Source: Marinobacterium mangrovicola (GTDB lineage: Bacteria; Pseudomonadota; Gammaproteobacteria; Pseudomonadales; Balneatricaceae). From it: 64,000 nt of DNA. Under the pieces are notes generated by a model, which saw only the letters and a program-made list of their open reading frames with translations, did not search any database and was not told the origin of the DNA. The translations under genes were made by a program, and so were the position numbers. Every line of letters begins with the position of its first letter. The stretch's first letter is position 1. Shown one piece after another: positions 1 to 64,000 of this stretch. The stretch spans positions 1,300,658-1,364,657 of the forward strand of contig NZ_SMFU01000007.1 in assembly GCF_004339595.1 (NCBI RefSeq), in the 5' to 3' direction.

Positions 1-884
1 TCATTGATATGTGCGCCCAACAACGCCAGTTCTTCCAAAGGCGCTGATGCCCTGCTGATCAATAGAACCAGTGCCAGTAGTTGTGCAGAACCGATGCTAC
101 CGTCCAGTATCAGGAATCCGGTGAGACCGATGACGGGGATCATTGCGGCGACTGACGTAATAAAGGTTGCCACAAGCGCACCAGCGTTCGTCTTTGCCAA
201 AGCGCGTTCATGGGCGCGCCATGTCGACTCAATCCGCTCCATCGAACGTTTCGGGCCCGCGGCCGTTTTAAGCAGCTCCAGGTGATCTATAAACTCACGC
301 GTGGCCTGGGCCACTTCGAGCTCATGCTGTTGGCGCTCTCCATCGACGAATTTCAGCTTGCGTTGGGCGAATACAAGCAGCGTTAACGCCCCTCCCAGCA
401 AAAGTCCCGCAACAACGGCGACTGACCAGCCGCCTATCAATCCAATGCCGCCCATCAGAAACAGGGGTAGCAGAGGAGCATGTAATATGAGCTGTAGCTG
501 GTGCGCCGGGATACTCATTAACCCGGGAACACCCTGCCCGGCAAGCACCGACACTTTTGCCCTGAATGCCTCGGTAAACCAGGACAGTTTCGTATCTGCC
601 AGCGCATTGCCCAGCGACGTGTAGAGATCCCCTGCCAGGCGGGCCCCTGAAATAAACCCAGCGCGTGTCACTATCACTGTCACGCACACGGCCAGCAGCG
701 CGTTTGTCAGCACCCAACCACCGGACGCCTGGTTAGCGATTGCAAGCGCCAGAGTCACATAGGCCACAGCCTCACAGAAAGAGACAACCACCCATCCAGC
801 GCCTATCGCGTTTAATCTCTTAAGGGCTTGTTCGGAAAGAGCGGAGAGACCCGGTACGACTGCGGAGAGCGGTGAAAATATCAT
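1..884 (-). CDS. ABC half-transporter, exporter fold (partial, C-terminus outside window)
   Basis: The reading frame is open from an ATG at 884 to the window edge, giving 294 residues without a stop. The part seen is the membrane domain of an exporter-fold ABC protein: hydrophobic segments alternate with charged loops, including a long helix rich in E, R and Q around residues 190-240. The nucleotide-binding domain must lie outside the window. The ATG overlaps the stop of the upstream ABC gene in an ATGA, so the two are translationally coupled and probably form a heterodimer. In siderophore loci such pairs either export siderophore (or precursors) or, as in YbtPQ and IrtAB, import the ferric complex. 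The context does not decide which. Confidence 0.8.
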   Translation of the reverse strand, partial: MIFSPLSAVVPGLSALSEQALKRLNAIGAGWVVVSFCEAVAYVTLALAIANQASGGWVLTNALLAVCVTVIVTRAGFISGARLAGDLYTSLGNALADTKLSWFTEAFRAKVSVLAGQGVPGLMSIPAHQLQLILHAPLLPLFLMGGIGLIGGWSVAVVAGLLLGGALTLLVFAQRKLKFVDGERQQHELEVAQATREFIDHLELLKTAAGPKRSMERIESTWRAHERALAKTNAGALVATFITSVAAMIPVIGLTGFLILDGSIGSAQLLALVLLISRASAPLEELALLGAHIN

Positions 885-2485
885 TGGCTAAGTCCTTCTG
901 CTTCAGGCACGACTTCTAGATGCTGGTCAGCAAGTGCTATGACCTCTGGGTCATGAGAAACCAGAATGATCGTTTTCCGTGTGGTATGGGCTTGCTGTTT
1001 TATTGTGTTTACCACTTGCAGGGTCATCGAACGATCTAAAGCACTGGTGGGCTCGTCGAGGACTAGCAATGGAGCATCAGCGAGAAAGGAACGCGCCAAA
1101 CCAAGCCGCTGCTTCTCTCCTCCCGATAGCTGGGAGGCTGAACGGTCAAGGTCTGTATCTAAATGGGCAAGTCGCAGGGCATCTTCCAGCATCTCATCGA
1201 TCAAGTCGGCTGAACCAAGGCGAAGGTTCTCTCTTACACTGGTATCAAGAACGCTGCATGCCTGTGGCAAGAACTTAATGGTTGCGCTTCGGACATTCTC
1301 ATCCAAAGTCGCGATATTCACCCCAGCAATGCGAACCTCACCGCTATCCGCGCTTTCAAGTCCGGCCAGGGCTCGCAGGAACGTTGTTTTCCCCGCTCCG
1401 CTCGGACCTGAAATCACACTCAGAGTACCCGGCAGGAAACGATGACTTTCACGATCCATAATCAGCCGAGATCCCGCTTTTAACGTCAGTTTTTCTGCTT
1501 CAAGCACCACGCCGCGGTCTATTATTCGAGCGCAGCCACTGGGTAGAAGTTGCTCAGAGAATAGATCGCTCAAGCGCTGGGCGGCCCTGCGGCCAGCTCG
1601 TACGTAATCAACGCCGTGGCCCAGCTTCAACACCGGCGTCACAATAGCCAAGCCAAACAACATGGCTGCGGCCGTTACGAGAGTCCCCTGTTCTGAGGTG
1701 ACGAAGTAAGCGATAGGCAAGGTCGCCACTGCTTGCAGAAGCGCTACCGCGAAGGCCCCCGCCGTCGCGACCTTTTTGACCCACTCAACGATTCCACTGG
1801 TGAATCGCTCGACCGATTGCCGGTATGAAGCCAACGCCCCTACCTGAGCACCATAAAGCCGATTTACCCGAATCCCACGAACATAATCATCTACATGGGT
1901 GATTACTTCCGACATCACCCGATTTCGTTCTTCACCGAATTTCGCAGAGACCCGTGGCATCAGCCACAGATAATAGAGCGCAGCAATCAAGCCGGGAATC
2001 AGAACAGCGAGCGAACCAACTCCCGCGATGGAAACCAGCAAAATGATCGATGCGAGGGGCACGACGAAGAATGTGGCGATTTCACCGGGCAGGTGCGCTA
2101 CTACATGGTGTAATGCTGCGACATCATCTGCTAGGAATCCACGTATCTTGCTGTCCTGCCATTTTGCCAGGGTACTCGCCGGTAACCGTGTGAGATGGGT
2201 AGCCACCTGTCGCCGCAACATCGCAGCAGCTTGGGCCTCAGCGTTGTGTGACAGCCAGGAGGACGCTGAAGCGCAAGCGGCACTGGTGAGAAAGAGCATG
2301 GCAGCATAAAGGACCCAGGGTGGCACCGGTTCACCAATGAGCTGGACCAGAGCCCAGAACGCTGCCAATTTTGTGAGACCTGCCAGGGCCGCAAATACAG
2401 TACCCGCGCACAACTGCGCCATTGCCGGACGAAGAATCCTAACGAGACGAGAGTAGTCGGTTTTCACTCTCTTTAGATCAGTCAT
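881..2485 (-). CDS. ABC half-transporter, exporter fold with fused ATPase (siderophore locus)
   Basis: A 534-residue protein with an N-terminal membrane domain (about residues 15-310) and a C-terminal ATPase. Walker A GPSGAGKTT is at about 360, the signature LSGGE at about 453, Walker B with LVLDEP at about 472-478 and the switch His at about 511, so the ATPase looks intact. Architecture is that of CydC, YbtP or IrtA half-transporters. A GGAGAG ribosome site precedes the ATG at 2485. It follows the TonB receptor gene by 112 bases and overlaps the next ABC gene by four bases. The pair probably moves a siderophore or its iron complex across the inner membrane. Substrate and direction are inferred only from the neighbours. 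Confidence 0.85.
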   Translation of the reverse strand: MTDLKRVKTDYSRLVRILRPAMAQLCAGTVFAALAGLTKLAAFWALVQLIGEPVPPWVLYAAMLFLTSAACASASSWLSHNAEAQAAAMLRRQVATHLTRLPASTLAKWQDSKIRGFLADDVAALHHVVAHLPGEIATFFVVPLASIILLVSIAGVGSLAVLIPGLIAALYYLWLMPRVSAKFGEERNRVMSEVITHVDDYVRGIRVNRLYGAQVGALASYRQSVERFTSGIVEWVKKVATAGAFAVALLQAVATLPIAYFVTSEQGTLVTAAAMLFGLAIVTPVLKLGHGVDYVRAGRRAAQRLSDLFSEQLLPSGCARIIDRGVVLEAEKLTLKAGSRLIMDRESHRFLPGTLSVISGPSGAGKTTFLRALAGLESADSGEVRIAGVNIATLDENVRSATIKFLPQACSVLDTSVRENLRLGSADLIDEMLEDALRLAHLDTDLDRSASQLSGGEKQRLGLARSFLADAPLLVLDEPTSALDRSMTLQVVNTIKQQAHTTRKTIILVSHDPEVIALADQHLEVVPEAEGLSQ

Positions 2486-2544
2486 GACGCTCTCCGCTGT
2501 GCGATTAGCCGCAAACGGTTTTTATCTGCCATTTTAAATCCTTA

Positions 2545-2565
2545 CCCGGCACACGGTGTACCGGG
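2545..2565 (-). other. Intercistronic hairpin between receptor and ABC genes
   Basis: CCCGG and CCGGG arms with an inner ACA/TGT pair form a compact stem. No T-run follows on the minus strand, so this is more likely an mRNA-stabilising or attenuating hairpin than a complete intrinsic terminator. It could lower expression of the two ABC genes relative to the receptor. Confidence 0.4.
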
Positions 2566-2597
2566 ATGAATGGAAGGTAAAAAGACCTGAGGAGGAG

Positions 2598-4832
2598 TTA
2601 GAAGTCCATGGTCGCGGAGAGCATCACTGTGCGGGGCGCACCTAGGCCCAGGGAGCTGTAGTGAGGCATCGCCCAATAGGCTTTGTCGGTGAGGTTTTTC
2701 ACATTAAGGCGCCAGGTAACCGACTGATCGGCAAGACGAGTCTCGTAACGCGCACCGACATCAAAGATGGTATGACCAGGTAAGGAAATTTCGTTATCGG
2801 CATCAATATACTGCTCTGACACAGACGTCGCGTTGCCGGTCAGCGTGAGGCCCGTAATCATCGGCGTATCCCACTCGGCCCCCAGCTTACCGATAAATTC
2901 CGGAACCCCTGAAGCCTGGTTTCCCTGGTTGACTCCACCCTGGGTTTTCGTGAGTTCAGCATCCACATAAGCGATGCCCCCCATCAGCCGAATATTGTCG
3001 AACGGCGTGCCGAAAAAGCTCCATTCGATCCCTCTGTTACGCTGTTCACCACCAGAAGAGAAGACATTGGTCAACGGATCAGTGTAACTACTGGGTCTTT
3101 TAATCTGATAAACACTGACTGTGTGTGCAAAGTCACCAAGATCGAGCTTCAACCCCAATTCGGTCTGCTTGGTTTTGTAAGGTTCAAAAATTTCGCCCGC
3201 GTTCTCGGCTGTGGTCGGGGCTGTATCCCCCTGACTCAGGCCTTCGATGTAGTTTGCGTAGAGAGACAGGTCGTCAGTTAGCCTCCAGACACCCGCGACC
3301 GCAGGTGTAACCGCACTCTCCTCATAGCTGCTGAGGCGCGCTCCTGTGCTGGCCATATAACTGTCTTGCACGACCTCCTGCCGCCTTACGCCAAGCGTGA
3401 GCTGCACTTTATCCTGCGCGAATGAGATCGTGTCGGCTATACCTACACTGGTTAGCTCCAATTCAGTCTTGGTGATAGGCTGAACACTGTGAGGTGTATC
3501 CCGCGGCGCCCATTCCGGATCATAGATGTTGGTAATCCAGTCGCTATAGAGCACGCCCCTGCGCGCATTGAGGCGATAATCTTCCTCATAGCGTTTAGCG
3601 TTGATCGCGACCTCATGACCAATCGCACCGGTTTTAAATCGGCTGTGAATACCGACTTCTACCGAGTCACGATCTGCTTTATCACTCGTATCGCCTGCAT
3701 TATGTCTGAAGTCACCCTGCTCATTGATAATTTGCGCAACTGAAGAGTTGGTGGATTCGAACTCTGTTTCGCTGGTCCCAAAGGCAGCATAGACCGTATT
3801 CCGATCGTTCAGGTCATACTCACCTCGAATCAAAGCCCCCTTGTCTTTCGCATGGTTAAAACCCCAGTCCGGATTCAGCAGCGTATCCGAGTCAGGTGGT
3901 TTAGGCAGAGATACTCCCGGCGCCAGCGTAACGCCGCGTGTTGCTCCATCTATGCTGTCTTCACTGGCATATAGGTCAGCCGAAATACGAGCTCGTTCAC
4001 CACGCCAATCCAACGCAAGAGAGCCAAGTTGAACCTCTTTATCCTGATCATTGACCGAGGTTTCGCCATCGCGATAAGCACCATTGAAACGAATGCCGAA
4101 CTGCTGGTTCGCGCCGAAGCGGCGCCCGAGATCCACATGCCCGCCAAACTGGGAATCGGAGATGTAGGTCGTTGTAATCGAAGCATTAGGCTCACCCCCC
4201 GCTCTCTTGGGCACCAGGTTAACCGAGCCACCTACCGATCCATTGGGAGGCATGCCATTCAACAGTGCTGAGGGTCCCTTTAACACTTCGATTCGCTCAA
4301 ACATCTCTGGCGAGCTCCGAAAATAAGGCGCCACGCCGAACATCCCATCAAAGGTCACATCACCAATATCCGACCGAAAGCCCCTGATGGAATAGCTTTC
4401 TCGGCTATCCCCGGTAACACCGCCATAAAACACCGAAGGGTCAGTCGCGGCGATAACGTCAGTTATATCCTGCGCCTGACGGTCCGTAATGAAACTGTCG
4501 GTGTAGCTGATGGTGTTGAACGGGGTATCCATGAAGTCTTTATTACCCAACATGCCGACACGGCCACCATTACTCACCTGACCTCCTGCATAGGGGGTAG
4601 CAATGGTGTCTCCTTCCCCCACAACGGATATCGGAGCTAGCTCAGTGCTCGAGCTTTCCGTACTCGTTTCGGTTTGCGAAGTTTCCGCTGCGGCCGGTAC
4701 GGCATAGGCGAGGTTCATGCCCAAAATCAGAGCGATATAGGCTGCCGAATACTTACCCTTGCGGTCATAAAACGACAGGGGCTTGTCAGCGCAAAATAAA
4801 TCCATCCGATTGATATTATTAACATTTTCCAT
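2598..4832 (-). CDS. TonB-dependent siderophore receptor
   Basis: A 744-residue outer-membrane receptor. The N-terminus has a long leader (a charged stretch and a hydrophobic core near residues 30-48, cleavage near AAA-ETS). A plug domain follows at about 95-220, then the beta-barrel. The sequence ends in a terminal Phe (ATMDF), the usual outer-membrane sorting signal. Plug motifs such as the IRGF region and the RIEVLKGPSALLNG segment are typical of the FhuA/FpvA/FoxA class. The leader-to-plug distance leaves no room for an FpvA-style signalling domain. AAGGGA precedes the ATG at 4832. It lies in the same direction as a FecCD/FatCD-type importer, and the most likely ligand is a ferric siderophore of unknown type. 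Confidence 0.92.
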   Translation of the reverse strand: MENVNNINRMDLFCADKPLSFYDRKGKYSAAYIALILGMNLAYAVPAAAETSQTETSTESSSTELAPISVVGEGDTIATPYAGGQVSNGGRVGMLGNKDFMDTPFNTISYTDSFITDRQAQDITDVIAATDPSVFYGGVTGDSRESYSIRGFRSDIGDVTFDGMFGVAPYFRSSPEMFERIEVLKGPSALLNGMPPNGSVGGSVNLVPKRAGGEPNASITTTYISDSQFGGHVDLGRRFGANQQFGIRFNGAYRDGETSVNDQDKEVQLGSLALDWRGERARISADLYASEDSIDGATRGVTLAPGVSLPKPPDSDTLLNPDWGFNHAKDKGALIRGEYDLNDRNTVYAAFGTSETEFESTNSSVAQIINEQGDFRHNAGDTSDKADRDSVEVGIHSRFKTGAIGHEVAINAKRYEEDYRLNARRGVLYSDWITNIYDPEWAPRDTPHSVQPITKTELELTSVGIADTISFAQDKVQLTLGVRRQEVVQDSYMASTGARLSSYEESAVTPAVAGVWRLTDDLSLYANYIEGLSQGDTAPTTAENAGEIFEPYKTKQTELGLKLDLGDFAHTVSVYQIKRPSSYTDPLTNVFSSGGEQRNRGIEWSFFGTPFDNIRLMGGIAYVDAELTKTQGGVNQGNQASGVPEFIGKLGAEWDTPMITGLTLTGNATSVSEQYIDADNEISLPGHTIFDVGARYETRLADQSVTWRLNVKNLTDKAYWAMPHYSSLGLGAPRTVMLSATMDF

Positions 4833-4933
4833 AACGCATCCCTTACTTCAGAGTGCAGTGAGCCATTCCGCTGAAAATCAGCAGAAAAAAATAGATTTCG
4901 AGAGAGAGTCAGCCTCCTAGAGAGGCCGTTTAA

Positions 4934-5923
4934 TTAGCCCGAAGGCGAGGAGCGATAGCCCTTAATCACATCGTCCATGAGCAGCTCCAGAGAGGTAACA
5001 CTTGCAGCAGTGATGTACCAGGCATCCGCATCGACAAAGACAACGTTTCCATTCTTCCACGCCTTGGTTTCGCGGAGTAATGGATTACTCATCTGGTCAG
5101 CACGCATGACAGGGCGACGCTCCATCACAGCGGTTCTGTCGATGATGTAGAGAATGTCTGGGTTTGCTTGGTGAATGAACTCGCTGGATACCGGCTGACC
5201 ATGCAGACTGTTGTCCGCTATCCTGCTGGCAGGCTTTACTCCCAACGAATCAAACACAAACCCATAGCGAGAACGGGTACCAAACGAACTGAATGAACCA
5301 TTGTTATGCATCACGATTAGCGCGGTTTCCGGCCGCCCCTCTGTCACCTGATGCACGGCTTCCACCTTAGCCTTTAGCTCTTCAGCTTTCGATTCTGCGA
5401 GCTTCTCTTTATCAAATAACTTACCCAGCAGCAGAAGATGCTCCGTGACATCACCGATGTGATCGCCGTGGCTATCTCTGAAGTCAACATCGAAATGAAG
5501 TGTCGGGGCAAGCTCAGATAGATCGTCATACTGCGCAGCCTGTATGGGCGTCATTAAAATGAGGTCCGGCTTGAGAGCATAAATCCGTTCCAGGTTGGGT
5601 TGCGTGATCGCCCCCAGATCTTGAACGTCGCTATCAGCACCGTATGCCGCAAGAAAATGCGGTACATAATCCTTAACCATGCCCGCGATCGGGACCTCAA
5701 GCTGATCAAGAAAATCCGCTTCATTCATGTCAAGGACTGCGACTCTTTCTGGCGTGCTGCTAATCTCCGTTGTACCAAGGTTATGGTGGATGACTAGAGA
5801 CTTGGCCTTCGGCTCCGAAGTTGTTTGCTCCATCGGCGCCTCATCGCAGCCCTGCAAAACGAGAGCGGCCAAAACGGCCAAGGGCGCCAGCACCCATGGC
5901 TTGTCGGTCCATTTCATGTTCAT
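4934..5923 (-). CDS. Iron-siderophore ABC transporter substrate-binding lipoprotein
   Basis: A 329-residue periplasmic binding protein of the FatB/CeuE/YclQ type. I chose the ATG at 5923, because it overlaps the stop of the ATPase gene (ATGA) and has CGGAG upstream; an in-frame codon at 5953 lacks this. A lipobox LQGC puts the lipidated Cys at about residue 26. The mature protein has the cluster A-2 layout: PERVAVLD near the start of the first lobe, a central helix region and a second lobe carrying SFGTRSRYG. The SFGTRSRYG segment is shared with catecholate-type binders, which suggests a catechol or mixed catechol siderophore. That is inference, not proof. Confidence 0.9.
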   Translation of the reverse strand: MNMKWTDKPWVLAPLAVLAALVLQGCDEAPMEQTTSEPKAKSLVIHHNLGTTEISSTPERVAVLDMNEADFLDQLEVPIAGMVKDYVPHFLAAYGADSDVQDLGAITQPNLERIYALKPDLILMTPIQAAQYDDLSELAPTLHFDVDFRDSHGDHIGDVTEHLLLLGKLFDKEKLAESKAEELKAKVEAVHQVTEGRPETALIVMHNNGSFSSFGTRSRYGFVFDSLGVKPASRIADNSLHGQPVSSEFIHQANPDILYIIDRTAVMERRPVMRADQMSNPLLRETKAWKNGNVVFVDADAWYITAASVTSLELLMDDVIKGYRSSPSG

Positions 5924-6693
5924 ACTCCGGTGTGGGGGGTGAAATAATTGCAAACGCGCCCGCGTTCGCTATCGATAATTTCAAAGTTCAGCTCATAAAG
6001 ACCTTTCAACCGCTCTTCGGTTAATGTCTCAGTGACTGACCCTTCAAACTGTATGCGTCCCGACTTCAAAGCGACGATCTGATCCGAATAGTTCGCAGCG
6101 AAATTGATATCATGTATGACTAGGATGACCGTCCGCCCCTGCTCATCAGACAGACGCCGTAACGCCTGCATGATCTGCACTGCATGTTTCATATCGAGAT
6201 TATTCAATGGTTCATCGAGCAATAAGACGGGTGTTTGCTGCGCAATAGTCATCGCCAAAAACGCCATCTGCCGCTGCCCACCGCTCAGCTCATCGATATA
6301 ACGATCGCTGAGATGTTCGAGCGATAAAAATTCAAGAGCCTCGTCGATGATTTGACGATCTTCCGTGTTCAACAGCCCCCGTGTATGAGGAAAGCGCCCA
6401 AAAGCGACGAGCTCGTTCACTCTCAGCCGCATAGAGAAACCCGGAGTCTGACGCAGCGTAGCCACCTTCTTCGCATAATCCGACACAGGTATTTCGCTCA
6501 CCTCCTTGCCTTCAAAAAACGCCGCCCCTTGGCTGGGCTTAATCAACCCTGCCATGAGCATCAATAGCGTTGATTTACCAGCTCCATTAGGACCAATAAG
6601 AGAGGTGACCCGCCCTGCCGGAAAACGAGTGGATGCTTCTGTTAACACCGCTTTATCGGCGTATGTTTTACTCAGATTTTGTACGGTAATCAT
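5920..6693 (-). CDS. Iron-siderophore ABC transporter ATPase
   Basis: A 257-residue cytoplasmic ATPase starting at the ATG at 6693, which overlaps the stop of the permease gene by four bases. A longer frame to 6741 is not needed. Walker A GPNGAGKST is at residues 34-42, the signature LSGGQRQ in the middle, and Walker B LLLDEPLNNLD after it, followed by the switch His in VIHDINFAAN. It matches the FecE/FatE/YclP group that powers ferric-siderophore uptake. It sits between the two permease genes and the binding-protein gene in the standard order for this class. Confidence 0.93.
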   Translation of the reverse strand: MITVQNLSKTYADKAVLTEASTRFPAGRVTSLIGPNGAGKSTLLMLMAGLIKPSQGAAFFEGKEVSEIPVSDYAKKVATLRQTPGFSMRLRVNELVAFGRFPHTRGLLNTEDRQIIDEALEFLSLEHLSDRYIDELSGGQRQMAFLAMTIAQQTPVLLLDEPLNNLDMKHAVQIMQALRRLSDEQGRTVILVIHDINFAANYSDQIVALKSGRIQFEGSVTETLTEERLKGLYELNFEIIDSERGRVCNYFTPHTGV

Positions 6694-7640
6694 AGGACAG
6701 CACGAACCCTCACCATGAGCATCAGGAAATAGGCGCCACACACCAAATTGACTAAGATGCTAACGGTGGTTTTGTAATTGAAAAGGTGCTCTACAAACAG
6801 TTGGGCAAGCAGAAACAGCGCAATAGCCAAAGCACAACCCACCGGCAGAGTGAGACTATGTCTGCGGCTCCGCGTCAGTGCGTAAGTCATGTTGGCGATA
6901 AAGATCCCAAGAAATGCTGTCGGCCCGATCAGGCTGGTTGAAACAGCAACCAGGATTGCAATTAATGCCAGATAAAGCCTCACAAGCGCCGGTTCATTCA
7001 CCCCAAGAGAAAGAGCCTGCTCTCTGCCAAGTGTCAGAACATCCAGCTCAGGCAGGTAGCGGTACCCCAGAAAACACACGCAGACCACTGCAGCGCATGC
7101 GTAAAGCAGCGTCCCTGAAGAGGCTCGGTTAAATGAGGTGTAACTCAGCCCCTGAAACACCGAGAACTCCCCGGGACTGATCCGCAGCTGCACAAACTGC
7201 GTGAAGGTACCCAGGACCATCGTCAACACCAGCCCGACCAGCAGCAGGCGATAGACATCATTGCGCCCGTTACCGAGCAACCAACGATGGATCATCCAGG
7301 AGTAGAGCAACACCAAAACTGCCGAACTGACGAAGTTCCCGGCGATACCGAACAGACTCAGGCCTTGAACCCCAAGGAGTAACAACAATATGGCCTGCCA
7401 CATCAGGTATACCGCCTCATATCCCATGATAGAGGGCGTCAAAATTCGGTTGTCGACCAAGGTTTGGAAAACAATCGATGCCAAAGCAACACAGACCCCA
7501 CCAATGACGATGGCAGCCAGTCGCTCCAGGCGTTTGGGAATGATGTAATCAAAATTCATCCCCGCGCCCCAGAAGATGAAGAGCAACATAAGCGCAACCA
7601 AACAGACCGCAGTGACGAAGAACACAGGATATTTCTTCAT
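6690..7640 (-). CDS. Iron-siderophore ABC transporter permease (second of two)
   Basis: A 316-residue FecCD-family permease, almost entirely hydrophobic, with about nine to ten membrane helices. The family's cytoplasmic coupling region is visible as LTLGREQALSLGVNEPALVR, and the IGPTAFLGIFIANM segment follows. It resembles the FatC/YclO half of ferric-siderophore permeases. The start ATG at 7640 overlaps the stop of the preceding permease gene in an ATGA, so the two halves are made in step. Confidence 0.92.
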   Translation of the reverse strand: MKKYPVFFVTAVCLVALMLLFIFWGAGMNFDYIIPKRLERLAAIVIGGVCVALASIVFQTLVDNRILTPSIMGYEAVYLMWQAILLLLLGVQGLSLFGIAGNFVSSAVLVLLYSWMIHRWLLGNGRNDVYRLLLVGLVLTMVLGTFTQFVQLRISPGEFSVFQGLSYTSFNRASSGTLLYACAAVVCVCFLGYRYLPELDVLTLGREQALSLGVNEPALVRLYLALIAILVAVSTSLIGPTAFLGIFIANMTYALTRSRRHSLTLPVGCALAIALFLLAQLFVEHLFNYKTTVSILVNLVCGAYFLMLMVRVRAVL

Positions 7641-8650
7641 CGGGCCGCTCCCCTCAGGATGAGCGCCAGAAACACTACACCGCCCACCCCTCCGGCAGTC
7701 AGACCTATCGGCACTTCAAACGGGAATATGAGCAGGCGGCCAACAATGTCACAAGCGAGTAATAGCGTCGCGCCGCCCCATGCTACGACCGGTAACGTCT
7801 GTCGAAGATTGTCACCGTATTTCAAAGTAACCAGATTAGGTACTACAAGCCCGACGAAGTAGATGGCCCCAACGGTAATCACCGAGATCGACACTGTAAT
7901 CGCGACAAGAAGCAGGCCGATTGTCACAGTCGCGGCATATCCAAGCCCAAGGCTTGTTGCCATCTCTTCGCCCATCCCCAAAACCGTGAAGCGGTGTGCG
8001 TACAGATAGACCAATGCGACGACCGGAAGCACGAAATAGATCAGCTCATACTGCCCTTGCACGACCTTGGAGAAGTCACCTAACAGCCAACCCTGCATGC
8101 TTTGCAGAATGTTGTTCTGGTAGGCGTAAAATTCGGCGATCGCACTAAGAACACTGCCATACATCAGACCTATAACTGGCACTAGAGTGGTATTGCTGAA
8201 CCTTATACGGCGGATCACTGCTACGTATACGAGACTGGATGCAAAACAAAAGCACAACGCGAAAAGCATCTGCCCTAGCTTGCCAACACTGGGAAGCATC
8301 GTTAACGCAATCAGAATACCGAGCTTCGCACCGTCCAGCCCCCCCGCCGTGCCTGGTTCCACAAACCTGTTTCGCACGATTTGCTGAAGAATCGTTCCGC
8401 ATAAGGCAAGCCCCACGCCGGTCAAAATAATGGTCATCAAACGCGGAACGCGACTCGCAGTAAGGGTCAGCCAGGCATCGCTGGATGGGACTAACGTCGG
8501 TGTTAGCTCGAGAGTTCCGGCCCCTACGAATAGCGAGCCCATACACAACGCCGCAAGCAACGCCCACCTTTTCCCATTCACGCCTTCGATCGACTTCTGC
8601 GAAGCAACTACGCGTTGGCGGCTGCCTTCCCTGCGGGTACTGGTGTTCAT
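7637..8650 (-). CDS. Iron-siderophore ABC transporter permease (first of two)
   Basis: A 337-residue FecCD-family permease resembling FatD/YclN, with an extended charged N-terminus before the first helix. An in-frame ATG at 8686 lies inside the predicted Fur box and at the -10 region, so it cannot be translated from this promoter; the ATG at 8650 is preferred although its ribosome site is weak. Family landmarks include the GAIYFVGLVVPNLV segment in the second half. It is the first gene of the minus-strand iron operon and overlaps the next permease by four bases. Confidence 0.88.
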   Translation of the reverse strand: MNTSTRREGSRQRVVASQKSIEGVNGKRWALLAALCMGSLFVGAGTLELTPTLVPSSDAWLTLTASRVPRLMTIILTGVGLALCGTILQQIVRNRFVEPGTAGGLDGAKLGILIALTMLPSVGKLGQMLFALCFCFASSLVYVAVIRRIRFSNTTLVPVIGLMYGSVLSAIAEFYAYQNNILQSMQGWLLGDFSKVVQGQYELIYFVLPVVALVYLYAHRFTVLGMGEEMATSLGLGYAATVTIGLLLVAITVSISVITVGAIYFVGLVVPNLVTLKYGDNLRQTLPVVAWGGATLLLACDIVGRLLIFPFEVPIGLTAGGVGGVVFLALILRGAAR

Positions 8651-8671
8651 ACAACTAGAAACACTGCAAAT

Positions 8672-8690
8672 GATAATGATTCGCATAATC
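8672..8690 (-). promoter_or_regulatory. Fur box in front of the siderophore uptake operon
   Basis: Read on the minus strand, 16 of 19 bases match the Fur consensus GATAATGATAATCATTATC, including the whole right half AATCATTATC. It covers the predicted -10 element, so iron-loaded Fur would block RNA polymerase. It lies 22 bases from the chosen start of the first permease gene. Confidence 0.85.
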
Positions 8691-8715
8691 TAGTCGAGTT
8701 TTTATTTAGTTGCAA
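8687..8715 (-). promoter_or_regulatory. Predicted sigma-70 promoter of the siderophore operon
   Basis: On the minus strand a -35 TTGCAA (8715-8710) is followed by a 17-base spacer and a -10 TAGATT (8692-8687). Transcription would begin near 8680 and give a leader of about 30 bases. The overlap of the -10 with the Fur box supports the placement. Confidence 0.5.
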
Positions 8716-8784
8716 CCCAATAAACTAATTTGACGATAAGCGCTTAACGCGGTTTCATAGGCCTCCCTGCTTTAAGGAATACTC

Positions 8785-9387
8785 ATGGCACAACCACCAA
8801 AGCGCACAGCACGCGGCCGTCCAAGAACGATTACTCTTGAGCGAATTGCGGATGTCGGAATAGCAATGGGATTGCCCAACGTTACCTTCGTTGGCCTTGC
8901 CGCTGAGTTGGGCGTAAGCCACATGGCGCTCTACAAACATGTGCCCAGCCTGAAAGATCTAAAAGCATTGATTGCTGAAGAAATATTCAAACGATGGGAA
9001 ATGCCGGTGATACTGGGGCGGAAGCGCGAAGAACTAAAGGACTACCTGATCAAATTCACAGATTCTCTGCGTAACCTGGTCAAATCAAATCCGGGGCTGC
9101 CGCCCTACCTACTGCGAAGGTCTGTAGCAACACCATCGATGACCGATAAGATTGGCCAGCATCAAAAATTTCTAGCAGAGATATACGGAATATCTGACAG
9201 CCGTGCCCAATGGCTGCTGTCGACGATTGCGTTTCACTGTATTGCCGTGGCCGATACGCTTTACTCTGATATTGATGAAGTGAGTGACTTGGAGAGCATT
9301 ACGGACGAAGCTGAGGTAGAAGCCGAGTTTTCACACGGAATGCATGCTCTGATTGTCGGTGCACTTTCGCTTTCAGAGAAGGAATGA
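8785..9387 (+). CDS. TetR-family transcriptional regulator
   Basis: A 200-residue protein with a basic N-terminus (RTARGRPR) and a helix-turn-helix at about residues 20-60, where LAAELGVSHMALYKHVPS is the typical TetR recognition region. The C-terminal ligand-binding half is not recognisable as a specific subgroup. AAGGAAT precedes the ATG. It is divergent from the siderophore operon with only about 130 bases between the starts, so it may regulate that operon, itself, or the LtrA-like gene downstream. A half-conserved dyad TTAGTT/AACTAA lies between them at 8706-8728. Confidence 0.88.
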   Translation: MAQPPKRTARGRPRTITLERIADVGIAMGLPNVTFVGLAAELGVSHMALYKHVPSLKDLKALIAEEIFKRWEMPVILGRKREELKDYLIKFTDSLRNLVKSNPGLPPYLLRRSVATPSMTDKIGQHQKFLAEIYGISDSRAQWLLSTIAFHCIAVADTLYSDIDEVSDLESITDEAEVEAEFSHGMHALIVGALSLSEKE

Positions 9388-9390
9388 CAT

Positions 9391-9411
9391 AAGAAGGTTT
9401 TAAACCTTCTT
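9391..9411 (+). terminator. Perfect 10-bp dyad after the tetR gene
   Basis: AAGAAGGTTT and AAACCTTCTT flank one base. As RNA it would form a short stem with a looped AT core, followed by only two or three T residues. It may be a weak terminator for the TetR gene or a protein-binding dyad. Confidence 0.4.
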
Positions 9412-9528
9412 TGACGGTGAGAGGTTGAATCCCGCGAGCTGATACTGATCACTTCAGTTGTTCGTGACCTCGGCGATTCTCAAGGTAGATGTCTAAGAGA
9501 ACTGCTTGGCGCACCTTCCCGACTCCAG

Positions 9529-10584
9529 TTGTCACATTATCTGGCCGAACATTTCAGCTTGAGGGGCGCGGCAGAGGCAGCCGTTCTGCTTATCTCAGTG
9601 TTGACCGTGTGGTCCTATACCAGCTGGGCTGCAACGATGATTCCGGTTGGAAAGGTATCATCTTCGATCATGGTGCTAGCTGTCACAGTGATGGGCTTAC
9701 TGATGAATGCATCTATCAGCAAAGCCTTTTCAGACGCCGCCTGGAGTTTTCTGATTCCGCTTTTAACCATACAAATAGGTAGAACCCTCTGGACCATAAT
9801 TAGCGTTGACGACAAGGCATATCGAGCACATTTTGGTCGGGTTTTAGTTTGGCTGGTTGCGTCTACGCCCTTATGGATTGCTGGTGCCTTGTATGGACCT
9901 GAGGAGCGCCTTTACTTCTGGGCGGCAGCAGCACTCTTTGAATTGTTAGGCGCCTACCTGGCGCACCCGCTACCCGGAAAGAGATTGCAGTCAAACGAAC
10001 TGCCCTTCGACGCGGAGCATATGCTGGAGCGCTACAATCTCTTTTTGATCATTGCTCTCGGTGAAACAGTATTGATGACCGGTGTTTCTATCGCTCAGTC
10101 GCCTATGAACCCCATGACACTCTTCACTGGAACGCTGGCGATGCTCATTACGATATCCTTGTGGGCATTAATATTTGGCTCAGCACAGCAGCACACAGAG
10201 CGCCATATCCGTCAAACGGCTGACCCCGTCAGAGTTAGCCGTTATGCGATGAACGCTATTACAACAATGGTAGCAGGACTCATTATATTGGCCGTTGCGA
10301 ACGAAAAAATCATTCATCATCCAACAGGACATGCCAAGTTGGTAGTGGGCCTGATGGTCTCTGGTGGGCCTGCAATATTTTTGATAACACAGAGTGTGTT
10401 TCTGAAGTGTGTATTGAACGTTAGTTCGCATAAACACTGGATTGGAGGGGTGATAATAGCATTTTCAGGATTTCTAATGCTTATCTGGCCCCCATACGCC
10501 GTACTCCTTGCAGTTTGTTTGATCTTGGTTTTTCTTGCGGGTCATGATCGCTTTAAGGTGGCAAACCAATCATCTTCGCCTTGA
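9529..10584 (+). CDS. LtrA-like (low temperature requirement A) membrane protein, apparently missing its N-terminus
   Basis: A 351-residue multi-pass membrane protein. The segment HMLERYNLFLIIALGETVL at about residue 165 is the LtrA-family hallmark. Family members normally begin with a first helix of the WLELFFDLVFV type just before the SHYLAEH segment. Here SHYLAEH directly follows the start. The only in-frame start is a TTG at 9529 with no visible ribosome site, and the frame upstream (open from 9421) has neither that motif nor an ATG or GTG. The gene may be 5'-truncated or start at a rare codon. The molecular role of LtrA proteins is not established. Confidence 0.65.
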   Translation: MSHYLAEHFSLRGAAEAAVLLISVLTVWSYTSWAATMIPVGKVSSSIMVLAVTVMGLLMNASISKAFSDAAWSFLIPLLTIQIGRTLWTIISVDDKAYRAHFGRVLVWLVASTPLWIAGALYGPEERLYFWAAAALFELLGAYLAHPLPGKRLQSNELPFDAEHMLERYNLFLIIALGETVLMTGVSIAQSPMNPMTLFTGTLAMLITISLWALIFGSAQQHTERHIRQTADPVRVSRYAMNAITTMVAGLIILAVANEKIIHHPTGHAKLVVGLMVSGGPAIFLITQSVFLKCVLNVSSHKHWIGGVIIAFSGFLMLIWPPYAVLLAVCLILVFLAGHDRFKVANQSSSP

Positions 10585-10918
10585 TGCCACGGGAGTGGCA
10601 TACCGTTTAATCACTAACCAGCTATCTTCAATATCTAATCGCGGGTCTGTTTTGGGTCGAGAGCGGCTGCACTGGTTGGTCTGATACGCCGAAAGAAATG
10701 TCCGCTATCGGGATGTATTCGAAAGCTCTTAACGCCAGATAAGGGCCAGCTCTGATGAGAATACAGATTCAGATCGAGCCGCATTGTCAGATAGCGGCCC
10801 GCGCACCTAGCAGTCACTTGAGACTCCGACTAATGCCTCACCTTAGGCCTTAGGGTATGTAGAAAACCTGGGCTTACTGGGACAATGGTGCAACGGTCAG
10901 ATCAATCGAACAGGTCAC
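10585..10918. other. Non-coding gap between convergent ltrA-like and lysE genes
   Basis: About 330 bases without a convincing gene. A short hairpin TGCCAC-GGGA-GTGGCA lies at about 10583-10598, right at the end of the LtrA-like gene, without a T-run. The remainder shows no coding signal I trust. Confidence 0.5.
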
Positions 10919-11530
10919 TCATCGCATCAACGGTAACGCCACTCCAACCAGTGCAAATAGACTCCCGCAGGAGCGGTTAAAGCCTTTTCCGGCACGTTGC
11001 AGCCAAGGCCTGAAGAAGTGGGCAAACTTGGCCACTTGATACTCGACCAGAAATTCGATGACCGCATAGGTTATTGCCATAATGGCAAACTGCGAAACCA
11101 TCGGCCTTTCAGGCTCTAGAAACTGAGGCAGAAATGCAGCATAGAACACCAACACTTTCGGGTTCGACAACGCCGTAAGAAGCCCTTTACGAAACAGGGA
11201 GTGATTAGGAACAAGGCTATGCTCTCCCTCGATTCCCAGCTGAAGTACCGGAGCCCGCCAGAGTTGAATACCTAACCAAAGCAGGTAGGCAGCACCCACC
11301 CACTTCAGAATCATCAATGTGTCAGAAGAGGTCTGAATCAGCGCCCCCAGGCCAAACATGGAAAGCGCAATTAAGCAGGTAAACCCCAGCACGCCACCCG
11401 CCACCGTATAAACCGCTTTTCCTGAGCCATACAACGCGCCATGAGTCAGTGCCAGTAATCCATTGGGCCCAGGGGTTATAGCCAATCCGATCACTGCTAG
11501 GGTGTAGAGCAGCCAGGTGTGAAGATCCAT
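10919..11530 (-). CDS. LysE/RhtB-family amino-acid exporter
   Basis: A 203-residue inner-membrane protein with about six helices. The N-terminal TPGPNGLLALTHG motif is the LysE-superfamily signature, and the LTALSNPKVLVFYAAFLPQF segment in the middle is typical of RhtB-like exporters. I chose the ATG at 11530, because CGGAG is nine bases upstream; an ATG at 11539 would sit directly on that site. It is divergent from a GlxA-type AraC regulator, an arrangement common for inducible exporters. The exported amino acid cannot be predicted. Confidence 0.88.
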   Translation of the reverse strand: MDLHTWLLYTLAVIGLAITPGPNGLLALTHGALYGSGKAVYTVAGGVLGFTCLIALSMFGLGALIQTSSDTLMILKWVGAAYLLWLGIQLWRAPVLQLGIEGEHSLVPNHSLFRKGLLTALSNPKVLVFYAAFLPQFLEPERPMVSQFAIMAITYAVIEFLVEYQVAKFAHFFRPWLQRAGKGFNRSCGSLFALVGVALPLMR

Positions 11531-11629
11531 TACAACCATCTCCGATTAATTTCGACTGGGCTAGTCTAGACGTACACCAGCACAAACATGCGGTAATATT
11601 TGGACTAAATCTGGTATTTATTGGCCATC

Positions 11630-12625
11630 ATGCACATGTACAGCACCAGTCCTAACACCGATGTTCGGTTTCTGTTATTGCCCCTGCCTGAGTTCGCAAT
11701 GCTGCCGTTTGGGGGCTTTGTAGACAAATTACGTTTTACGGCTGATGAAGAAGACTACAGCCGGCAGCACTACTGTTCTTGGCTGATTCTGGGAGATGTG
11801 CAGGGCTACATCACTTCGAGCAGTGGCGTTGCGGTGCAGGTACAAGCAGCCGCGTCTGAAACCCAGTACTCCGATTTCGATTATCTAGTGGTGTTTGGTG
11901 GCCGCTCCGCTATGGCCACCCAGGCCCTGGCCCCTCGCTATAGATCGATCTTGAGTACCGCTGTGCGACAAGGGGTGAAGCTGGTTAGTATCGATAATGC
12001 CTGTTTCCTGCTAGCAGCCTGTGGGCTGCTTGATGGACATAAGGTAGCGATTCATTGGCGCCATGAAGCTGAGTTTCGAGCCTGTTACCCCCGTATCGAG
12101 GCTGTGGCCAATCAGATCTATTGTTTCGATGGTAATGTAATTTCTTGTTCGGGAGGTAGCTCGGCCATTGATCTGGCGGTGGAGATCCTGGCGCGCGCCT
12201 GCGGACGGAGCAAAGCCCTCAAAGGTCTATCGGACATGCTCGTGGATGAGGCACGAAGCAGTGTGCATCTGCTTAAGTCCCAGAACAGGGAAATGACGGC
12301 AGTACCACATCTTGGACATTCCATTGCGCTTATGCGCACATGGATGGCCTCACACAAGACCACCACCGAGCTATCTGAAATGATCGGCATTAGCCGACGA
12401 CAACTGGATAGATTGTTTGTCGATTTTCACCACGTCACAGCCCGACAGTACTGGACCGAAATGAAGCTTCAGCATGCGAAGTGGCGATTGCTAAACTCCA
12501 GCCACAGTATTGCGACAATTGCTGATGAAATAGGCATCGCCGATACGAGTTATTTCGGCAAACTGTTTAGCAAGCGTTTTGGCATGCCGCCTGCGACCTT
12601 CCGAAGAAATGGGCTGACTGAATGA
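11630..12625 (+). CDS. GlxA-type AraC-family regulator with DJ-1/PfpI domain
   Basis: A 331-residue regulator. The N-terminal two thirds (to about residue 190) has a DJ-1/PfpI-like amidotransferase fold, with the nucleophile-elbow region VSIDNACFLLAACGLLDG. The C-terminal 100 residues hold two AraC helix-turn-helix motifs: LSEMIGISRRQLDRLF, then IATIADEIGIADTSYFGKLFSKRFGMPP. Starts at 11621 (TTG), 11630 and 11636 are all possible; the ATG at 11630 is used here. It is divergent from the LysE exporter and may control it. Relatives such as ArgR of Pseudomonas and GbdR act on amino-acid or betaine metabolism. Confidence 0.85.
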   Translation: MHMYSTSPNTDVRFLLLPLPEFAMLPFGGFVDKLRFTADEEDYSRQHYCSWLILGDVQGYITSSSGVAVQVQAAASETQYSDFDYLVVFGGRSAMATQALAPRYRSILSTAVRQGVKLVSIDNACFLLAACGLLDGHKVAIHWRHEAEFRACYPRIEAVANQIYCFDGNVISCSGGSSAIDLAVEILARACGRSKALKGLSDMLVDEARSSVHLLKSQNREMTAVPHLGHSIALMRTWMASHKTTTELSEMIGISRRQLDRLFVDFHHVTARQYWTEMKLQHAKWRLLNSSHSIATIADEIGIADTSYFGKLFSKRFGMPPATFRRNGLTE

Positions 12626-12905
12626 TTACCAGCCTTGCACCGTCGGCTTGTGCCGATAGCCGCACTTCGGTGCAGCATACCTAAGATCGGCAAAGGACCA
12701 GCTGCCGCCCTCAAACGAGCCTCACAAAAGTTAACGGGCGGTACTGAACCGCCGTGCGTGATCGTTAAACCACATCGGCATTGTTCACTTTTTAGCGAAC
12801 TCTTGGCCGCCCCGACAATGACAACTGACCAGGCCGGCTAGAGCATATTTGAATCGGGTGATATAAATGGCGCTTCCATTCGCCTTTTATCTCTATTAGG
12901 TCTTT

Positions 12906-13526
12906 ATGCCGTTCGACATTACCGCTGCCATCAACATCATGGGGCTAACCGCCGTCGGTGTATTTGCCATCTCTGGTGCCTTGGAAGCTGCAAGGCAGAG
13001 GATGGATATCCTCGGCTTTATGCTGATCGGCACCGTCACTGGAATCGGCGGCGGCACCCTGCGTGACCTTCTTTTGGGCAACGTTCCGGTGTTCTGGATT
13101 CGCGAGCCGATATGGATCGTCGTCTGTTTAGTCGCGTCAGCGGTCACCTACTTCGTCACACCGATGTTAGCCTCGCTTTCAAAAGCCCTGCTGTGGATGG
13201 ATGCCGTAGGCCTGGCACTCTTTGCCGTGGTTGGTACCGAGGTAACACTTAACTTCGGCGCCACACCGTTGATCGCCGTCTGCATGGGGGTGATGACCGC
13301 CTCTTTCGGCGGCATAGCTCGCGATGTGCTCTGTCGTAGCAACCTGACACTGATGAATGATGAACTCTACATCACCACCGCGCTGGCAGGCTCTGTCGTT
13401 TACCTGATGCTTGATGGCCTTGGCCTGCCCTCCAGCTACGACCTGATCGGCGGCTTTTGCGTAGCCTTCCTGCTGCGTGCATTGGCCATGCGCTTCAAAA
13501 TCAAACTGCCTAACCTTTACCGATAG
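12906..13526 (+). CDS. TRIC/UPF0126-family membrane protein (YadS/YicG-like)
   Basis: A 206-residue integral membrane protein with about seven helices arranged as two similar halves. Each half carries the family's glycine-rich turn: GTVTGIGGGTLRDLLLG in the first and GVMTASFGGIARDVLC in the second. The family is related to trimeric intracellular cation channels. In bacteria a role in ion or glycine movement has been proposed. The gene stands alone. The ribosome site is weak (TTAGG). Confidence 0.88.
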   Translation: MPFDITAAINIMGLTAVGVFAISGALEAARQRMDILGFMLIGTVTGIGGGTLRDLLLGNVPVFWIREPIWIVVCLVASAVTYFVTPMLASLSKALLWMDAVGLALFAVVGTEVTLNFGATPLIAVCMGVMTASFGGIARDVLCRSNLTLMNDELYITTALAGSVVYLMLDGLGLPSSYDLIGGFCVAFLLRALAMRFKIKLPNLYR

Positions 13527-13620
13527 ATAGCTGAAATCGACCCTGCGCTGCGTTTACCGTTTGGATCCGTATCTGTCTGAGGTAGAACTGTTCTGCCAAA
13601 CTCAGATCGAAGCGACCTCT

Positions 13621-14178
13621 CTACAAACGCCCCAGCGAGAAGCGCTCACCGGCGCTGTACACAACCAACTCTTCGCCACCTTCGGCACAGGGCTCAGCTG
13701 AACCCAGTTCGACCAACTGATAAAACACATTACGGTGCAGCCTGCCCCACATGCCAAAGCGCACAGCCAGGGCGGGCTGGGGTTCGCCGTTGCCCTGGTC
13801 TGTAACAACCAGCGGATTTTTCTTCCCGGCGACAATGACGTCGTCCGTGCTGCTCAAAAAGTGCAGTTCCTGTCCCTGTGGGCCGTCCTTGAGCTCCAGG
13901 CAGACAAACTGAAAGGGCAAGTCATCCACCTGGATGCCTACCTTCTCAACCGGGGTTTTCAGAAAATAGGTATCGCCCTCCTGCCAGAGGATTCGCGAAA
14001 ACATCTTCACCATCTCTGGACGACTGATCGGCGTACCTTCATGAAACCAAGTGCCGTCGCGCGCAATGCGCAGATCCATGTCACCGCAGAAGTCAGGATT
14101 CCAAAGCTCCAGCGGTGGAATCCCCTGGCCCTCGGGTACGAGGTTGCGGCTTAGTTTATTCAGGTCAGCAATGCTCAT
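13621..14178 (-). CDS. DUF1285-family protein
   Basis: A 185-residue soluble protein of unknown function. The frame extends to 14352, but homology-like sequence begins at the ATG at 14178, where the protein reads toward IPPLELWNPDFCGDMDLRI. That LWnP-FCGdmDlRI block and the following DGTWFHEGTPISR are the recognisable core of DUF1285, found mainly in Pseudomonas-like and alpha-proteobacterial genomes. An ATG at 14259 with AAAGAG in front is an alternative start. No operon partner is visible. Confidence 0.78.
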   Translation of the reverse strand: MSIADLNKLSRNLVPEGQGIPPLELWNPDFCGDMDLRIARDGTWFHEGTPISRPEMVKMFSRILWQEGDTYFLKTPVEKVGIQVDDLPFQFVCLELKDGPQGQELHFLSSTDDVIVAGKKNPLVVTDQGNGEPQPALAVRFGMWGRLHRNVFYQLVELGSAEPCAEGGEELVVYSAGERFSLGRL

Positions 14179-14506
14179 AGCGGGAACTATCGTTTCTGTG
14201 TTGAGGTAATGCAGTGTCTGGCATTCGCTTGCACTGTGCAGTTGATTCGACTCTAACATCTCTTTTTCTGGCCCGATGAGCAAATGAAGAACAGCCTGGG
14301 TCGAAGACTCACCTAAAGTCAGAAATACCTGGCAGCCGCTGCACCCGATCAACGCAGTCTACTTGGCCTCCTCGTTCTCTCACTGCCAAAGATGACTGCT
14401 AATGATGTCGCTATGCGTAAAAAAAGCGGCGTCCTCATTCCTTAGGGCCTGGTGACTCAGGCCTAAAATACGCCGATTGATCATTATTTAAGCAGGACCT
14501 TCAACC
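14179..14506. promoter_or_regulatory. Gap with a nested hairpin upstream of a small ORF
   Basis: This 328-base gap holds a two-level structure: outer arms CGGCGT (14427-14432) and ACGCCG (14470-14475), and inner arms around GGCCTG (14446-14451) and CAGGCC (14458-14463). It sits 31 bases before the 71-codon ORF at 14507. It could be a leader structure for that ORF or a terminator-like element. The rest of the gap is the 5' region of the DUF1285 gene, possibly coding if its longer start is used. Confidence 0.4.
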
Positions 14507-14722
14507 ATGAAACAGCAACGCGGAGTATCCCAGACTGGCGATCAGCAGCTCGCACTGTTCAATCACTTTCACCAGGTTTTACAGGTATGCATCGATGATC
14601 TGGAGCTGATGTCATTACGGAAAAAGAGTCTGGGATCAAAACGCGCTGCTAACAGAACTGACAACAAGCTGAACACGAGAAACAATAACGATTTTCCTCG
14701 CTTCTACGGCTCAGTTAAATAG
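14507..14722 (+). CDS. Small hypothetical protein, 71 residues
   Basis: The ATG is preceded by AGGA at a proper distance and by a structured leader. The product is polar and basic in its second half, with no membrane segment or signal peptide, and resembles nothing I recognise. The first 35 residues could form an amphipathic helix (LFNHFHQVLQVCIDDLELM). Coding status is uncertain, and it may be a chance ORF. Confidence 0.35.
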   Translation: MKQQRGVSQTGDQQLALFNHFHQVLQVCIDDLELMSLRKKSLGSKRAANRTDNKLNTRNNNDFPRFYGSVK

Positions 14723-14874
14723 CACTGGAACAGCTCGCACGGTTAGGGATATTTCACCGCCTCACGATCGCCACGGCCTTGCGCCGCAAGGTAATAGCAC
14801 GGGCCTAATCCTTGGGGCTAAACCAGCTGGCTCAGCACCTGAGTCCTGCCTCGCAGGTTACTGTCCCAAAAACA

Positions 14875-14906
14875 GAAAAGCCTCAGGAAAAATCCCGAGG
14901 CTTTTC
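14875..14906 (-). terminator. Intrinsic terminator of the OmpA-family gene
   Basis: GAAAAGCCTC and GAGGCTTTTC form a 10-bp stem, extended by a CC/GG inner pair. On the minus strand it is followed by TGTTTTTGG. It lies about 20 bases past the stop of the gene at 14928. Confidence 0.85.
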
Positions 14907-14927
14907 AGGTGAAACTGCATATTAAAA

Positions 14928-15914
14928 TCAGTCTGCCAGCACCAGTTCAACACGGCGGTTTTCGCTGCGCCCTGTATCGCTGGTATTGCTTCGCACCGGG
15001 CTTACCGGACCAACTCCCACCGGCACCAGACGCTTGGCGTCGATCCCATATTCGTTAACCAGGGTACTGGCGACCGTTGCCGCACGACCTTCACTCAGCT
15101 TCATATTAAAGTTGAAGTCACCCTGGCTATCGGTATGGCCTACCACATAGAACGAGTTCGAAGGGTTCTGTTTTAGATAGTCGGCAATAGTCGCGACCAC
15201 TTCGGCAGATTCGGGCTTCAGAGTCGTTTTTGCGGTATCGAACAGGACCCCGTCCAGCTCTACCTTGCCGGTTTCGGCAATCGCCTTGCTCATGCCATCC
15301 AGGTTAATGCTGATCAGATCGTCATCCAGGGATTCAATTTCACCGATATCCAGCACCACCTTGGTCGGGAATTGGGCACCGGTATACTGCGCAACCAGGA
15401 GAGATGCATAGACCTCCTTACCCTGGGCATCGACCTTGCCGGACCAGAAGTAATAGCGATAGCGGTCGCCGTGGAGGTTGGGCGCATCCAGCCCTTTATC
15501 GCGTCCTTGACGCGCGTTGTTGCCATACCAATAAAGCTGGCGGACAAACTTGTCGCCACACTCCTGATCATTCTGACAGGTAAAGATCGGCGTGAAACCA
15601 GCCTCGGCAAAGGCTTTTTCGTAGTTACGAAAGACCTGCAACGGCGAATACTTCTTCTCATTCGCCTCATAGCCGATGGTCGTCACCTTGCCTTCCAGGC
15701 GCAACACCGGTGGCAGGTCCGCGCCGGACTCGCGCGGTCCCGTAGCTACGAGGAACTCATCATACTCGCTGGTGTGATAGCTTTTGATATGGGTATCAGG
15801 GAAACGGGAAACCAACGGATGGTCAGAAGAACCTTTCACATCGTTTTGTTCTGCCAGAACAGGCAGTGCGAGCAAAGAGCCCAGAATCATCACGGGCAGT
15901 TGCTTAAGCATCAT
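14928..15914 (-). CDS. Exported DUF4892-like / OmpA-domain protein
   Basis: A 328-residue envelope protein. The start at 15914 follows GGAG with five bases spacing. A signal peptide of about 20 residues ends ALPVLA-EQ. Residues about 30-205 resemble the DUF4892 region found in Pseudomonas-like proteins. The last 115 residues form an OmpA peptidoglycan-binding domain: LFDTAKTTLKPES, then the YVVGHTDSQGDFNFNMKLSEGRA motif and SENRRVEL. It would anchor to peptidoglycan from the periplasm or outer membrane. There is no lipobox. It is monocistronic with its own terminator. Confidence 0.85.
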   Translation of the reverse strand: MMLKQLPVMILGSLLALPVLAEQNDVKGSSDHPLVSRFPDTHIKSYHTSEYDEFLVATGPRESGADLPPVLRLEGKVTTIGYEANEKKYSPLQVFRNYEKAFAEAGFTPIFTCQNDQECGDKFVRQLYWYGNNARQGRDKGLDAPNLHGDRYRYYFWSGKVDAQGKEVYASLLVAQYTGAQFPTKVVLDIGEIESLDDDLISINLDGMSKAIAETGKVELDGVLFDTAKTTLKPESAEVVATIADYLKQNPSNSFYVVGHTDSQGDFNFNMKLSEGRAATVASTLVNEYGIDAKRLVPVGVGPVSPVRSNTSDTGRSENRRVELVLAD

Positions 15915-16140
15915 GATCTCTCCTTTTATCAATAGGATGCAGAAAGCGGGGGCTCCATTATCGTTATTTTTATCCTTAACGAAAGCCCGATATCCTCACC
16001 CTGCCTGACCCGTCGTCAAAAGCTCCAGCTCGGTTTACCGATCTTAATATTTACGACTAGCACGAAGAGGCACGGTGTAACCGGGAAGAAACCTAACCTT
16101 AATACACTGCGCGGGCGTTCAGAGATTCGGAGCCCGCGCC

Positions 16141-18840
16141 ATGAACAACTCGCCGTTTTACCAGGATATCCGCAGCCAGTATGAACAGTTTCTCAGCGAT
16201 GCAGCGGCGCAGCTGAATCCGTCCGACACCCTCAGAATCGACCTGCACTGCCATGATCACAACAGCGATGTGCCCGATGAAATCTGGGGCCGGCTACTGC
16301 GTCTGCCGGAAACCTGGCTCAGCACGGAAGAGCTGTCGGAAGCACTGAATCGCGCCGGCACCGATGTGGTAACCATTACCAACCACAACAACGCCCGCTC
16401 CTGCTGGAGCCTGACCGAAAACCAGAAACCGGTGCTGTCAGGCTGCGAATTCACCTGCCACTTTCCTGGCGAGGCGCTCAGCATCCACGTCCTGATCTAT
16501 GGCTTTACACCAAAGCAGGAGCTGGAGCTGCATGACCTGCGGCACGATATCTACGCATTCTGCGCCTACGCGCGCCAGCATGATCTGCCCACGGTACTGC
16601 CACATCCGCTGTTTTTTTACTCCCACGGCGAAAATGTAGACCCAACGATCCTGGAGCGCTTTGCCCTGCTGTTCGAACGTTTCGAGGTGCTCAACGGCCA
16701 GCGCGGCTACTGGCAGAACCTGCTGACGCTGCGCTGGGTCGAAAGCCTGACGCCGGACAAGATCGATACCTGGGCGGCAAAGCATGGCATCAATCCGCAC
16801 GATTTCTGCCGTGACCCCTATCGCAAAAACCTCAGTGGCGGCTCCGATGATCATAACGGCCTGTTCGCAGGCCGCTGTGGCACGCTGCTGGAAGTACCCA
16901 ACCTTCAGGCCCGACTGGCCGCAGGGGAAAGCCGCGAGGCACTGGCCCTGGATGCGATCCGTGAAGGACGGATGGCTCCCTACGGCTTTGTCGGTGAAGA
17001 GGAGAAGATGACCACCGCGTTTCTGGACTACTTTGCCCAGGTGGTGATCAACATGAAGGACCCGGGCCTGCTGCGCATGCTGCTGCACAAAGGCTCGCTG
17101 AAGGATCGAATGATCTGCCTGGCGCTGAGTAATCTGCTGCAGGAGCTGAAGCGGCACAAATACACCCTGACTTTCCTCGATACCTTCCACCAGGCGCTGA
17201 AGGGCAAAAAGCCTAAGATGCTGCTGAACCTGGGCGTGAGCAAAGAGTTCAAGCCGATCCTTAAGATTATAAAGCGGATCGCTAAAACCCAGCGCACCGA
17301 GCCAGAGCGCTTCCCGGAAGAGCTGCGCCAGTCGATCCCCGAGCTGCACCGCTTTATCAGCCACACCTTTTTCAACCGGGTGCACGATGAACTGGGCCGC
17401 ATCGACAAGGACGCCATCGCCGATATACCGATCGACGAGATGGTCCGCATGATGGAGGTGCCAACCCATTTCCGCGCCCTCTTCTCCAGCGAGAAGAGCA
17501 ACGGCCGGGATATGACCCAGGTGAATCTGGGCCAGATGCTCGACAAGCTCACCTTCCCGGCGCTGTCCGCCTCTGTCGTTGCCGGCGCCGCCTTTGCCAG
17601 CACCCAGGTGCTCTACTCCAATCGCGCCTTCCTGGATCGGCTGGCCGCGGATATCGGCGCCACCGAACACCCTAAAAGAGTGCTCTGGCTGACCGACACC
17701 TTAGTCGATCGCAACGGTGTTTCCTCTGCGCTGCGCGATACACTGACACAGCTGCAGAAAGCGGACCTGCCGATCGACCTGCTGGTGTGCCACCCGTCGC
17801 TTAAGCCGCAGCCACATCTGCAGGTGATCCGGCCGTTGACGCAGTTCCAGTTTAATCAACTGGGTGAACAGACGATCCATGTACCGGATCTGCTGGAAGT
17901 ACAGAAGCTGTTTGAGCGCGGCGGCTACGACCGCATTATCTGCTCCACCGAGCTCTGCATGGGCCCCGTGGCGCTGTACCTGAAACGCGCTTATTCAGTG
18001 CCGGCCTGGTTCTATATGCACACCGACTGGCTTGAATTTATCAGCCGCAAAACCCGTCTGGACCAGCCGATCCAGGACCGAATCCGTCGTCTGATTCGCG
18101 CGTTTTACCAACAGTTCGACGGCATGTTCGTGCTCAACGAGGAGCATCGTGACTGGCTCACCGGCCCGGATATGGAGCTGCCCGAAGAACGGATCAAACT
18201 GACCGCCCACTGGGCGGGGGTCGGTTCAGAAATCGCCAGCCTGCAGCCAAGGCCAGTCAATGAAGCACCAATCCTGCTTTACGTGGGCAGGCTTAGCGAA
18301 GAGAAAGGCGTACTCGATCTGCCGGCTGTATGGGAGCGCGTCAAACGGGAGCATCCAGATGCACAGCTCTGGATCGCCGGCAGCGGACCTGCCGAGCAGA
18401 AGCTGCGAGAGGCCGCGCCTGAAGCCACCTACTTCGGCTGGCTGGAACAGAGCCAGGTGCCGCAGCTGTATCAGCAGGCAGACCTGCTGTTGCTGCCCTC
18501 GCGCTTCGATACCTTCGGTTGTGTCATTCTCGAAGCGATGAGCGCAGGTCTGCCAACGCTGGCCTATAACTGCAAGGGACCACGCTCGATCATTCAGCAC
18601 CGCCTCAGTGGACTGCTTGCCGATGACGGTGAGGAGATGGCCGAACTGGCAGTGGAGTATCTAGCCAGCCCGGATAAGCAGGGCCGGCTGCGCGTCGGCG
18701 CGCTTTCCCGCTGTCTAGACTATTCACCGCAAAAGATACTCTCCCAGCTGCTTGAGGATATGGGGCTGCAAACCGGCCAGAAATACTGGCGCGGCAAACG
18801 CCAGCAACCGACTGCTACGTTGGTGAAGAGCCATAGTTAA
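16141..18840 (+). CDS. PHP-domain / family 1 glycosyltransferase fusion protein
   Basis: An 899-residue soluble protein with two enzymatic parts. Residues about 25-300 form a PHP metal-dependent phosphoesterase domain: DLHCHDHNSD at 34-43, TNHNN near 80, PHPLFFYSHGEN near 155 and GGSDDHNG near 235. Residues about 300-510 are a helical linker. Residues about 515-870 are a GT-B glycosyltransferase, with WLTDTLVDRNGVSS at its start and the LYVGRLSEEKGVLDLP and PSRFDTFGCVILEAMSAGLPT donor-binding motifs. It suggests coupled synthesis and hydrolysis of a glycosyl-lipid or polysaccharide precursor; the substrate is unknown. GGAG stands nine bases before the ATG. It is a single gene. Confidence 0.85.
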   Translation: MNNSPFYQDIRSQYEQFLSDAAAQLNPSDTLRIDLHCHDHNSDVPDEIWGRLLRLPETWLSTEELSEALNRAGTDVVTITNHNNARSCWSLTENQKPVLSGCEFTCHFPGEALSIHVLIYGFTPKQELELHDLRHDIYAFCAYARQHDLPTVLPHPLFFYSHGENVDPTILERFALLFERFEVLNGQRGYWQNLLTLRWVESLTPDKIDTWAAKHGINPHDFCRDPYRKNLSGGSDDHNGLFAGRCGTLLEVPNLQARLAAGESREALALDAIREGRMAPYGFVGEEEKMTTAFLDYFAQVVINMKDPGLLRMLLHKGSLKDRMICLALSNLLQELKRHKYTLTFLDTFHQALKGKKPKMLLNLGVSKEFKPILKIIKRIAKTQRTEPERFPEELRQSIPELHRFISHTFFNRVHDELGRIDKDAIADIPIDEMVRMMEVPTHFRALFSSEKSNGRDMTQVNLGQMLDKLTFPALSASVVAGAAFASTQVLYSNRAFLDRLAADIGATEHPKRVLWLTDTLVDRNGVSSALRDTLTQLQKADLPIDLLVCHPSLKPQPHLQVIRPLTQFQFNQLGEQTIHVPDLLEVQKLFERGGYDRIICSTELCMGPVALYLKRAYSVPAWFYMHTDWLEFISRKTRLDQPIQDRIRRLIRAFYQQFDGMFVLNEEHRDWLTGPDMELPEERIKLTAHWAGVGSEIASLQPRPVNEAPILLYVGRLSEEKGVLDLPAVWERVKREHPDAQLWIAGSGPAEQKLREAAPEATYFGWLEQSQVPQLYQQADLLLLPSRFDTFGCVILEAMSAGLPTLAYNCKGPRSIIQHRLSGLLADDGEEMAELAVEYLASPDKQGRLRVGALSRCLDYSPQKILSQLLEDMGLQTGQKYWRGKRQQPTATLVKSHS

Positions 18841-18878
18841 TCGGTACGGGGGGCGACTCTACTATGGGGAGGTTTCCC

Positions 18879-18975
18879 GTAGGAGCAGAGCGGCGCCTCG
18901 CCGCGATCAACAGCCGCCGGCGGTTTAAATGACCGCCGTACCGGGTGCATTCGGCGCGAGGCGCACCTCCCACAT
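18879..18975. repeat. Inverted pair of REP-like elements (BIME)
   Basis: The first unit (18879-18911) begins GTAGGAGC and contains the perfect stem GCGGCG-cct-CGCCGC. The second (18947-18975), read on the opposite strand, begins ATGTGGGAGGTGCGCC and ends in GAATGC. Both follow the layout of Pseudomonas REP sequences (GTGGGAGC, short stem-loop, GCGAAT or GCGAT). The 35 bases between them hold another GC-rich dyad, CCGGCGG/ACCGCCG. Such pairs are extragenic and are mobilised by RAYT transposases. Confidence 0.65.
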
Positions 18976-19151
18976 CAGGGTATGGTTCCCAGAATAACGA
19001 CTCTCCATCGCGATCAACAGCATTTCTGCAGCCATACACCTACAGTTGCAATCACAGGTGTAACAATAGTTGCGAATCGCCTGAAGATTGCAGATCATCC
19101 ACACTTTAAAATCATAGATTTGCTGTATCGAGCACAACCATGGAGCGGAAG

Positions 19152-19595
19152 ATGAAGAAAGAAACGATTAATGTGTCATGGTGGATTGCGCGATCAGCAC
19201 ATTCGCTTGCTGCAATGGTGTTTATGATTGGGGTAGTGGCAGCAGTACTGCTCGCCGGTCTGTTTGGTTTTTCCAAGCTGGACACCGACTTCCTCACCGA
19301 TGAAATGTCTGCGTCCGTGTTTTCCTGGCTGATTACGGCCGGTATATCAGCCGCTGTAGCGCTGGTGGTTTATCTCGTGTTGAACCCTTTTATCCCCTCG
19401 CTAAGGGTGCTATCTCGCCGCGATATCATCGATCTGGAAAAAAGCTTCCCCGCCCGTGCGTATACCCAGGTACTGCGGTTTTACACCGAGGTGGGCACCA
19501 TCAACCAGCTGACGGTGAACAAGCTAAGACGCAATAGCGAAGAGGACGACCTGGAAGTACTACGGCAGCGTTATCTCGGCGCGAGCCAGGAGTGA
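19152..19595 (+). CDS. Small inner-membrane protein, function unknown
   Basis: A 147-residue protein with two membrane segments at about residues 18-40 and 62-84, and a charged cytoplasmic tail of about 60 residues. The ATG at 19152 is chosen because GGAGCGGAAG precedes it; an in-frame ATG at 19140 overlaps that site. I recognise no family. It lies between the REP pair and a bidirectional terminator, and nothing around it hints at a job. Confidence 0.6.
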   Translation: MKKETINVSWWIARSAHSLAAMVFMIGVVAAVLLAGLFGFSKLDTDFLTDEMSASVFSWLITAGISAAVALVVYLVLNPFIPSLRVLSRRDIIDLEKSFPARAYTQVLRFYTEVGTINQLTVNKLRRNSEEDDLEVLRQRYLGASQE

Positions 19596-19654
19596 TTCGC
19601 GCTGACATTTGAGACGCGTATTCTTAGTACGCTATCGATTTGAACAGGCAAACC

Positions 19655-19690
19655 AAAAAGCCCATTGGCGCACAGCACAATGGGCTTTTT
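19655..19690. terminator. Bidirectional intrinsic terminator
   Basis: Perfect 13-bp arms AAAAAGCCCATTG (19655-19667) and CAATGGGCTTTTT (19678-19690) with a 10-base loop give T5 tracts on both strands. It serves the small membrane protein gene on the plus strand and the ureD end of the polyamine genes on the minus strand. Confidence 0.92.
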
Positions 19691-19749
19691 GTTTATTCCG
19701 TTTTGACTTCTAGTGTTACTTTTCGTGTTACTAATCGCGTTAACCTCAA

Positions 19750-20604
19750 TCAAGTTGCCCAGATGCGCGGCGGTTCGGCTTCGCGGCCAGCCACTTCCGG
19801 CCGGACTGCGCGCCAGACGGCCGTCATCAGCTTCAGCATCGGCTCGGTACCCGGGCCCAGCAAGCGCACGACTATGGCTTGATCCACCCGCGTAGCACCC
19901 GCTTCCAGCGGCAGATCCGACAGCCCCTCCATCGCTTCACGAGTGAGCTCCAGCAGACGTTCAAAGTCAGGGTTATCCTGGCCCGGCACGATCAGCATCG
20001 TGGCCTGCATCGGGTAACCGCGCATGCCAGCGCTGGCTTCAACCAGCGCCATCCCTTCGGTTCTTAGCTGGTCGATCAACACCAGCTCGCCATCGACGCT
20101 GAGGCGGGTGGTCGCATCGAGGCGCCCCTCGGTGAACGCCTCATCGATCACCGGCCGTCCCAGACACTGGATATCCCAGCCGATAAACGAGGCACCTGGC
20201 TCCAGGTCGATATGGGTTTCCACGCGCGCCTGGGCATCGGGGAAAAAGATGTTCTCCTGCGGCATCCACTCCAGCAAGCCACCCTTTTCAACGCTGAGGC
20301 GCTGAATCTGCGTCGCCAGCCGACCGCCGGAGCGGTAAAACTTGGTGGCGCCCGGAGTGGTGATCAGCGCCTTGGCGCCGGGTTCCACATGCACGGCGAT
20401 ATCCAGCGTATCACTGCCGACCACGCCGCCCGGCGGGTGCAGCAGATAGGTATGGCACACCTCATCCCCTTCCGGGTAAAACGGGCGTTGCACCGCCAGC
20501 GGGCCTTTACGCTCACGCTCGACGATCTTGGTCTTCTCTCCTCGCAGGGCGAAGCGCAGCTTGAGCAGTGCTTCCCACCCCTGGGCGGTTACCGCCATGT
20601 TCAT
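19750..20604 (-). CDS. ureD: Urease accessory protein UreD (isolated copy)
   Basis: A 284-residue protein of the normal UreD/UreH length when started at the ATG at 20604, which has AAGGAAA upstream; the frame runs to 20718 but that extension is unlikely. Recognisable family segments are TYLLHPPGGVVGSDTLDI, ITTPGATKFYRS and the WMPQENIFFPDA block. UreD with UreF and UreG delivers nickel to apo-urease. Here no ureABC, ureE, ureF or ureG lies in the window, and a strong terminator follows directly. It either acts with a urease encoded elsewhere or has been separated from it. Upstream is a PuuB-like oxidase. Confidence 0.88.
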   Translation of the reverse strand: MNMAVTAQGWEALLKLRFALRGEKTKIVERERKGPLAVQRPFYPEGDEVCHTYLLHPPGGVVGSDTLDIAVHVEPGAKALITTPGATKFYRSGGRLATQIQRLSVEKGGLLEWMPQENIFFPDAQARVETHIDLEPGASFIGWDIQCLGRPVIDEAFTEGRLDATTRLSVDGELVLIDQLRTEGMALVEASAGMRGYPMQATMLIVPGQDNPDFERLLELTREAMEGLSDLPLEAGATRVDQAIVVRLLGPGTEPMLKLMTAVWRAVRPEVAGREAEPPRIWAT

Positions 20605-20728
20605 CCAGCTTTCCTTCTCGGCTCGGTCTTTCTTGTTCACTGCGCCAGGCAAAGGGCTTGCGGGCGCATGGGAAAGCAAAAATACCACTCCCGCCCGTCC
20701 AGCTCCAATCGGGAGCATCGAGCGCTGC

Positions 20729-20770
20729 TTGTCGAGAGTTCTTTGTCCAGAGCTCTTTGTCGAGAGCTCC
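20729..20770. repeat. Three tandem 14-bp repeats
   Basis: Three head-to-tail copies of TTGTCSAGAGYTCY (20729-20742, 20743-20756, 20757-20770) fill almost exactly the space between the puuB-like stop codon and the ureD reading frame. Copies differ by one to three bases. This could be a slippage product or a binding array. Confidence 0.8.
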
Positions 20771-22075
20771 TTAAAGTCCCAGCCTGTCTTTCATCGAATA
20801 GTACCAGGCACCCATGGCGCTCAGTGGCGCCTGGAAACGGTGACCACCCGGGAAAGGGTAATGCTTCAGTGAGGCGAAGGCATCGAAGCCTGCGGACTCA
20901 CCGAGAATCTTCTCGCACAGCAGGCGCCCGGCCAGGTGGGTGTAGGTGACACCGTGACCGCTGCAGCCCTGGGAATAGAAAATATTATCGCCAAGCGTGC
21001 CTACCTGCGGCAGGCGCGACAGCGTCATCAGAAAGTTGCCGGTCCAGCAGTAGTCGATCTTTACACCCTCGAGCTGCGGGAAGGTTTTCAGCAGCTTCGG
21101 CCGGATCAGGCGCTCGATATCGGCAGGATCCCGCGCGCCGTAAACAACGCCACCGCCGTAGAGCAGCCGTTTGTCGGCAGAGAGACGGTAGTAATCGAGC
21201 AGGTAGTTGCAGTCTTCAACACAGTAATCTTTGGGAATCAGCGCACGGGCCTGTTCGTCGCTCAGCGGCTCGGTGGCGACAACCTGAGTGCCGCAGGGCA
21301 TGGATTTGGCGCTGAGCTCCGACACCAGCCCACCCAGGTAGGCGTTGCCAGCGAGCACCAGGGTTCTTGCCTGCACCCGGCCATGCTCGGTCAGCACTTC
21401 GGCACCGCCCTGACCGTTGGGGTTTCGGTTGACCGACTGGACCTGTGAGTGCTCGTAGATGTGACCACCGAGCTGGCGCACAGCGGCGGCTTCACCGAGT
21501 GCGAGATTCAACGGATGTATGTGACCGCTGCCATGATCCAGCAGTCCGCCCACGTAGCGTTCGGTGGCTACCTCACGGCCGATAGCGCTGCTATCGAGCA
21601 GCTCCAGCCTGTCATAGCCGTAGCGCTCCCAAAGCGCTTTCTGGTGCTCCAGTTCCGCCATCTGTTTTTTATTAAACGCGGCAAAAATACCGCCCTGCTT
21701 CAGATCGCAGTCGATGTTGTAGCGAGCCACCAGGTCCCTGATGATGCGCCCGCCCTCAAACGCCAGCGGCCCCAGTACATCGGCCACCGACTGACCGGCG
21801 CTGCTCTCGATAGCATCGATATCACGGCTGTAACTGTTAACAATCTGACCGCCGTTGCGCCCGGATGCGCCCCACCCCACCCGCGCCTGTTCAAGCACGA
21901 CAACATCCAAGCCACGTTCCAGCAGATGGATCGCCGTAGAGAGGCCGGTATAACCGGCGCCGACGATACAGACATCGCAGCGGATCTCACCATCAAGAGA
22001 CAGGGATTCCGGGGCCGGTTTCGCGGAAGCCGCGTAATAGGACGGGGGATATTGAAATTCGGACGAACGGGTCAA
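20771..22075 (-). CDS. puuB: Gamma-glutamylputrescine oxidase-like flavoprotein
   Basis: A 434-residue FAD-dependent amine oxidase of the DAO family. The dinucleotide-binding motif VGAGYTGLSTAIHLLERG lies at about residues 38-55, followed by GWGASGRNGGQ, the FAD-contact segment typical of PuuB. The C-terminal GCSGHGVTYTHLAG block closes the FAD site. In E. coli PuuB oxidises gamma-glutamylputrescine to the aldehyde. The start is a TTG at 22075 with GGAG ten bases upstream. The PuuA-like ligase gene lies 51 bases upstream on the same strand, supporting the polyamine role. Confidence 0.88.
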   Translation of the reverse strand: MTRSSEFQYPPSYYAASAKPAPESLSLDGEIRCDVCIVGAGYTGLSTAIHLLERGLDVVVLEQARVGWGASGRNGGQIVNSYSRDIDAIESSAGQSVADVLGPLAFEGGRIIRDLVARYNIDCDLKQGGIFAAFNKKQMAELEHQKALWERYGYDRLELLDSSAIGREVATERYVGGLLDHGSGHIHPLNLALGEAAAVRQLGGHIYEHSQVQSVNRNPNGQGGAEVLTEHGRVQARTLVLAGNAYLGGLVSELSAKSMPCGTQVVATEPLSDEQARALIPKDYCVEDCNYLLDYYRLSADKRLLYGGGVVYGARDPADIERLIRPKLLKTFPQLEGVKIDYCWTGNFLMTLSRLPQVGTLGDNIFYSQGCSGHGVTYTHLAGRLLCEKILGESAGFDAFASLKHYPFPGGHRFQAPLSAMGAWYYSMKDRLGL

Positions 22076-22125
22076 TTCTATAGTTCTCCAGGGCTGGCTC
22101 GGTTCAGGGGCTAATCGGTTTAAAA

Positions 22126-23472
22126 TCAGACGCTCAGCAGCAGGAACTCACGTTCCCAGGAGCTGATCACCCGCTTGAAGTTTTCGTGTTCGGCGCGTTT
22201 CACCGCAGCGTAACCATCGATAAACGCATCACCGAGGTATTTACGCGCCGCCGCGGACTCCTCCAGCTGCTCTACCGCACTTTCAATGGTCACCGGCAGT
22301 TCGTAGTCCTCCAGGTCATAGGCGCGCCCGGAGCAGGGCTCGGAAGGCTCGATCTTCTCCACCATACCGATATACCCGCACAGCAGGCTCGCCGCGATCG
22401 CCAGGTAGCTGTTGGCATCCGCGCCTGCCAGACGGTTTTCCAAGCGCTGGTTCTGGCTGTCGGATTCCGGAATACGCAGGCCGCAGGTGCGGTTGGCGTG
22501 GCCCCAGGCTACGTTTACCGGCGCAGAGGTATCGGGCAGGAAGCGGCGGAAAGAGTTAACGTTAGGCGCCAGTAGCAGCAGGAGCTCCGGCAGATAGCGC
22601 TGCATGCCACCCACATGATGGCGGAACAGCTCGCTCATGCTGCCATCTTCGTTACTGAAGATGTTCAGGCCGGTCTGTTCGTCGATGATGCTCTGGTGCA
22701 GATGCATGGCGCTACCCGGCTCATTGCTGATCGGTTTGGCCATAAAGGTGGCCAGCACGCCGTGCTTCATCGCCGCCTCGCGCATGGTGCGCTTGAACAC
22801 CTGCACATGGTCCGCCAGCGCCAGCGGGTCGCCGTGGAGGAAGTTGATCTCCATCTGCGCAGTGCCCTCTTCATGGATCAGGGTATCGATCTCCAGCCCC
22901 TGATACTCACACCAGTCGTACATATCCTCAAACAGCGGATCGAACTCATTGGCGGCTTCAATAGAGAACGACTGGCGGCCGGTCTCAGGACGGCCGGAGC
23001 GACCGATCGGCGGCTGCAGCGGCACATCCGGATCGTCGCTGCGCTTGGTCAGGTAGAACTCCATCTCCGGCGCGACAATCGGCTTCCAGCCCTTTTCCTG
23101 GTAGAGCGCCAGCACCTTTTTCAAAACGTTACGCGGTGACAGCTCTATCGGCTTGCCTTCGCGGTTATAGGTATCGTGGATCACCTGCGCCGTGGGCTCG
23201 GCAGTCCAGGGCAGCAAAAACACCGCATCCGGGTCCGGATGGCAGACCATATCGATATCGGCGGGATCGAGCAGCGAGTAGTAGATATCGTCATCGACCC
23301 AGTCGCCAGTGACCGTCTGCAGCAGGACACTCTCGGGCAGATGCATGCCCCGTTCGTAAAGAAATTTATCCGTCGGCGAGATCTTGCCCCGGACAATACC
23401 GGTCAGATCGCTGACGACACACTCCACTTCTGTGACCCGGTTCTCCTTGAGCCAGGTTGCGAGCCGCTGCAT
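22126..23472 (-). CDS. puuA: Glutamine synthetase family protein, gamma-glutamylpolyamine synthetase type
   Basis: A 448-residue protein of the glutamine-synthetase III/PuuA-like group. The ATG at 23472 has GGGGG five bases upstream. The N-terminal beta-grasp domain holds the family's VECVVSDLTGIVRGKISPTDKF. The catalytic domain holds APEMEFYL, GTAQMEINFLHGD, AMHLHQS and the ATP/glutamate-binding NRTCGLRIPESD with the RLAGADANSYLAIAA block. This pattern is that of enzymes gamma-glutamylating putrescine or other amines, rather than ammonia-assimilating GlnA. It pairs with the PuuB-like gene downstream. Confidence 0.88.
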   Translation of the reverse strand: MQRLATWLKENRVTEVECVVSDLTGIVRGKISPTDKFLYERGMHLPESVLLQTVTGDWVDDDIYYSLLDPADIDMVCHPDPDAVFLLPWTAEPTAQVIHDTYNREGKPIELSPRNVLKKVLALYQEKGWKPIVAPEMEFYLTKRSDDPDVPLQPPIGRSGRPETGRQSFSIEAANEFDPLFEDMYDWCEYQGLEIDTLIHEEGTAQMEINFLHGDPLALADHVQVFKRTMREAAMKHGVLATFMAKPISNEPGSAMHLHQSIIDEQTGLNIFSNEDGSMSELFRHHVGGMQRYLPELLLLLAPNVNSFRRFLPDTSAPVNVAWGHANRTCGLRIPESDSQNQRLENRLAGADANSYLAIAASLLCGYIGMVEKIEPSEPCSGRAYDLEDYELPVTIESAVEQLEESAAARKYLGDAFIDGYAAVKRAEHENFKRVISSWEREFLLLSV

Positions 23473-23812
23473 GAATACCCCCAATAGATATAAATAATCT
23501 GCCTGTTCCGGCTGACGTTACAACCAAAGTTGAATGCTGGGAAGCAATGAATAAATTGCGCCATTCTGGAGCCTGTCCAAAAGGGGTAAAATCGAGCCCC
23601 TTTGTGCCACGAAACCAGTGTTTAAGGGTAGTCTACTCCCATCCCCTTCTGATGACGCACAACCGGAACGCCCGCTGCCGGGCAAGCCTCTGAAAGGCTT
23701 CACAAAACAGGGTGTCAAGTCCATACCTAGCCCGGCATATTGACTTTAACCATGGCTTGGCATTCACTCGTGGGGTCGGAACCAACGGGTTCTGAGCTTT
23801 AAATGGTGGAAC
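23473..23812. promoter_or_regulatory. Divergent control region between two puuA-like genes
   Basis: About 340 bases separate the two divergent ligase genes, enough for two promoters and operators. A TTGACT at about 23739 could be a -35 for the plus-strand gene, but a good -10 is not evident. I see no clear dyad of known type. Confidence 0.4.
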
Positions 23813-25207
23813 ATGAACGATCATATTTCCGGGTGGTTGGAGCTACCCGATCCGGCTGAGGCCGAAACCTTTCTTAAGCAACACCCCGATCTGCAATTTG
23901 TCGATCTGCTGATAGCCGATATGAACGGTATTGTCCGTGGCAAACGTATCGACCGGTCCGCCCTGAAGAAGGTCTATGAAAAAGGCGTAGCGCTGCCCGC
24001 TTCGCTCTATGGACTGGATATTCTCGGCGAAACGGTTGAGAGCACCGGGCTTGGACTCGAAATAGGCGAGGCCGACCATATCTGCTACCCGATTCCCGGC
24101 TCTCTGACCATGGAATCCTGGCAGAAGCGCCCTATCGCGCAGCTGCTGATGACCATGTATGAAGACGAGGAAACGCCCTTTTACGCTGATCCACGTACAG
24201 TGCTCAAGCGCGTACTCGGTCGCTTCGAGGAACTGGGCCTGAAACCGGTCACGGCGTTCGAGCTGGAGTTTTACCTGATCGATCAGGAAAACATCAACGG
24301 CAAGCCGCAGCCGCCGAAGTCACCGATCTCCGGCAAGCGCCCGGAGAGCGTACAGGTGTACTCGATTGACGAGCTGGACGAGTACGCGGACTTCCTGTCC
24401 GACGTCATCGAATCCGCACGCCAGCAGGGTCTGCCGGCGGACACCATCGTCGCCGAATCAGCGCCGGGACAGTTTGAGATCAACCTCAAACATGTGGATT
24501 GCCCGATCCGCTCCTGCGATAACGCCACGCTGCTGCGTCGCGTCATCAAGAGCGTGGCCTACGACCATGAGATGGATACCACCTTCATGGCCAAGCCCTA
24601 CGCCGAGCAGGCCGGTAACGGCATGCATCTGCATATCAGCCTGGTGGACCAGAACGGCAAGAACGTCTTTGCCCTGGATGAAGAGACGGAAACCCCCAAC
24701 GACATCATGCGCTGGGCCCTGGGTGGACTGCTCGAGATGATGGACGACTACATGGCGATCCTGAGTCCGAACATCAACTCCTACCGTCGTTTCAGCCAGG
24801 GGTTCTATGTCCCGACCTGGCCCTGCTGGGGTATAGAAAACCGCACCACGGCGCTGCGTATTCCCGGTGGCGAGGCGGAAGCGACCCGTATCGAGCATCG
24901 CCTCGCGGGCACCGACGCCAACCCCTACCTGCTGATGGCGGCCATGCTGGCCTCTATCCACTACGGCATCACCCACAAGATCGAGCCTCCAGCGCCGATC
25001 AGCGGTAACGCCTATGAACAGCAGGAAGTTGTGTTGCCGAACAACCTGCGCGATGCACTGCGTGAGCTGGAAAGCTCCGGCGTGATGCGTGAGTACCTGG
25101 GCGATGATTTCCTCAATATCTTCATCGCCTGCAAGGAACACGAGGTAGAACAGTTCGAGCAGACCATTTCGGACCTCGAATACGCCTGGTACCTGCACAC
25201 GGTGTGA
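23813..25207 (+). CDS. Second glutamine synthetase family protein, PuuA-like
   Basis: A 464-residue paralogue divergent from the first. N-terminal FVDLLIADMNGIVRGKRIDRSAL, then the catalytic domain with TAFELEFYL, ESAPGQFEINLKHVD, NGMHLHIS, and ENRTTALRIPGGE followed by RIEHRLAGTDANPYL. It is closer in layout to PuuA proper (ELEFYL, GMHLHIS) than to GlnA: no adenylylation Tyr region is evident. It probably ligates glutamate to a different amine from its neighbour, or the two could work as hetero-oligomers. Downstream is a short membrane protein gene on the other strand. Confidence 0.88.
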   Translation: MNDHISGWLELPDPAEAETFLKQHPDLQFVDLLIADMNGIVRGKRIDRSALKKVYEKGVALPASLYGLDILGETVESTGLGLEIGEADHICYPIPGSLTMESWQKRPIAQLLMTMYEDEETPFYADPRTVLKRVLGRFEELGLKPVTAFELEFYLIDQENINGKPQPPKSPISGKRPESVQVYSIDELDEYADFLSDVIESARQQGLPADTIVAESAPGQFEINLKHVDCPIRSCDNATLLRRVIKSVAYDHEMDTTFMAKPYAEQAGNGMHLHISLVDQNGKNVFALDEETETPNDIMRWALGGLLEMMDDYMAILSPNINSYRRFSQGFYVPTWPCWGIENRTTALRIPGGEAEATRIEHRLAGTDANPYLLMAAMLASIHYGITHKIEPPAPISGNAYEQQEVVLPNNLRDALRELESSGVMREYLGDDFLNIFIACKEHEVEQFEQTISDLEYAWYLHTV

Positions 25208-25294
25208 TGCCCATCACACTCTACAGGCCAGGAACTGGGACCGGGCAGCATTGGCTGCCTGGCCCCGATCTCCCAATAACTAATCACCCCGCTT

Positions 25295-25612
25295 TCAGGA
25301 CAGATCCCGATCCGGCTTTATCACCTGAACACTGACCAGCAAAGTCACCAGCAGCGTAATAATCAGGATCAGCGGGCCGTTCAGCAAATAGTCGACCCCG
25401 AGGCCTGGCCCCAGCAACAGCGCACTGATCTCAAATACCCCGAAAACGCACCAGGCACAGGCGCCAACAAACAGCGGGATACCGATACTGGGTTTTCTGT
25501 ACGCAGGCCTCGTTCCGAGCAGATACCTGGCCAGCAGAAACAACCCGGCCACCATAAAAGCACGCTCGGGCTGCAGGATAAACGGATCGAGAACCGCTTT
25601 TACTGGATTCAC
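25295..25612 (-). CDS. Small membrane protein, function unknown
   Basis: A 105-residue protein starting at a GTG, supported by AAGGAG seven bases upstream. Three hydrophobic segments (about residues 15-32, 44-68 and 75-98) suggest an integral membrane protein. I recognise no family. It is close to DUF1810 on the same strand but separated by 70 bases, so they could be independent. Confidence 0.6.
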   Translation of the reverse strand: MNPVKAVLDPFILQPERAFMVAGLFLLARYLLGTRPAYRKPSIGIPLFVGACAWCVFGVFEISALLLGPGLGVDYLLNGPLILIITLLVTLLVSVQVIKPDRDLS

Positions 25613-25684
25613 GCAAGACTCCTTCCCTTTAGTCTGTCGCGGCCCAGTGATTACAGCTCCAGACCGGAGTTAGCCTGGCAACCC

Positions 25685-26119
25685 TTAGCCAGGCTTTATG
25701 AGTGCCAACGTTTTCGCATCCGGTTCAGCAGCGAAATATTTCGCAAGTATGCGGTGAAACACGGAATCATCCTCTGACACTGCGGCAAACAGCGTTGCGC
25801 AGGAGCGCAGCTTCATATCGTCCGGCATACCGAGAATATCGCGGGCGCTGCGCCGCTCGGTCGCCAGTAGCACTTCGCAGCATTCGCTCAGGTGGGGACC
25901 CAACAGCGGGTGTTCGAGATAGGCGCGGGCTTCATCCAGTGAGCCTATGGCGTAGTGTTCAGCCGTGTGACTGCGGCCCAGTCCCGCGTACTGAGGAAAG
26001 ATATACCAGATCCAATGAGACCGCTTGCGCCCATCCTTGAGCTCATAGAGCGCTGTTCTGTAGTCCCGTGCCTGAGCTTCAACAAAGCGCCCCAGGTTAT
26101 AACGATCCTTTTCCGGCAT
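25685..26119 (-). CDS. DUF1810 family protein
   Basis: A 144-residue soluble protein. The core block HWIWYIFPQYAGLGRSHTAEHYAIGSLDEARAYL, split around residues 34-70, is the DUF1810 hallmark, as is the LRSCATLF region near the C-terminus. The length is normal for the family. DUF1810 members have been linked to calpastatin-like annotation and to NAD-related folds, but no reaction is established. GAGGATA precedes the ATG. Confidence 0.88.
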   Translation of the reverse strand: MPEKDRYNLGRFVEAQARDYRTALYELKDGRKRSHWIWYIFPQYAGLGRSHTAEHYAIGSLDEARAYLEHPLLGPHLSECCEVLLATERRSARDILGMPDDMKLRSCATLFAAVSEDDSVFHRILAKYFAAEPDAKTLALIKPG

Positions 26120-26246
26120 CCGTTGCTATCCTCAGATTAATCCACACTGAAACCTTCATCTCTAACCATTATTATCAGGTTTAGCAGAATAGCCACTGAA
26201 GTTTGTCGCCTTTTAGTCAAAGGCCGCTTAGTCCAAGGAGTGTTCC

Positions 26247-27077
26247 ATGCCCGTGTCGTCCGGGGAAGAAAGTGAGCTGATTAACCTGGTCAGGGAGGTG
26301 GCTCGTAAAGAGATCAGCCCCCGTTTCCGCCGTCTTTCGCCCGACGCGATCCGCTCCAAGGCCACCTTTGACGACCTGGTCACCGAGGCGGATATCGCTT
26401 GCGAAAACGCCATCACCGCCGCGGTAATGGAACTGATGCCAGATGCCGCGGTAGTTGGTGAAGAGGCCGTAGCCGCAGACGGACGCGTCATAGACCGCAT
26501 CGCCGAGGCTGATCGAGCGGTCATTATCGACCCGGTAGATGGCACTTGGAACTTCGCCAACGGCCTAGCCACTCACGGCGTGCTGCTGGCGGTCACCGAA
26601 GGCGAAAACACGGTTTTCGGTTTGCTGTATGACCCTGTCATGGATGACTGGATTCTGGCGCGACGCGGTGGCGGCAGCTGGTACTGCAGCCCCGATAGCG
26701 CGCCGGTGCCGCTGCAGGTCAGCCGTGGCAAAACGCTGGAGGACATGACTGGCTTCGCCTCGGCATTTAATTTCCCACCGCTGCGTCGCAGCGCAGCCAG
26801 CGAAGCGCTGTTGGGGTTTGCCCGTGCCTATAGCCTGCGCTGCGCCTGTCACGAATATCGCCTGCTGATCCAGGGCCAGGTGGACTTCATGATCAACGCC
26901 AGTGCCAAGCCCTGGGACCATGCCGCCGGCGCTCTGGCGGTACAGGAAGCGGGCGGGGCAGTAGGCATGCTGGACGGTCGCGACTACACGCCGCTGATCA
27001 AGGATGGCTGCATTCTGGCCGCCAACTCCGAACGCGCGCTGGATGAGATCCGCAGCCATTTACGGCAGCATCTCTAA
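26247..27077 (+). CDS. Inositol monophosphatase family protein
   Basis: A 276-residue Mg-dependent phosphatase. Metal-binding motifs are intact: GEE at 71-73, DPVDGT at 95-100 and WDHAAG at 223-228. The family hydrolyses inositol phosphates, histidinol phosphate, PAP or related sugar phosphates. This sequence lacks marks that would pick one substrate. AAGGAGTG precedes the ATG. A spermidine-synthase-like gene follows after 41 bases, so the two may be cotranscribed. Confidence 0.88.
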   Translation: MPVSSGEESELINLVREVARKEISPRFRRLSPDAIRSKATFDDLVTEADIACENAITAAVMELMPDAAVVGEEAVAADGRVIDRIAEADRAVIIDPVDGTWNFANGLATHGVLLAVTEGENTVFGLLYDPVMDDWILARRGGGSWYCSPDSAPVPLQVSRGKTLEDMTGFASAFNFPPLRRSAASEALLGFARAYSLRCACHEYRLLIQGQVDFMINASAKPWDHAAGALAVQEAGGAVGMLDGRDYTPLIKDGCILAANSERALDEIRSHLRQHL

Positions 27078-27118
27078 TCGTCGTACCCATTACGCCCAAC
27101 ACCGCGTAAAATGGGCCG

Positions 27119-27835
27119 ATGAGTATTTTATTTGAAGAGATCGATTCTCAACCCTCCCCGATCGGCACGATTTCCCTGCGTCGTCGCCGTATTCCCGTTA
27201 TGGGCGACCAGGACATCTATGAGGTAAAACTCGGCGACGAGTTTCTGATGTCGAGTTACTTCGTCGATGGCGAAGTGGCGCTCTCCGACCTTGGCCTTGC
27301 CGCACTGCAAGGCGATAACCTGTCCGTGGTCGTTGGTGGCCTGGGGCTTGGCTATACCGCCGAGGCGGTGCTCAAGCACGACAGCGTGGGCGAACTGATG
27401 GTGGTGGAATACCTGCCGCCGGTGATCGGCTGGCACCAGCAGCACAAGGTGCCACTGGGCAAGGTGCTCACCGACGATGCCCGCTGCCGTCTGGTACAGG
27501 GCGATTTCTTTGCCCTCAGCGCCAGCCAGGAAGGCTTCGACCCGGAAGCGCCCGGTCGCAAGCTCGATGCAATCCTGCTTGATATCGACCACTCGCCCCG
27601 CGCCCTGCTCAACGATGCCAGCAAACCGTTTTATAGCGCGGCGGGTATCGCGCAGCTGGCCACCCACCTGAAACCCGGCGGCGTGTTCGGTTTCTGGTCT
27701 ACCGATGTGCCGGACCAACCCTTTATCGACCTGCTGCAGAGTGTGTTCAGCACAGTTCAGGTTCACGAAGTGGCGTTCCATAACCCGTTCCAGAACGAAG
27801 CGGCCAGCAATACCGTTTACGTGGCGATCCTCTAG
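27119..27835 (+). CDS. Spermidine-synthase-like class I methyltransferase-fold protein
   Basis: A 238-residue protein with a Rossmann fold of the spermidine synthase type: VVVGGLGLGYTAEAVL at about residues 69-84 replaces the usual GGG.G motif, VVEYLP at about 94 is the acidic end of strand 2, and ILLDIDHSPRALL at about 151 lies at strand 4. The N-terminal strand region is short. Similar proteins in proteobacteria are annotated as spermidine synthase, but a true aminopropyltransferase normally has an Asp gate (D-D) that I cannot confirm. It could be a small-molecule methyltransferase. Confidence 0.75.
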   Translation: MSILFEEIDSQPSPIGTISLRRRRIPVMGDQDIYEVKLGDEFLMSSYFVDGEVALSDLGLAALQGDNLSVVVGGLGLGYTAEAVLKHDSVGELMVVEYLPPVIGWHQQHKVPLGKVLTDDARCRLVQGDFFALSASQEGFDPEAPGRKLDAILLDIDHSPRALLNDASKPFYSAAGIAQLATHLKPGGVFGFWSTDVPDQPFIDLLQSVFSTVQVHEVAFHNPFQNEAASNTVYVAIL

Positions 27836-27839
27836 AGTT

Positions 27840-28736
27840 TTAAACGCTGAGATTTAGATCCGCGGTTTCTTTCTCACCCAGGAACCGCTCACGAAACTTC
27901 TTAAACGCCGGAATTTCGTAACCGCTGCGCCATACCAGGTAAGTCGGTATGGAGCCAAGTCTCAGCATTGCCAGGTCAGCCGGAGCCTGACTCAGTTTCA
28001 GCACACTGCGCGGCAGGATGGAGACACAGGAGCCCGCCGCCACGGCTGCAATCATGGCGTGGTAGGAGCCTAGTTCCTGAATCCTCCACTGACCTCCAGC
28101 CACAATACCCAGCCGCTCCTCGGCGATGGCCCTGTAGGTGCACCCCGATCTGAACGCCGCCAGGGATCGGGTCGCTATCTCTTCCGGTGCGCTTGCATCG
28201 CGATCCGCAGCCGGCAGAAGCAACAGCAGCTCCTCCTCCCAAATCGGAGCCCCCTGCAGCCCGGTTTCAACCAAGCTCGACTCTGCTTCAGCCGATGCCG
28301 GCAACGCCACAAATGCACAGTCCAGTCGCCCGTCGCGCACCTGCTCGAGGAGCTGCGCCGATGGGCCGGTACTCACCTCAAGCCGGGTTGCGGGATTGGC
28401 ACGGTTGTAGGACGCCAGCGGCGCGGGCAGGCGGCTTGCTGCGGTCGACTCCATGCTGCCGATGCGCAGGGTTCCACCGCTGCTGCCACCAACCGCATGC
28501 CGTGCTTCCTCCTCCAGCGCCAGCATGCGCTGTGCATATTCCAGAAACTGCTGACCCGCGGTAGACAGCCTGATGCGTTTACCCGTGCGAATGATCAGTT
28601 CAACACCCAGTTCCGCCTCCAGTTGCTGGACGCGGGTGGTGATGTTCGAAGGCACTCGTCCCAGCCGGGAGGCGGCTCGGGTGATACTCAATTCCGCAGC
28701 CACCGCTTCGAATATCTTCAGGGTTTCCAGATCCAC
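27840..28736 (-). CDS. LysR-family transcriptional regulator
   Basis: A 298-residue LysR regulator with a winged helix at residues 1-60 (LSITRAASRLGRVPSNITTRVQQLEAELG) and a periplasmic-binding-like effector domain after about residue 90. The start is a GTG at 28736 with AAGGGG upstream. It is divergent from the nitronate monooxygenase gene, and a perfect 21-base dyad lies between them, so it most likely regulates that gene. It ends four bases past the spermidine-synthase-like gene on the other strand. Confidence 0.9.
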   Translation of the reverse strand: MDLETLKIFEAVAAELSITRAASRLGRVPSNITTRVQQLEAELGVELIIRTGKRIRLSTAGQQFLEYAQRMLALEEEARHAVGGSSGGTLRIGSMESTAASRLPAPLASYNRANPATRLEVSTGPSAQLLEQVRDGRLDCAFVALPASAEAESSLVETGLQGAPIWEEELLLLLPAADRDASAPEEIATRSLAAFRSGCTYRAIAEERLGIVAGGQWRIQELGSYHAMIAAVAAGSCVSILPRSVLKLSQAPADLAMLRLGSIPTYLVWRSGYEIPAFKKFRERFLGEKETADLNLSV

Positions 28737-28768
28737 TTTATTCCCCTTTTGATAATACTATTTTTACT

Positions 28769-28789
28769 ATATTCTCAATTTGAGAATAT
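28769..28789. promoter_or_regulatory. Perfect dyad in the lysR-nmo intergenic region
   Basis: ATATTCTCAA and TTGAGAATAT flank a single T. The half-site spacing fits a T-N11-A LysR box, and the site lies between the divergent starts. It is a likely operator for the LysR regulator next to it. Confidence 0.6.
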
Positions 28790-28832
28790 TTATACCCAAT
28801 CCTTCTCTGATCCATCGGTGGAGTAATCTGAA

Positions 28833-29891
28833 ATGAGTCATTCCAATCCGCTTACAGCCCGGCTGGGTATTCACCCCATCATTCAGGCACCCATGGCTGG
28901 CGTCGCAACACCTGAACTGGCTGCTGCAGTATCGAATGCGGGAGGCCTGGGATCATTGGGCATTGGCGCGAGCAGCCTGCCACAGGCCCGAGAGATGATT
29001 GAACAGACTCGCGCTTTGACCTCGGCCCCCTTCAACGTCAACCTCTTCTGCCACCAACCGGCGCTGCGCGATCCGACACTGGAAGCCGCCTGGATCGAAC
29101 ATCTGAAACCTCTGTTCCTGGAATGCGGGGCGGAGCTGCCAACTTCACTCGACGAAATCTACAAAAGCTTCCTCGACGATGAGGAACTGTTTTCGATGCT
29201 TCTCGATACGCGGCCAGCCGTGGTCAGCTTTCATTTTGGATTACCGCCTTTGGAGTGGATAAACAGGCTGAAGGAAGCCGGTATCTATACGCTGGCAACC
29301 GCCACTAACCTTGAGGAAGCGAGGCAGATCCAGGACCGGGGTATTGATGCCATTGTCGCCCAGGGCATAGAGGCAGGCGGGCATCGTGGCATGTTCGACC
29401 CAGATGTCGTGGATGAACAGCTGAGCACCACCGTACTCGTCAGTCTACTCGTACGAAACTTGGAACTACCCATTATCGCAGCCGGTGGCATCGTTGACGG
29501 CCAGGGGATCAAGGCCGCCATGGATCTTGGCGCAGCGGCGGCACAGCTCGGCACCGCTTTCATTTTGTGTCCCGAGTCGGCGACGAACCAGGGCTACCGA
29601 GCCGCTCTGAAGAGCGAGCGTGCCGCGGTAACCACCCTGACCTCAACCCTTTCTGGACGACCGGCCCGTGGTATCCGCAACCGGTTTATCGAGCATGCCG
29701 AAAGCGCTGCAGGTATCAAACCGCCCGCCTACCCCATCGCTTATGATGCGGCTAAACAGCTCAATGCGGCGGCAAGCAAGCTTGGGAGCTCCGAGTTCGC
29801 AGCGCACTGGGCAGGCCAGAGTGCACCGAGGGTGCGCGAATTATCCGCTGCACAGCTGATTGCGACATTGCTGCGGGAGCTATCGCTTTAA
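28833..29891 (+). CDS. Nitronate monooxygenase family protein
   Basis: A 352-residue FMN enzyme of the NMO/2-nitropropane dioxygenase family. HPIIQAPMAGVATPELAAAVSNAGGLGSLG at the N-terminus, GIDAIVAQGIEAGGHRG in the middle and PIIAAGGIVDGQG followed by GAAAAQLGTAFILCPES form the TIM-barrel phosphate-binding sites. The family oxidises alkyl nitronates such as propionate 3-nitronate, but some members act on other substrates. GGAG precedes the ATG. It is divergent from and probably controlled by the LysR regulator. Confidence 0.9.
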   Translation: MSHSNPLTARLGIHPIIQAPMAGVATPELAAAVSNAGGLGSLGIGASSLPQAREMIEQTRALTSAPFNVNLFCHQPALRDPTLEAAWIEHLKPLFLECGAELPTSLDEIYKSFLDDEELFSMLLDTRPAVVSFHFGLPPLEWINRLKEAGIYTLATATNLEEARQIQDRGIDAIVAQGIEAGGHRGMFDPDVVDEQLSTTVLVSLLVRNLELPIIAAGGIVDGQGIKAAMDLGAAAAQLGTAFILCPESATNQGYRAALKSERAAVTTLTSTLSGRPARGIRNRFIEHAESAAGIKPPAYPIAYDAAKQLNAAASKLGSSEFAAHWAGQSAPRVRELSAAQLIATLLRELSL

Positions 29892-29926
29892 CGTCTCTGA
29901 TCTGCTGTTCCTGGAGCTACCATCCT

Positions 29927-29998
29927 GAGGGGCGCCGGCAAAGCACCCCTTCAGCAATGAAGAGAACCAGTGCCTTAAGGCGGCGCTCGCGGAGCGCC
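29927..29998 (+). terminator. Two hairpins after the nitronate monooxygenase gene
   Basis: AGGGGCGC/GCACCCCT pair about 30 bases past the stop, followed by a strong GGCGCTC-GCG-GAGCGCC hairpin at 29982-29998. Neither has a clear T-run, so termination is plausible but not certain. Confidence 0.4.
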
Positions 29999-30111
29999 CA
30001 GGCCGCAAAAATCAAAAGCTTGTGTTAGGCTCAATCAGGTCTCGATGCAGTCCTGCCCATCCGGGGCTCCAAATCCACGGTTTCATAAGAGAGTGACAGG
30101 GAGATTGGAAT

Positions 30112-31014
30112 ATGACGCGCTACCTGATCCCGCTGCTGGGATTGTTCCTTTCCGTTTCGGCCCAGGCCGAGAGCATTGTTGTTTCCTCCAAAATCGACAC
30201 CGAAGGTAGCCTGCTGGGCAACCTGATCTACCAGCGCCTGGACAATGCGGGGCTGGATGTTGAAAACCGTGTTCAGCTCGGCGGCACGCCCATCGTGCGC
30301 AAGGCGATCACCTCCGGCGAAATCGATATCTACCCTGAATACACTGGCAACGCGGCATTCTTCTTCAACCAGGCGGAAGATCCGGCCTGGAAGTCGTTTG
30401 AAGAGGGCTATGAAAAGGCGAAGCAGCTGGATTACGAGGCCAACAAGATCGTCTGGCTAACACCGGCCAACGCCAACAACACCTGGGCGATCGCGGTCCG
30501 TCAGGAGATTGCCGACCAGGGCGAACTGAGCAGCATGAGCGACTTCGGCCGCTACGTCAGTGAGGGCGGCGAAATCAAACTGGCGGCCTCTTCCGAGTTT
30601 GTCTCCAGCCCGGCAGTACTGCCTGCCTTCCAGGAAACCTACGGTTTTACCCTGAACGACTCCCAACTGCTGGTGCTCTCCGGCGGTAACACGGCGGCTA
30701 CCATCAAAGCAGCGGCGCTGCAGACCGATGGCACCAATGCCGCCATGGTCTACGGCACCGATGGCGCTATCTCCGCCGTTGGCCTGGTAGTGATGAGCGA
30801 CGATAAGGGCGTGCAACCGGTTTACGCCCCCGCGCCGATCATTCGTGAAGAGGTCCTCAACGCCCACCCCGAGATCGCCGAGCTGCTGGCCCCGGTATTC
30901 GAATCCTTCGATCTGGAAACCCTGCAGTCTCTGAACGCGCGCATCGCCATCGGTGGCGAAAACGCCAGCGACGTGGCCGCCAGCTATCTTGAGGAACTTG
31001 GACTCAGCAACTAG
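30112..31014 (+). CDS. yehZ: Osmoprotectant ABC transporter substrate-binding protein (YehZ/OsmF-like)
   Basis: A 300-residue periplasmic protein with a signal peptide cut after about residue 19 (AQA-ES). The mature protein has the OpuAC-type layout: SKIDTEGSLLGNLIYQRLD, the EIDIYPEYTGNAA hinge segment and ATIKAAALQTDGTNAAMVYGTDG. It follows YehZ of E. coli in gene order and character. YehZYXW binds glycine betaine with low affinity. A good site (GGGAG) precedes the ATG. It is the first of four tightly coupled genes. Confidence 0.9.
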   Translation: MTRYLIPLLGLFLSVSAQAESIVVSSKIDTEGSLLGNLIYQRLDNAGLDVENRVQLGGTPIVRKAITSGEIDIYPEYTGNAAFFFNQAEDPAWKSFEEGYEKAKQLDYEANKIVWLTPANANNTWAIAVRQEIADQGELSSMSDFGRYVSEGGEIKLAASSEFVSSPAVLPAFQETYGFTLNDSQLLVLSGGNTAATIKAAALQTDGTNAAMVYGTDGAISAVGLVVMSDDKGVQPVYAPAPIIREEVLNAHPEIAELLAPVFESFDLETLQSLNARIAIGGENASDVAASYLEELGLSN

Positions 31015-32171
31015 TGCTTTCTGTACTACGCCGGGTCGACAGACTCGGCCTGACTCTTTCGCTGGCCAGCACCCTGACGCTGGTGCTGCTGCCACTGGTT
31101 AACCTGCAACCCAACCGGATACTGCCCGGCCAGGGTGTAGCGCTGAGCCAGCTCTGGCAGCAGAACAGCTTCCTGTTATTTCTGCCACTGTTTCTTCTCG
31201 CCCTGCTCAGCGCCACCTTCTCTCGCAGGCTTTGGCCGAGGGCGATGATGAGTGCTGCAGCGCTGCTGTTGCTGATCATCGCGCTGGGTAACTCCACAAC
31301 CCTGCTGCTGGAAGATCAGCCCCCCTTTGCCCGGGTCTCGCTGGGTAGCGGTTTCTGGACCCTGCTTCTGCTGCTGGGCCTGCTGATGACCGATGCGCTG
31401 ATCAAGCTGCAGATAGCGCCCCTACCGCGCCTTGCCCTGGTCGCTATCTATCTGTCCGCGATCTTTACCCTGCTTGCCAGCGGGCTCTGGGATCAGATCT
31501 CACTGATGCTGGAGTACCACAACCAGGAGCGGTTCTGGCAACAGGGAGGACGCCATCTGCTACTGGTGGCTGGAAGCATCCTGCCAGCACTGTTGATCGG
31601 CGTGCCGCTCGGTATTCGCTGCCATCGTTCACCCCGCGTAAGGGCCGCCATACTGCCGGTGCTTAGCCTGTTGCAGACGATTCCGAGCCTGGCGATGTTT
31701 GGTTTGCTGATGATTCCGCTGAGCCTGCTGGCTACATCCTTCCCGCTACTGTCGGAGTTTGGTATCCGTGGCATAGGCGCCGCGCCTGCGCTGCTGGCAC
31801 TGTTTCTTTATTCGCTGCTGCCGATTGTCAGCAATACGGCCGCCGGTTTCGATGGCCTGGACCCGGCGGTACTCCAGGCCGCCAAGGGTATGGGCATGAA
31901 CCAGCGCCAGCGGCTCTGGCAGGTGGAACTGCCGCTGGCCCTGCCGGTGATGCTGTCGGGCCTGCGTATCGTATTGACGATGAATATCGGCCTCGTTGCC
32001 GTGGCCGGGCTGATCGGCGGCGGCGGTTACGGCACCTACATTTTCCAGGGCTTGGGGCAGACCGCCACGGATCTGGTGCTGCTGGGCACCCTGCCCACCA
32101 TTCTGCTGGCGTTTATCGCGGCCATGGCGATCGACACCCTGATTGCGCTGACGCAAAGAGAGACCCGATGA
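31014..32171 (+). CDS. yehY: Osmoprotectant ABC transporter permease (YehY-like)
   Basis: A 385-residue permease starting at a GTG that shares its first base with the last base of the yehZ stop (TAGTG). About five hydrophobic segments occupy the first 165 residues, an N-terminal extension typical of YehY. The BPD transport domain follows at about 175-380, with the coupling helix segment AAKGMGMNQRQRLWQVELPLALPVM. It would form the membrane channel with the second permease encoded at 33118. Confidence 0.9.
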   Translation: MLSVLRRVDRLGLTLSLASTLTLVLLPLVNLQPNRILPGQGVALSQLWQQNSFLLFLPLFLLALLSATFSRRLWPRAMMSAAALLLLIIALGNSTTLLLEDQPPFARVSLGSGFWTLLLLLGLLMTDALIKLQIAPLPRLALVAIYLSAIFTLLASGLWDQISLMLEYHNQERFWQQGGRHLLLVAGSILPALLIGVPLGIRCHRSPRVRAAILPVLSLLQTIPSLAMFGLLMIPLSLLATSFPLLSEFGIRGIGAAPALLALFLYSLLPIVSNTAAGFDGLDPAVLQAAKGMGMNQRQRLWQVELPLALPVMLSGLRIVLTMNIGLVAVAGLIGGGGYGTYIFQGLGQTATDLVLLGTLPTILLAFIAAMAIDTLIALTQRETR

Positions 32172-33121
32172 TCGAGCTTAACAACCTCACACGCAGCTTC
32201 GGCGACCATAAAGCGGTGGACAACCTCAACCTGAAAGTTGAGACCGGCGAGATCTGCGCGCTGATCGGCACCTCCGGCTGCGGCAAGTCCACCACGCTGA
32301 AGATGATCAACCGGCTCATCGAGCCGAGCAGCGGTACTGTGCTGATCGATGGCGAGGATATCCGCAACCAGCCGCCAGAACAGCTGCGCCGCAAGATCGG
32401 CTATGCGATCCAGGGCGTGGGCCTCTTCCCCCATCGCAGCGTCTACGAAAACATCGCCACTGTGCCAAGGCTACTGGGCTGGAGCAGCGAAAAGATCGAC
32501 GCCCGCGTGCATGAGCTGCTCGAACTGCTGAAGATGGATTTCGACAGCTTCGCCCACCGCAAGCCCAACCGACTCTCCGGCGGCGAACAGCAACGTATTG
32601 GCGTCGCACGAGCCCTCGCAGCCAATCCGGATCTGATGTTGATGGATGAACCCTTCGGTGCGCTCGATCCGCTGACCCGCGAACGTCTGCAGCTGGAGCT
32701 GAAACAGATCCAGAAGCTGCTGGGCATTACGATCATCCTGGTCACCCACGATATCGAGGAAGCGATACGACTGGCCGACCGCATCGCGGTGATGGACGGC
32801 GGCAGACTACTGCAGCAGGCCACACCGGAGGAGCTGCTGCGCAACCCACGGGAAGGCTTTGTCAGCAACTTGGTAGGTGGCGAAGAGCGGGCGCTGCGGC
32901 TGTTATCTCTACGCAGCATAGGCGATCTGATGGAGCCCGCGGAGTGTTTTGAACTGAATGCTACAACCCCTAGCATCGAAGCGAGCGCAACACTGCGCGA
33001 TGCCCTGGCCCGACAGATCTGGCAGCAGAGCCCGGTACTGCGCGTCACCGGCGAAAATGGCGATACCTGCGGCGCGATCAGCATGGAACGCCTGCTCAGC
33101 CTGGGGCAAAGACCGGGATGA
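32168..33121 (+). CDS. yehX: Osmoprotectant ABC transporter ATPase (YehX-like)
   Basis: A 317-residue ATPase. Walker A GTSGCGKST is at residues 34-42, the signature LSGGEQQRIGVARALA in the middle, then MLMDEPFGALDPLTRE and the VTHDIEEA switch. A C-terminal region after about residue 235 corresponds to the regulatory tail of YehX/OpuCA proteins. The start overlaps the yehY stop, and its own end overlaps the next permease start, both by four bases. Confidence 0.92.
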   Translation: MIELNNLTRSFGDHKAVDNLNLKVETGEICALIGTSGCGKSTTLKMINRLIEPSSGTVLIDGEDIRNQPPEQLRRKIGYAIQGVGLFPHRSVYENIATVPRLLGWSSEKIDARVHELLELLKMDFDSFAHRKPNRLSGGEQQRIGVARALAANPDLMLMDEPFGALDPLTRERLQLELKQIQKLLGITIILVTHDIEEAIRLADRIAVMDGGRLLQQATPEELLRNPREGFVSNLVGGEERALRLLSLRSIGDLMEPAECFELNATTPSIEASATLRDALARQIWQQSPVLRVTGENGDTCGAISMERLLSLGQRPG

Positions 33122-33858
33122 AGTTTCAACAGCCGTTGCGTAACTGGGGCGGCAGTCTGGTGATTCTCTGCCTGCTGCTCTACCTCACACTGGGCGCCAA
33201 CAGTCTGGAGCCACTGCTAGGTCCGCTGGCACCGGAAAACGCCCCGGCGATCTACGCCCGCAACAGCTTTATCGATCTGGTGGGCTGGCACCTGCTGCTG
33301 GTGCTGATCGCCATCTCCGCCGCTGCAGTGATCGCCATTCTGGCCGCCCTCTTTGTCAGTCGCCCCGTCGGCGCGGACTTTCTGCCGCTGGCACGCTCAC
33401 TGGCGAACCTGGGCCAGACCCTGCCACCGGTCGCCGTGCTTGCCCTGGCGGTGCCCGCGGTGGGTTTTGGCTCCTGGCCGACGCTGATCGCCCTGTTCCT
33501 TTATGGCCTATTACCGATCTTCGAAAACACCCTTGCCGGTTTAGGCTCGGTTCCGACCACCGTCAAGGATGCGGCTCGCGGGCTGGGTATGTCACCGCTG
33601 CAGCGTTTCTGGCAGGTGGAGCTACCACTGGCACTGCCACTGATCATCACCGGTATCCGCCTGTCGGTGATCATCAGTATCGGCACCGCCACAATCGGTT
33701 CAACGGTGGCGGCCAAGGGGCTGGGTGAAGTGATCATCGCCGGCATCCTCACCGACAACCTGGCGTTCGTGCTGCACGGCGGCCTGATCGTGGCACTGAT
33801 GGCGATGCTGCTGGATGGGTTGTTTGTGAAGCTGGAACGGCGCTTTGCAACAGTCTGA
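33118..33858 (+). CDS. yehW: Osmoprotectant ABC transporter permease (YehW-like)
   Basis: A 246-residue permease with about six helices. The BPD domain carries AARGLGMSPLQRFWQVELPLALPLIITGIRLSV as two adjoining segments, matching the equivalent part of the yehY product. It completes a transporter in the E. coli order yehZYXW. No terminator is clear after it; the convergent LysR gene begins 60 bases on. Confidence 0.9.
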   Translation: MKFQQPLRNWGGSLVILCLLLYLTLGANSLEPLLGPLAPENAPAIYARNSFIDLVGWHLLLVLIAISAAAVIAILAALFVSRPVGADFLPLARSLANLGQTLPPVAVLALAVPAVGFGSWPTLIALFLYGLLPIFENTLAGLGSVPTTVKDAARGLGMSPLQRFWQVELPLALPLIITGIRLSVIISIGTATIGSTVAAKGLGEVIIAGILTDNLAFVLHGGLIVALMAMLLDGLFVKLERRFATV

Positions 33859-33921
33859 AACAAGCCCTTACAGCAACTCATCAGCACCTCAGCAGCACCT
33901 CAGCAACGCCCCAACAGCACC

Positions 33922-34830
33922 TCAGAGCTCTCTTGAATAGGCCCGGCACTCGGCGATGCAGGAGAGTATTCGCGGGTCACGCTCACGGTTGGCCAGGCAA
34001 ACCATGGAGATGCTCTGGCGGATATCCTCCATCCCCTTTAGTGGCAGAAGGCGGATCTTGTTCTCGAACACCGCTTCAACACGACGTGGCAGCAGCGCAT
34101 AGCCGACACCAGCACTGACCATGCTGATCAACGAGAAAATATCGCTCACCTCCATCACCACGTTGGGTTCAAACCCTGCCCGCTCAAACGCGCGGTAACT
34201 GTCCCGAGAAGTCGCGAAGCCTTTCTTCAACGTAACGAAGGTCTGCTCGCGAAACGCCGACAGATCCAGCGGCTCGCCGTCACTGAGGTCAGAATCGGCA
34301 GGCACCGCCAGCAGCACCTCATCATTGAACAGCGGCAGACAGGTAAAGTCGTCGTCCCGAAAACCAGACTCCAGGGAGACCAGCGCTGCATCCAGCTCCA
34401 CGGACCTCAGCTTGCGAAACAGCACCTCGTTGGAGTCCAGGGTCAGTTCGATATTGAGATCGCCCTTGCGTAGTTTCATCCCGGCGATCAGTCGCGGAAC
34501 TGTGTTCAACGTCAGCGAATAGAGCGCGCCGAGCTTGAACTTATTGGAGTAGATCCCCGCCGTTTCGCGGGTCACTTTGACCGCATCATCCAGCGACGCA
34601 ACGATGCTCTGTACCCTTTCCTCAAGCACCAGCGCACTCGGCAGCGGCACCAGCAGTCGCCCCTCCTGACGGAACAGGGAGCACTTGAGACTCTCCTCCA
34701 GCGAGTGAATGGCACGGTGAACACTGACGGTGCTCATGCCCAGATTTTCCGCCGTATCGGCCAGGGTTCCGGCCTTCATAAAGGCCAGAAATATCTCAAG
34801 CTTCTTCAGCGTAAAGGTGTCATCAAGCAC
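33922..34830 (-). CDS. mdcR: LysR-family regulator of the malonate operon (MdcR-like)
   Basis: A 302-residue LysR protein with a GTG start (34830) supported by AAGGAT. The winged helix is at residues 5-65 (GTLADTAENLGMSTVSVHRAIHSLEESL), and the effector domain follows. Divergence from mdcA with 147 bases between, and a perfect dyad in that gap, make it the likely malonate-responsive activator. The name is based on position. Confidence 0.85.
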   Translation of the reverse strand: MLDDTFTLKKLEIFLAFMKAGTLADTAENLGMSTVSVHRAIHSLEESLKCSLFRQEGRLLVPLPSALVLEERVQSIVASLDDAVKVTRETAGIYSNKFKLGALYSLTLNTVPRLIAGMKLRKGDLNIELTLDSNEVLFRKLRSVELDAALVSLESGFRDDDFTCLPLFNDEVLLAVPADSDLSDGEPLDLSAFREQTFVTLKKGFATSRDSYRAFERAGFEPNVVMEVSDIFSLISMVSAGVGYALLPRRVEAVFENKIRLLPLKGMEDIRQSISMVCLANRERDPRILSCIAECRAYSREL

Positions 34831-34874
34831 ATTTTTATCCTTCTTATTGGCTGGGCCTTACCGCCCATAACAAT

Positions 34875-34893
34875 CATTACTCTCAGAGTAATG
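34875..34893. promoter_or_regulatory. Dyad between mdcR and mdcA
   Basis: CATTACTC and GAGTAATG arms flank TCA. It stands about 45 bases from the mdcR start. A second looser dyad (TCAAT-N7-ATTGA) follows at about 34899. The layout suits a LysR recognition site plus an activation site. Confidence 0.55.
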
Positions 34894-34977
34894 GTCCGTC
34901 AATGGACTTAATTGATGGTCTCTTGAGGGGCTTTTAAGGTGGGTAACAACAATAACAACACAAGCTGAGGATATCCC

Positions 34978-36639
34978 ATGAACGCTCCCGCGGAACCCTC
35001 GATCAACTGGCAGAGCCGCCGCCAGGACAAGCAGCGCCGCATGGCCAGCCTCGAAGGCATAGCCGACGGTCCCATCATCCCCACCGATTCCATTCAAGCC
35101 GCACTTGAGCGCCTGCTGAGAAGCGGCGACAAGGTGGTTCTCGAAGGCAACAACCAGAAACAGGCGGATTTTCTCTCCCGCTCTCTGGGCGCCCTGAACC
35201 CGGATGTGATCAACAACCTGCACATGGTGATGCCCAGCGTCGGTCGCCCCGAGCACCTAGACCTGTTCGAAAACGGCGTCGCCCGCAAACTGGACTTCTC
35301 TTTCTCCGGCCCGCAGAGCCTGCGTATAGGTCAGCTGATGGAAGATGGTCTGCTCGAGGTCGGCGCGATTCACACCTACATCGAGCTCTACGCCCGCCTG
35401 TTCGTTGACCTTAATCCCCGCGTTGCTCTGCTGGCAGGTTTCAAGGCGGACCGAGAAGGCAACATCTACACCGGCCCCAGCACAGAAGACACCCCGGCGC
35501 TGGCCGAGGCCGCCGCGTTCCGTGACGGTATCGTGGTGTTCCAGGTCAATGAAATTGTTGATGACGTCTCCGACCTGCCCCGCGTCGATATCCCCGCTTC
35601 CTGGGTGGATTACATCGTCGAGGCTGACCAGCCGTTCTTTATCGAGCCGCTGTTTACCCGCGATCCGCGCCTGATCACCGACGTGCACGTGCTGATGGGG
35701 ATGATGGCGATCCGCGGCATCTATGAACGCCACCAGGTGCAGTCGCTTAACCACGGTATCGGCTTTAATACCGCTGCCATCGAACTGCTGCTGCCCACCT
35801 ACGGCGAATCGCTTGGCCTCAAGGGCAAGATCTGCCGCCACTGGGCACTGAACCCCCACCCCACGCTGATCCCCGCCATCGAGAGCGGCTGGGTTGAGAG
35901 TGTGCACTGCTTCGGCACCGAGCTGGGGATGGAGAACTACGTGGCGGCGCGCCCGGATGTGTTCTTTACCGGCAAGGATGGCTCGCTACGCTCCAACCGC
36001 GCCTTCTGCCAGCTGGCCGGCCAGTACGCGGTCGACATGTTTATCGGCTCCACCCTGCAGGTGGATGGCGATGGCAACTCCTCCACCGTTACCCGCGGCC
36101 GCCTGGCCGGTTTTGGTGGCGCTCCGAATATGGGCCATGACTGCGGTGGCCGTCGCCACTCCTCACCGGCCTGGCTCGATATGAAGCCGGACGACCATCT
36201 GCTCAGCAAGGGTCGCAAGCTGGTGGTACAGATGGTGGAAACCTTCCAGGACAGCGCCAAGCCGACCCTGGTCGAGGAGCTGGACGCCCTGGCCATGGCC
36301 CGCGATTACCAGATGCCGCTGGCTCCGGTGATGATCTACGCCAGCGATGTTACCCACGTGCTCACCGAGGAAGGGATCGCCTATCTCTACAAGGCCCAAT
36401 CACTGGAGCAGCGTCGCGCCATGATCGCCGCCGTCGCCGGTGTCACGCCGATCGGCCTGAAACGCGATCCGGCCGTAACTGCGCAACTGCGTGCCGAAGG
36501 GCTGGTGGCCTACCCGGAAGATCTGGGCATTCGCCGCAGCGATGCCAGCCGCGACCTGCTGGCCGCCCGCAGCATCGGTGAACTGGAACGCTGGTCCGGT
36601 GGACTTTACGAGCCGCCCGCCAAATTCAGGAGCTGGTAA
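34978..36639 (+). CDS. mdcA: Malonate decarboxylase alpha subunit, ACP transferase
   Basis: A 553-residue protein of the MdcA family, which exchanges acetyl for malonyl on the acyl carrier protein. Landmarks are NNLHMVMPSVGRPEHLDLFENG, KIDAQVHE-like CoA-transferase fold segments, and GRLAGFGGAPNMGHDCGGRRHSSPAW. Length matches the family. GAGGAT precedes the ATG. It starts a nine-gene operon whose members overlap or nearly touch. Confidence 0.95.
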   Translation: MNAPAEPSINWQSRRQDKQRRMASLEGIADGPIIPTDSIQAALERLLRSGDKVVLEGNNQKQADFLSRSLGALNPDVINNLHMVMPSVGRPEHLDLFENGVARKLDFSFSGPQSLRIGQLMEDGLLEVGAIHTYIELYARLFVDLNPRVALLAGFKADREGNIYTGPSTEDTPALAEAAAFRDGIVVFQVNEIVDDVSDLPRVDIPASWVDYIVEADQPFFIEPLFTRDPRLITDVHVLMGMMAIRGIYERHQVQSLNHGIGFNTAAIELLLPTYGESLGLKGKICRHWALNPHPTLIPAIESGWVESVHCFGTELGMENYVAARPDVFFTGKDGSLRSNRAFCQLAGQYAVDMFIGSTLQVDGDGNSSTVTRGRLAGFGGAPNMGHDCGGRRHSSPAWLDMKPDDHLLSKGRKLVVQMVETFQDSAKPTLVEELDALAMARDYQMPLAPVMIYASDVTHVLTEEGIAYLYKAQSLEQRRAMIAAVAGVTPIGLKRDPAVTAQLRAEGLVAYPEDLGIRRSDASRDLLAARSIGELERWSGGLYEPPAKFRSW

Positions 36640-36642
36640 GCC

Positions 36643-37506
36643 ATGATGCTGACAGAGGAGCGCTATAGCGACGCGCTCGGGTCTCAGGCTGCCTATCTCG
36701 GCGAGATGGCGACCTGGGCACTGGAGCAGGAAGCACGACTGAGCCCCAAACCCGCCCTGGTGGATAGCCGTGGCGACGGCGCCCACAGCGATATGAACCT
36801 GGCACTGATGCTCAGCTCCGCCCGCTGCCTGGAGCCCTGGTTCGCAGAGATGGCGAAAGCCGCACTGACGCTGGAGTGCGATCTCGAACTGCGCCAGACC
36901 ATCGGCCAGCTCGGTCGCGAAGCGGAAGCGGAGATGCTCAGCGTTACCGGCGGTATCAACACCCACCGAGGCGCCATCTGGGCCCTGGGACTGCTGGTTA
37001 CCGCCGCAGCCACGGCCAGCGACTGCGAAGCCGATCTGTTTGATCGCACCGCTCAGCTGGCACGGCTGGATGATCCTGCGGCCCCCAGGGCCAAAGCGCC
37101 CAGTAACGGTGAAAAGGTAGCGCGCGAGTTTCGTCTGCCCGGCGCCCGCGAACAGGCGCAGCAGGGCTTCCCGCACCTGCGCCAGTTGAGCCTGCCGACC
37201 CTGCGCCAGAGCCGCAGCAACGGCGACGTGGAATCGGTGGCGCGGCTTAACGCCCTGCTGTCGATCATGACCGCGCTCACCGATACCTGCGTGCTGTCAC
37301 GGGCGGGCCTGGCCGGGCTGGACGCGATGCAACAGGGAGCCGCCGCGGTGCTGGGAGCGGGCGGTTGCGGCAGCTTTGCCGGCCGCCGCGCTCTGGCACA
37401 GCTGGAAGCGCGTTTGCTGCACCTCAACGCCTCCGCAGGCGGAGCCGCCGATCTGCTGGCCGCCACGCTGCTGGTAGACCGTCTCTTTGCCGACGCCATC
37501 CAATAA
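36643..37506 (+). CDS. mdcB: Triphosphoribosyl-dephospho-CoA synthase MdcB
   Basis: A 287-residue CitG/MdcB-family enzyme. It makes the precursor of the prosthetic group, attaching a phosphoribosyl unit to dephospho-CoA using ATP. The KPALVDSRGDGAHSDMNLALM segment and TGGINTHRGAIWALGLL are the family's catalytic blocks, and FPHLRQLSLPTL follows. Three bases separate it from mdcA. Confidence 0.93.
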   Translation: MMLTEERYSDALGSQAAYLGEMATWALEQEARLSPKPALVDSRGDGAHSDMNLALMLSSARCLEPWFAEMAKAALTLECDLELRQTIGQLGREAEAEMLSVTGGINTHRGAIWALGLLVTAAATASDCEADLFDRTAQLARLDDPAAPRAKAPSNGEKVAREFRLPGAREQAQQGFPHLRQLSLPTLRQSRSNGDVESVARLNALLSIMTALTDTCVLSRAGLAGLDAMQQGAAAVLGAGGCGSFAGRRALAQLEARLLHLNASAGGAADLLAATLLVDRLFADAIQ

Positions 37507-37520
37507 GAAGGAGAACAACG

Positions 37521-37832
37521 ATGGAAACCCTGCAATTTACCCGCCCCGCCCAGGCGGCCCGGATCCAGCCAGCGCTGGTGGGCTATGTGGGCTCCGGCGA
37601 TCTCGAGGTCATGGTTGAGCCGCTTCAGGGCTCTCAGGCCGAGATCCATATCCAGACCTCAACACCGGGCAGCGAGATCCGCTGGCGTCAGGTGATCGAG
37701 CAGATCGAGGCGCGCATCGCCCTGCCCGCCATGCGCATGGACATTCACGATTTTGCCGCCACGCCCGGCGTCATCCGACTGCGTATCGAACAGGCGATCG
37801 AACTGGCATCTGCGACGGAGGCTCAAGCATGA
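37521..37832 (+). CDS. mdcC: Malonate decarboxylase acyl carrier protein (delta subunit)
   Basis: A 103-residue protein from the ATG at 37521, which has AAGGAG upstream. A longer frame reaches back into mdcB and is not used. The VGYVGSGDLEVMVEP segment contains the Ser that carries the 2'-(5''-phosphoribosyl)-3'-dephospho-CoA group in MdcC/CitD-like carriers. The 3' end overlaps mdcD by four bases. Confidence 0.92.
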   Translation: METLQFTRPAQAARIQPALVGYVGSGDLEVMVEPLQGSQAEIHIQTSTPGSEIRWRQVIEQIEARIALPAMRMDIHDFAATPGVIRLRIEQAIELASATEAQA

Positions 37833-38692
37833 GTGAACTTAACGCCAACTTTCAGGGAAACTACGAGGGCGGCTTTATCGACCTGAGCGCGCGCAAGCGG
37901 ATCGAGTCGCTGCTCGATAGCGGCAGCATGCGAGAGCTGCTCACACCTTTTGATCGCCTGACCTCTCCCTGGCTGGAAAAACAGGGGATCGTGCCGCAGT
38001 TTGACGATGGCGTGGTTATCGCCCGCGGCAAGCTGGATAACAAGGCGGTGGTCGTTGCCGCTATTGAGGGCGGATTTCAGGGCGGCAGCCTTGGTGAGGT
38101 GGGCGGTGCGAAAATCGCCGGCCTGCTGGAACTGGCCATCGAAGAGAATCGCAAGGGTAACCCCACCGCAGCGGTACTGATGCTGGAAACCGGCGGTGTG
38201 CGCCTGCAGGAAGCGAACCTGGGGCTGGCGGCCATCGCCGAGATCCAGTCAGCCATCGTTGAACTGCGCCAGTACCAGCCGGTGATCGCCGTAGTCACAG
38301 GCCCGGTGGGCTGCTTCGGCGGCATGTCGATTACCGCTGGTTTGTGCAGCTACCTGATCATCACCCGCGAAGGTCGTCTGGGTCTTAACGGCCCCCAGGT
38401 TATAGAGCAGGAAGCCGGCGTCGAGGAGTATGACTCCCGTGACCGCGGCCTGATCTGGGGCCTGACCGGCGGCACCCAGCGTTTTGCCAGCGGCCTGGTC
38501 GATGCCTTTGTCGATGACGATGTCAGCGCCCTCTCTACCAGCGTACGCGACTGCCTGGCCCAGGGTGTTCCTGCCCTGCACCGCAGCGACGATATCAGTG
38601 CACCTTTAACCCGCCTGCAGCAGTTTGATACCCGCGAGCAGATCGACGCACAACGCGCCCGTCAGGCACTGACAGAGGGGAAAACCGCATGA
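37829..38692 (+). CDS. mdcD: Malonate decarboxylase beta subunit
   Basis: A 287-residue carboxyltransferase-fold protein. The ARKRIESLLDSGSMRELL region and the oxyanion segment VTGPVGCFGGMSITAGLCSY are typical of MdcD. With MdcE it removes CO2 from malonyl-ACP. It overlaps both neighbours by four bases. Confidence 0.94.
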   Translation: MSELNANFQGNYEGGFIDLSARKRIESLLDSGSMRELLTPFDRLTSPWLEKQGIVPQFDDGVVIARGKLDNKAVVVAAIEGGFQGGSLGEVGGAKIAGLLELAIEENRKGNPTAAVLMLETGGVRLQEANLGLAAIAEIQSAIVELRQYQPVIAVVTGPVGCFGGMSITAGLCSYLIITREGRLGLNGPQVIEQEAGVEEYDSRDRGLIWGLTGGTQRFASGLVDAFVDDDVSALSTSVRDCLAQGVPALHRSDDISAPLTRLQQFDTREQIDAQRARQALTEGKTA

Positions 38693-39510
38693 ACGCCCAG
38701 ATGAAACCGATCAGTCAACGCGGTAGCCAGTGGTTCGACGGGCTGACCGCCAGCATGGACTCTGTTAACGCCGCCGTGCCGTCCCTGCGGATCGCCGATG
38801 GCGAACTGGCCGGACGCGCCTGTCGTATGCTGCTGGTTAAGCCCGACGTCGACAACCACTTCCCACGCGCAACCCGTGGTGAGGTCGGCCTGCTTGAGGG
38901 TTACGGACTCGCCGCCGCCATCGATGAGGCGATCAAGACAGATGCGGATAACCCGCACAAACGCGCCCTGATTGCGATTGTCGATGTTCCCAGCCAGGCC
39001 TATGGCCGCCGCGAAGAAGCGCTGGGGATTCATCAGGCGCTGGCCGCTGCCGTCAGCGCCTACGCCCGGGCTCGCCAAGCGGGCCACCCGGTCATCGCGC
39101 TGCTGGTCGGCAAGGCGATGTCCGGCGCTTTCCTCGCCCACGGCTACCAGGCGAACCGCATCTTTGCCCTGGCCGACAGCGGCGTTCAGGTCCATGCCAT
39201 GGGCAAGGCCGCTGCCGCGCGGGTAACCCTGCGCACCGAAGAGGAGCTGGATAAACTGGCCGCGGATATCCCGCCCATGGCCTATGACCTGGAGAGCTAC
39301 GCATCCCTCGGATTGCTGGAATCACTGCTCGAGGTGGAGTCGGCCGAGTCACCCAGCGCCGGCGATATCGACAAGGTACGCACGGTAGTTGCCGAGGCTC
39401 TTAACGATATTCAGCCCGGCGACACCGGACTGGAACGTCGTTTAAACGGCACCAACCGAGGTGCATCGCGTCTCGTCCGTGAGCAGCTGCGCGCTCAGTG
39501 GGAGGCCTGA
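38689..39510 (+). CDS. mdcE: Malonate decarboxylase gamma subunit
   Basis: A 273-residue carboxyltransferase-fold partner of MdcD. Segments IVDVPSQAYGRREEALGIH and LLVGKAMSGAFLAHGYQANRI match MdcE, where the second forms an acyl-CoA oxyanion site. The stop TGA shares a base with the ATG of mdcG. Confidence 0.94.
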   Translation: MNAQMKPISQRGSQWFDGLTASMDSVNAAVPSLRIADGELAGRACRMLLVKPDVDNHFPRATRGEVGLLEGYGLAAAIDEAIKTDADNPHKRALIAIVDVPSQAYGRREEALGIHQALAAAVSAYARARQAGHPVIALLVGKAMSGAFLAHGYQANRIFALADSGVQVHAMGKAAAARVTLRTEEELDKLAADIPPMAYDLESYASLGLLESLLEVESAESPSAGDIDKVRTVVAEALNDIQPGDTGLERRLNGTNRGASRLVREQLRAQWEA

Positions 39511-40166
39511 TGAACTGCCGTGCGCACGACCTCATCTGGATAGAGCGCGGGCATCTGCGCGCGCCTCTTCCCGGTACCGAACTGCCCGACTGGGTGGTCA
39601 GCGGTAGCGGTCCGGTGGTTGTGCGCAGGGCGAATGCCGATGATGGCTGGATTCCGGTGGGCATCAGGGGCAAAACCAAGGCCGAGCGCCAGGCCGCACT
39701 GGCGCCGGTTAACGGCATCGATAAACAGGTGAATCCCTATAGCCTGGCCGATACCAAACCCTGGCTCGATCACGCCGAGCGCGACAGCCATCCGGTGCTG
39801 ATGACGCTCTGCCGGTTGGCAACACTGCTGAACGGCCATCTACTGCGCTGGGGCGTTACCGGCAGCCTTGGCTACGAGTTCGCCACCGGTGAAGCTCAGC
39901 TGCACCCCGAAAGCGATCTTGATCTGGTGATCGATGCGCCAAACCCGATCAGCCGGGAACAGGCTGCAACGCTGATACAGATGATCGGAACAACCCATTG
40001 CCGTGTCGATATCCAGCTGGAGACACCTTGGGGCGCTATCGCATTGGCGGAATGGGCCGGTTCTCCAGCGCAAGTGCTGCAGAAAACCAATACTGGCCCG
40101 CGCCTCACCGCGACTCCCTGGGCAGATGTTCGTGTCTCAAGCGATGAAGGAGTAAAGCCATGCTGA
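39510..40166 (+). CDS. mdcG: Phosphoribosyl-dephospho-CoA transferase MdcG
   Basis: A 218-residue nucleotidyltransferase from the ATG at 39510, which overlaps the mdcE stop. It attaches the prosthetic group to MdcC. The nucleotidyltransferase site is visible at about 119-145: WGVTGSLGYEFATG, then SDLDLVID with its two metal-binding Asp. The upstream HDLIWIERGHLRAPLP segment is typical of the family. Confidence 0.9.
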   Translation: MNCRAHDLIWIERGHLRAPLPGTELPDWVVSGSGPVVVRRANADDGWIPVGIRGKTKAERQAALAPVNGIDKQVNPYSLADTKPWLDHAERDSHPVLMTLCRLATLLNGHLLRWGVTGSLGYEFATGEAQLHPESDLDLVIDAPNPISREQAATLIQMIGTTHCRVDIQLETPWGAIALAEWAGSPAQVLQKTNTGPRLTATPWADVRVSSDEGVKPC

Positions 40167-41050
40167 CCGCTTTCACCTTCCCGGGCCAAGGCGCCCAGCG
40201 CAGCGGCATGCTGACACAGCTGGCAAAAACTGAAGCGGCTGCGGCTCGCGTACACGAGGCGGAATCCGTACTGGGCCAGGCCATTCATACCCTGGATACC
40301 GCCGAGGCGCTAAAAGATACCCGTAACGTGCAGTTGTCGCTGCTGATCAGCGGCGTGACCTGGGGCGAACACCTGAAGCAGCAGTCCTGTAAACCGGACT
40401 TTGTTCTTGGCCTGTCGATCGGCGCCTATCCCGCCGCTGTCGTCGCCGGAATACTTAACTTCAGCGATGCACTGCGCCTGGTAGCACTGCGAGGACAGCT
40501 GATGCAGCAGGCGTACCCCAGCGGCTACGGCATGCTGGCACTGACCGGCGCATCACGTTCTGCCATCGAGACGGTCATCAACAAACAGCGCGAACAAGGC
40601 CGGGAGGTCTTTCTCGCCAACCTGAATGCGGAGCAGCAGTTTGTCCTGGCCGGCGAGCGCGCTGCGCTGATGGAATCGGTCGAGCAATTGAAAGCCAGCG
40701 TGCCCTGCGCGGGCCAGATGCTGGATGTTCCCGTGCCCTCTCACTGCGAGCTACTCAGTGAGCAGGCGCAAGAACTGGAGGCTGCCTTGGCAGAGGTTCA
40801 GCTCAGCAGCTCCAACTGCCGCTATGTCAGCGCGACACGTGCCCGAGTACTGCGCTCGGTAGAGGATATACGTCGGGACCTGGCGCAAAACATGGCGCTG
40901 CAGACCCACTGGCAGGATAGCTGCCAGATGCTGGCAGAGCGGGGGCTGGAGCGGGTAATCGAGATGCCCCCCGGTAATTCCCTCACCGGACTGTTCCGGC
41001 GGGTACTGCCGGGCGGCATCTGCAAAGCGCTGCAATCGGAGATCAACTAA
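40160..41050 (+). CDS. mdcH: Malonyl-CoA:ACP transacylase MdcH
   Basis: A 296-residue transacylase of the FabD fold. TFPGQGAQRSGML at the N-terminus, the nucleophile elbow GLSIGAYPAAV at about 91-101, and the His-bearing PVPSHCELL segment are intact. In the Mdc system it loads the carrier with malonyl to start the cycle. AAGGAG precedes the ATG, and it overlaps mdcG by seven bases. Confidence 0.93.
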   Translation: MLTAFTFPGQGAQRSGMLTQLAKTEAAAARVHEAESVLGQAIHTLDTAEALKDTRNVQLSLLISGVTWGEHLKQQSCKPDFVLGLSIGAYPAAVVAGILNFSDALRLVALRGQLMQQAYPSGYGMLALTGASRSAIETVINKQREQGREVFLANLNAEQQFVLAGERAALMESVEQLKASVPCAGQMLDVPVPSHCELLSEQAQELEAALAEVQLSSSNCRYVSATRARVLRSVEDIRRDLAQNMALQTHWQDSCQMLAERGLERVIEMPPGNSLTGLFRRVLPGGICKALQSEIN

Positions 41051-41200
41051 GGCTATTCATTTAACCCGAATTACAACACACTAGAGCGAAGGAGCAACAC
41101 TAACTTATTGAACTTAAAACCTTTAACCCCTCAAAAATCAGGGGACCGTACACGCGCTTAACCCAGTAAAAATACAAATAAATAATCTGGAGTACACATT

Positions 41201-41602
41201 ATGATCATCTACGGAGTCACACTGCTGTCGGTGTGCACACTGACAGGCATCACCGCAGGCAAAATTCTCGGCACACTGATCGGCGTACCCGCCAACGTGG
41301 GCGGCGTAGGTATCGCTATGATCCTGCTGATTCTCGCAGGCAGTTACCTCAGCAAGCGCGGTCTTATCGACATGAAGACCGAACAGGGCGTTGAGTTCTG
41401 GAGCGCTATCTATATTCCCGTCGTTGTTGCCATGGCGGCCAAGCAGAACGTCATGGGCGCTTTGACCGGCGGTCCGATGGCGATTACCGCAGGTATCGCA
41501 GCTGTCGCATGTGGCTTTGCACTGGTTCCGATGCTGGCTCGCATCGGTGCGGACAAGGCTGAAGAAAACGAGAAAAACGCCTCTCCGGCAACCAGCTCTT
41601 AA
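41201..41602 (+). CDS. madL: Malonate transporter subunit MadL
   Basis: A 133-residue membrane protein with about four helices. Segments VCTLTGITAGKILGTLIGV and NVGGVGIAMILLIL match the MadL family. MadL and MadM together import malonate with sodium in Malonomonas. It follows mdcH after 150 bases, a gap that may hold a weak internal promoter. Confidence 0.9.
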   Translation: MIIYGVTLLSVCTLTGITAGKILGTLIGVPANVGGVGIAMILLILAGSYLSKRGLIDMKTEQGVEFWSAIYIPVVVAMAAKQNVMGALTGGPMAITAGIAAVACGFALVPMLARIGADKAEENEKNASPATSS

Positions 41603-41611
41603 GGTGACAGC

Positions 41612-42376
41612 ATGTACGAATCACTACTCCACACTACCGACAAATATAATCTGGTCGCTGGCTTCGCCGTTATCGGCGTCACCATGTGGTTCTCCTACTG
41701 GATCTCCGGACGCTTCACCAAGGGCCGTATCCATGGCTCGGCGATTGCGATCCTGCTCGGCCTGACCATGGCCTACTTCGGCGGCGCCTTTACCGGCGGC
41801 GAGAAAGGTGTGGTCGATATACCACTGCTGTCAGGGATCGGCCTGCTGGGCGGCTCCATGCTGCGTGACTTCGCCATCGTTGCCACCGGCTTCGGAGTGA
41901 ATATCGACGAGCTGAAACGAGCCGGTATCACCGGTGTGATCGCCCTGGTGATGGGGATCTTCTCATCCTTCTTCGCCGGCGTGGCCGTGGCCATGGCGTT
42001 CGGTTACACCGATGCGGTGAGCCTGACCACCATCGGTGCCGGCACCGTGACCTATATCGTCGGCCCGGTCACCGGCGCGGCCCTGGGCGCAAGCTCTGAA
42101 GTGATGGCGCTTTCCATCGCTGCCGGCCTGGTGAAATCGATCCTGGTGATGATCGCCACACCGTTTGTGGCACCGATGATCGGCCTGAATTCACCGCGTA
42201 CCGCGGTTATCTTCGGCGGTCTGATGGGCACCTCCAGCGGCGTTGCCGCGGGCCTTGCTGCCACCGATCCTAAGCTTGTCCCTTATGGCTGTCTGACCGC
42301 CGCGTTCTACACCGCGCTGGGCTGCCTGCTGGGCCCGTCGATCCTGTTTATCATGATGCGTGCTATCGCCGGCTAA
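41612..42376 (+). CDS. madM: Malonate transporter subunit MadM
   Basis: A 254-residue membrane protein with about eight helices, rich in Gly. LTTIGAGTVTYIVGPVTGAALGASSEVMALSI and MGTSSGVAAGLAATDPKLVPYG are family segments, each given here from within a longer conserved run. It forms the importer with MadL. AAGGTG precedes the ATG, and a terminator follows at 42470. Confidence 0.9.
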   Translation: MYESLLHTTDKYNLVAGFAVIGVTMWFSYWISGRFTKGRIHGSAIAILLGLTMAYFGGAFTGGEKGVVDIPLLSGIGLLGGSMLRDFAIVATGFGVNIDELKRAGITGVIALVMGIFSSFFAGVAVAMAFGYTDAVSLTTIGAGTVTYIVGPVTGAALGASSEVMALSIAAGLVKSILVMIATPFVAPMIGLNSPRTAVIFGGLMGTSSGVAAGLAATDPKLVPYGCLTAAFYTALGCLLGPSILFIMMRAIAG

Positions 42377-42469
42377 CTGCCGGGCAATACCCAGCAACAG
42401 ATACCGAGCAACAAATACCTAGCAACAAGCAGATCACAGATACTGAGCTAAACACTTTCCATGGCACCT

Positions 42470-42499
42470 CCCCTGCCCGTCATCGGGTAGGGGCTTTTT
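42470..42499 (+). terminator. Intrinsic terminator of the mdc-mad operon
   Basis: CCCCTGCCCG and CGGGTAGGGG pair over a TCAT loop with one G-T wobble, followed by CTTTTTAGC. It ends the plus-strand operon about 95 bases past madM. Confidence 0.85.
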
Positions 42500-42700
42500 A
42501 GCTTCTGGATGACTGAGCTAAGTTGCGCAAGCCAGGCACAGATTCCCAGAGCAACCTGCCGCCGCTGCCTGCATGTTGGGCCGGTTTCGGCTACTCAGAG
42601 TCAGACGCGAAAACCAGCAAAGGTGAATCCAGTCAGCAACGACAGAACAGCTCGCCTTGGGCAGGCCAGATACCGCATCGCTGACCGCCAAGATCCAGGT

Positions 42701-43360
42701 TCATTGAACCGCATCCGGCTGTTGTTCAGGGGCGGCGTCAATAAAAGCCTCCAGGCTATTACACGCGGCCTCGATACGCAGCAGTGTCGGGAAAGCGGTC
42801 AGATCCACATCGAAACGGCGTGCATTATAGATCTGCGGTATCAGCGCGATGTCCGCCATTGTCGGCATATCTCCGTGGCAGTACTTACCGGTCTCTTCGG
42901 CGCCATCGAGAAGAGTCTCAAGGGCCGTGAACCCTTCGGTAATCCAGTGTCGATACCAGGTGTCGCGCGCCGCCTTGTCGACGTTCAGCTCTTTACCAAG
43001 ATATTGGAGCACGCGCAGGTTATTGACCGGATGTATATCACAGGCGATCACCTGTGCCAGCGAACGCACTCGTGCCCTCTCCAGGGCAGTTTCCGGCAGC
43101 AGCGGCACATGCGGATAAACCTCGTCCAGGTACTCGAGAATGGCCATTGACTGCGTCAGGATCTGTTCACCCTGCACCAGTGACGGCACCAGCTTCTGCG
43201 GATTGATACGCGCATATTCAGGCAGCTTCTGCTCGCCACCGTCGGCAATAAGGCTGACGGTTTTTGCGTTATAGGGGATCTTCTTCAGGTTTAATGCGAT
43301 GCGTACACGATAGGCAGCGGAGGATCGCCAATAGGTGTATAAGTCTAATTCTGCGGTCAT
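42701..43360 (-). CDS. maiA: Maleylacetoacetate isomerase (zeta-class GST)
   Basis: A 219-residue glutathione transferase from the ATG at 43360. The frame extends to 43510, but family sequence begins at DLYTYWRSSAAYRVRIALN, with the Ser-Ser-Ala zeta-class motif at about 14-16. The C-terminal domain holds DIHPVNNLRVLQYL. It converts maleylacetoacetate (or maleylpyruvate) to the fumaryl isomer using glutathione. It is the last gene of a minus-strand run with fahA upstream, which favours maleylacetoacetate. Confidence 0.92.
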   Translation of the reverse strand: MTAELDLYTYWRSSAAYRVRIALNLKKIPYNAKTVSLIADGGEQKLPEYARINPQKLVPSLVQGEQILTQSMAILEYLDEVYPHVPLLPETALERARVRSLAQVIACDIHPVNNLRVLQYLGKELNVDKAARDTWYRHWITEGFTALETLLDGAEETGKYCHGDMPTMADIALIPQIYNARRFDVDLTAFPTLLRIEAACNSLEAFIDAAPEQQPDAVQ

Positions 43361-43466
43361 CTGTATTGTTCCCGGTATCTCTACAAGCAAAATGAGAGGC
43401 CCTGCTGAACAGGGCCTCAAGTGCCTCACGAAAGCGTTACCCTTAAACCGACGCTCAACGTCGCTT

Positions 43467-44780
43467 TTATTTTGCGGGTAGCACCTTAGCGGTCGCTTCA
43501 CCAAAGCCAATGCGCGCGGCGCCTGAACGCTGACAAAACCCTTTCATAATCACGCTATCGCCGTCTTCCAGAAAGGCGCGGACTTCTCCGTTGGGCAGTG
43601 AAATCGGTTCTTTCCCGCCACGACTCAGCTCTAACAGCGATCCTGCCTCTTCCTGGGAAGGTCCGGACTGGGTACCACTGCCGAAGAAGTCTCCTGGCTG
43701 CAGGTTGCATCCGTTTACCGTGTGATGGGCAACCATCTGCCCGATGCTCCAGTAAGAATGACGAAAGTTAGTTTCACACAGTTTGTGGGCAGACAGGCCG
43801 GCAGAGCGCATCGCATCTGTTTCCAGGTACACTTCCAGGGCCATATCCATTCCACCGGACGCGCGGTTGGTCTCGGAATCCAGATAGGGTAATGGCTGAG
43901 GATCTGCGGCATCACGAGTCCACTCCGTCTGGTAGGGAGCCAGCGCTTCCAGGGTTACGATCCAGGGAGAAACGGTAGAGGCGAAGTTCTTGGACAGGAA
44001 TGGCCCCAGCGGCTGATATTCCCAGGCCTGGATATCGCGCGCTGACCAGTCATTGAAAAGACATAGCCCGAAAACGTGCTGATCAGCTTTATCCAGACCG
44101 ATCGGTTCGCCCAAATCATTACCGGCCCCAATATAGATGCCCACTTCCAGCTCATAATCGAGTCGGCGGCAAGGACCAAAACTTGGTTCTGCAGCGTCAG
44201 GGGCTTTCGTCTGGCCCTGAGGACGGCGGAACTCATGTCCGGAAACCTGTATCGACGAGGAGCGGCCATGGTAACCGATAGGCACCCATTTATAGTTCGG
44301 AAGCAAAGGGTTATCGGGCCGGAACAGGGAGCCCACACTGGTAGCGTGGTACACCGATATATAAAAGTCGGTGTAGTCTCCGATATGACAGGGAAGGCTG
44401 TATTCAACCTCAGCCTGGGGCACCAGGCAGGACGCCAAGCTCGCTTCCTCTTCAGAACCTTCACGCAATGCGCGCGACAGCTGCAGACGCAGTGCAGACC
44501 AGGCCTCCGCGCCCATCGACATGAACCGGTTCAGGCTATCGCTACTACAGGCCTGCAACGCTTCGGCAACCACCCCTGAGAACAGCCCCGTGGCATTCAG
44601 GGCCTTGAGATCGATTACCTGGTCACCGATGGCAACTCCGCCGCGGAACGCCTCGCCACTGCCTTGGCGTCGGAATACGGCGAACGGCAGATTTTGTATG
44701 GGAAAGTCGTTGTTGGGTTCATTGGCCGAACTAACCCAGCTGGTTAATCCGATGTCATGGGTTTCATTCAAGCTAATCAT
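43467..44780 (-). CDS. fahA: Fumarylacetoacetase
   Basis: A 437-residue protein from the ATG at 44780, the full length of true fumarylacetoacetases. It has the N-terminal SH3-like domain (PIQNLPFAVFRRQG) and the catalytic domain, with metal ligands in DYTDFYIS, DYELEVGIYIG and FNDWSARDIQAWEYQPLGPF. It cuts fumarylacetoacetate into fumarate and acetoacetate. Shorter FAH-family hydrolases lack the N-terminal domain, so the maleylacetoacetate branch rather than the gentisate route is favoured. maiA follows after 106 bases. Confidence 0.94.
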   Translation of the reverse strand: MISLNETHDIGLTSWVSSANEPNNDFPIQNLPFAVFRRQGSGEAFRGGVAIGDQVIDLKALNATGLFSGVVAEALQACSSDSLNRFMSMGAEAWSALRLQLSRALREGSEEEASLASCLVPQAEVEYSLPCHIGDYTDFYISVYHATSVGSLFRPDNPLLPNYKWVPIGYHGRSSSIQVSGHEFRRPQGQTKAPDAAEPSFGPCRRLDYELEVGIYIGAGNDLGEPIGLDKADQHVFGLCLFNDWSARDIQAWEYQPLGPFLSKNFASTVSPWIVTLEALAPYQTEWTRDAADPQPLPYLDSETNRASGGMDMALEVYLETDAMRSAGLSAHKLCETNFRHSYWSIGQMVAHHTVNGCNLQPGDFFGSGTQSGPSQEEAGSLLELSRGGKEPISLPNGEVRAFLEDGDSVIMKGFCQRSGAARIGFGEATAKVLPAK

Positions 44781-44852
44781 TATTTTAACTACCCGTTCGA
44801 TTTTCAATAAAAAGGTGCAGGGAGCCTGCTCAAGGCCACCCTGCCCTGTTGA

Positions 44853-45392
44853 TCAGTCGGTGAACTCAGTTTCGTGCAGCCATGCAGCATGTGTGGGGGC
44901 TTTTTTGGTGAGAGACCACTCTGCCAGCATTGCCGGCGCGACCTCTTTAAGCTGCTTCATCTGCTCGGGAGTACCGGTCTTGTAGGTCAGTTCGATGCGG
45001 TGGCCATTCGGGTCGAAGAAATAGATGGAGTGGATAATGCCGTGATTGGTGATGCCGAGTACGTCCAGCCCTTTGCCTTCCAGCTCAGCTTTAGCTTCCA
45101 GCAGCGCTTCCTTGTCCTCGACTTCAAATGCAATGTGCTGAACCCATTCCGGCGTATTCTCATCACGGCCCATTTCAGGTGAGTTAGGCAGTTCAAAAAA
45201 CGCCAGGATGTTGCCCTGACCCGCGTCCAGGAATAGATGCATGTAGGGGTCCGGCGCTTTTGTGGAGGGCACTCTGTCTTCTGCAATCGCGACGAGAAAA
45301 TCCATGTTCAGCATATTCTGGTAGAACTCGACGGTCTCTTTCGCATCTTTGCAACGATAAGCCACATGATGGATCTGCTTGATGTTGATCAT
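44853..45392 (-). CDS. One-domain VOC-family protein, possibly a ring-opening dioxygenase
   Basis: A 179-residue vicinal-oxygen-chelate protein. Candidate metal ligands are His8 or His9, His86 (VQHIAFEVED) and Glu134 (GHRIELTY), with DPNGH just before as in extradiol dioxygenases and glyoxalases. Length and two-module layout fit a single-domain VOC enzyme. It lies directly upstream of fahA and maiA on the same strand and behind three dyads. That position is where the ring-cleaving enzyme is normally found, yet no HmgA-type dioxygenase is present. It could instead be a hydratase, isomerase or glyoxalase. GGAGTG precedes the ATG. Confidence 0.8.
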   Translation of the reverse strand: MINIKQIHHVAYRCKDAKETVEFYQNMLNMDFLVAIAEDRVPSTKAPDPYMHLFLDAGQGNILAFFELPNSPEMGRDENTPEWVQHIAFEVEDKEALLEAKAELEGKGLDVLGITNHGIIHSIYFFDPNGHRIELTYKTGTPEQMKQLKEVAPAMLAEWSLTKKAPTHAAWLHETEFTD

Positions 45393-45432
45393 TAATCACT
45401 CCGGTCTTAATTCTTATTCGGAACACAATTTA

Positions 45433-45477
45433 GTAACAAACGTTACCATTACTGGTAATGATAGTAACACATGTTAC
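45433..45477. promoter_or_regulatory. Array of three 14-bp dyads upstream of the VOC-fahA-maiA genes
   Basis: GTAACAAACGTTAC (45433-45446), CATTACTGGTAATG (45447-45460) and GTAACACATGTTAC (45464-45477) are perfect or near-perfect dyads; the outer two share GTAAC-N4-GTTAC and are 31 bases apart, three helical turns. The array lies 41 to 85 bases before the VOC start. It is a strong operator candidate for a dimeric regulator, such as the MarR protein encoded at 52986 or an unlinked one. Confidence 0.75.
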
Positions 45478-45592
45478 TAAACTCAAGTCCCGGCCTGGCC
45501 TTTTTGCTTCTATTAATAGCGCTGCAAAAAAGCCACACCTGAGAGCTGGCCAGCGCCCCCAGAAGGAGCACCAGCCAGCTGCTCCGGGCTAA

Positions 45593-46555
45593 TCAGCCCT
45601 GCAACTTATCCCAGACTTCCTGATCGCGTTCGGCTGTCCAAACCCGCGGCCAGTCGATACCGTCGAACTCGTCCCAGATACGCTGAACATCAAACGGCAG
45701 GCAGTGTTCGAAGATCGGCCACATGCCATATTGCGGAGCCAAATGCTCATGCGTCGCTTCAAACGCCTCTTTCACGGTGCCGCCGCGGTTATAAACCTCA
45801 CCGACCTTCTCTTTCATGCCGTTCAGGAATCCGCGGGTCTGCTCGATAGCCGCGTCAACATTTTCACGGCCGTGTACCACCGCGCCGCGTCCGCCGACGA
45901 GAACCTCCGCCCCCAGGCTCTTCACTTTATCCAGGGTGTTGGTGGACCAATCGAAATGGAATGCATCACCGGTGTACAAGGCAGCTGCGGCTTCTACCAG
46001 ATCGCCCGCGAAAAGGATTTTCTGCTTGGGCAGCCAGGCGACAATGTCACCGGCCGTGTGGCCACGACCACAATATTCAAGCACCAGGCTGCCGCGATCC
46101 CCGCCGAGCGGAATCTCGAGACGGTCGTTGAAGACAATATCCGGGTGGGTCAGACCAGGGATGCTGTCAGGGTCACGGAACAGGCGAGGCATGCGGCCAT
46201 ACTCGCTGTGCCAATCCTCCATGCCCCGCTCCTCTACCAGGAACTTGGTCTTTTCGTGGGCAATAATACTTTCCGCATTGAATGCTGCAGCACCCAGAAC
46301 GCGTACCGCGTGGTAATGGGAAAGCACCAGATATTTGACAGGCTTATCGGTATGCTCGCGCAGCATCTCCAGCCAGTCACTGCCGGCCTTAGGTGTCGCG
46401 CGGGCCTCGAAAGCGATGATGAAGTCTTCCGCTTCGATCGCGCCAACATTGGGGTCGCCTTCAGCGGTCAGGGCGTACACACCCTCAGCCAGTACCTCGA
46501 GGGTTTCTTTCTTTTCGCCCAGATCTGCTGATGATGCAAAAGGTTTTTTAGCCAT
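45593..46555 (-). CDS. Metallo-beta-lactamase-fold protein with altered zinc motif
   Basis: A 320-residue protein of the MBL superfamily. The usual HxHxDH motif reads H80-Y-H82-A-V-R85: the Asp and third His are replaced, removing the normal second-metal ligands. GRGHTAGD near 167 and ILFAGDLVEA near 185 keep the other metal-site residues, and a late His-rich block (EATHEHLAPQYG) follows. A related SHYHAVRVLG motif may be typical of its subfamily. Hydrolysis of an ester, lactone or thioester in the pathway is possible. AGGTGA precedes the ATG. A perfect dyad ACCTATAA-N6-TTATAGGT (46604-46625) lies upstream. Confidence 0.8.
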   Translation of the reverse strand: MAKKPFASSADLGEKKETLEVLAEGVYALTAEGDPNVGAIEAEDFIIAFEARATPKAGSDWLEMLREHTDKPVKYLVLSHYHAVRVLGAAAFNAESIIAHEKTKFLVEERGMEDWHSEYGRMPRLFRDPDSIPGLTHPDIVFNDRLEIPLGGDRGSLVLEYCGRGHTAGDIVAWLPKQKILFAGDLVEAAAALYTGDAFHFDWSTNTLDKVKSLGAEVLVGGRGAVVHGRENVDAAIEQTRGFLNGMKEKVGEVYNRGGTVKEAFEATHEHLAPQYGMWPIFEHCLPFDVQRIWDEFDGIDWPRVWTAERDQEVWDKLQG

Positions 46556-46656
46556 GATTAATTCACCTGTTTTTTAGTTATTACCAGTAGGATCGATACA
46601 CCAACCTATAATCTCACTTATAGGTGCCTGTACTTTTTAAAGCTTGTATACGTTTT

Positions 46657-48000
46657 TTAACTGCTCAGATAATTTGGTAGCCAAAGAGCAAGCTGAGGGA
46701 AAACCAAAACACCAAGCAATACCATTAACTGAATGAGTACGAACGGGATCACGCCTTTATAGATATCGGTCATTTTCACCTCTGGCGGAGCAACACCCTT
46801 TAGATAGAAAAGTGCGTAGCCAAAAGGAGGCGTCAAAAATGAACTCTGCAGGTTTACTGAGAGCGCTATCGCAAACCAGATAAGTGTTTGCTCTGGCGGA
46901 ATTCCAAAATTTAGTTTGGCGATAATGGGAGCTACAATCGGCACGACTACAAGCACAATCTCGACCCATTCCATGAAGAACCCGAGAATAAATACCAGCA
47001 GCATAATCATGCCAAGCACGTAATAGGGTCCGGCACCATCAAGATGAAAGGCATCGGCGATCATTGCATCACCACCGAGCTTGCGAAATACAACGCTAAA
47101 CACAGTGGCTCCCATCATCACGAAAACAATCATTGCGGTCGTTTTCGTGGTTTGCATAAAGGTTTCTGACAGTATTTTTCTGCTCAGCCTTTTACCGAAA
47201 AGCGCAAATAACGTTGCGCCAAGTGCCCCGATTGCTGCGGATTCCGTAGGCGTGGCTACACCGGCGACAATTGTTCCCAGTACAGTCCCGATGAGCGCCA
47301 TCGGCGCAGCCAAATCAAATACCAGGGTTTTAATGCGACTCAATACAGGTTCATGACTGACAGAGCGCTCGGAAGGCATTTTTTCCGGCTGAAAGATCGC
47401 CACTAGCAGGATTACCAGCAGGTACAGCGCTCCCAGCAAAATACCTGGCCCCATTGCTGCCATAAACAGATCGCCGACAGATACGCGCAACTGATCCCCG
47501 AGAACAATCAGCATAATGCTGGGCGGTATGAGGATACCAAGGGTGCCGCTGGCTGCGATCAGGCCTGAAGACAAGCCCTTGTTATAGTTGTTCGCGAGCA
47601 TCGTCGGCAGCGCCATCATCCCCATCAACACCACTGAAGCACCAATAATGCCGGTCGACGCAGCCATCACAACACCGATGATGGCGACGGCAAAACCATA
47701 CCCGCCGGGAAAGCCACGAAAGAGCGAGGAGAGTGAACGCAAGAGGCGCTCAGCGACACCTGACCGTTCCAGCATCAACCCCATGAAAACAAACAGAGGG
47801 ATAGCGATCAGCAGCCAGTTAGTCAGTATTCCCGAGTAAATGCGGGATATGGTCAGGGACAGAAACAATATTGGAACATCACCCAGAAATGAGAAGATGA
47901 TCCCAACACCTGCCAATACGAATGCAACTGGATAGCCTGAAAAAATTCCAAGAATCAATGCAGCTAACATCAGCAGCGGCAACATATATTCAATCGTCAT
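46657..48000 (-). CDS. TRAP transporter large permease (DctM-like)
   Basis: A 447-residue permease with about 12 helices. SGTLGILIPPSIMLIVLGDQ and the GIIGASVVLMGMMALP segment are DctM hallmarks. With the small subunit and the binding protein encoded just upstream, it forms a complete tripartite ATP-independent importer driven by sodium. The start lies inside the end of the small-subunit gene. Its place in the cluster suggests it brings in the cyclic acid that the enzymes then process. Confidence 0.93.
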   Translation of the reverse strand: MTIEYMLPLLMLAALILGIFSGYPVAFVLAGVGIIFSFLGDVPILFLSLTISRIYSGILTNWLLIAIPLFVFMGLMLERSGVAERLLRSLSSLFRGFPGGYGFAVAIIGVVMAASTGIIGASVVLMGMMALPTMLANNYNKGLSSGLIAASGTLGILIPPSIMLIVLGDQLRVSVGDLFMAAMGPGILLGALYLLVILLVAIFQPEKMPSERSVSHEPVLSRIKTLVFDLAAPMALIGTVLGTIVAGVATPTESAAIGALGATLFALFGKRLSRKILSETFMQTTKTTAMIVFVMMGATVFSVVFRKLGGDAMIADAFHLDGAGPYYVLGMIMLLVFILGFFMEWVEIVLVVVPIVAPIIAKLNFGIPPEQTLIWFAIALSVNLQSSFLTPPFGYALFYLKGVAPPEVKMTDIYKGVIPFVLIQLMVLLGVLVFPQLALWLPNYLSS

Positions 48001-48568
48001 TGGATACCCCGCCTACTGATCCATTAGGCTTTCCAAACAGTACAAAGAAGCCATCGATCACTCGGGTTAAAACAGCGATCATAAAAATCGATGCGGATAG
48101 AGGAAGACAGGCTTTTATCACCCATCGATCCTGCAAACCGCCATAGGTAGACCCTTCGCCGCTTAAAAACGAGGTATAGGCGAACTTCGATCCGTAGAAG
48201 ACAATAATCAATAGAAACGGTGTAAGAAAAAACAGATCGCCTAGCAAGCCAACGACTGCTTTCTTTTTTAGTGAAAATCCATTTGAAAACAAATCAACTT
48301 TTACATGCTGATTATCGATATAGGAACAAACACCACCAAAAAGCACTACCAGAGCAAAAATATACCACTGAAAATCCAAAAGACTATTTAGAGTCAGGGC
48401 ATCACCCAGCAGAAAAATTTCATTATCCCACTCAAACAACTGGTTAATGCCAAACTTCGCACCTAAAACCCCAACACAGATAATAATTATCAGGGGAAAT
48501 ATGAGCCAACCGGATATATATGCCGGAAGCGAACAGATATCTCGAATCTTTCTTGTAAATGACAGCAT
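47990..48568 (-). CDS. TRAP transporter small permease (DctQ-like)
   Basis: A 192-residue protein with four predicted helices. I use the ATG at 48568, with GGGTGA in front, over an in-frame GTG at 48577. The LLDFQWYIFALVVLFGGVCSYIDNQHVKVDLF region is the DctQ family core, split here by a short loop. It overlaps the large-permease gene by 11 bases. Confidence 0.9.
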   Translation of the reverse strand: MLSFTRKIRDICSLPAYISGWLIFPLIIIICVGVLGAKFGINQLFEWDNEIFLLGDALTLNSLLDFQWYIFALVVLFGGVCSYIDNQHVKVDLFSNGFSLKKKAVVGLLGDLFFLTPFLLIIVFYGSKFAYTSFLSGEGSTYGGLQDRWVIKACLPLSASIFMIAVLTRVIDGFFVLFGKPNGSVGGVSNDD

Positions 48569-48618
48569 GATAATCACCCGAATACTGGAAGAACGCCTTT
48601 GCCCATCCTTTCCAACGG

Positions 48619-49659
48619 TCAGTTGGGCATTCTTTGTAACGTTTCCCAGTGGCCGACAGATTCCATGTAGTCAGTGAGCGACTGATAAGCTTCAGCGAAA
48701 ATTGGGTCTTTCCTGGACTCGTCTTCAAGGACCTCTACCGAAGCCTGTTTAATCGCTTTGAGGACATCGTCGGGGAACCTGCGGACGGTGACACCGGCAG
48801 CACGAATAGTATCGAGCGCTGCGGCCTGAGACTGGACCTGGTCTGCCAGGTTATCCATGATGTTGGCTTTGCAGGAGTTTTCCATTGCCTGCTGGTCAGC
48901 CTCGGAAAATCCGTTCCAGACATCCATGTTAATGATGACAGTGTCCCAGCTAGAGGGCTGATGCCATCCAGGGAAGTAATAATTTTTTACGATTTTTTGA
49001 AAGCCGAAACCCACATCCAGCTGAGGGGCCGAAAACTCCGTGGCATCGATACGACCTGTTTCCAGTGAAACATACACTTCACCGGCCGGAACAAGTTGCG
49101 TATTCGCTCCAAGCTTAGCGAGCGCCTTACCACCTAAACCAGCAATACGCATGTTGAGACCTTTAAAGTCATCAACAGTATTTATCTCTTTATTAAACCA
49201 GCCACCCGCTTCAGGTACTACGAGATGACACGGCAGTACTTTAACGTTATAGGGATCATAGGCCTTCTGGATAATCTCCAGACCACCGCCCTGGAACATC
49301 CAGGCAAGCGCAATATCCGGTGTCGGGCCAAAAGGCATAGATCCAATTAGGTTAGCGACGGGTATCTTTTCAGACCAATACCCCATCCAGTCAAATCCCA
49401 TAGGAATAGCACCGATACTAACGGCTTCGAACACCTCAAAAGGCGGCACGAAATCACCTGCGCCGTGAACATTGATCTCGATGTTTCCGCCGGTCGATTC
49501 TGAGACGCGCTCAGCCCAGTGGACGGGGCTCTTGCCGATCGAGGGAACATGCAAACCAAAAGTACTCTGTAAATCGTAGCTTTGAGCACTCGCACCCGTT
49601 GCAGTCGATACTGCAATTGCTCCAGCAAAAGCGGCACCCAGCATAGAATTCTTATTCAT
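48619..49659 (-). CDS. TRAP transporter substrate-binding protein (DctP-like)
   Basis: A 346-residue periplasmic protein from the ATG at 49659, with AAGGTAAG in front; the frame upstream is not family-like. A signal peptide ends ASA-QS at about residue 25. The mature protein has SIGAIPMGFDWMGYW and, in the second lobe, LNMRIAGLGGKALAKLGANTQLVPAGEVYVSL followed by RIDATEFSAP, where the TRAP-conserved Arg binds the ligand carboxylate. The ligand should therefore be an organic acid. It belongs to the group with a W-rich site found for cyclic or aromatic acids and oxo acids. Confidence 0.9.
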   Translation of the reverse strand: MNKNSMLGAAFAGAIAVSTATGASAQSYDLQSTFGLHVPSIGKSPVHWAERVSESTGGNIEINVHGAGDFVPPFEVFEAVSIGAIPMGFDWMGYWSEKIPVANLIGSMPFGPTPDIALAWMFQGGGLEIIQKAYDPYNVKVLPCHLVVPEAGGWFNKEINTVDDFKGLNMRIAGLGGKALAKLGANTQLVPAGEVYVSLETGRIDATEFSAPQLDVGFGFQKIVKNYYFPGWHQPSSWDTVIINMDVWNGFSEADQQAMENSCKANIMDNLADQVQSQAAALDTIRAAGVTVRRFPDDVLKAIKQASVEVLEDESRKDPIFAEAYQSLTDYMESVGHWETLQRMPN

Positions 49660-49852
49660 TTTCTTACCTTTTATAATTTTTATCAGTAACTCTGAAACGA
49701 TAGATCCATTTAAAAACATGGGATCCGTCACAACTGATTAAAATCTCAAACCACACATCCAAAAATTCATTCAGATAGAAACGATGATCTATAAATTTGA
49801 TTTAATATCGAGCACTGAGGTTAAGTTAATCCTCAGTGCTCGAATCAGCTGA

Positions 49853-51559
49853 CTAGGGTGTAACTCCTGCCATATGGTTAGCAGCGATATAGCCAAAGGT
49901 GAGCGCCGGCCCCAGGGTGATTCCGCCGCCGGGGTAATTACCGCCCATAATGCTTGCGGCATCATTCCCCGATGCGTATAGCCCTTTTATTGGACTACCT
50001 TCGCTATCCAGAACCTGCGAATTTTCGTTGCAGCGCAAACCGGCAAACGTACCCAAATCACCGATGACCAGCTTAACGGCGTAGTAAGGGCCTTTACGTA
50101 TCGGTGCCACGCAGGGGTTCGGCTTGTGATCGGGATCACCCAGGGAACGGTTATAAGCGGTGGTACCCTTGCCGAATTCAGGATCTTCACCGTTAACTGC
50201 ATGCTTATTAAATTCAGCGACGGTTGCTTCAAGCTGAGTCGGATCTGCACCGATCTGCTCGGCCAGTTCACGCAGTGTTTTCCCGCGCATCAGGTAGCCG
50301 GTTTTCAACTGACTGCGATAAGGCATGGGCGCCGGCTTGGCGAAGCCGAGGCCGTAACGGCGGAAGGTTTTATGGTCAGCGATGAAGTAAGCACAGATTT
50401 CGCCCTCCTCTTCCGTACAGCGGTCGTACATCGCCTGGCAGAAGTCGTGGTAAGAGTTCGACTCGTTGACGAAGCGACGACCCGAACGGGTGACCGCGAT
50501 GATTCCCGGCTTTGAGCGATCCACAAAGTGCGGGAATGTTCCGGTTGTTCCGTCAGCCCAGACAGGGCGGGAGATAGGCACCCACGCTGCCGGATGAGGC
50601 AGATCTTCCTTGACAGTAGCACCAACCGACTCGCCCAAACGCAGACCGTCACCGGTGTTGCCCATAGGCGCAGGAGAGGCGTGCTCATGGCCAGTCGGCG
50701 CATGCCTGAAGAGCTTTTTCCTGCGTACTGCGTCTTGCGGGAAACCGCCACAGGCCAGAACAACACCTCTGCGAGCAACGACCTCAACACGCCCTTTCGT
50801 CGTATCCACAAGCGCGCCCTGGACCTCACCACTCTCTGCCCGAATCAGCTTCGCGACGGGAGAACGCGTCCAGATAGGTACATTTTTTTCAAAGCAGGAC
50901 TTTGCCAGTCTTCCGATCAACGCATTACCGTTCATCAGTCGCATGGCGCGGCCATGGAAGGTTACGTCGCGCATGAACTTGGCGAACAGAAACCCAACAT
51001 AACTGGCGGATATAACGGATCTTGTCGCATTAAAGAAGTGCAGCAGTTCCTTGCCTGATCCGATCATCATCCCCAGAACAGTGATTTCCCTCAGCGGCGG
51101 ACGCAGGCGTTTTATTTCCTTACCGAGATCACGGCCGTCAAAGGGTTTAGCCACAATGGAGCGCCCCCCCGGCATCCCACCCTCGACCAGTGGATGGTAG
51201 TCGGAAAAAGTCGGGCCAAGATCAAATTGCAGACTGGTGTTTTTCTCGAAAAAGTCGACGGCTTTTGGACCGGCGTCCAAAAAGGCATTGATTCGCGATT
51301 CGTCGAAAAAAGCACCCGTTTCATGCTTCAGATAGGTCCTGGCGGCATCAGCAGAGTCGTTTACTCCGTCTCGCTGACCCGGTGCATTTCCGGGAATCCA
51401 CATCCAGCCACCTGATCTGGCGGTAGTGCCGCCAAACACCGGTTCCTTTTCGACCACGAGAACCTTCAATCCTTTATGGGCTGCCGATACGGCGGCTGAC
51501 AGACCACCAGCGCCAGAACCCACGACCAACACATCACATTCGTATTTTATTGTTTTCAC
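49853..51559 (-). CDS. KstD-like FAD-dependent ketone dehydrogenase
   Basis: A 568-residue flavoprotein of the fumarate reductase/3-ketosteroid-1-dehydrogenase family. The start is a GTG at 51559 with AGGAG eight bases upstream; a longer frame to 51604 lacks a site. VVGSGAGGLSAAVSAAHKG binds FAD near the N-terminus. The C-terminus ends NYPGGGITLGPALTFGYIA, the motif that in KstD holds the catalytic Tyr and Gly next to the flavin. Relatives remove hydrogen beside a ring ketone, including steroid and 4-oxocyclohexane-carboxylate substrates. With the TRAP genes downstream, it probably desaturates an imported alicyclic keto acid. Confidence 0.88.
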   Translation of the reverse strand: MKTIKYECDVLVVGSGAGGLSAAVSAAHKGLKVLVVEKEPVFGGTTARSGGWMWIPGNAPGQRDGVNDSADAARTYLKHETGAFFDESRINAFLDAGPKAVDFFEKNTSLQFDLGPTFSDYHPLVEGGMPGGRSIVAKPFDGRDLGKEIKRLRPPLREITVLGMMIGSGKELLHFFNATRSVISASYVGFLFAKFMRDVTFHGRAMRLMNGNALIGRLAKSCFEKNVPIWTRSPVAKLIRAESGEVQGALVDTTKGRVEVVARRGVVLACGGFPQDAVRRKKLFRHAPTGHEHASPAPMGNTGDGLRLGESVGATVKEDLPHPAAWVPISRPVWADGTTGTFPHFVDRSKPGIIAVTRSGRRFVNESNSYHDFCQAMYDRCTEEEGEICAYFIADHKTFRRYGLGFAKPAPMPYRSQLKTGYLMRGKTLRELAEQIGADPTQLEATVAEFNKHAVNGEDPEFGKGTTAYNRSLGDPDHKPNPCVAPIRKGPYYAVKLVIGDLGTFAGLRCNENSQVLDSEGSPIKGLYASGNDAASIMGGNYPGGGITLGPALTFGYIAANHMAGVTP

Positions 51560-52088
51560 CTGACTACTCCTGGAATCAAGACAGTGTGCTGAGCTGTTGC
51601 ACACTTCTTTCGACTTTTATCCCTATCAACGCCCCTCAAGTCGCTCGCAAGCTGATGCCCTGATTGGGTAGAGATAACAGCATTTACTAAACGCATTAAC
51701 CATATGCAACGCGTTCGTTAATTGCGAATGTATTTGCCATTAACGAACTTTGCAAGCGATAATTTCTCTCGGCTGCAGATGCGAGGGCAAAGATTCGGCG
51801 GGTTTTCTCGGCTCGAATTGTCGGCTCCAGGCAACGGCGACCCGGTCCTGGCGACACGATGACTGGTGATACCGAGCCCACTGAAACAGGCGCTAAAGCG
51901 GGCACTCGAAAGATTCGACGCCGCGCCTGGCCGCGGCTTTGATGATTTTCTGAGGGTGTTTAATTGACGACCTGACCCGGCGCAGTGACCGGAAACATAC
52001 GCAGTTTGAACATTGGAGCGGCCCCGTGGACCAGGGGCCGATTGCAGGCGGAGGGCTAAATGATCACCGGAAAAATGAAGGATCAGAG
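51560..52088. promoter_or_regulatory. Divergent control region with 10-bp inverted repeat
   Basis: About 530 bases between the KstD-like gene and the TauE-like gene. GTTCGTTAAT (51713-51722) and ATTAACGAAC (51739-51748) are perfect arms 16 bases apart, and a related ACGCATTAACC lies just upstream. A GGCCCC-N8-GGGGCC hairpin at 52020-52039 lies in the leader of the TauE-like gene. No convincing gene is present. Confidence 0.55.
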
Positions 52089-52859
52089 ATGCAACTGACA
52101 ACAAGCAGTGAGATCTTGCAGAACTTAGGCAGCCCCCCCTTTCTGATCGCATGCCTGGCGGCCATGTGCGTCGGGATGGCAAAGGGAGGCGTGCCAACGA
52201 TCGGCATGCTCGCCGTTCCCGTTATTTCACTGGCGGTATCCCCAATCAAGGGAGCCGCCATTCTCCTGCCCATTTTTATACTGACCGATATGGTCAGCGT
52301 ATGGCTTTACCGACGCTCATTTTCCAAGCCCAATCTGAAAATTCTGATCCCTGCCGGATTAATGGGCGTAGCAGTCGGCTGGGCCACGGCTTCAGTAATC
52401 TCTGACAAGGTGGTTTCGATACTGATTGGCGTACTGGGGATCGCCTTCTGTTGTCATACCTGGTTCGGCAAGGTTTACCTGACAAGACCGAAGCAACCTA
52501 CGCTGGGCAGAGGTATGTTGTGGGGAAGTTTGGCGGGGTTTACCAGTTTTATCTCTCATGCCGGATCGCCGCCGTACCAGATCTACGTTATCCCTCAGCG
52601 TCTGGAGAAACTGACTTTTGTTGGCACTACCGCCGTGGTGTTTGCAGCTATCAATCTGGCAAAGGTTATTCCTTACGCCAACCTGAGGCCCTATAGCGCT
52701 GAAGATCTAACCCTGGCGCTTTGGCTGATCCCGACCGCACTGGCGGGCACCTTTTTCGGCGCCTTTTTGATTAGACGCCTCGCCGATGTCTGGTTTTCCA
52801 GGTTGATTCAGGCTGGTCTGCTACTGGTGTCGATCAAGCTCCTCGTTCAGGCGGTTTAG
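52089..52859 (+). CDS. TauE/SafE-family anion exporter
   Basis: A 256-residue membrane protein with about eight helices, starting at the ATG at 52089 behind AAGGA; the longer frame is not supported. MAKGGVPTIGMLAVPVISLAV and FISHAGSPPYQIYVIP are the two family motifs at the start of each half. TauE members export sulfite or sulfoacetate-type anions. Here, in a catabolic cluster, export of an organic acid or sulfur-containing product is possible. Confidence 0.88.
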   Translation: MQLTTSSEILQNLGSPPFLIACLAAMCVGMAKGGVPTIGMLAVPVISLAVSPIKGAAILLPIFILTDMVSVWLYRRSFSKPNLKILIPAGLMGVAVGWATASVISDKVVSILIGVLGIAFCCHTWFGKVYLTRPKQPTLGRGMLWGSLAGFTSFISHAGSPPYQIYVIPQRLEKLTFVGTTAVVFAAINLAKVIPYANLRPYSAEDLTLALWLIPTALAGTFFGAFLIRRLADVWFSRLIQAGLLLVSIKLLVQAV

Positions 52860-52985
52860 CATTGGATAAGCACACAAGCCGGGGCGCCACAGGGGTGCGA
52901 TAAAGCTCCGCCAACCGGGAGCAGTATATGAAAAGCCGCTTGATGCCTCAGGCAACGGGGAAAGATACTTCCCCTTTTCGCCACT

Positions 52986-53447
52986 TCAGCGATCCTGATT
53001 CGCGAGATGCACGTCAACCTTGTCGAGCAGGTTCTTGAGCGTCGACTGTTCGGCAGGTGTGAGACAAGAGAGTATGTCACGCTCCTTATCCATCACCTTC
53101 GGCACAATATCGTTGTAAACCTCGATCCCCTTGGCCGACAGCCGGTAATAAATGGCGCGTTTATCCTCTGGATCTGGCATGGCAACCAGCAAGTCTGCAG
53201 CCCTCAAACGCTGAACAGCACGGCTGACCTGCATTTTTTCCAGCTTCGTAAAGCTGGCTATATCGGTTGCTGTTATCGGTTGCAACAGTGCCAGCGTTGC
53301 CATCGCACGCCAGTCGTTTCTCGACAGGCTGTACAGGTCCTTATAGGGCTTCGCTACTGACTGACTGACTCTCTGCTCGAGAATAGACAAGCGGTAAGGG
53401 AAAAAATCCAGAAGCTCGAGTTTATTGATAATGTTCGGATCATTCAT
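52986..53447 (-). CDS. MarR-family transcriptional regulator
   Basis: A 153-residue regulator with the MarR winged helix at about 55-105: LLQPITATDIASFTKLEKMQVSRAVQRLRAADLL and DKRAIYYRLSAKG at the wing. Such proteins often sense aromatic acids. The genes on either side (TauE-like, OYE) are divergent or lie in the same cluster, so it is the best local candidate for the operators at 45433 and 51713. Confidence 0.88.
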   Translation of the reverse strand: MNDPNIINKLELLDFFPYRLSILEQRVSQSVAKPYKDLYSLSRNDWRAMATLALLQPITATDIASFTKLEKMQVSRAVQRLRAADLLVAMPDPEDKRAIYYRLSAKGIEVYNDIVPKVMDKERDILSCLTPAEQSTLKNLLDKVDVHLANQDR

Positions 53448-53993
53448 TCCATAGTACGGCAGGACTTTTCCCGCCCCTTACTCAAAAAGCTTTTGATTGA
53501 TACGGCCAAAGGACAACATGCTGACAAGGTTGCCAGAGCCCTGGCTTTGAGGCTTGGCCGATCACTGATGTTGCCGCCAAGCGCGATACTAACACAAGCC
53601 TTTCTGGGCGCCGGCGATCTCAACTGGCGCAATCCCTGTTACTTCAAACGCTAGTATTTCAAGCAATTCCTGCTGGAGCGGCTTTGCGCCAGGTTAGAAA
53701 TCTCTGGCCATGCAGCACAGCGGAAAGCCACCACCTGGCCAACTGATTTACCCATGAAAAACAACCTCTTAAAGGAAAGTCTTTGGATAGTTCGACGGCG
53801 TGCCGCCTAGCTGAAGCGTGCCTTCTTTCACGATTAGACTTGAAATGCGCGTTATATATTCTTTAATCTATTCGCTATTATCATATACGCTTCAAGCATC
53901 GAGGTGCATAACGCGCTCGGGGCGGCGCCAAGAAGCGACGGCAAAAAACAAACCTATAAGATGCCCCGTGAAGAAAACTGCAGGAATCCATTC
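53448..53993. promoter_or_regulatory. Gap between marR and OYE genes with a predicted promoter
   Basis: About 545 bases with no convincing gene. A plus-strand promoter may be TTGAAA (53840-53845), 16-base spacer, TTTAAT (53862-53867), about 125 bases before the OYE start. The region around it is AT-rich. I see no clear operator. Confidence 0.4.
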
Positions 53994-55151
53994 ATGAGCG
54001 ACCAGCCAGCAAGTACGTTACTTCAACCCTTCACTCTGCGCGGCCTGACACTTAAAAATCGCATGGTTATCTCGCCGATGTGCCAGCATGCCGCAATAGA
54101 CGGACAGGTTCAGGACTGGCACCTGGTTCACTATGGCAAATTCATTCTCGGCGGCGCGGCGCTGGTCTGGACCGAAAGCACAGCGATCGCTTCCGACTCC
54201 AGAGTCGGTATCGCGGATCTCGGTATCTGGAGTGATGACCATATTGAGGGGCTGCGCAAGTTAGCCGACTTCGCCCATAACAATGGCGCCCTGATGGGGG
54301 TGCAACTGGCGCATGCTGGACGCAAAGCGTTTTCCGCACCTTTGTGGGAGGGTGGCCACGCCCTGTCCCCTGAAGAGATCAATCAATACGACATCAAGTG
54401 GCGCCGGGTCGGCCCCAGCGCCATTGCGGCGAGTAGTGAGTGGAGCACCCCCGACACGCTTAGCGTTGATGAGATGTCAGAGATTCGCCAACAGTTTGTT
54501 GACGCCGCGTTACGCGCAGACGCTGCAGGTATGGATGCAATCGAATTGCACTATGGACACGGCTATCTCATCGCCAGTTTTCTATCGCCTCATGCCAACC
54601 ACCGTCAGGATGAATACGGTGGAACGCTTGAAAACCGCATGCGCTACGCGCTTGAAATTGCACAGGCTACAAGGGCGGCCTGGCCTTCTGACAAACCACT
54701 CTTTGTGCGCCTCTCCTGCATTGATGGCGTCGAGGGAGGCTGGGACCTTAACGACTCGGTCATCCTCGCCCGGGAGTTAAAAGCGATCGGTATCGATGTG
54801 ATCGACTGCTCGTCCGGGGGGCTAGCTGAAGAGGTAAAGCGCAGTAACGTCCCCCGCGGCATCGGGTTTCAGGTGCCCTTCGCAGCAGAAATACGAGAGC
54901 AGGCAGCTATTGCGACTCAAGCCGTTGGACTGATCGTCAGCGCAGAACACGCCAATGACATCATTTCCACGGGCCAAGCGGATCTAGTTGCCGTGGGACG
55001 AGCCGCATTGCGTAACCCCTACTGGCCAGCCGAAGCCTATCGAACACTGAGCGATACAGACGAGTTTGATGCCTGGCCCGAACGTCATGGCGCCTGGCTT
55101 GATAAACGTCAGCCGCTGTTGCGCCGTTTTGTTGGCGACAAAGCCAACTGA
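53994..55151 (+). CDS. Old Yellow Enzyme family NADH:flavin oxidoreductase (XenA/YqjM-like)
   Basis: A 385-residue FMN enzyme from the ATG at 53994, behind AGGA; the frame to 53904 is not family-like. MVISPMCQHAAIDG holds the Cys of the XenA/YqjM class, followed by QLAHAGRKA and the catalytic HYGHGYLIASFLSPHANHRQDEYGG region, which is broken up by substrate-loop residues. These enzymes reduce activated C=C bonds of enones. In this cluster it would act on a cyclic enone, in the opposite sense to the KstD-like enzyme or on a different intermediate. Confidence 0.9.
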   Translation: MSDQPASTLLQPFTLRGLTLKNRMVISPMCQHAAIDGQVQDWHLVHYGKFILGGAALVWTESTAIASDSRVGIADLGIWSDDHIEGLRKLADFAHNNGALMGVQLAHAGRKAFSAPLWEGGHALSPEEINQYDIKWRRVGPSAIAASSEWSTPDTLSVDEMSEIRQQFVDAALRADAAGMDAIELHYGHGYLIASFLSPHANHRQDEYGGTLENRMRYALEIAQATRAAWPSDKPLFVRLSCIDGVEGGWDLNDSVILARELKAIGIDVIDCSSGGLAEEVKRSNVPRGIGFQVPFAAEIREQAAIATQAVGLIVSAEHANDIISTGQADLVAVGRAALRNPYWPAEAYRTLSDTDEFDAWPERHGAWLDKRQPLLRRFVGDKAN

Positions 55152-55212
55152 AGTCTGCTGCCTGGCTGCCGCAGACAAATCCCCCACTGTCTATCCAAAC
55201 AGGAGAATAAAA

Positions 55213-55905
55213 ATGATAAGTCGCTTTGGGCTACTGAAACGCAAAGCCGGTATGACCTCAACCACGTTCAACGAACACTGGAAAAAATCGCATGGACCTC
55301 TGGCGGCTCAATTCCCCGGGTTAAAACAGTACGACCAGCATCGAGTAACCGATAAAGAGCATTTCGGCATTGACCATACACGCGGTGGCTGGGATCTCGA
55401 TGGCTTCTCGGAGCTACAGTTCGACAGTCTGGAAGCGATGAAACACGCAATCGACTCCAGCGCTTTTGCAAATGCCGTATCCGATGAAAATGCGTTTCTG
55501 GATGATCTTCGATTAGCGATTTGTGAAAAGCATACGGTCGTTCCACTTAACCTCGGCGACCAGCCCTACATCAAGCGTATGACGCTGCTGAAGCGGCTGC
55601 CGGGAATCTCCCCCGAAGAATTCCGCCATGAATGGCTCGTCAAACACGCTGAGTGGGTATCCCAGTGGCCCAATGTACTGGGCTATACACAGAATCTTGT
55701 CATTGACCGCTATTACAACTCCCGCACCGACAGCGCAGATTATGACGATGTGCCGTTCGATGGGATTGTCGAGTTCTGGTTCCGGAATAAAGAAGAAGCC
55801 GCAAAGCTCTATGCCAGTGATATCGTGACGCGCACTCAGCAACACGCACTGGAGTTTCTTGACGAAATCACGCCGTTCTTTGTCGAAACAGACAACATTA
55901 TTTAA
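55213..55905 (+). CDS. Double EthD-domain protein
   Basis: A 230-residue protein with two EthD-like units. The first begins ISRFGLLKRKAGMTSTTFNEHWKKSHG, the second IKRMTLLKRLPGISPEEFRHEWLVKHAEW at about residue 120. Each unit has the W-x2-xH motif of the ferredoxin-like alpha+beta barrel. EthD proteins accompany oxidative degradation of ethers and aromatic compounds, often without a known reaction. The start at 55213 has AGGAG in front. The OYE gene ends 61 bases upstream, so the two are probably one transcript. Confidence 0.85.
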   Translation: MISRFGLLKRKAGMTSTTFNEHWKKSHGPLAAQFPGLKQYDQHRVTDKEHFGIDHTRGGWDLDGFSELQFDSLEAMKHAIDSSAFANAVSDENAFLDDLRLAICEKHTVVPLNLGDQPYIKRMTLLKRLPGISPEEFRHEWLVKHAEWVSQWPNVLGYTQNLVIDRYYNSRTDSADYDDVPFDGIVEFWFRNKEEAAKLYASDIVTRTQQHALEFLDEITPFFVETDNII

Positions 55906-55909
55906 GCAA

Positions 55910-55963
55910 GCCATAAACAAGTTTATGGCAACGGGGGGACGGCTAGTCAGCCCTCCCCTTTTT
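55910..55963 (+). terminator. Two stems ending the OYE-EthD transcript
   Basis: GCCATAAAC-AA-GTTTATGGC (55910-55929) is followed by a GC-rich imperfect stem (GGGGGGACGGCT with AGCCCTCCCC, 55933-55958) and T5. The second element is the likely intrinsic terminator, starting about 27 bases after the stop. Confidence 0.7.
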
Positions 55964-56164
55964 AGCTTCTGTAACGCGGGTATCAGGTATTACGTATCAG
56001 CTATTCGGCTGAGTCATGCAGCGTGCTTAATTTCCATCCTCTGGGCTGGCCAGCACAAGCAAATAAAGTTGGCGTTCCGAGTAGAGCACTCCTGGTAATA
56101 GAAATTTAATATCCATAATCATTAAATGGATATTAAAAAAACCTTAGTTTATCAGGAGATAAAA

Positions 56165-56647
56165 ATGTCAGCTCATTGGAAGAAGCATATTCAAAGCAAT
56201 ATATACAAAATGTCTCTGTGGCTAGCAGTCGGCCTTGTTTCCTTTATCTTTCTTGCTATAGGTATTATTGAACTGCTAATGCCCGTTGCCGAAATGGCCC
56301 GGATACTCCCCTGGGCAGACAGTCATCCGGTATGGTTCACACGTTCGCTGGGCATTGTTGATATCGCTGGCGGCCTGGGAATTCTCTTGCCCTTCGTGCT
56401 TAACAGCTTTGTTTTACATAGGTTTTTCCTTCATAGCTTTGTACTTCACAAGCTCCCTAGGCTCTTGGCAGTTGCCGCACTGGGCTGCGCTTCGAAGCAA
56501 ATAGTAGCGATCTGTTACCACCTCACTATCGGGGAGCCAAGCGTGGTCCCATTGAATCTTGCACTATTAACCTTGTCACTTTTCATATTTTTAAATCGTA
56601 GAGAAAACCGCAAGAGCGGCATAAAAAATCAATTAGCTTCCGTGTAA
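56165..56647 (+). CDS. DoxX-like membrane protein
   Basis: A 160-residue membrane protein with four to five helices from the ATG at 56165 behind AGGAG. The layout (IFLAIGIIELL, LGIVDIAGGLGILLP) resembles DoxX/DUF4260-type proteins. Such proteins frequently sit next to oxidative enzymes. The local base composition is more A+T-rich than in the surrounding genes. A strong terminator follows. It is separated from EthD by its own terminator and leader, so it is likely a separate unit. Confidence 0.7.
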   Translation: MSAHWKKHIQSNIYKMSLWLAVGLVSFIFLAIGIIELLMPVAEMARILPWADSHPVWFTRSLGIVDIAGGLGILLPFVLNSFVLHRFFLHSFVLHKLPRLLAVAALGCASKQIVAICYHLTIGEPSVVPLNLALLTLSLFIFLNRRENRKSGIKNQLASV

Positions 56648-56720
56648 ATAAAAACTAGAAAATACATTAAATATCGTTTAAATTCTTTATCGTAAACTGA
56701 TTTCATACGCCCCGCCTTTG

Positions 56721-56758
56721 CATTGAACGAGATATTAATCTCGTTCAATGTTTTTTTT
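56721..56758 (+). terminator. Strong intrinsic terminator
   Basis: Perfect 13-bp arms CATTGAACGAGAT and ATCTCGTTCAATG with an ATTA loop, followed by eight T. It ends the DoxX-like gene on the plus strand. The minus strand has no T-run, so it serves one direction only. Confidence 0.93.
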
Positions 56759-56777
56759 ATTTAAAATCAGCCAACTA

Positions 56778-57788
56778 TCATTTGTTAACTTCTCTTATGG
56801 CATTATAGAGAAACCTGTATGAGTCCAGCCTGGCTTTGTGGTCATATATCCAGGAATTGACCATCACTTCATCTGCGCCTGTTCGGTCAATCAAATCCCT
56901 TAGACGCTTTTCTGCTGTTATGGGATCAGCGTGAATCGATTCACCCAGCATATGTTGAACCTGTGCTTTTTCATGGTCGGCCCAAAACCTATCCATCGAT
57001 TTTACAGGAGCAGGCAGAGGGAAGCGGTTGCCACGGATCAAACCCAGGAACTTCTGATACTCGGTTGTCGCCAGCTTGTCAGCCTCCCCCTGTGTCTCGG
57101 CCACCACTGCATTGACACACACGACCACATAAGGCGACCGCAGCTGCTCTGAAGGCCTGAAAGCCTGTCGATAGGTATCCAATGCTTCCTGCATATGGGC
57201 CGGTGCAAAGTGTGCTGCAAACACGAAAGGAAGCCCCAGATAAGCCGCTAATCTGGCGCCATAAAGGCTTGAACCCAGCAGCCAGAGTTGCAGATCGGCA
57301 CCGGCGCCGGGAATTGCGGTTACGGATTGATTCGGTGTGCTGGGCGCGAGGAAATGGCGCAGCTCATCGAGCATTCTCGGAAACTCATCTTCGCGAGTAG
57401 AGCTCTCACGCCGCAGTGCTCGAGCGGTGGCATAGTCACTGCCGGGAGCACGCCCCACTCCCAGGTCAATCCTGTCCGGGTGCAGAGCCGCCAGCGTACC
57501 GAACTGTTCTGCCACCATGTACGGCGCGTGATTAGGCAGCATGATACCACCGGAACCAACCCGGATTTTCTGTGTATGTGCGGCAATATGGCTGATAACG
57601 ATACCTGTGGCGGCACAGGCAACATCCACTATGTTGTGATGTTCCGCAACCCAGTATCGGGTGTATCCCAGAGCCTCAGCCAACTGTGCAAGCTCCACCG
57701 ACCGAGCCAAGGATTCCGCCGGCGTGCTTCCTTCAGTGACCGGTGCCAGATCGAGAATGCTGAGGTTTATATGCTTCTGTTTCGTCAT
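56778..57788 (-). CDS. LLM-class flavin-dependent oxidoreductase
   Basis: A 336-residue luciferase-like TIM-barrel protein. LAEALGYTRYWVAEHHN, IMLPNHAPYMVAEQFGTL and RIDLGVGRAPGSD are the segments typical of the YhbW-like group. These use FMNH2 from a partner reductase to oxidise organic substrates, but many members have no known substrate. It is convergent with the DoxX-like gene and may or may not belong to the same pathway. Confidence 0.88.
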   Translation of the reverse strand: MTKQKHINLSILDLAPVTEGSTPAESLARSVELAQLAEALGYTRYWVAEHHNIVDVACAATGIVISHIAAHTQKIRVGSGGIMLPNHAPYMVAEQFGTLAALHPDRIDLGVGRAPGSDYATARALRRESSTREDEFPRMLDELRHFLAPSTPNQSVTAIPGAGADLQLWLLGSSLYGARLAAYLGLPFVFAAHFAPAHMQEALDTYRQAFRPSEQLRSPYVVVCVNAVVAETQGEADKLATTEYQKFLGLIRGNRFPLPAPVKSMDRFWADHEKAQVQHMLGESIHADPITAEKRLRDLIDRTGADEVMVNSWIYDHKARLDSYRFLYNAIREVNK

Positions 57789-57992
57789 ATCGAGATCCTG
57801 TTCAATCTTTGCAAGGAAGAGTTCATATCGTTACTGCACGCCTCCTGGCATCGTAACTACGACTCCGGTTACAGGCGTTAGCAGAACTTTTAGGGTGAAA
57901 TAAGGAGAGAATTTCTGACTGGGCAGGATGTTTTATATTCATCTGCAGATGGCCATAAGTAGATCTGACCAGCATGAGAATTAGGGTTTGGA

Positions 57993-58027
57993 AGATAAGG
58001 CAATATTTTATAAATATCGCCTTATCT
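57993..58027 (-). terminator. Strong hairpin after the binding-protein gene
   Basis: AGATAAGGC and GCCTTATCT arms, with a further AT-rich inner stem, lie just past the stop of the minus-strand gene at 58040. No T-run follows, so it could be a stabiliser or a weak terminator. Confidence 0.5.
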
Positions 58028-58039
58028 GATCGCCTGGAA

Positions 58040-59149
58040 TTATTTCACGAAGATTTCATTAAGCTTTTCAGGCGGAAGGCTGGATGACAGGTCCGCATCC
58101 AGAGGGGCATCTTTGCTGCATTTAGGATCGATGCCAGCAGCACTATCCGCGTAAACAAATGGCATCACGCTTAGAGGTTCTGAATTTTCCGTTCCCTGAA
58201 AATTGGCAACCGCACGACGCGCAGCAAAGCGCACTGTTGAGGTCGTACCGTCAAGCGAGAAATAGGAGAACCCCTCTCCCTTTGCCTTTTTATCGAGATA
58301 TTTGCAGTTAAGCTCGTTATTACTTGCATTGGTCGCCAATGCCGGCACCTCCAGTCCAGCCTGTTCGTAGGCCTTCACGACCGAGGTAGCGGTCACGCCG
58401 AAGTCAGTAGCGATGCCATCGATATCCGGATATTTCGCGATCAACCCGCTGACCGCCTTTTGTGCATCCACCGGGTTCCAGTTTGTAACGATGTAGTTGT
58501 CTTCGATGAGGTTGAGACCCGGATATTTGGCCAAACCATCTCTGAAGCCATCAAAGAAATTCTGTGAGGAGCTCGCCCCAGCACTGCCACCGAGCATGAC
58601 GACATTACCGGTTTTAAGGTTTTTGCCGTACCAGTCAGCCCAGACCTGTGCCATCTGATAGGTGTCTTCATAGACGTTTGCGCTGTAATCCTTACCGGGC
58701 TTGCCCCCTATTTTGGCCAGGTAGGGTACAACGGTCACATCGTACTTCGTCGCGGAACGCATGGCCGGCAACTGAGCCGCCCCGAAGTCAGGAAAAACGA
58801 GCAGCAGATCAACACCTTGCGCGACCATGCTATTGATATCAGATTTTGCTTTCTGCTGGTTTCCGTTGGCGTTGGTATACATGATCTTTTCAACGTTAGG
58901 GCATTTGCTTAGCTCATCCTCTAGCTCGGCAAGTGCTATACGACGCCAGGTATTACCACCATAACCGTCCGAAAGACCCACTTTCATCGGTTTAGTACCG
59001 CACATCGCTGTGATGTCGGCCCCGTCCTGCATATTTGCCGGTGTCTGATTGGCCATCACCGTGCCGGCATACACCGTCGCAACCATCGGCACAGCGGCCA
59101 CCAGGCTTCGGTTTATACGCGAGAACAGCTTTTTCTTGGGATGGGTCAT
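58040..59149 (-). CDS. Sugar-type ABC substrate-binding protein without partners
   Basis: A 369-residue periplasmic protein from the ATG at 59149, behind GGAG. The signal sequence has a twin-charge start and a hydrophobic stretch (AAVPMVATVYAGTVMA), ending near residue 33. The mature part is a Peripla_BP_4 fold: KVGLSDGYGGNTWRRIALAELE, the DINSMVAQGVDLLLVFPD hinge and VVMLGGSAGASSSQNFFDG. No ABC permease or ATPase gene is in the window. It sits next to an aldehyde and an alcohol dehydrogenase, so it may sense or bind the related substrate. Confidence 0.85.
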   Translation of the reverse strand: MTHPKKKLFSRINRSLVAAVPMVATVYAGTVMANQTPANMQDGADITAMCGTKPMKVGLSDGYGGNTWRRIALAELEDELSKCPNVEKIMYTNANGNQQKAKSDINSMVAQGVDLLLVFPDFGAAQLPAMRSATKYDVTVVPYLAKIGGKPGKDYSANVYEDTYQMAQVWADWYGKNLKTGNVVMLGGSAGASSSQNFFDGFRDGLAKYPGLNLIEDNYIVTNWNPVDAQKAVSGLIAKYPDIDGIATDFGVTATSVVKAYEQAGLEVPALATNASNNELNCKYLDKKAKGEGFSYFSLDGTTSTVRFAARRAVANFQGTENSEPLSVMPFVYADSAAGIDPKCSKDAPLDADLSSSLPPEKLNEIFVK

Positions 59150-59389
59150 GTTGTGTATCTCCAAAAGTGTCTTTTTTATCGTTATTTAGGTCAGCCTTTG
59201 GGAGCTCAAAACAGAGCTTCAGCGCTGCATGGACGCAGCATCAATCACCAGGAACTCAGTCCTTGATCGTCTTTTATTCCTCATTTGGATGGATTGGTGC
59301 CGCAGGAGCCGGAAATAAGCAGTGGGCATCAAGCGCCGCGGTTTACCCCGACGACATGATGACCACCACGGCCTATATTGGGGAGATAT

Positions 59390-60907
59390 TTACTCGCCCA
59401 GGTAAACACCGACCGATTTGTTTTCGGTGTACTGCTCGAGACCGGCGAGACCCATCTCGCGACCCCAGCCAGATTGCTTGTAGCCACCGAACGGCAATGC
59501 CGCATCGGTCTGGTTGTGGTTGTTTACCCAAACGACGCCTGCACGCACCTTGGCGGCCATCTGGTGAGCGATACTCAGGTCACGGGTCCAGATACTGGCA
59601 GCCAGACCGTATGACGAGTTATTGGCCTCCTGAACGAGCCCCTTCATATCACCGGAGTCAAACTTCATGGCGCAGATAACAGGGCCGAAGATCTCTTCGT
59701 GATAAACCTTCATGCTGGAGTTAACATCGGCCAGCACGGTCGGACGGATAAAGTAACCTTCGCTACCCGGCATCTCCACATCGCCCTGCATCACCTTCGC
59801 GCCTTCATCGATACCAGACTGCAGCAGGCTGCTGACACGGGCGTGCTGACGCGCCGAAATCAAAGGCCCCATGTTGGTGTTCGGATCAAGGCCGTGGCCA
59901 AGCTTCAGTGAAGAGGTATATTCAGCAACACCGGCGACCACCTCGTCATAGATATCCTCATGGATATAGAGACGTGATCCGGCAGTACAGGCCTGACCGC
60001 TGTTGAACATTACGGCTTGGGCAACACCCGGAATGGCTTTTTCCAGATCCGCATCTGGGAAGACGATGACCGGGCTCTTACCACCCAGCTCCAGACTTAC
60101 ACGCTTCAGGTTTGAGGCCGCGGCTCGTACGATCGCTTTACCCGTCTCGGTACTGCCGGTGAATGCAATCTTATCGACATCCGGATGATCAACCAGAGCC
60201 TGACCTGCGGCTCCTGCACCGGTAACAACGTTAAGCACGCCATCCGGCAACCCGGCTTCACGACAGATCTCGGCAAAGCGCAGCGCCGTCAGCGGAGTAT
60301 CTTCCGCCGGTTTCAAGACGATGGTGCAGCCCGCGGCCAGCGCAGGAGACACCTTCCAGGCCGCCATCAGCAGAGGCACGTTCCAGGGAATAATCTGGCC
60401 GACCACGCCAACAGGCTCGCGAAGCGTATAGCTGTGCCACTGGCCCGCCATATTGGTTGGCACGGTACTACCGGTCAGTTTATTCGCCCAACCGGCGTAG
60501 TAGCGGAAATGGTCCGCCGCCAACTTGACGTAGAAGTTCTTACAGATACCGAACGGAGAGCCCTCGTCCAGCGTTTCCAGCTCTGCCAGTTCCTGCGCGT
60601 TCTCATCGATCAGTTCACCGATTCTCCAAACGATCTTGGCCCGGTCGTTGGTGGACATCCGGCTCCACTCGCTGTCTTCAAACGCTTTGCGCGCCGAGCG
60701 GACAGCGATGTCGATATCGGCCGCATCACCCTCTGCCATGGTGGAGATAATCTGTCCGGTTGCCGGATCTTCTACATTCCGGGTGCCGCCGTTAACCGGC
60801 GCTTCCCATTTACCGTTGATAAAAAGGCTGTGTTTACGTGCAAGAAACTGCTTCGCTACATCAGAAATACCAGCCAGCGGATTGTCAAAAGTAAATATCT
60901 GGTTCAT
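59390..60907 (-). CDS. Aldehyde dehydrogenase, NAD(P)-dependent
   Basis: A 505-residue ALDH from the ATG at 60907, behind GAAGAG; the longer frame to 61003 is not family-like. WNVPLLMAAWKVSPALAAG, SLELGGKSP with the catalytic-base Glu at about 266 and FNSGQACTAGSRLY with the nucleophile Cys at about 300 are intact. It oxidises an aldehyde to the acid. With the GMC dehydrogenase gene 120 bases upstream, it completes a two-step alcohol oxidation. Specificity cannot be told from sequence. Confidence 0.93.
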   Translation of the reverse strand: MNQIFTFDNPLAGISDVAKQFLARKHSLFINGKWEAPVNGGTRNVEDPATGQIISTMAEGDAADIDIAVRSARKAFEDSEWSRMSTNDRAKIVWRIGELIDENAQELAELETLDEGSPFGICKNFYVKLAADHFRYYAGWANKLTGSTVPTNMAGQWHSYTLREPVGVVGQIIPWNVPLLMAAWKVSPALAAGCTIVLKPAEDTPLTALRFAEICREAGLPDGVLNVVTGAGAAGQALVDHPDVDKIAFTGSTETGKAIVRAAASNLKRVSLELGGKSPVIVFPDADLEKAIPGVAQAVMFNSGQACTAGSRLYIHEDIYDEVVAGVAEYTSSLKLGHGLDPNTNMGPLISARQHARVSSLLQSGIDEGAKVMQGDVEMPGSEGYFIRPTVLADVNSSMKVYHEEIFGPVICAMKFDSGDMKGLVQEANNSSYGLAASIWTRDLSIAHQMAAKVRAGVVWVNNHNQTDAALPFGGYKQSGWGREMGLAGLEQYTENKSVGVYLGE

Positions 60908-61027
60908 ATCACACTCTTCGCATTCAGTTTTTAGGGGCGTATCCAGGTACTGTGAACATTGAGACCGGCCTGATGACCCACCGTAAGAACCAACAAGGCG
61001 CAAACCTCAACGCTAATTGCGGCCTGT

Positions 61028-62728
61028 TTAAGAAACGGTATGCGTTTCCCGCTCACGCAGGAATGCAGCCATAGCAGTCTGACGCTGAGCTTCGGCGACG
61101 GCGCCTCGGGTGGGCGGATTCATCATTGCATCCCGACTGGTATCCATCGTTTTTCCGAGAATGAGATCGCTCGCCTTCTCTGCAATCATGATTGTCGGAG
61201 CATTGGTATTACCGCTGGGGAGCGTCGGCATGACGGACGCATCGATAACGCGCAGCCCTTCAATGCCATGGACACGCAGCTGGTCATCAACCACCGCCAT
61301 CTCGTCAGAACCCATCTTGCAGGTACCGACCGGGTGATAAACGCTTTCACACTTCTGCCGGATATATTCGTCAATTTCGGCATCGGACTGCGCCTGTTTG
61401 CCGGGTCCGTACTCTTCTCCCCTGAAATCATCAAAGGCGGATTGAGCGACGATTTCACGGGACAGGCGCAGGGCCTCGCGCATCTGAACCAGGTCGTCGT
61501 GTTCTGAGAAGAAATTCGGGTCGATCTCGGGTAGCGCGGTAGGATCAGCAGAGCTCGCCAGAACCGTGCCGCGACTCGCCGGACGGGAGAGGTTGAAGTA
61601 AGGCATGACCCCCTCTTCCCAGATGATCTTGCGGCCATGGTCTTCATACATAACCATGTTCATGTGCCACTGGATATTTGGTGCAACCAAGCCCTCCCGC
61701 GTACTGAGGAACGCACAGGCCTCAACGCCATGATAGGAGCAGGGACCGGTCTTATTGAGGAGATACTCGGCACCGGCAAGGGCCGTCTGCCAGGGGGAGA
61801 GGTATTTCAACATCGACAGAGGTTTGGTGAGGCGAATCTTGAGACCGCACCCGGTGTGATCCTGAAGGTTCTGACCAACACCCGGCAGATCATGCTCAAC
61901 CTTGACGCCAATCTGTTGTAAATGCCTCGGGTCACCGATGCCAGACATCTGCAGCACATGTGGGGAATTAAACGTACCGCCAGACAGGATAACCTCCTTG
62001 GAGGCCATTATCTTTTTGGTAGAATTCCCCTGGATATATTCAACACCAACCGCCCGGCCGTTTTCGATCAAGATGCGCGACACGAGCGCCTTGGTGATGA
62101 CATTAAGGTTGTTTCGATTTTTGATATTCGAGATATAGCAGCGAGAAACACTGGAGCGGATACCGTCAGCGACGGTGCTGTCACAGGGACCCAAACCTTC
62201 CTGACGGCCACCATTCAGGTCATCATTATAGGGGAAGCCCATCTGAACACCCGCTTCAATGAACGCCTTTGCAACCGGGTTTTTAATGCCAAAACGGCTT
62301 GTTTTTAGCGGCCCGTGCCCACCATGCACTGGTGTTGCACCGCCAGCCCAGGTTTCCGCTTTGCGAAAATAAGGGAGAACCTCATCATAGCTCCATCCCC
62401 TATTACCCATCGCAGCCCAGTTATCGTAATCAGTCTGGTCTCCGCGGGTATAGATCATGCCATTAACGGTGGTACAGCCACCGATCGATTTCGCTCGCGG
62501 AATAAACATTGAACGGTTATTAACATGGCGCTGAGGTACCGTGTGATAACCCCAATCCAGCTGACCGGTTTGCATGAGTCTAAAATACCCTGCCGGCATA
62601 TGGATAAATGGGCTTTTATCCCAGCCACCCGCCTCGATCAATGTCACATTAATACTTGGATCTTCTGATAAGCGATTAGCAAGCACGCTACCTGCTGACC
62701 CAGCCCCGATGATAATGTAGTCAGTCAT
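61028..62728 (-). CDS. GMC-family alcohol dehydrogenase (choline-dehydrogenase-like)
   Basis: A 566-residue flavoprotein. [19 protein letters not shown] is the FAD motif, [19 protein letters not shown] the first GMC signature, [18 protein letters not shown] the second, and [11 protein letters not shown] plus [20 protein letters not shown] form the active-site end. The C-terminal tail of about 40 residues is polar. Members oxidise choline, long-chain or polyether alcohols. No glycine-betaine genes of the betA operon are adjacent (the aldehyde dehydrogenase is a weak betB candidate), so choline is only one option. Confidence 0.9.
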
Positions 62729-63156
62729 GATAACTCCTTATAATTATTTGATACTCATGTACTTTTACTAACGCACATTTGGTTGGCTGACGTGCCATTA
62801 ACTGAACTTAAAAGACGATCTTTTATCCGCGACCGCTTAAAAGCTCTATCACAAGATTTTTTGCGTAAGGCACATACTAAAACTTGCAATGAAATTCAGT
62901 ATACGCAGCACAAGTTTTACGGCTCGCCTTCCAGCGCCATTTTTCCTTGATTGTAGGCGCCAGACATATGCCGCCTCATAAGGGCTGGTGACAGTAGAAT
63001 CAGGTATGTTAATAGGCGCGAAACAGGCCTCGGCCGCGGCATCAAGCAGATAACAACGGGAGAAGCGGACGGCAACAGCAAGAGAGATCTGAGTAACGTA
63101 TTTCTCATGCCGCCCGCTTACAGGAGCAGGTGGGAAGGCTTATCTGTATAGGCAGA
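62729..63156. other. Gap upstream of the GMC gene
   Basis: About 430 bases between the GMC start and the TRAP permease end, both on the minus strand. It should hold the GMC promoter. I see no clear dyad, terminator with T-run or credible ORF. Confidence 0.4.
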
Positions 63157-64000
63157 TCAGACGATCAATGAGGGTAACCAAAGTGTCAGCGCAGGGAACA
63201 GTATCAGCAGCGTTACACGCACAACATCCGCCAACAAAAAGGGTATGACACCGAGGTAGAGAGACTTCAGTCTAATCTCGGGATAGGCCGCCATAATGAC
63301 AAAGAGATTCATACCCACCGGAGGGGTGATCAAACCAATCTCGACGACCGAAAGCACCACGATGCCAAACCAGATCACATCGAAATTCAGGGCCTGCACC
63401 ACTGGAAACAGCACAGGAAGTGTCAACAAAATCATGCTGAGCGAATCCATAAAACAGCCCAGAATCACGTAGAACAGCAGTATGCATAGCAGGATTGCCA
63501 TGGGACTGAGTGAGGACGAGACAATCCAGTCTGCCAACAGGGTCGGCAGCATGGTGGTTTCGATGAAGAAGTTGAACACCGCGGTACCGATGAGAATCAA
63601 AAAGATCATCCCCGACGTCGCAGCGGTCTCCTTAAGACAGCCAAGGAAAGTACCCAGCCCTATCCTGCCCACGGTAAGCGCCAGGAAAAAGGCGCCGAAG
63701 ACCCCGACAGATGCGGCTTCCGTTGGCGAAAACCAGCCAACATAGATGCCTCCAATCACCAGCACAAACAGCACAACGATATGCCAGATGCTCACCAGTG
63801 CAGCGATACGCTCTCCCCAGCTGCGACGCTCGCCTCGTGGGCCCAGCGCCGGGTTTAGCCATGTGCGAATCGAGATTGCGAGCATATAGAGGATGACCGC
63901 CAGGCACCCCGGCAGCAGTGCCGCTGCGAACAGTTTGCCTATCGAGGCCTCGGTCAGAATGGCATAGATGATAATAATGATGCTCGGCGGGATCAGTACG
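63157..64000 (-). CDS. TRAP transporter large permease (DctM-like), partial at N-terminus
   Basis: The frame is open to the window edge and gives 280 residues plus the missing N-terminal part. The first codons at the edge encode VLIPPSIIIIIYAILTEASIG, the DctM core, so the ATG at 63885 is not the start. About eight helices are visible, ending with ALTLWLPSLIV. The small permease and binding protein are expected outside the window. It would supply the substrate for the alcohol and aldehyde dehydrogenases downstream. Confidence 0.9.
   Translation of the reverse strand, partial: VLIPPSIIIIIYAILTEASIGKLFAAALLPGCLAVILYMLAISIRTWLNPALGPRGERRSWGERIAALVSIWHIVVLFVLVIGGIYVGWFSPTEAASVGVFGAFFLALTVGRIGLGTFLGCLKETAATSGMIFLILIGTAVFNFFIETTMLPTLLADWIVSSSLSPMAILLCILLFYVILGCFMDSLSMILLTLPVLFPVVQALNFDVIWFGIVVLSVVEIGLITPPVGMNLFVIMAAYPEIRLKSLYLGVIPFLLADVVRVTLLILFPALTLWLPSLIV

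Follow-up and report, generated by a model that had tools for sequence, protein, structure and literature searches.

Candidate genes for an alicyclic entrance to the homogentisate pathway beside a one-domain VOC protein in Marinobacterium mangrovicola

Tyrosine breakdown centres on homogentisate. The homogentisate pathway of Pseudomonas putida has a 3-hydroxyphenylacetate branch. To our knowledge the bacterial entrances to homogentisate are few: HppD, MhaA and OhpA. A one-domain VOC protein was deposited as PDB 9u42, released on 2025-07-23 with the title ‘Crystal Structure of Homogentisate 1,2-Dioxygenase from Acinetobacter’ and solved with zinc. In Acinetobacter baumannii the gene order around its ortholog is fahA-maiA-VOC-iclR-hppD; in Ideonella the order is hppD-VOC-fahA. 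An excerpt of PMC7646211 describes the pigmented A. baumannii strain AB4353, which forms pyomelanin from homogentisate, yet in which its authors saw no hmgA homologue.

The window (the whole stretch of M. mangrovicola DNA that was analysed, 64,000 nucleotides) contains eight intact open frames between 42701 and 51559, all on the minus strand (Table 1). A sequence-only reading had described this run as maiA, fahA, VOC, MBL, a TRAP importer and a KstD-like gene; the intact frames and profile matches bear it out. No promoter or terminator signals above chance were found. We think it probable that the run joins the central homogentisate pathway to a peripheral route for alicyclic import and aromatisation. 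The functional set probably extends past the run, on both strands from 52089 to 62728, and out of the window.

Table 1. Genes of the run and its flank, with proposed assignments and supporting matches
Feature	Position	Strand	Evidence
maiA, maleylacetoacetate isomerase	42701..43360	-	TIGR01262 306.8 bits, cut-off 171; start codon inferred
fahA, full-length fumarylacetoacetase	43467..44780	-	TIGR01266 547.5 bits, cut-off 375.3; N- and C-terminal Pfam domains
One-domain VOC protein, candidate homogentisate 1,2-dioxygenase (type I extradiol)	44853..45392	-	Pfam Glyoxalase 59.6 bits; 69% identity to PDB 9u42
MBL-fold hydrolase, putative lactone/ester hydrolase	45593..46555	-	Pfam Lactamase_B 48.4 bits
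dctM, TRAP large permease	46657..48000	-	TIGR00786 303.6 bits, above cut-off
dctQ, TRAP small permease	47990..48568	-	Pfam DctQ 48.6 bits
dctP, TRAP binding protein	48619..49659	-	Pfam DctP 137.7 bits
KstD-like FAD dehydrogenase, proposed desaturase/aromatiser of a cyclohexanone-type acid	49853..51559	-	PRK06134 800.9 bits, cut-off 747
TauE/SafE-family membrane protein, possible exporter/co-transporter	52089..52859	+	Pfam TauE 96.2 bits; 34-37% relatives in Rhizobium and Neorhizobium islands
marR, probable cluster regulator	52986..53447	-	Pfam MarR
OYE-family flavoenzyme	53994..55151	+	Pfam Oxidored_FMN 224.4 bits
Two-domain EthD protein	55213..55905	+	Pfam EthD 92.5 bits; start codon inferred from frame
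Periplasmic sugar-type binding protein	58040..59149	-	Pfam Peripla_BP_4 121.9 bits; 53-54% relatives in Rhizobium island
Aldehyde dehydrogenase (ALDH)	59390..60907	-	NF045735 608.3 bits, below cut-off 850; 65% relative in Rhizobium island
GMC alcohol dehydrogenase, choline-dehydrogenase-like	61028..62728	-	PRK02106 677 bits, above cut-off; 71% relative in Rhizobium island

To judge from its relatives, ring opening very probably falls to the VOC protein, which would act as a homogentisate 1,2-dioxygenase of the one-domain type. Among solved structures 9u42 is nearest to it (phmmer E 1e-82), and its AlphaFold model (pLDDT 88.8) matches 9u42 with a Foldseek E of 4e-24 and 69% identity over 169 columns. 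Residues H8, H9, H86, H117 and E134 are invariant in alignments of 20 and 31 rows; two of the histidines and the glutamate are presumably the metal ligands, with a putative extradiol signature. The sequence-only reading had postulated a non-standard ring-opening enzyme and noted that hmgA and hpd were absent from the window. The VOC protein occupies the place of HmgA, and a search of the whole M. mangrovicola genome (completeness 99.6%) gave no match to cupin HmgA (TIGR01015). No match over the cut-off for hpd (TIGR01263) was found in this genome either, only two weaker HPPD-like proteins. The first fits better as a QuiC-like 3-dehydroshikimate dehydratase (629 bits to QuiC, cut-off 1200, against 164 bits to HPPD). 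The second, of 280 residues, was also rejected as hpd, scoring 120 bits to QuiC and 91 to HPPD, below both cut-offs; its gene adjoins one for a xylose-isomerase-like protein. At E 1e-60 no hpd was found in M. mangrovicola or its close relative G041, nor was MhaA at E 1e-40, where the candidates scored numbered 12 of 23 and 12 of 29. Both genomes keep VOC, fahA and maiA though hpd and MhaA are missing at these limits. A normal tyrosine pathway elsewhere, with unconserved VOC and KstD-like genes, would have spoken against the sequence-only reading; it was looked for in the genome and relatives and was not found.

The KstD-like protein matches the 3-oxosteroid 1-dehydrogenase 7p18 with 347 bits. 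Its scores against the 3-ketosteroid 1-dehydrogenase equivalogs are all below cut-off (463 of 788 bits for PRK07843, 488 of 789 for PRK12844 and 389 of 793 for PRK12845). The catalytic residues of KstD1 are three tyrosines and a glycine. On alignment to 4c3x, the presumed catalytic motifs show tyrosine opposite tyrosine and glycine opposite glycine. The neighbours of this gene were inspected at 11 plasmid loci, hand-picked, mostly from the top, among 75 records at E 1e-120. At six of the 11 homogentisate genes are close to it, and these include cupin HmgA in the VOC protein's stead; the stretches were unequal, with an 8-15 kb flank for the five loci without homogentisate genes and a wider one for several of those with them. 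On Rhizobium sp. AB2/73 plasmid pAtAB2-73d the ortholog (73% identity) is found with GMC, ALDH, ABC transporter, MBL, fahA and maiA genes, and hmgA follows 27 kb on; the Agrobacterium S7/73 island has the same gene set. The KstD-like gene is also near hmgA-fahA-maiA in Roseomonas marmotae, Paraburkholderia PGU19, Neorhizobium petrolearium and, with a TRAP importer, Pontibrevibacter. In the Rhizobium, Agrobacterium and Neorhizobium islands hmgA became visible only after an extra stretch was added.

These loci bear on the principal alternative, that the VOC homogentisate pathway draws on an ordinary aromatic acid (such as 2- or 3-hydroxyphenylacetate, via a P450 or other hydroxylase elsewhere) and that KstD, TRAP and the rest form a separate alicyclic or steroid-fragment pathway merely adjoining it. 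We regard this as unlikely, if the most serious competitor. In its favour, no homogentisate genes were found in the 8-15 kb flanks of the other five plasmid loci (Roseomonas gilardii, P. largidicola, Nitratireductor, Variovorax and Haematobacter). The Haematobacter locus has pobA nearby instead. KstD-like and fahA genes also stand on the same record but at least 63 kb apart, taking best places by eye, in at least eight records when the best 60 of the 75 were compared with the best 60 of 119 (Cupriavidus necator N-1, two C. metallidurans, Gemmobacter, P. caribensis MBA4, two P. largidicola and Paraburkholderia 22B1P). As to the feeder, M. mangrovicola has three P450 matches, and OhpA, a CYP116B, forms homogentisate from 2-hydroxyphenylacetate in Cupriavidus pinatubonensis, according to an excerpt of PMC8449657. 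However, one of the three, a fused P450-reductase, is nearer CYP199A than CYP116B, and the lack of MhaA and hpd at the limits used also argues against an ordinary aromatic feeder. Against a mere adjoining, homogentisate genes have a KstD-like gene close by in members of the Alpha-, Beta- and Gammaproteobacteria alike, and the dioxygenase is not the same throughout. The sequence-only reading had suggested searching for KstD-like, fahA and VOC genes together: the company of homogentisate genes was recovered on some plasmids, but proximity to VOC was seen in only one of 40 family relatives, the near-identical G041. Among the matches listed for the other 16 family genomes with a KstD-like gene (E 1e-100), none was a full-length fahA on the same contig at a distance of 300 kb or less.

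The distribution of the VOC gene was followed in 116 genomes of the GTDB family, counting VOC at 246 bits or more and hmgA above its cut-off. VOC is present in 61 and hmgA in nine, and every VOC genome has hpd, fahA or both. Among the 50 genomes with hpd, 42 have VOC only, four hmgA only, three both and one neither; G034, counted here as VOC only, has a partial hmgA match of 428 bits, under the cut-off, which if counted would give 41 and four both. The 56 genomes with fahA divide into 46 with VOC only, five with hmgA only, four with both and one with neither. At the level of the class, with 369 genomes searched at E limits of 1e-60 and 1e-30, the 56 genomes with an hpd match comprised 31 with hmgA, nine with VOC (two of them weak, 165-170 bits), none with both and 16 with neither. 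Because of these 16, and of the family genomes with both, the replacement of hmgA by VOC is not exclusive; the Fisher tests take no account of shared ancestry. VOC neighbourhoods of up to 20 kb were compared in 40 relatives out of the 60 other VOC-positive family genomes; fahA and/or maiA occur in 27 and both in 16. Relatives of the MBL protein are in seven (45-86% identity; 99% in G041), and occur at 44-66% on the KstD plasmid islands. Over 80 VOC loci on genome contigs, an FAH gene is near 34, maiA near 28 and hmgA near none. The association of VOC with FahA and MaiA is beyond chance.

Two readings had been offered from the sequence, an aromatised acid entering at homogentisate or another ring giving a maleylacetoacetate analogue. 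The first is favoured. The second is disfavoured: five other islands place the KstD-like gene near cupin HmgA, and the ortholog of the VOC protein has been deposited as a homogentisate dioxygenase. It is quite improbable that the VOC protein opens some other hydroquinone, such as a substituted or longer-chain analogue, with MaiA and FahA acting on the corresponding maleylacetoacetate analogue. Since no hpd was found in M. mangrovicola, its VOC protein need not be tuned to homogentisate, and an excerpt of the AromaDeg paper (PMC4250580) has VOC-family LinE and PcpA cleaving other hydroquinones. Yet the window protein shares 75-99% identity with the 16 VOC proteins of the family that have fahA and maiA in the same stretch, hppD is near 42 of the 80 VOC loci, the KstD-like gene accompanies cupin HmgA elsewhere, and FahA exceeds its equivalog cut-off. 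That the VOC protein is instead an accessory isomerase or glyoxalase, the real dioxygenase being unrecognised, is very hard to credit: a 2020 paper on pyomelanin judged such a gene inactive, but by sequence comparison in a pigmented strain without enzyme assay, as far as the excerpt goes, whereas 9u42 is titled homogentisate 1,2-dioxygenase and VOC substitutes for hmgA in presence and place.

For the favoured homogentisate route, we infer the individual reactions in M. mangrovicola, the substrate, the transport direction and the role of the MBL protein; that the latter is a lactonase is a guess. The imported molecule would be alicyclic, probably carrying a side chain of two carbons, and would enter through the TRAP importer, the sugar-type ABC transporter or both; the ketoacid-binding protein 7ug8 is the third-best relative of DctP among solved structures. 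The GMC, ALDH and SDR enzymes would then oxidise its alcohol and aldehyde groups. The best curated match of the ALDH is the phenylacetaldehyde dehydrogenase StyD, below cut-off, which fits a C6-C2 substrate. The KstD-like enzyme, aided by the OYE and EthD proteins, may dehydrogenate the ring to homogentisate, which the VOC protein in place of cupin HmgA would convert to maleylacetoacetate; MaiA would isomerise this product and FahA cleave it to fumarate and acetoacetate. OYE relatives are found near KstD in Variovorax (58%) and as a fragment in R. marmotae (52%), and at only 26-27% in Rhizobium. The C-terminal half of the EthD protein is weakly like methylmuconolactone methyl-isomerase (Pfam MmlI 31.1 bits, cut-off 29.6; NCBIfam 39.3, below cut-off 180). 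Relatives of marR occur in 28 of the 40 family VOC stretches, 27 at 32-45% identity and that of G041 at 98%.

A more specific substrate can be suggested only speculatively: a cyclohexylethanoid of plant or marine type, in the rengyol/halleridone class. Compounds of this class have a six-carbon ring and a two-carbon side chain. GMC and ALDH would convert the CH2CH2OH side chain to CH2COOH and the SDR would give the ring ketone. The KstD-like enzyme would add both double bonds, giving a quinol-acetate dienone, and the MmlI-like half of EthD might shift the acetate side chain to the adjacent carbon, which would yield homogentisate. If true, this would be a new enzymatic entry bypassing 4-hydroxyphenylpyruvate dioxygenase. 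By their source records, the two nearest plasmid relatives of the KstD-like protein are from bacteria isolated from Phyla canescens; halleridone is reported from its congener Phyla nodiflora in excerpts of PMC3524650 and PMC4129175.

What is new here is the proposed alicyclic entry route; a structure of the VOC enzyme had already been deposited. If true, an entrance based on KstD would let some bacteria reach homogentisate from non-aromatic rings, and would offer a testable function for part of a large, so far unassigned family of KstD-like proteins. The finding also supports a widespread non-cupin homogentisate dioxygenase, and bears on the pyomelanin literature. The plasmid records examined label the candidates ‘VOC family protein’; with the enzyme overlooked, tyrosine breakdown seems incomplete in Acinetobacter and many other proteobacterial genomes.

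Compared with the canonical P. putida pathway (hmgABC and hpd, cited in the excerpt of PMC7646211), the window shares MaiA and FahA above curated cut-offs, whereas searches of M. mangrovicola at the limits given found neither cupin HmgA nor hpd nor MhaA. The Acinetobacter system is like the window in its one-domain VOC protein (9u42, 69% identical) and, around the A. baumannii ortholog, in fahA and maiA; it adds hppD, where M. mangrovicola has MBL, TRAP and KstD-like genes instead. The Rhizobium AB2/73 island resembles the window in its KstD-like (73%), GMC (71%), ALDH (65%), ABC transporter (53-63%), MBL (46%), FahA (44%) and MaiA (48%) proteins; it has cupin HmgA, CoA transferase and thiolase genes, with no VOC or TRAP match in the stretches searched. 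The plasmid cluster of Pontibrevibacter nitratireducens also brings together SDR, KstD-like (54%), TRAP, fahA, maiA and a homogentisate dioxygenase, but the last is a cupin HmgA, the regulators are MarR and IclR, and the stretch has no GMC or ALDH match. The aromatisation of cyclohexanecarboxylate by ChcB/ChcC (NF053676, NF053677, NF053701) offers a chemical parallel. The KstD-like protein scores 585 bits to ChcC2 (4-oxocyclohex-2-ene-1-carboxylate 5-dehydrogenase; cut-off 900), and the SDR just beyond the window, which matches many SDR models, scores 172 bits to ChcB2 (cut-off 350), both below cut-off. In contrast to that pathway, the product here would enter at homogentisate and not at 4-hydroxybenzoate.

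All eight genes of the minus-strand run were identified by family searches (see table) and the run that the sequence-only reading had described is real. MaiA and FahA both score above the curated cut-offs of their equivalog models. The KstD-like protein lies above the cut-off of the broad PRK06134 subfamily and below those of the curated equivalog models for steroid dehydrogenase and ChcC2. Upstream, on both strands, sit genes for a MarR regulator and a TauE-type membrane protein, for OYE, ALDH and GMC dehydrogenase enzymes, and for a binding protein and an EthD protein of two domains. Of 40 VOC stretches from the family, 28 hold a relative of the MarR gene, so the window gene is a likely regulator. 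A scan for promoters and terminators gave signals at chance level only. The MBL fold was predicted without an alignment and was poor (pLDDT 45); no weight was put on the model. The MmlI match of the EthD protein did not hold up as a strong family feature, since it is above the Pfam cut-off in the window protein only; among six relatives tested it falls below the cut-off in four and is lacking in two. A role for this match is speculation. Genes for malonate decarboxylase (mdcA, an mdcB-type gene, the beta and gamma subunits and mdcH) followed by the transporter genes madL and madM also lie in the window, and all seven score above curated cut-offs.

Positions of the features discussed, in the window and in other sequences
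Feature	Sequence	Positions	Strand	Basis
maiA, fahA, VOC (179 aa), MBL, dctM, dctQ, dctP, KstD-like flavoprotein (568 aa)	window	42701-51559	-	family searches
malonate decarboxylase and transporter genes	window	34978-42373		curated cut-offs
fused P450-reductase(-ferredoxin)	L217 (M. mangrovicola)	370-2661		
weak hmgA-like match	G018:C7 (family relative)	106741-107598		
tandem VOC genes	G108:C2 (family relative)	50084-51424		
maiA	L093 (A. baumannii)	8339-8971		
KstD-like gene near pobA	L215 (Haematobacter plasmid)	7136-11725		

It is very probable that the VOC protein is a homogentisate dioxygenase; it would then be the non-standard ring-opening enzyme that had been postulated. Its predicted fold matches PDB entry 9u42, deposited in 2025 under the title homogentisate 1,2-dioxygenase from Acinetobacter, with 69% identity; the structure matches that follow, among them L-DOPA dioxygenase (6on1), have E values of 1.7e-9 and weaker. 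VOC matches of at least 246 bits are present in 61 of 116 family genomes. Fifty of the family genomes have hpd above the cut-off: 42 of these carry VOC only (one, G034, with a partial hmgA match below the cut-off), four hmgA only, three both and one neither; Fisher values for this table are descriptive only, as related genomes are not independent. Eleven VOC genomes in the family are without full-length fahA and 16 without hpd above the cut-off; none is without both. Within a class sample of 369 genomes, 56 have an hpd match, with hmgA in 31, VOC in nine (two weak), both in none and neither in 16. These 16 genomes, and a 383-aa frame of the relative G018 with a weak hmgA-like match (88 bits), raise the possibility of a third type of homogentisate dioxygenase. 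At least 591 stretches of genome contigs were confirmed to carry VOC, and 80 of these loci were analysed (stretches of 5.4-16.5 kb, mostly from Gamma-, Alpha- and Betaproteobacteria and Bdellovibrionales). Near VOC we observed hppD in 42 of the 80, an FAH gene in 34, maiA in 28 and any of the three in 54, counts which depend on stretch length and include some loci from the genomes of the family scan. With one query protein, hmgA was found near VOC in none of the 80. The VOC gene is in two tandem copies in one relative, G108. VOC dioxygenase genes are also located on plasmids typed as conjugative in Acidovorax (L094, IncP) and Enterobacter (L098, IncFII), the latter also carrying an FAH-family gene and maiA.

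PMC7646211 places a type I ring-cleaving dioxygenase gene, judged inactive from sequence, between hmgC and hmgR in pigmented A. baumannii. As the VOC gene of A. baumannii record L093 sits between maiA and an IclR-type regulator, we take the reported gene to be VOC. For the intact VOC family, the present comparison points against the judgement of inactivity. According to PMC9431530, A. baumannii made pyomelanin when a gene named hmgA was disrupted and lost the pigment when the gene was resupplied. A 633-bp reference is named hmgA in PMC11945678. It is as long as maiA in L093, and the gene names used in work on pyomelanin are therefore unsafe as evidence for VOC; the naming looks confused. Neither a VOC-type homogentisate dioxygenase nor an alicyclic route into homogentisate was named in any paper found from titles and abstract openings, subscription papers being mostly outside the search; within the same literature no paper containing the identifier 9u42 was found.

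Homogentisate, one of the entries considered in the sequence-only reading, is the likely entry point. The M. mangrovicola genome (4.98-Mb assembly, 99.6% complete) has no match to hmgA and just two HPPD-like matches, both weak. Both were rejected as HPPD. The first is a QuiC-like fused dehydroshikimate dehydratase (629 bits to QuiC, below the curated cut-off of 1200). The second, of 280 aa, scores 120 bits to QuiC and 91 to HPPD, both below cut-off, and has 41% identity to the fused protein over 139 residues. The fused gene adjoins, in the opposite direction, what appears to be a split version, made up of the 280-aa protein and a 304-aa xylose-isomerase-like protein (L031, L032). An MhaA-type 3-hydroxyphenylacetate hydroxylase was not found in this genome with a Sphaerotilus protein as query (E 1e-40, 12 of 23 candidates scored). 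We take the query to be MhaA-like from its DUF2783 neighbour; its Roseomonas relative is a FAD_binding_3 protein. The fused P450 of M. mangrovicola, one of three P450 matches, has a P450 part nearest to CYP199A, which ranks above the full-length fused structures 6laa and 6kbh. The latter are CYP116B enzymes, the type of OhpA, which makes homogentisate from 2-hydroxyphenylacetate.

We consider it probable that an alicyclic compound is converted to homogentisate via the KstD-like enzyme and then processed by VOC, MaiA and FahA. Import would be by TRAP and possibly also by an ABC transporter. GMC, ALDH and SDR enzymes would oxidise side-chain and ring alcohols, and the KstD-like enzyme would dehydrogenate the ring to give homogentisate, with OYE and EthD in some supporting role. 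The ALDH is nearest to phenylacetaldehyde dehydrogenase (608 bits, below its cut-off of 850), consistent with a C6-C2 side chain. Several of these clusters include the MBL protein, which could open a lactone. A cyclohexylethanoid of the halleridone type is a long shot as the source; the idea stems from Phyla canescens as the isolation source of the bacteria with the two closest plasmid relatives of the KstD-like protein, and from halleridone in Phyla nodiflora, as reported in PMC3524650 and PMC4129175.

The interpretation given in the sequence-only reading is partly borne out. A link between KstD-like and homogentisate genes recurs in six of 11 loci (five of ten with the Agrobacterium and Rhizobium islands as one) and is not seen in five of 11 within flanks of 8-15 kb; the loci were hand-picked, mainly among the best matches of 75 records, and their flanks are unequal. 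Four of the linked islands, from Roseomonas marmotae, Paraburkholderia PGU19, Neorhizobium petrolearium and Pontibrevibacter nitratireducens, combine KstD-like with hmgA, fahA and maiA. MhaA-like matches are present in only two of the linked islands, Roseomonas marmotae and Neorhizobium, therefore the route in the remaining islands would need to yield homogentisate without that hydroxylase. The unlinked KstD neighbourhoods speak for a rival reading, in which an ordinary aromatic acid feeds homogentisate to VOC, and KstD, TRAP and the rest form a separate neighbouring pathway; given the recurring link, we regard this as unlikely. Among the rows compared by eye (60 of 75 and 60 of 119), eight records carry the KstD-like gene and fahA at least 63 kb apart, one of them also among the five unlinked loci. 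For the other family KstD-like matches (16 genomes), no full-length fahA was seen on the contig concerned up to a distance of 300 kb. In a KstD tree of 21 rows, the proteins of the window, G041 (a near-identical relative), Agrobacterium and Rhizobium group together with full support. The homogentisate-linked rows are not one clade. They require four label changes against a shuffled mean of 6.7 (8 of 500 shuffles as low), a low count that near-copies among the rows favour. The link is thus clustered, but was gained or lost at least twice, or neighbours were missed outside the fetched stretches. At one of the five unlinked loci, on the Haematobacter plasmid, a NIPSNAP gene and pobA lie close to the KstD-like gene, an arrangement that suggests a parallel route of aromatisation leading to 4-hydroxybenzoate.

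The nearest plasmid relatives of the KstD-like protein (72.9%) are from Rhizobium AB2/73 and Agrobacterium S7/73. Close to it on the AB2/73 plasmid are relatives of the window GMC (71%), ALDH (65%), binding protein (53%), MBL (46%), fahA (44%) and maiA (48%), and of the TauE and EthD genes; a marR-hmgA pair is 27 kb further along. The ABC transporter of this island is 53-63% identical to one just beyond the window in M. mangrovicola. In the Pontibrevibacter nitratireducens island a TRAP importer stands next to KstD. No description of the proposed KstD-fed entrance, a variant that recurs, was found in the literature searched, and the VOC-type homogentisate dioxygenase is already known from a structure deposit.
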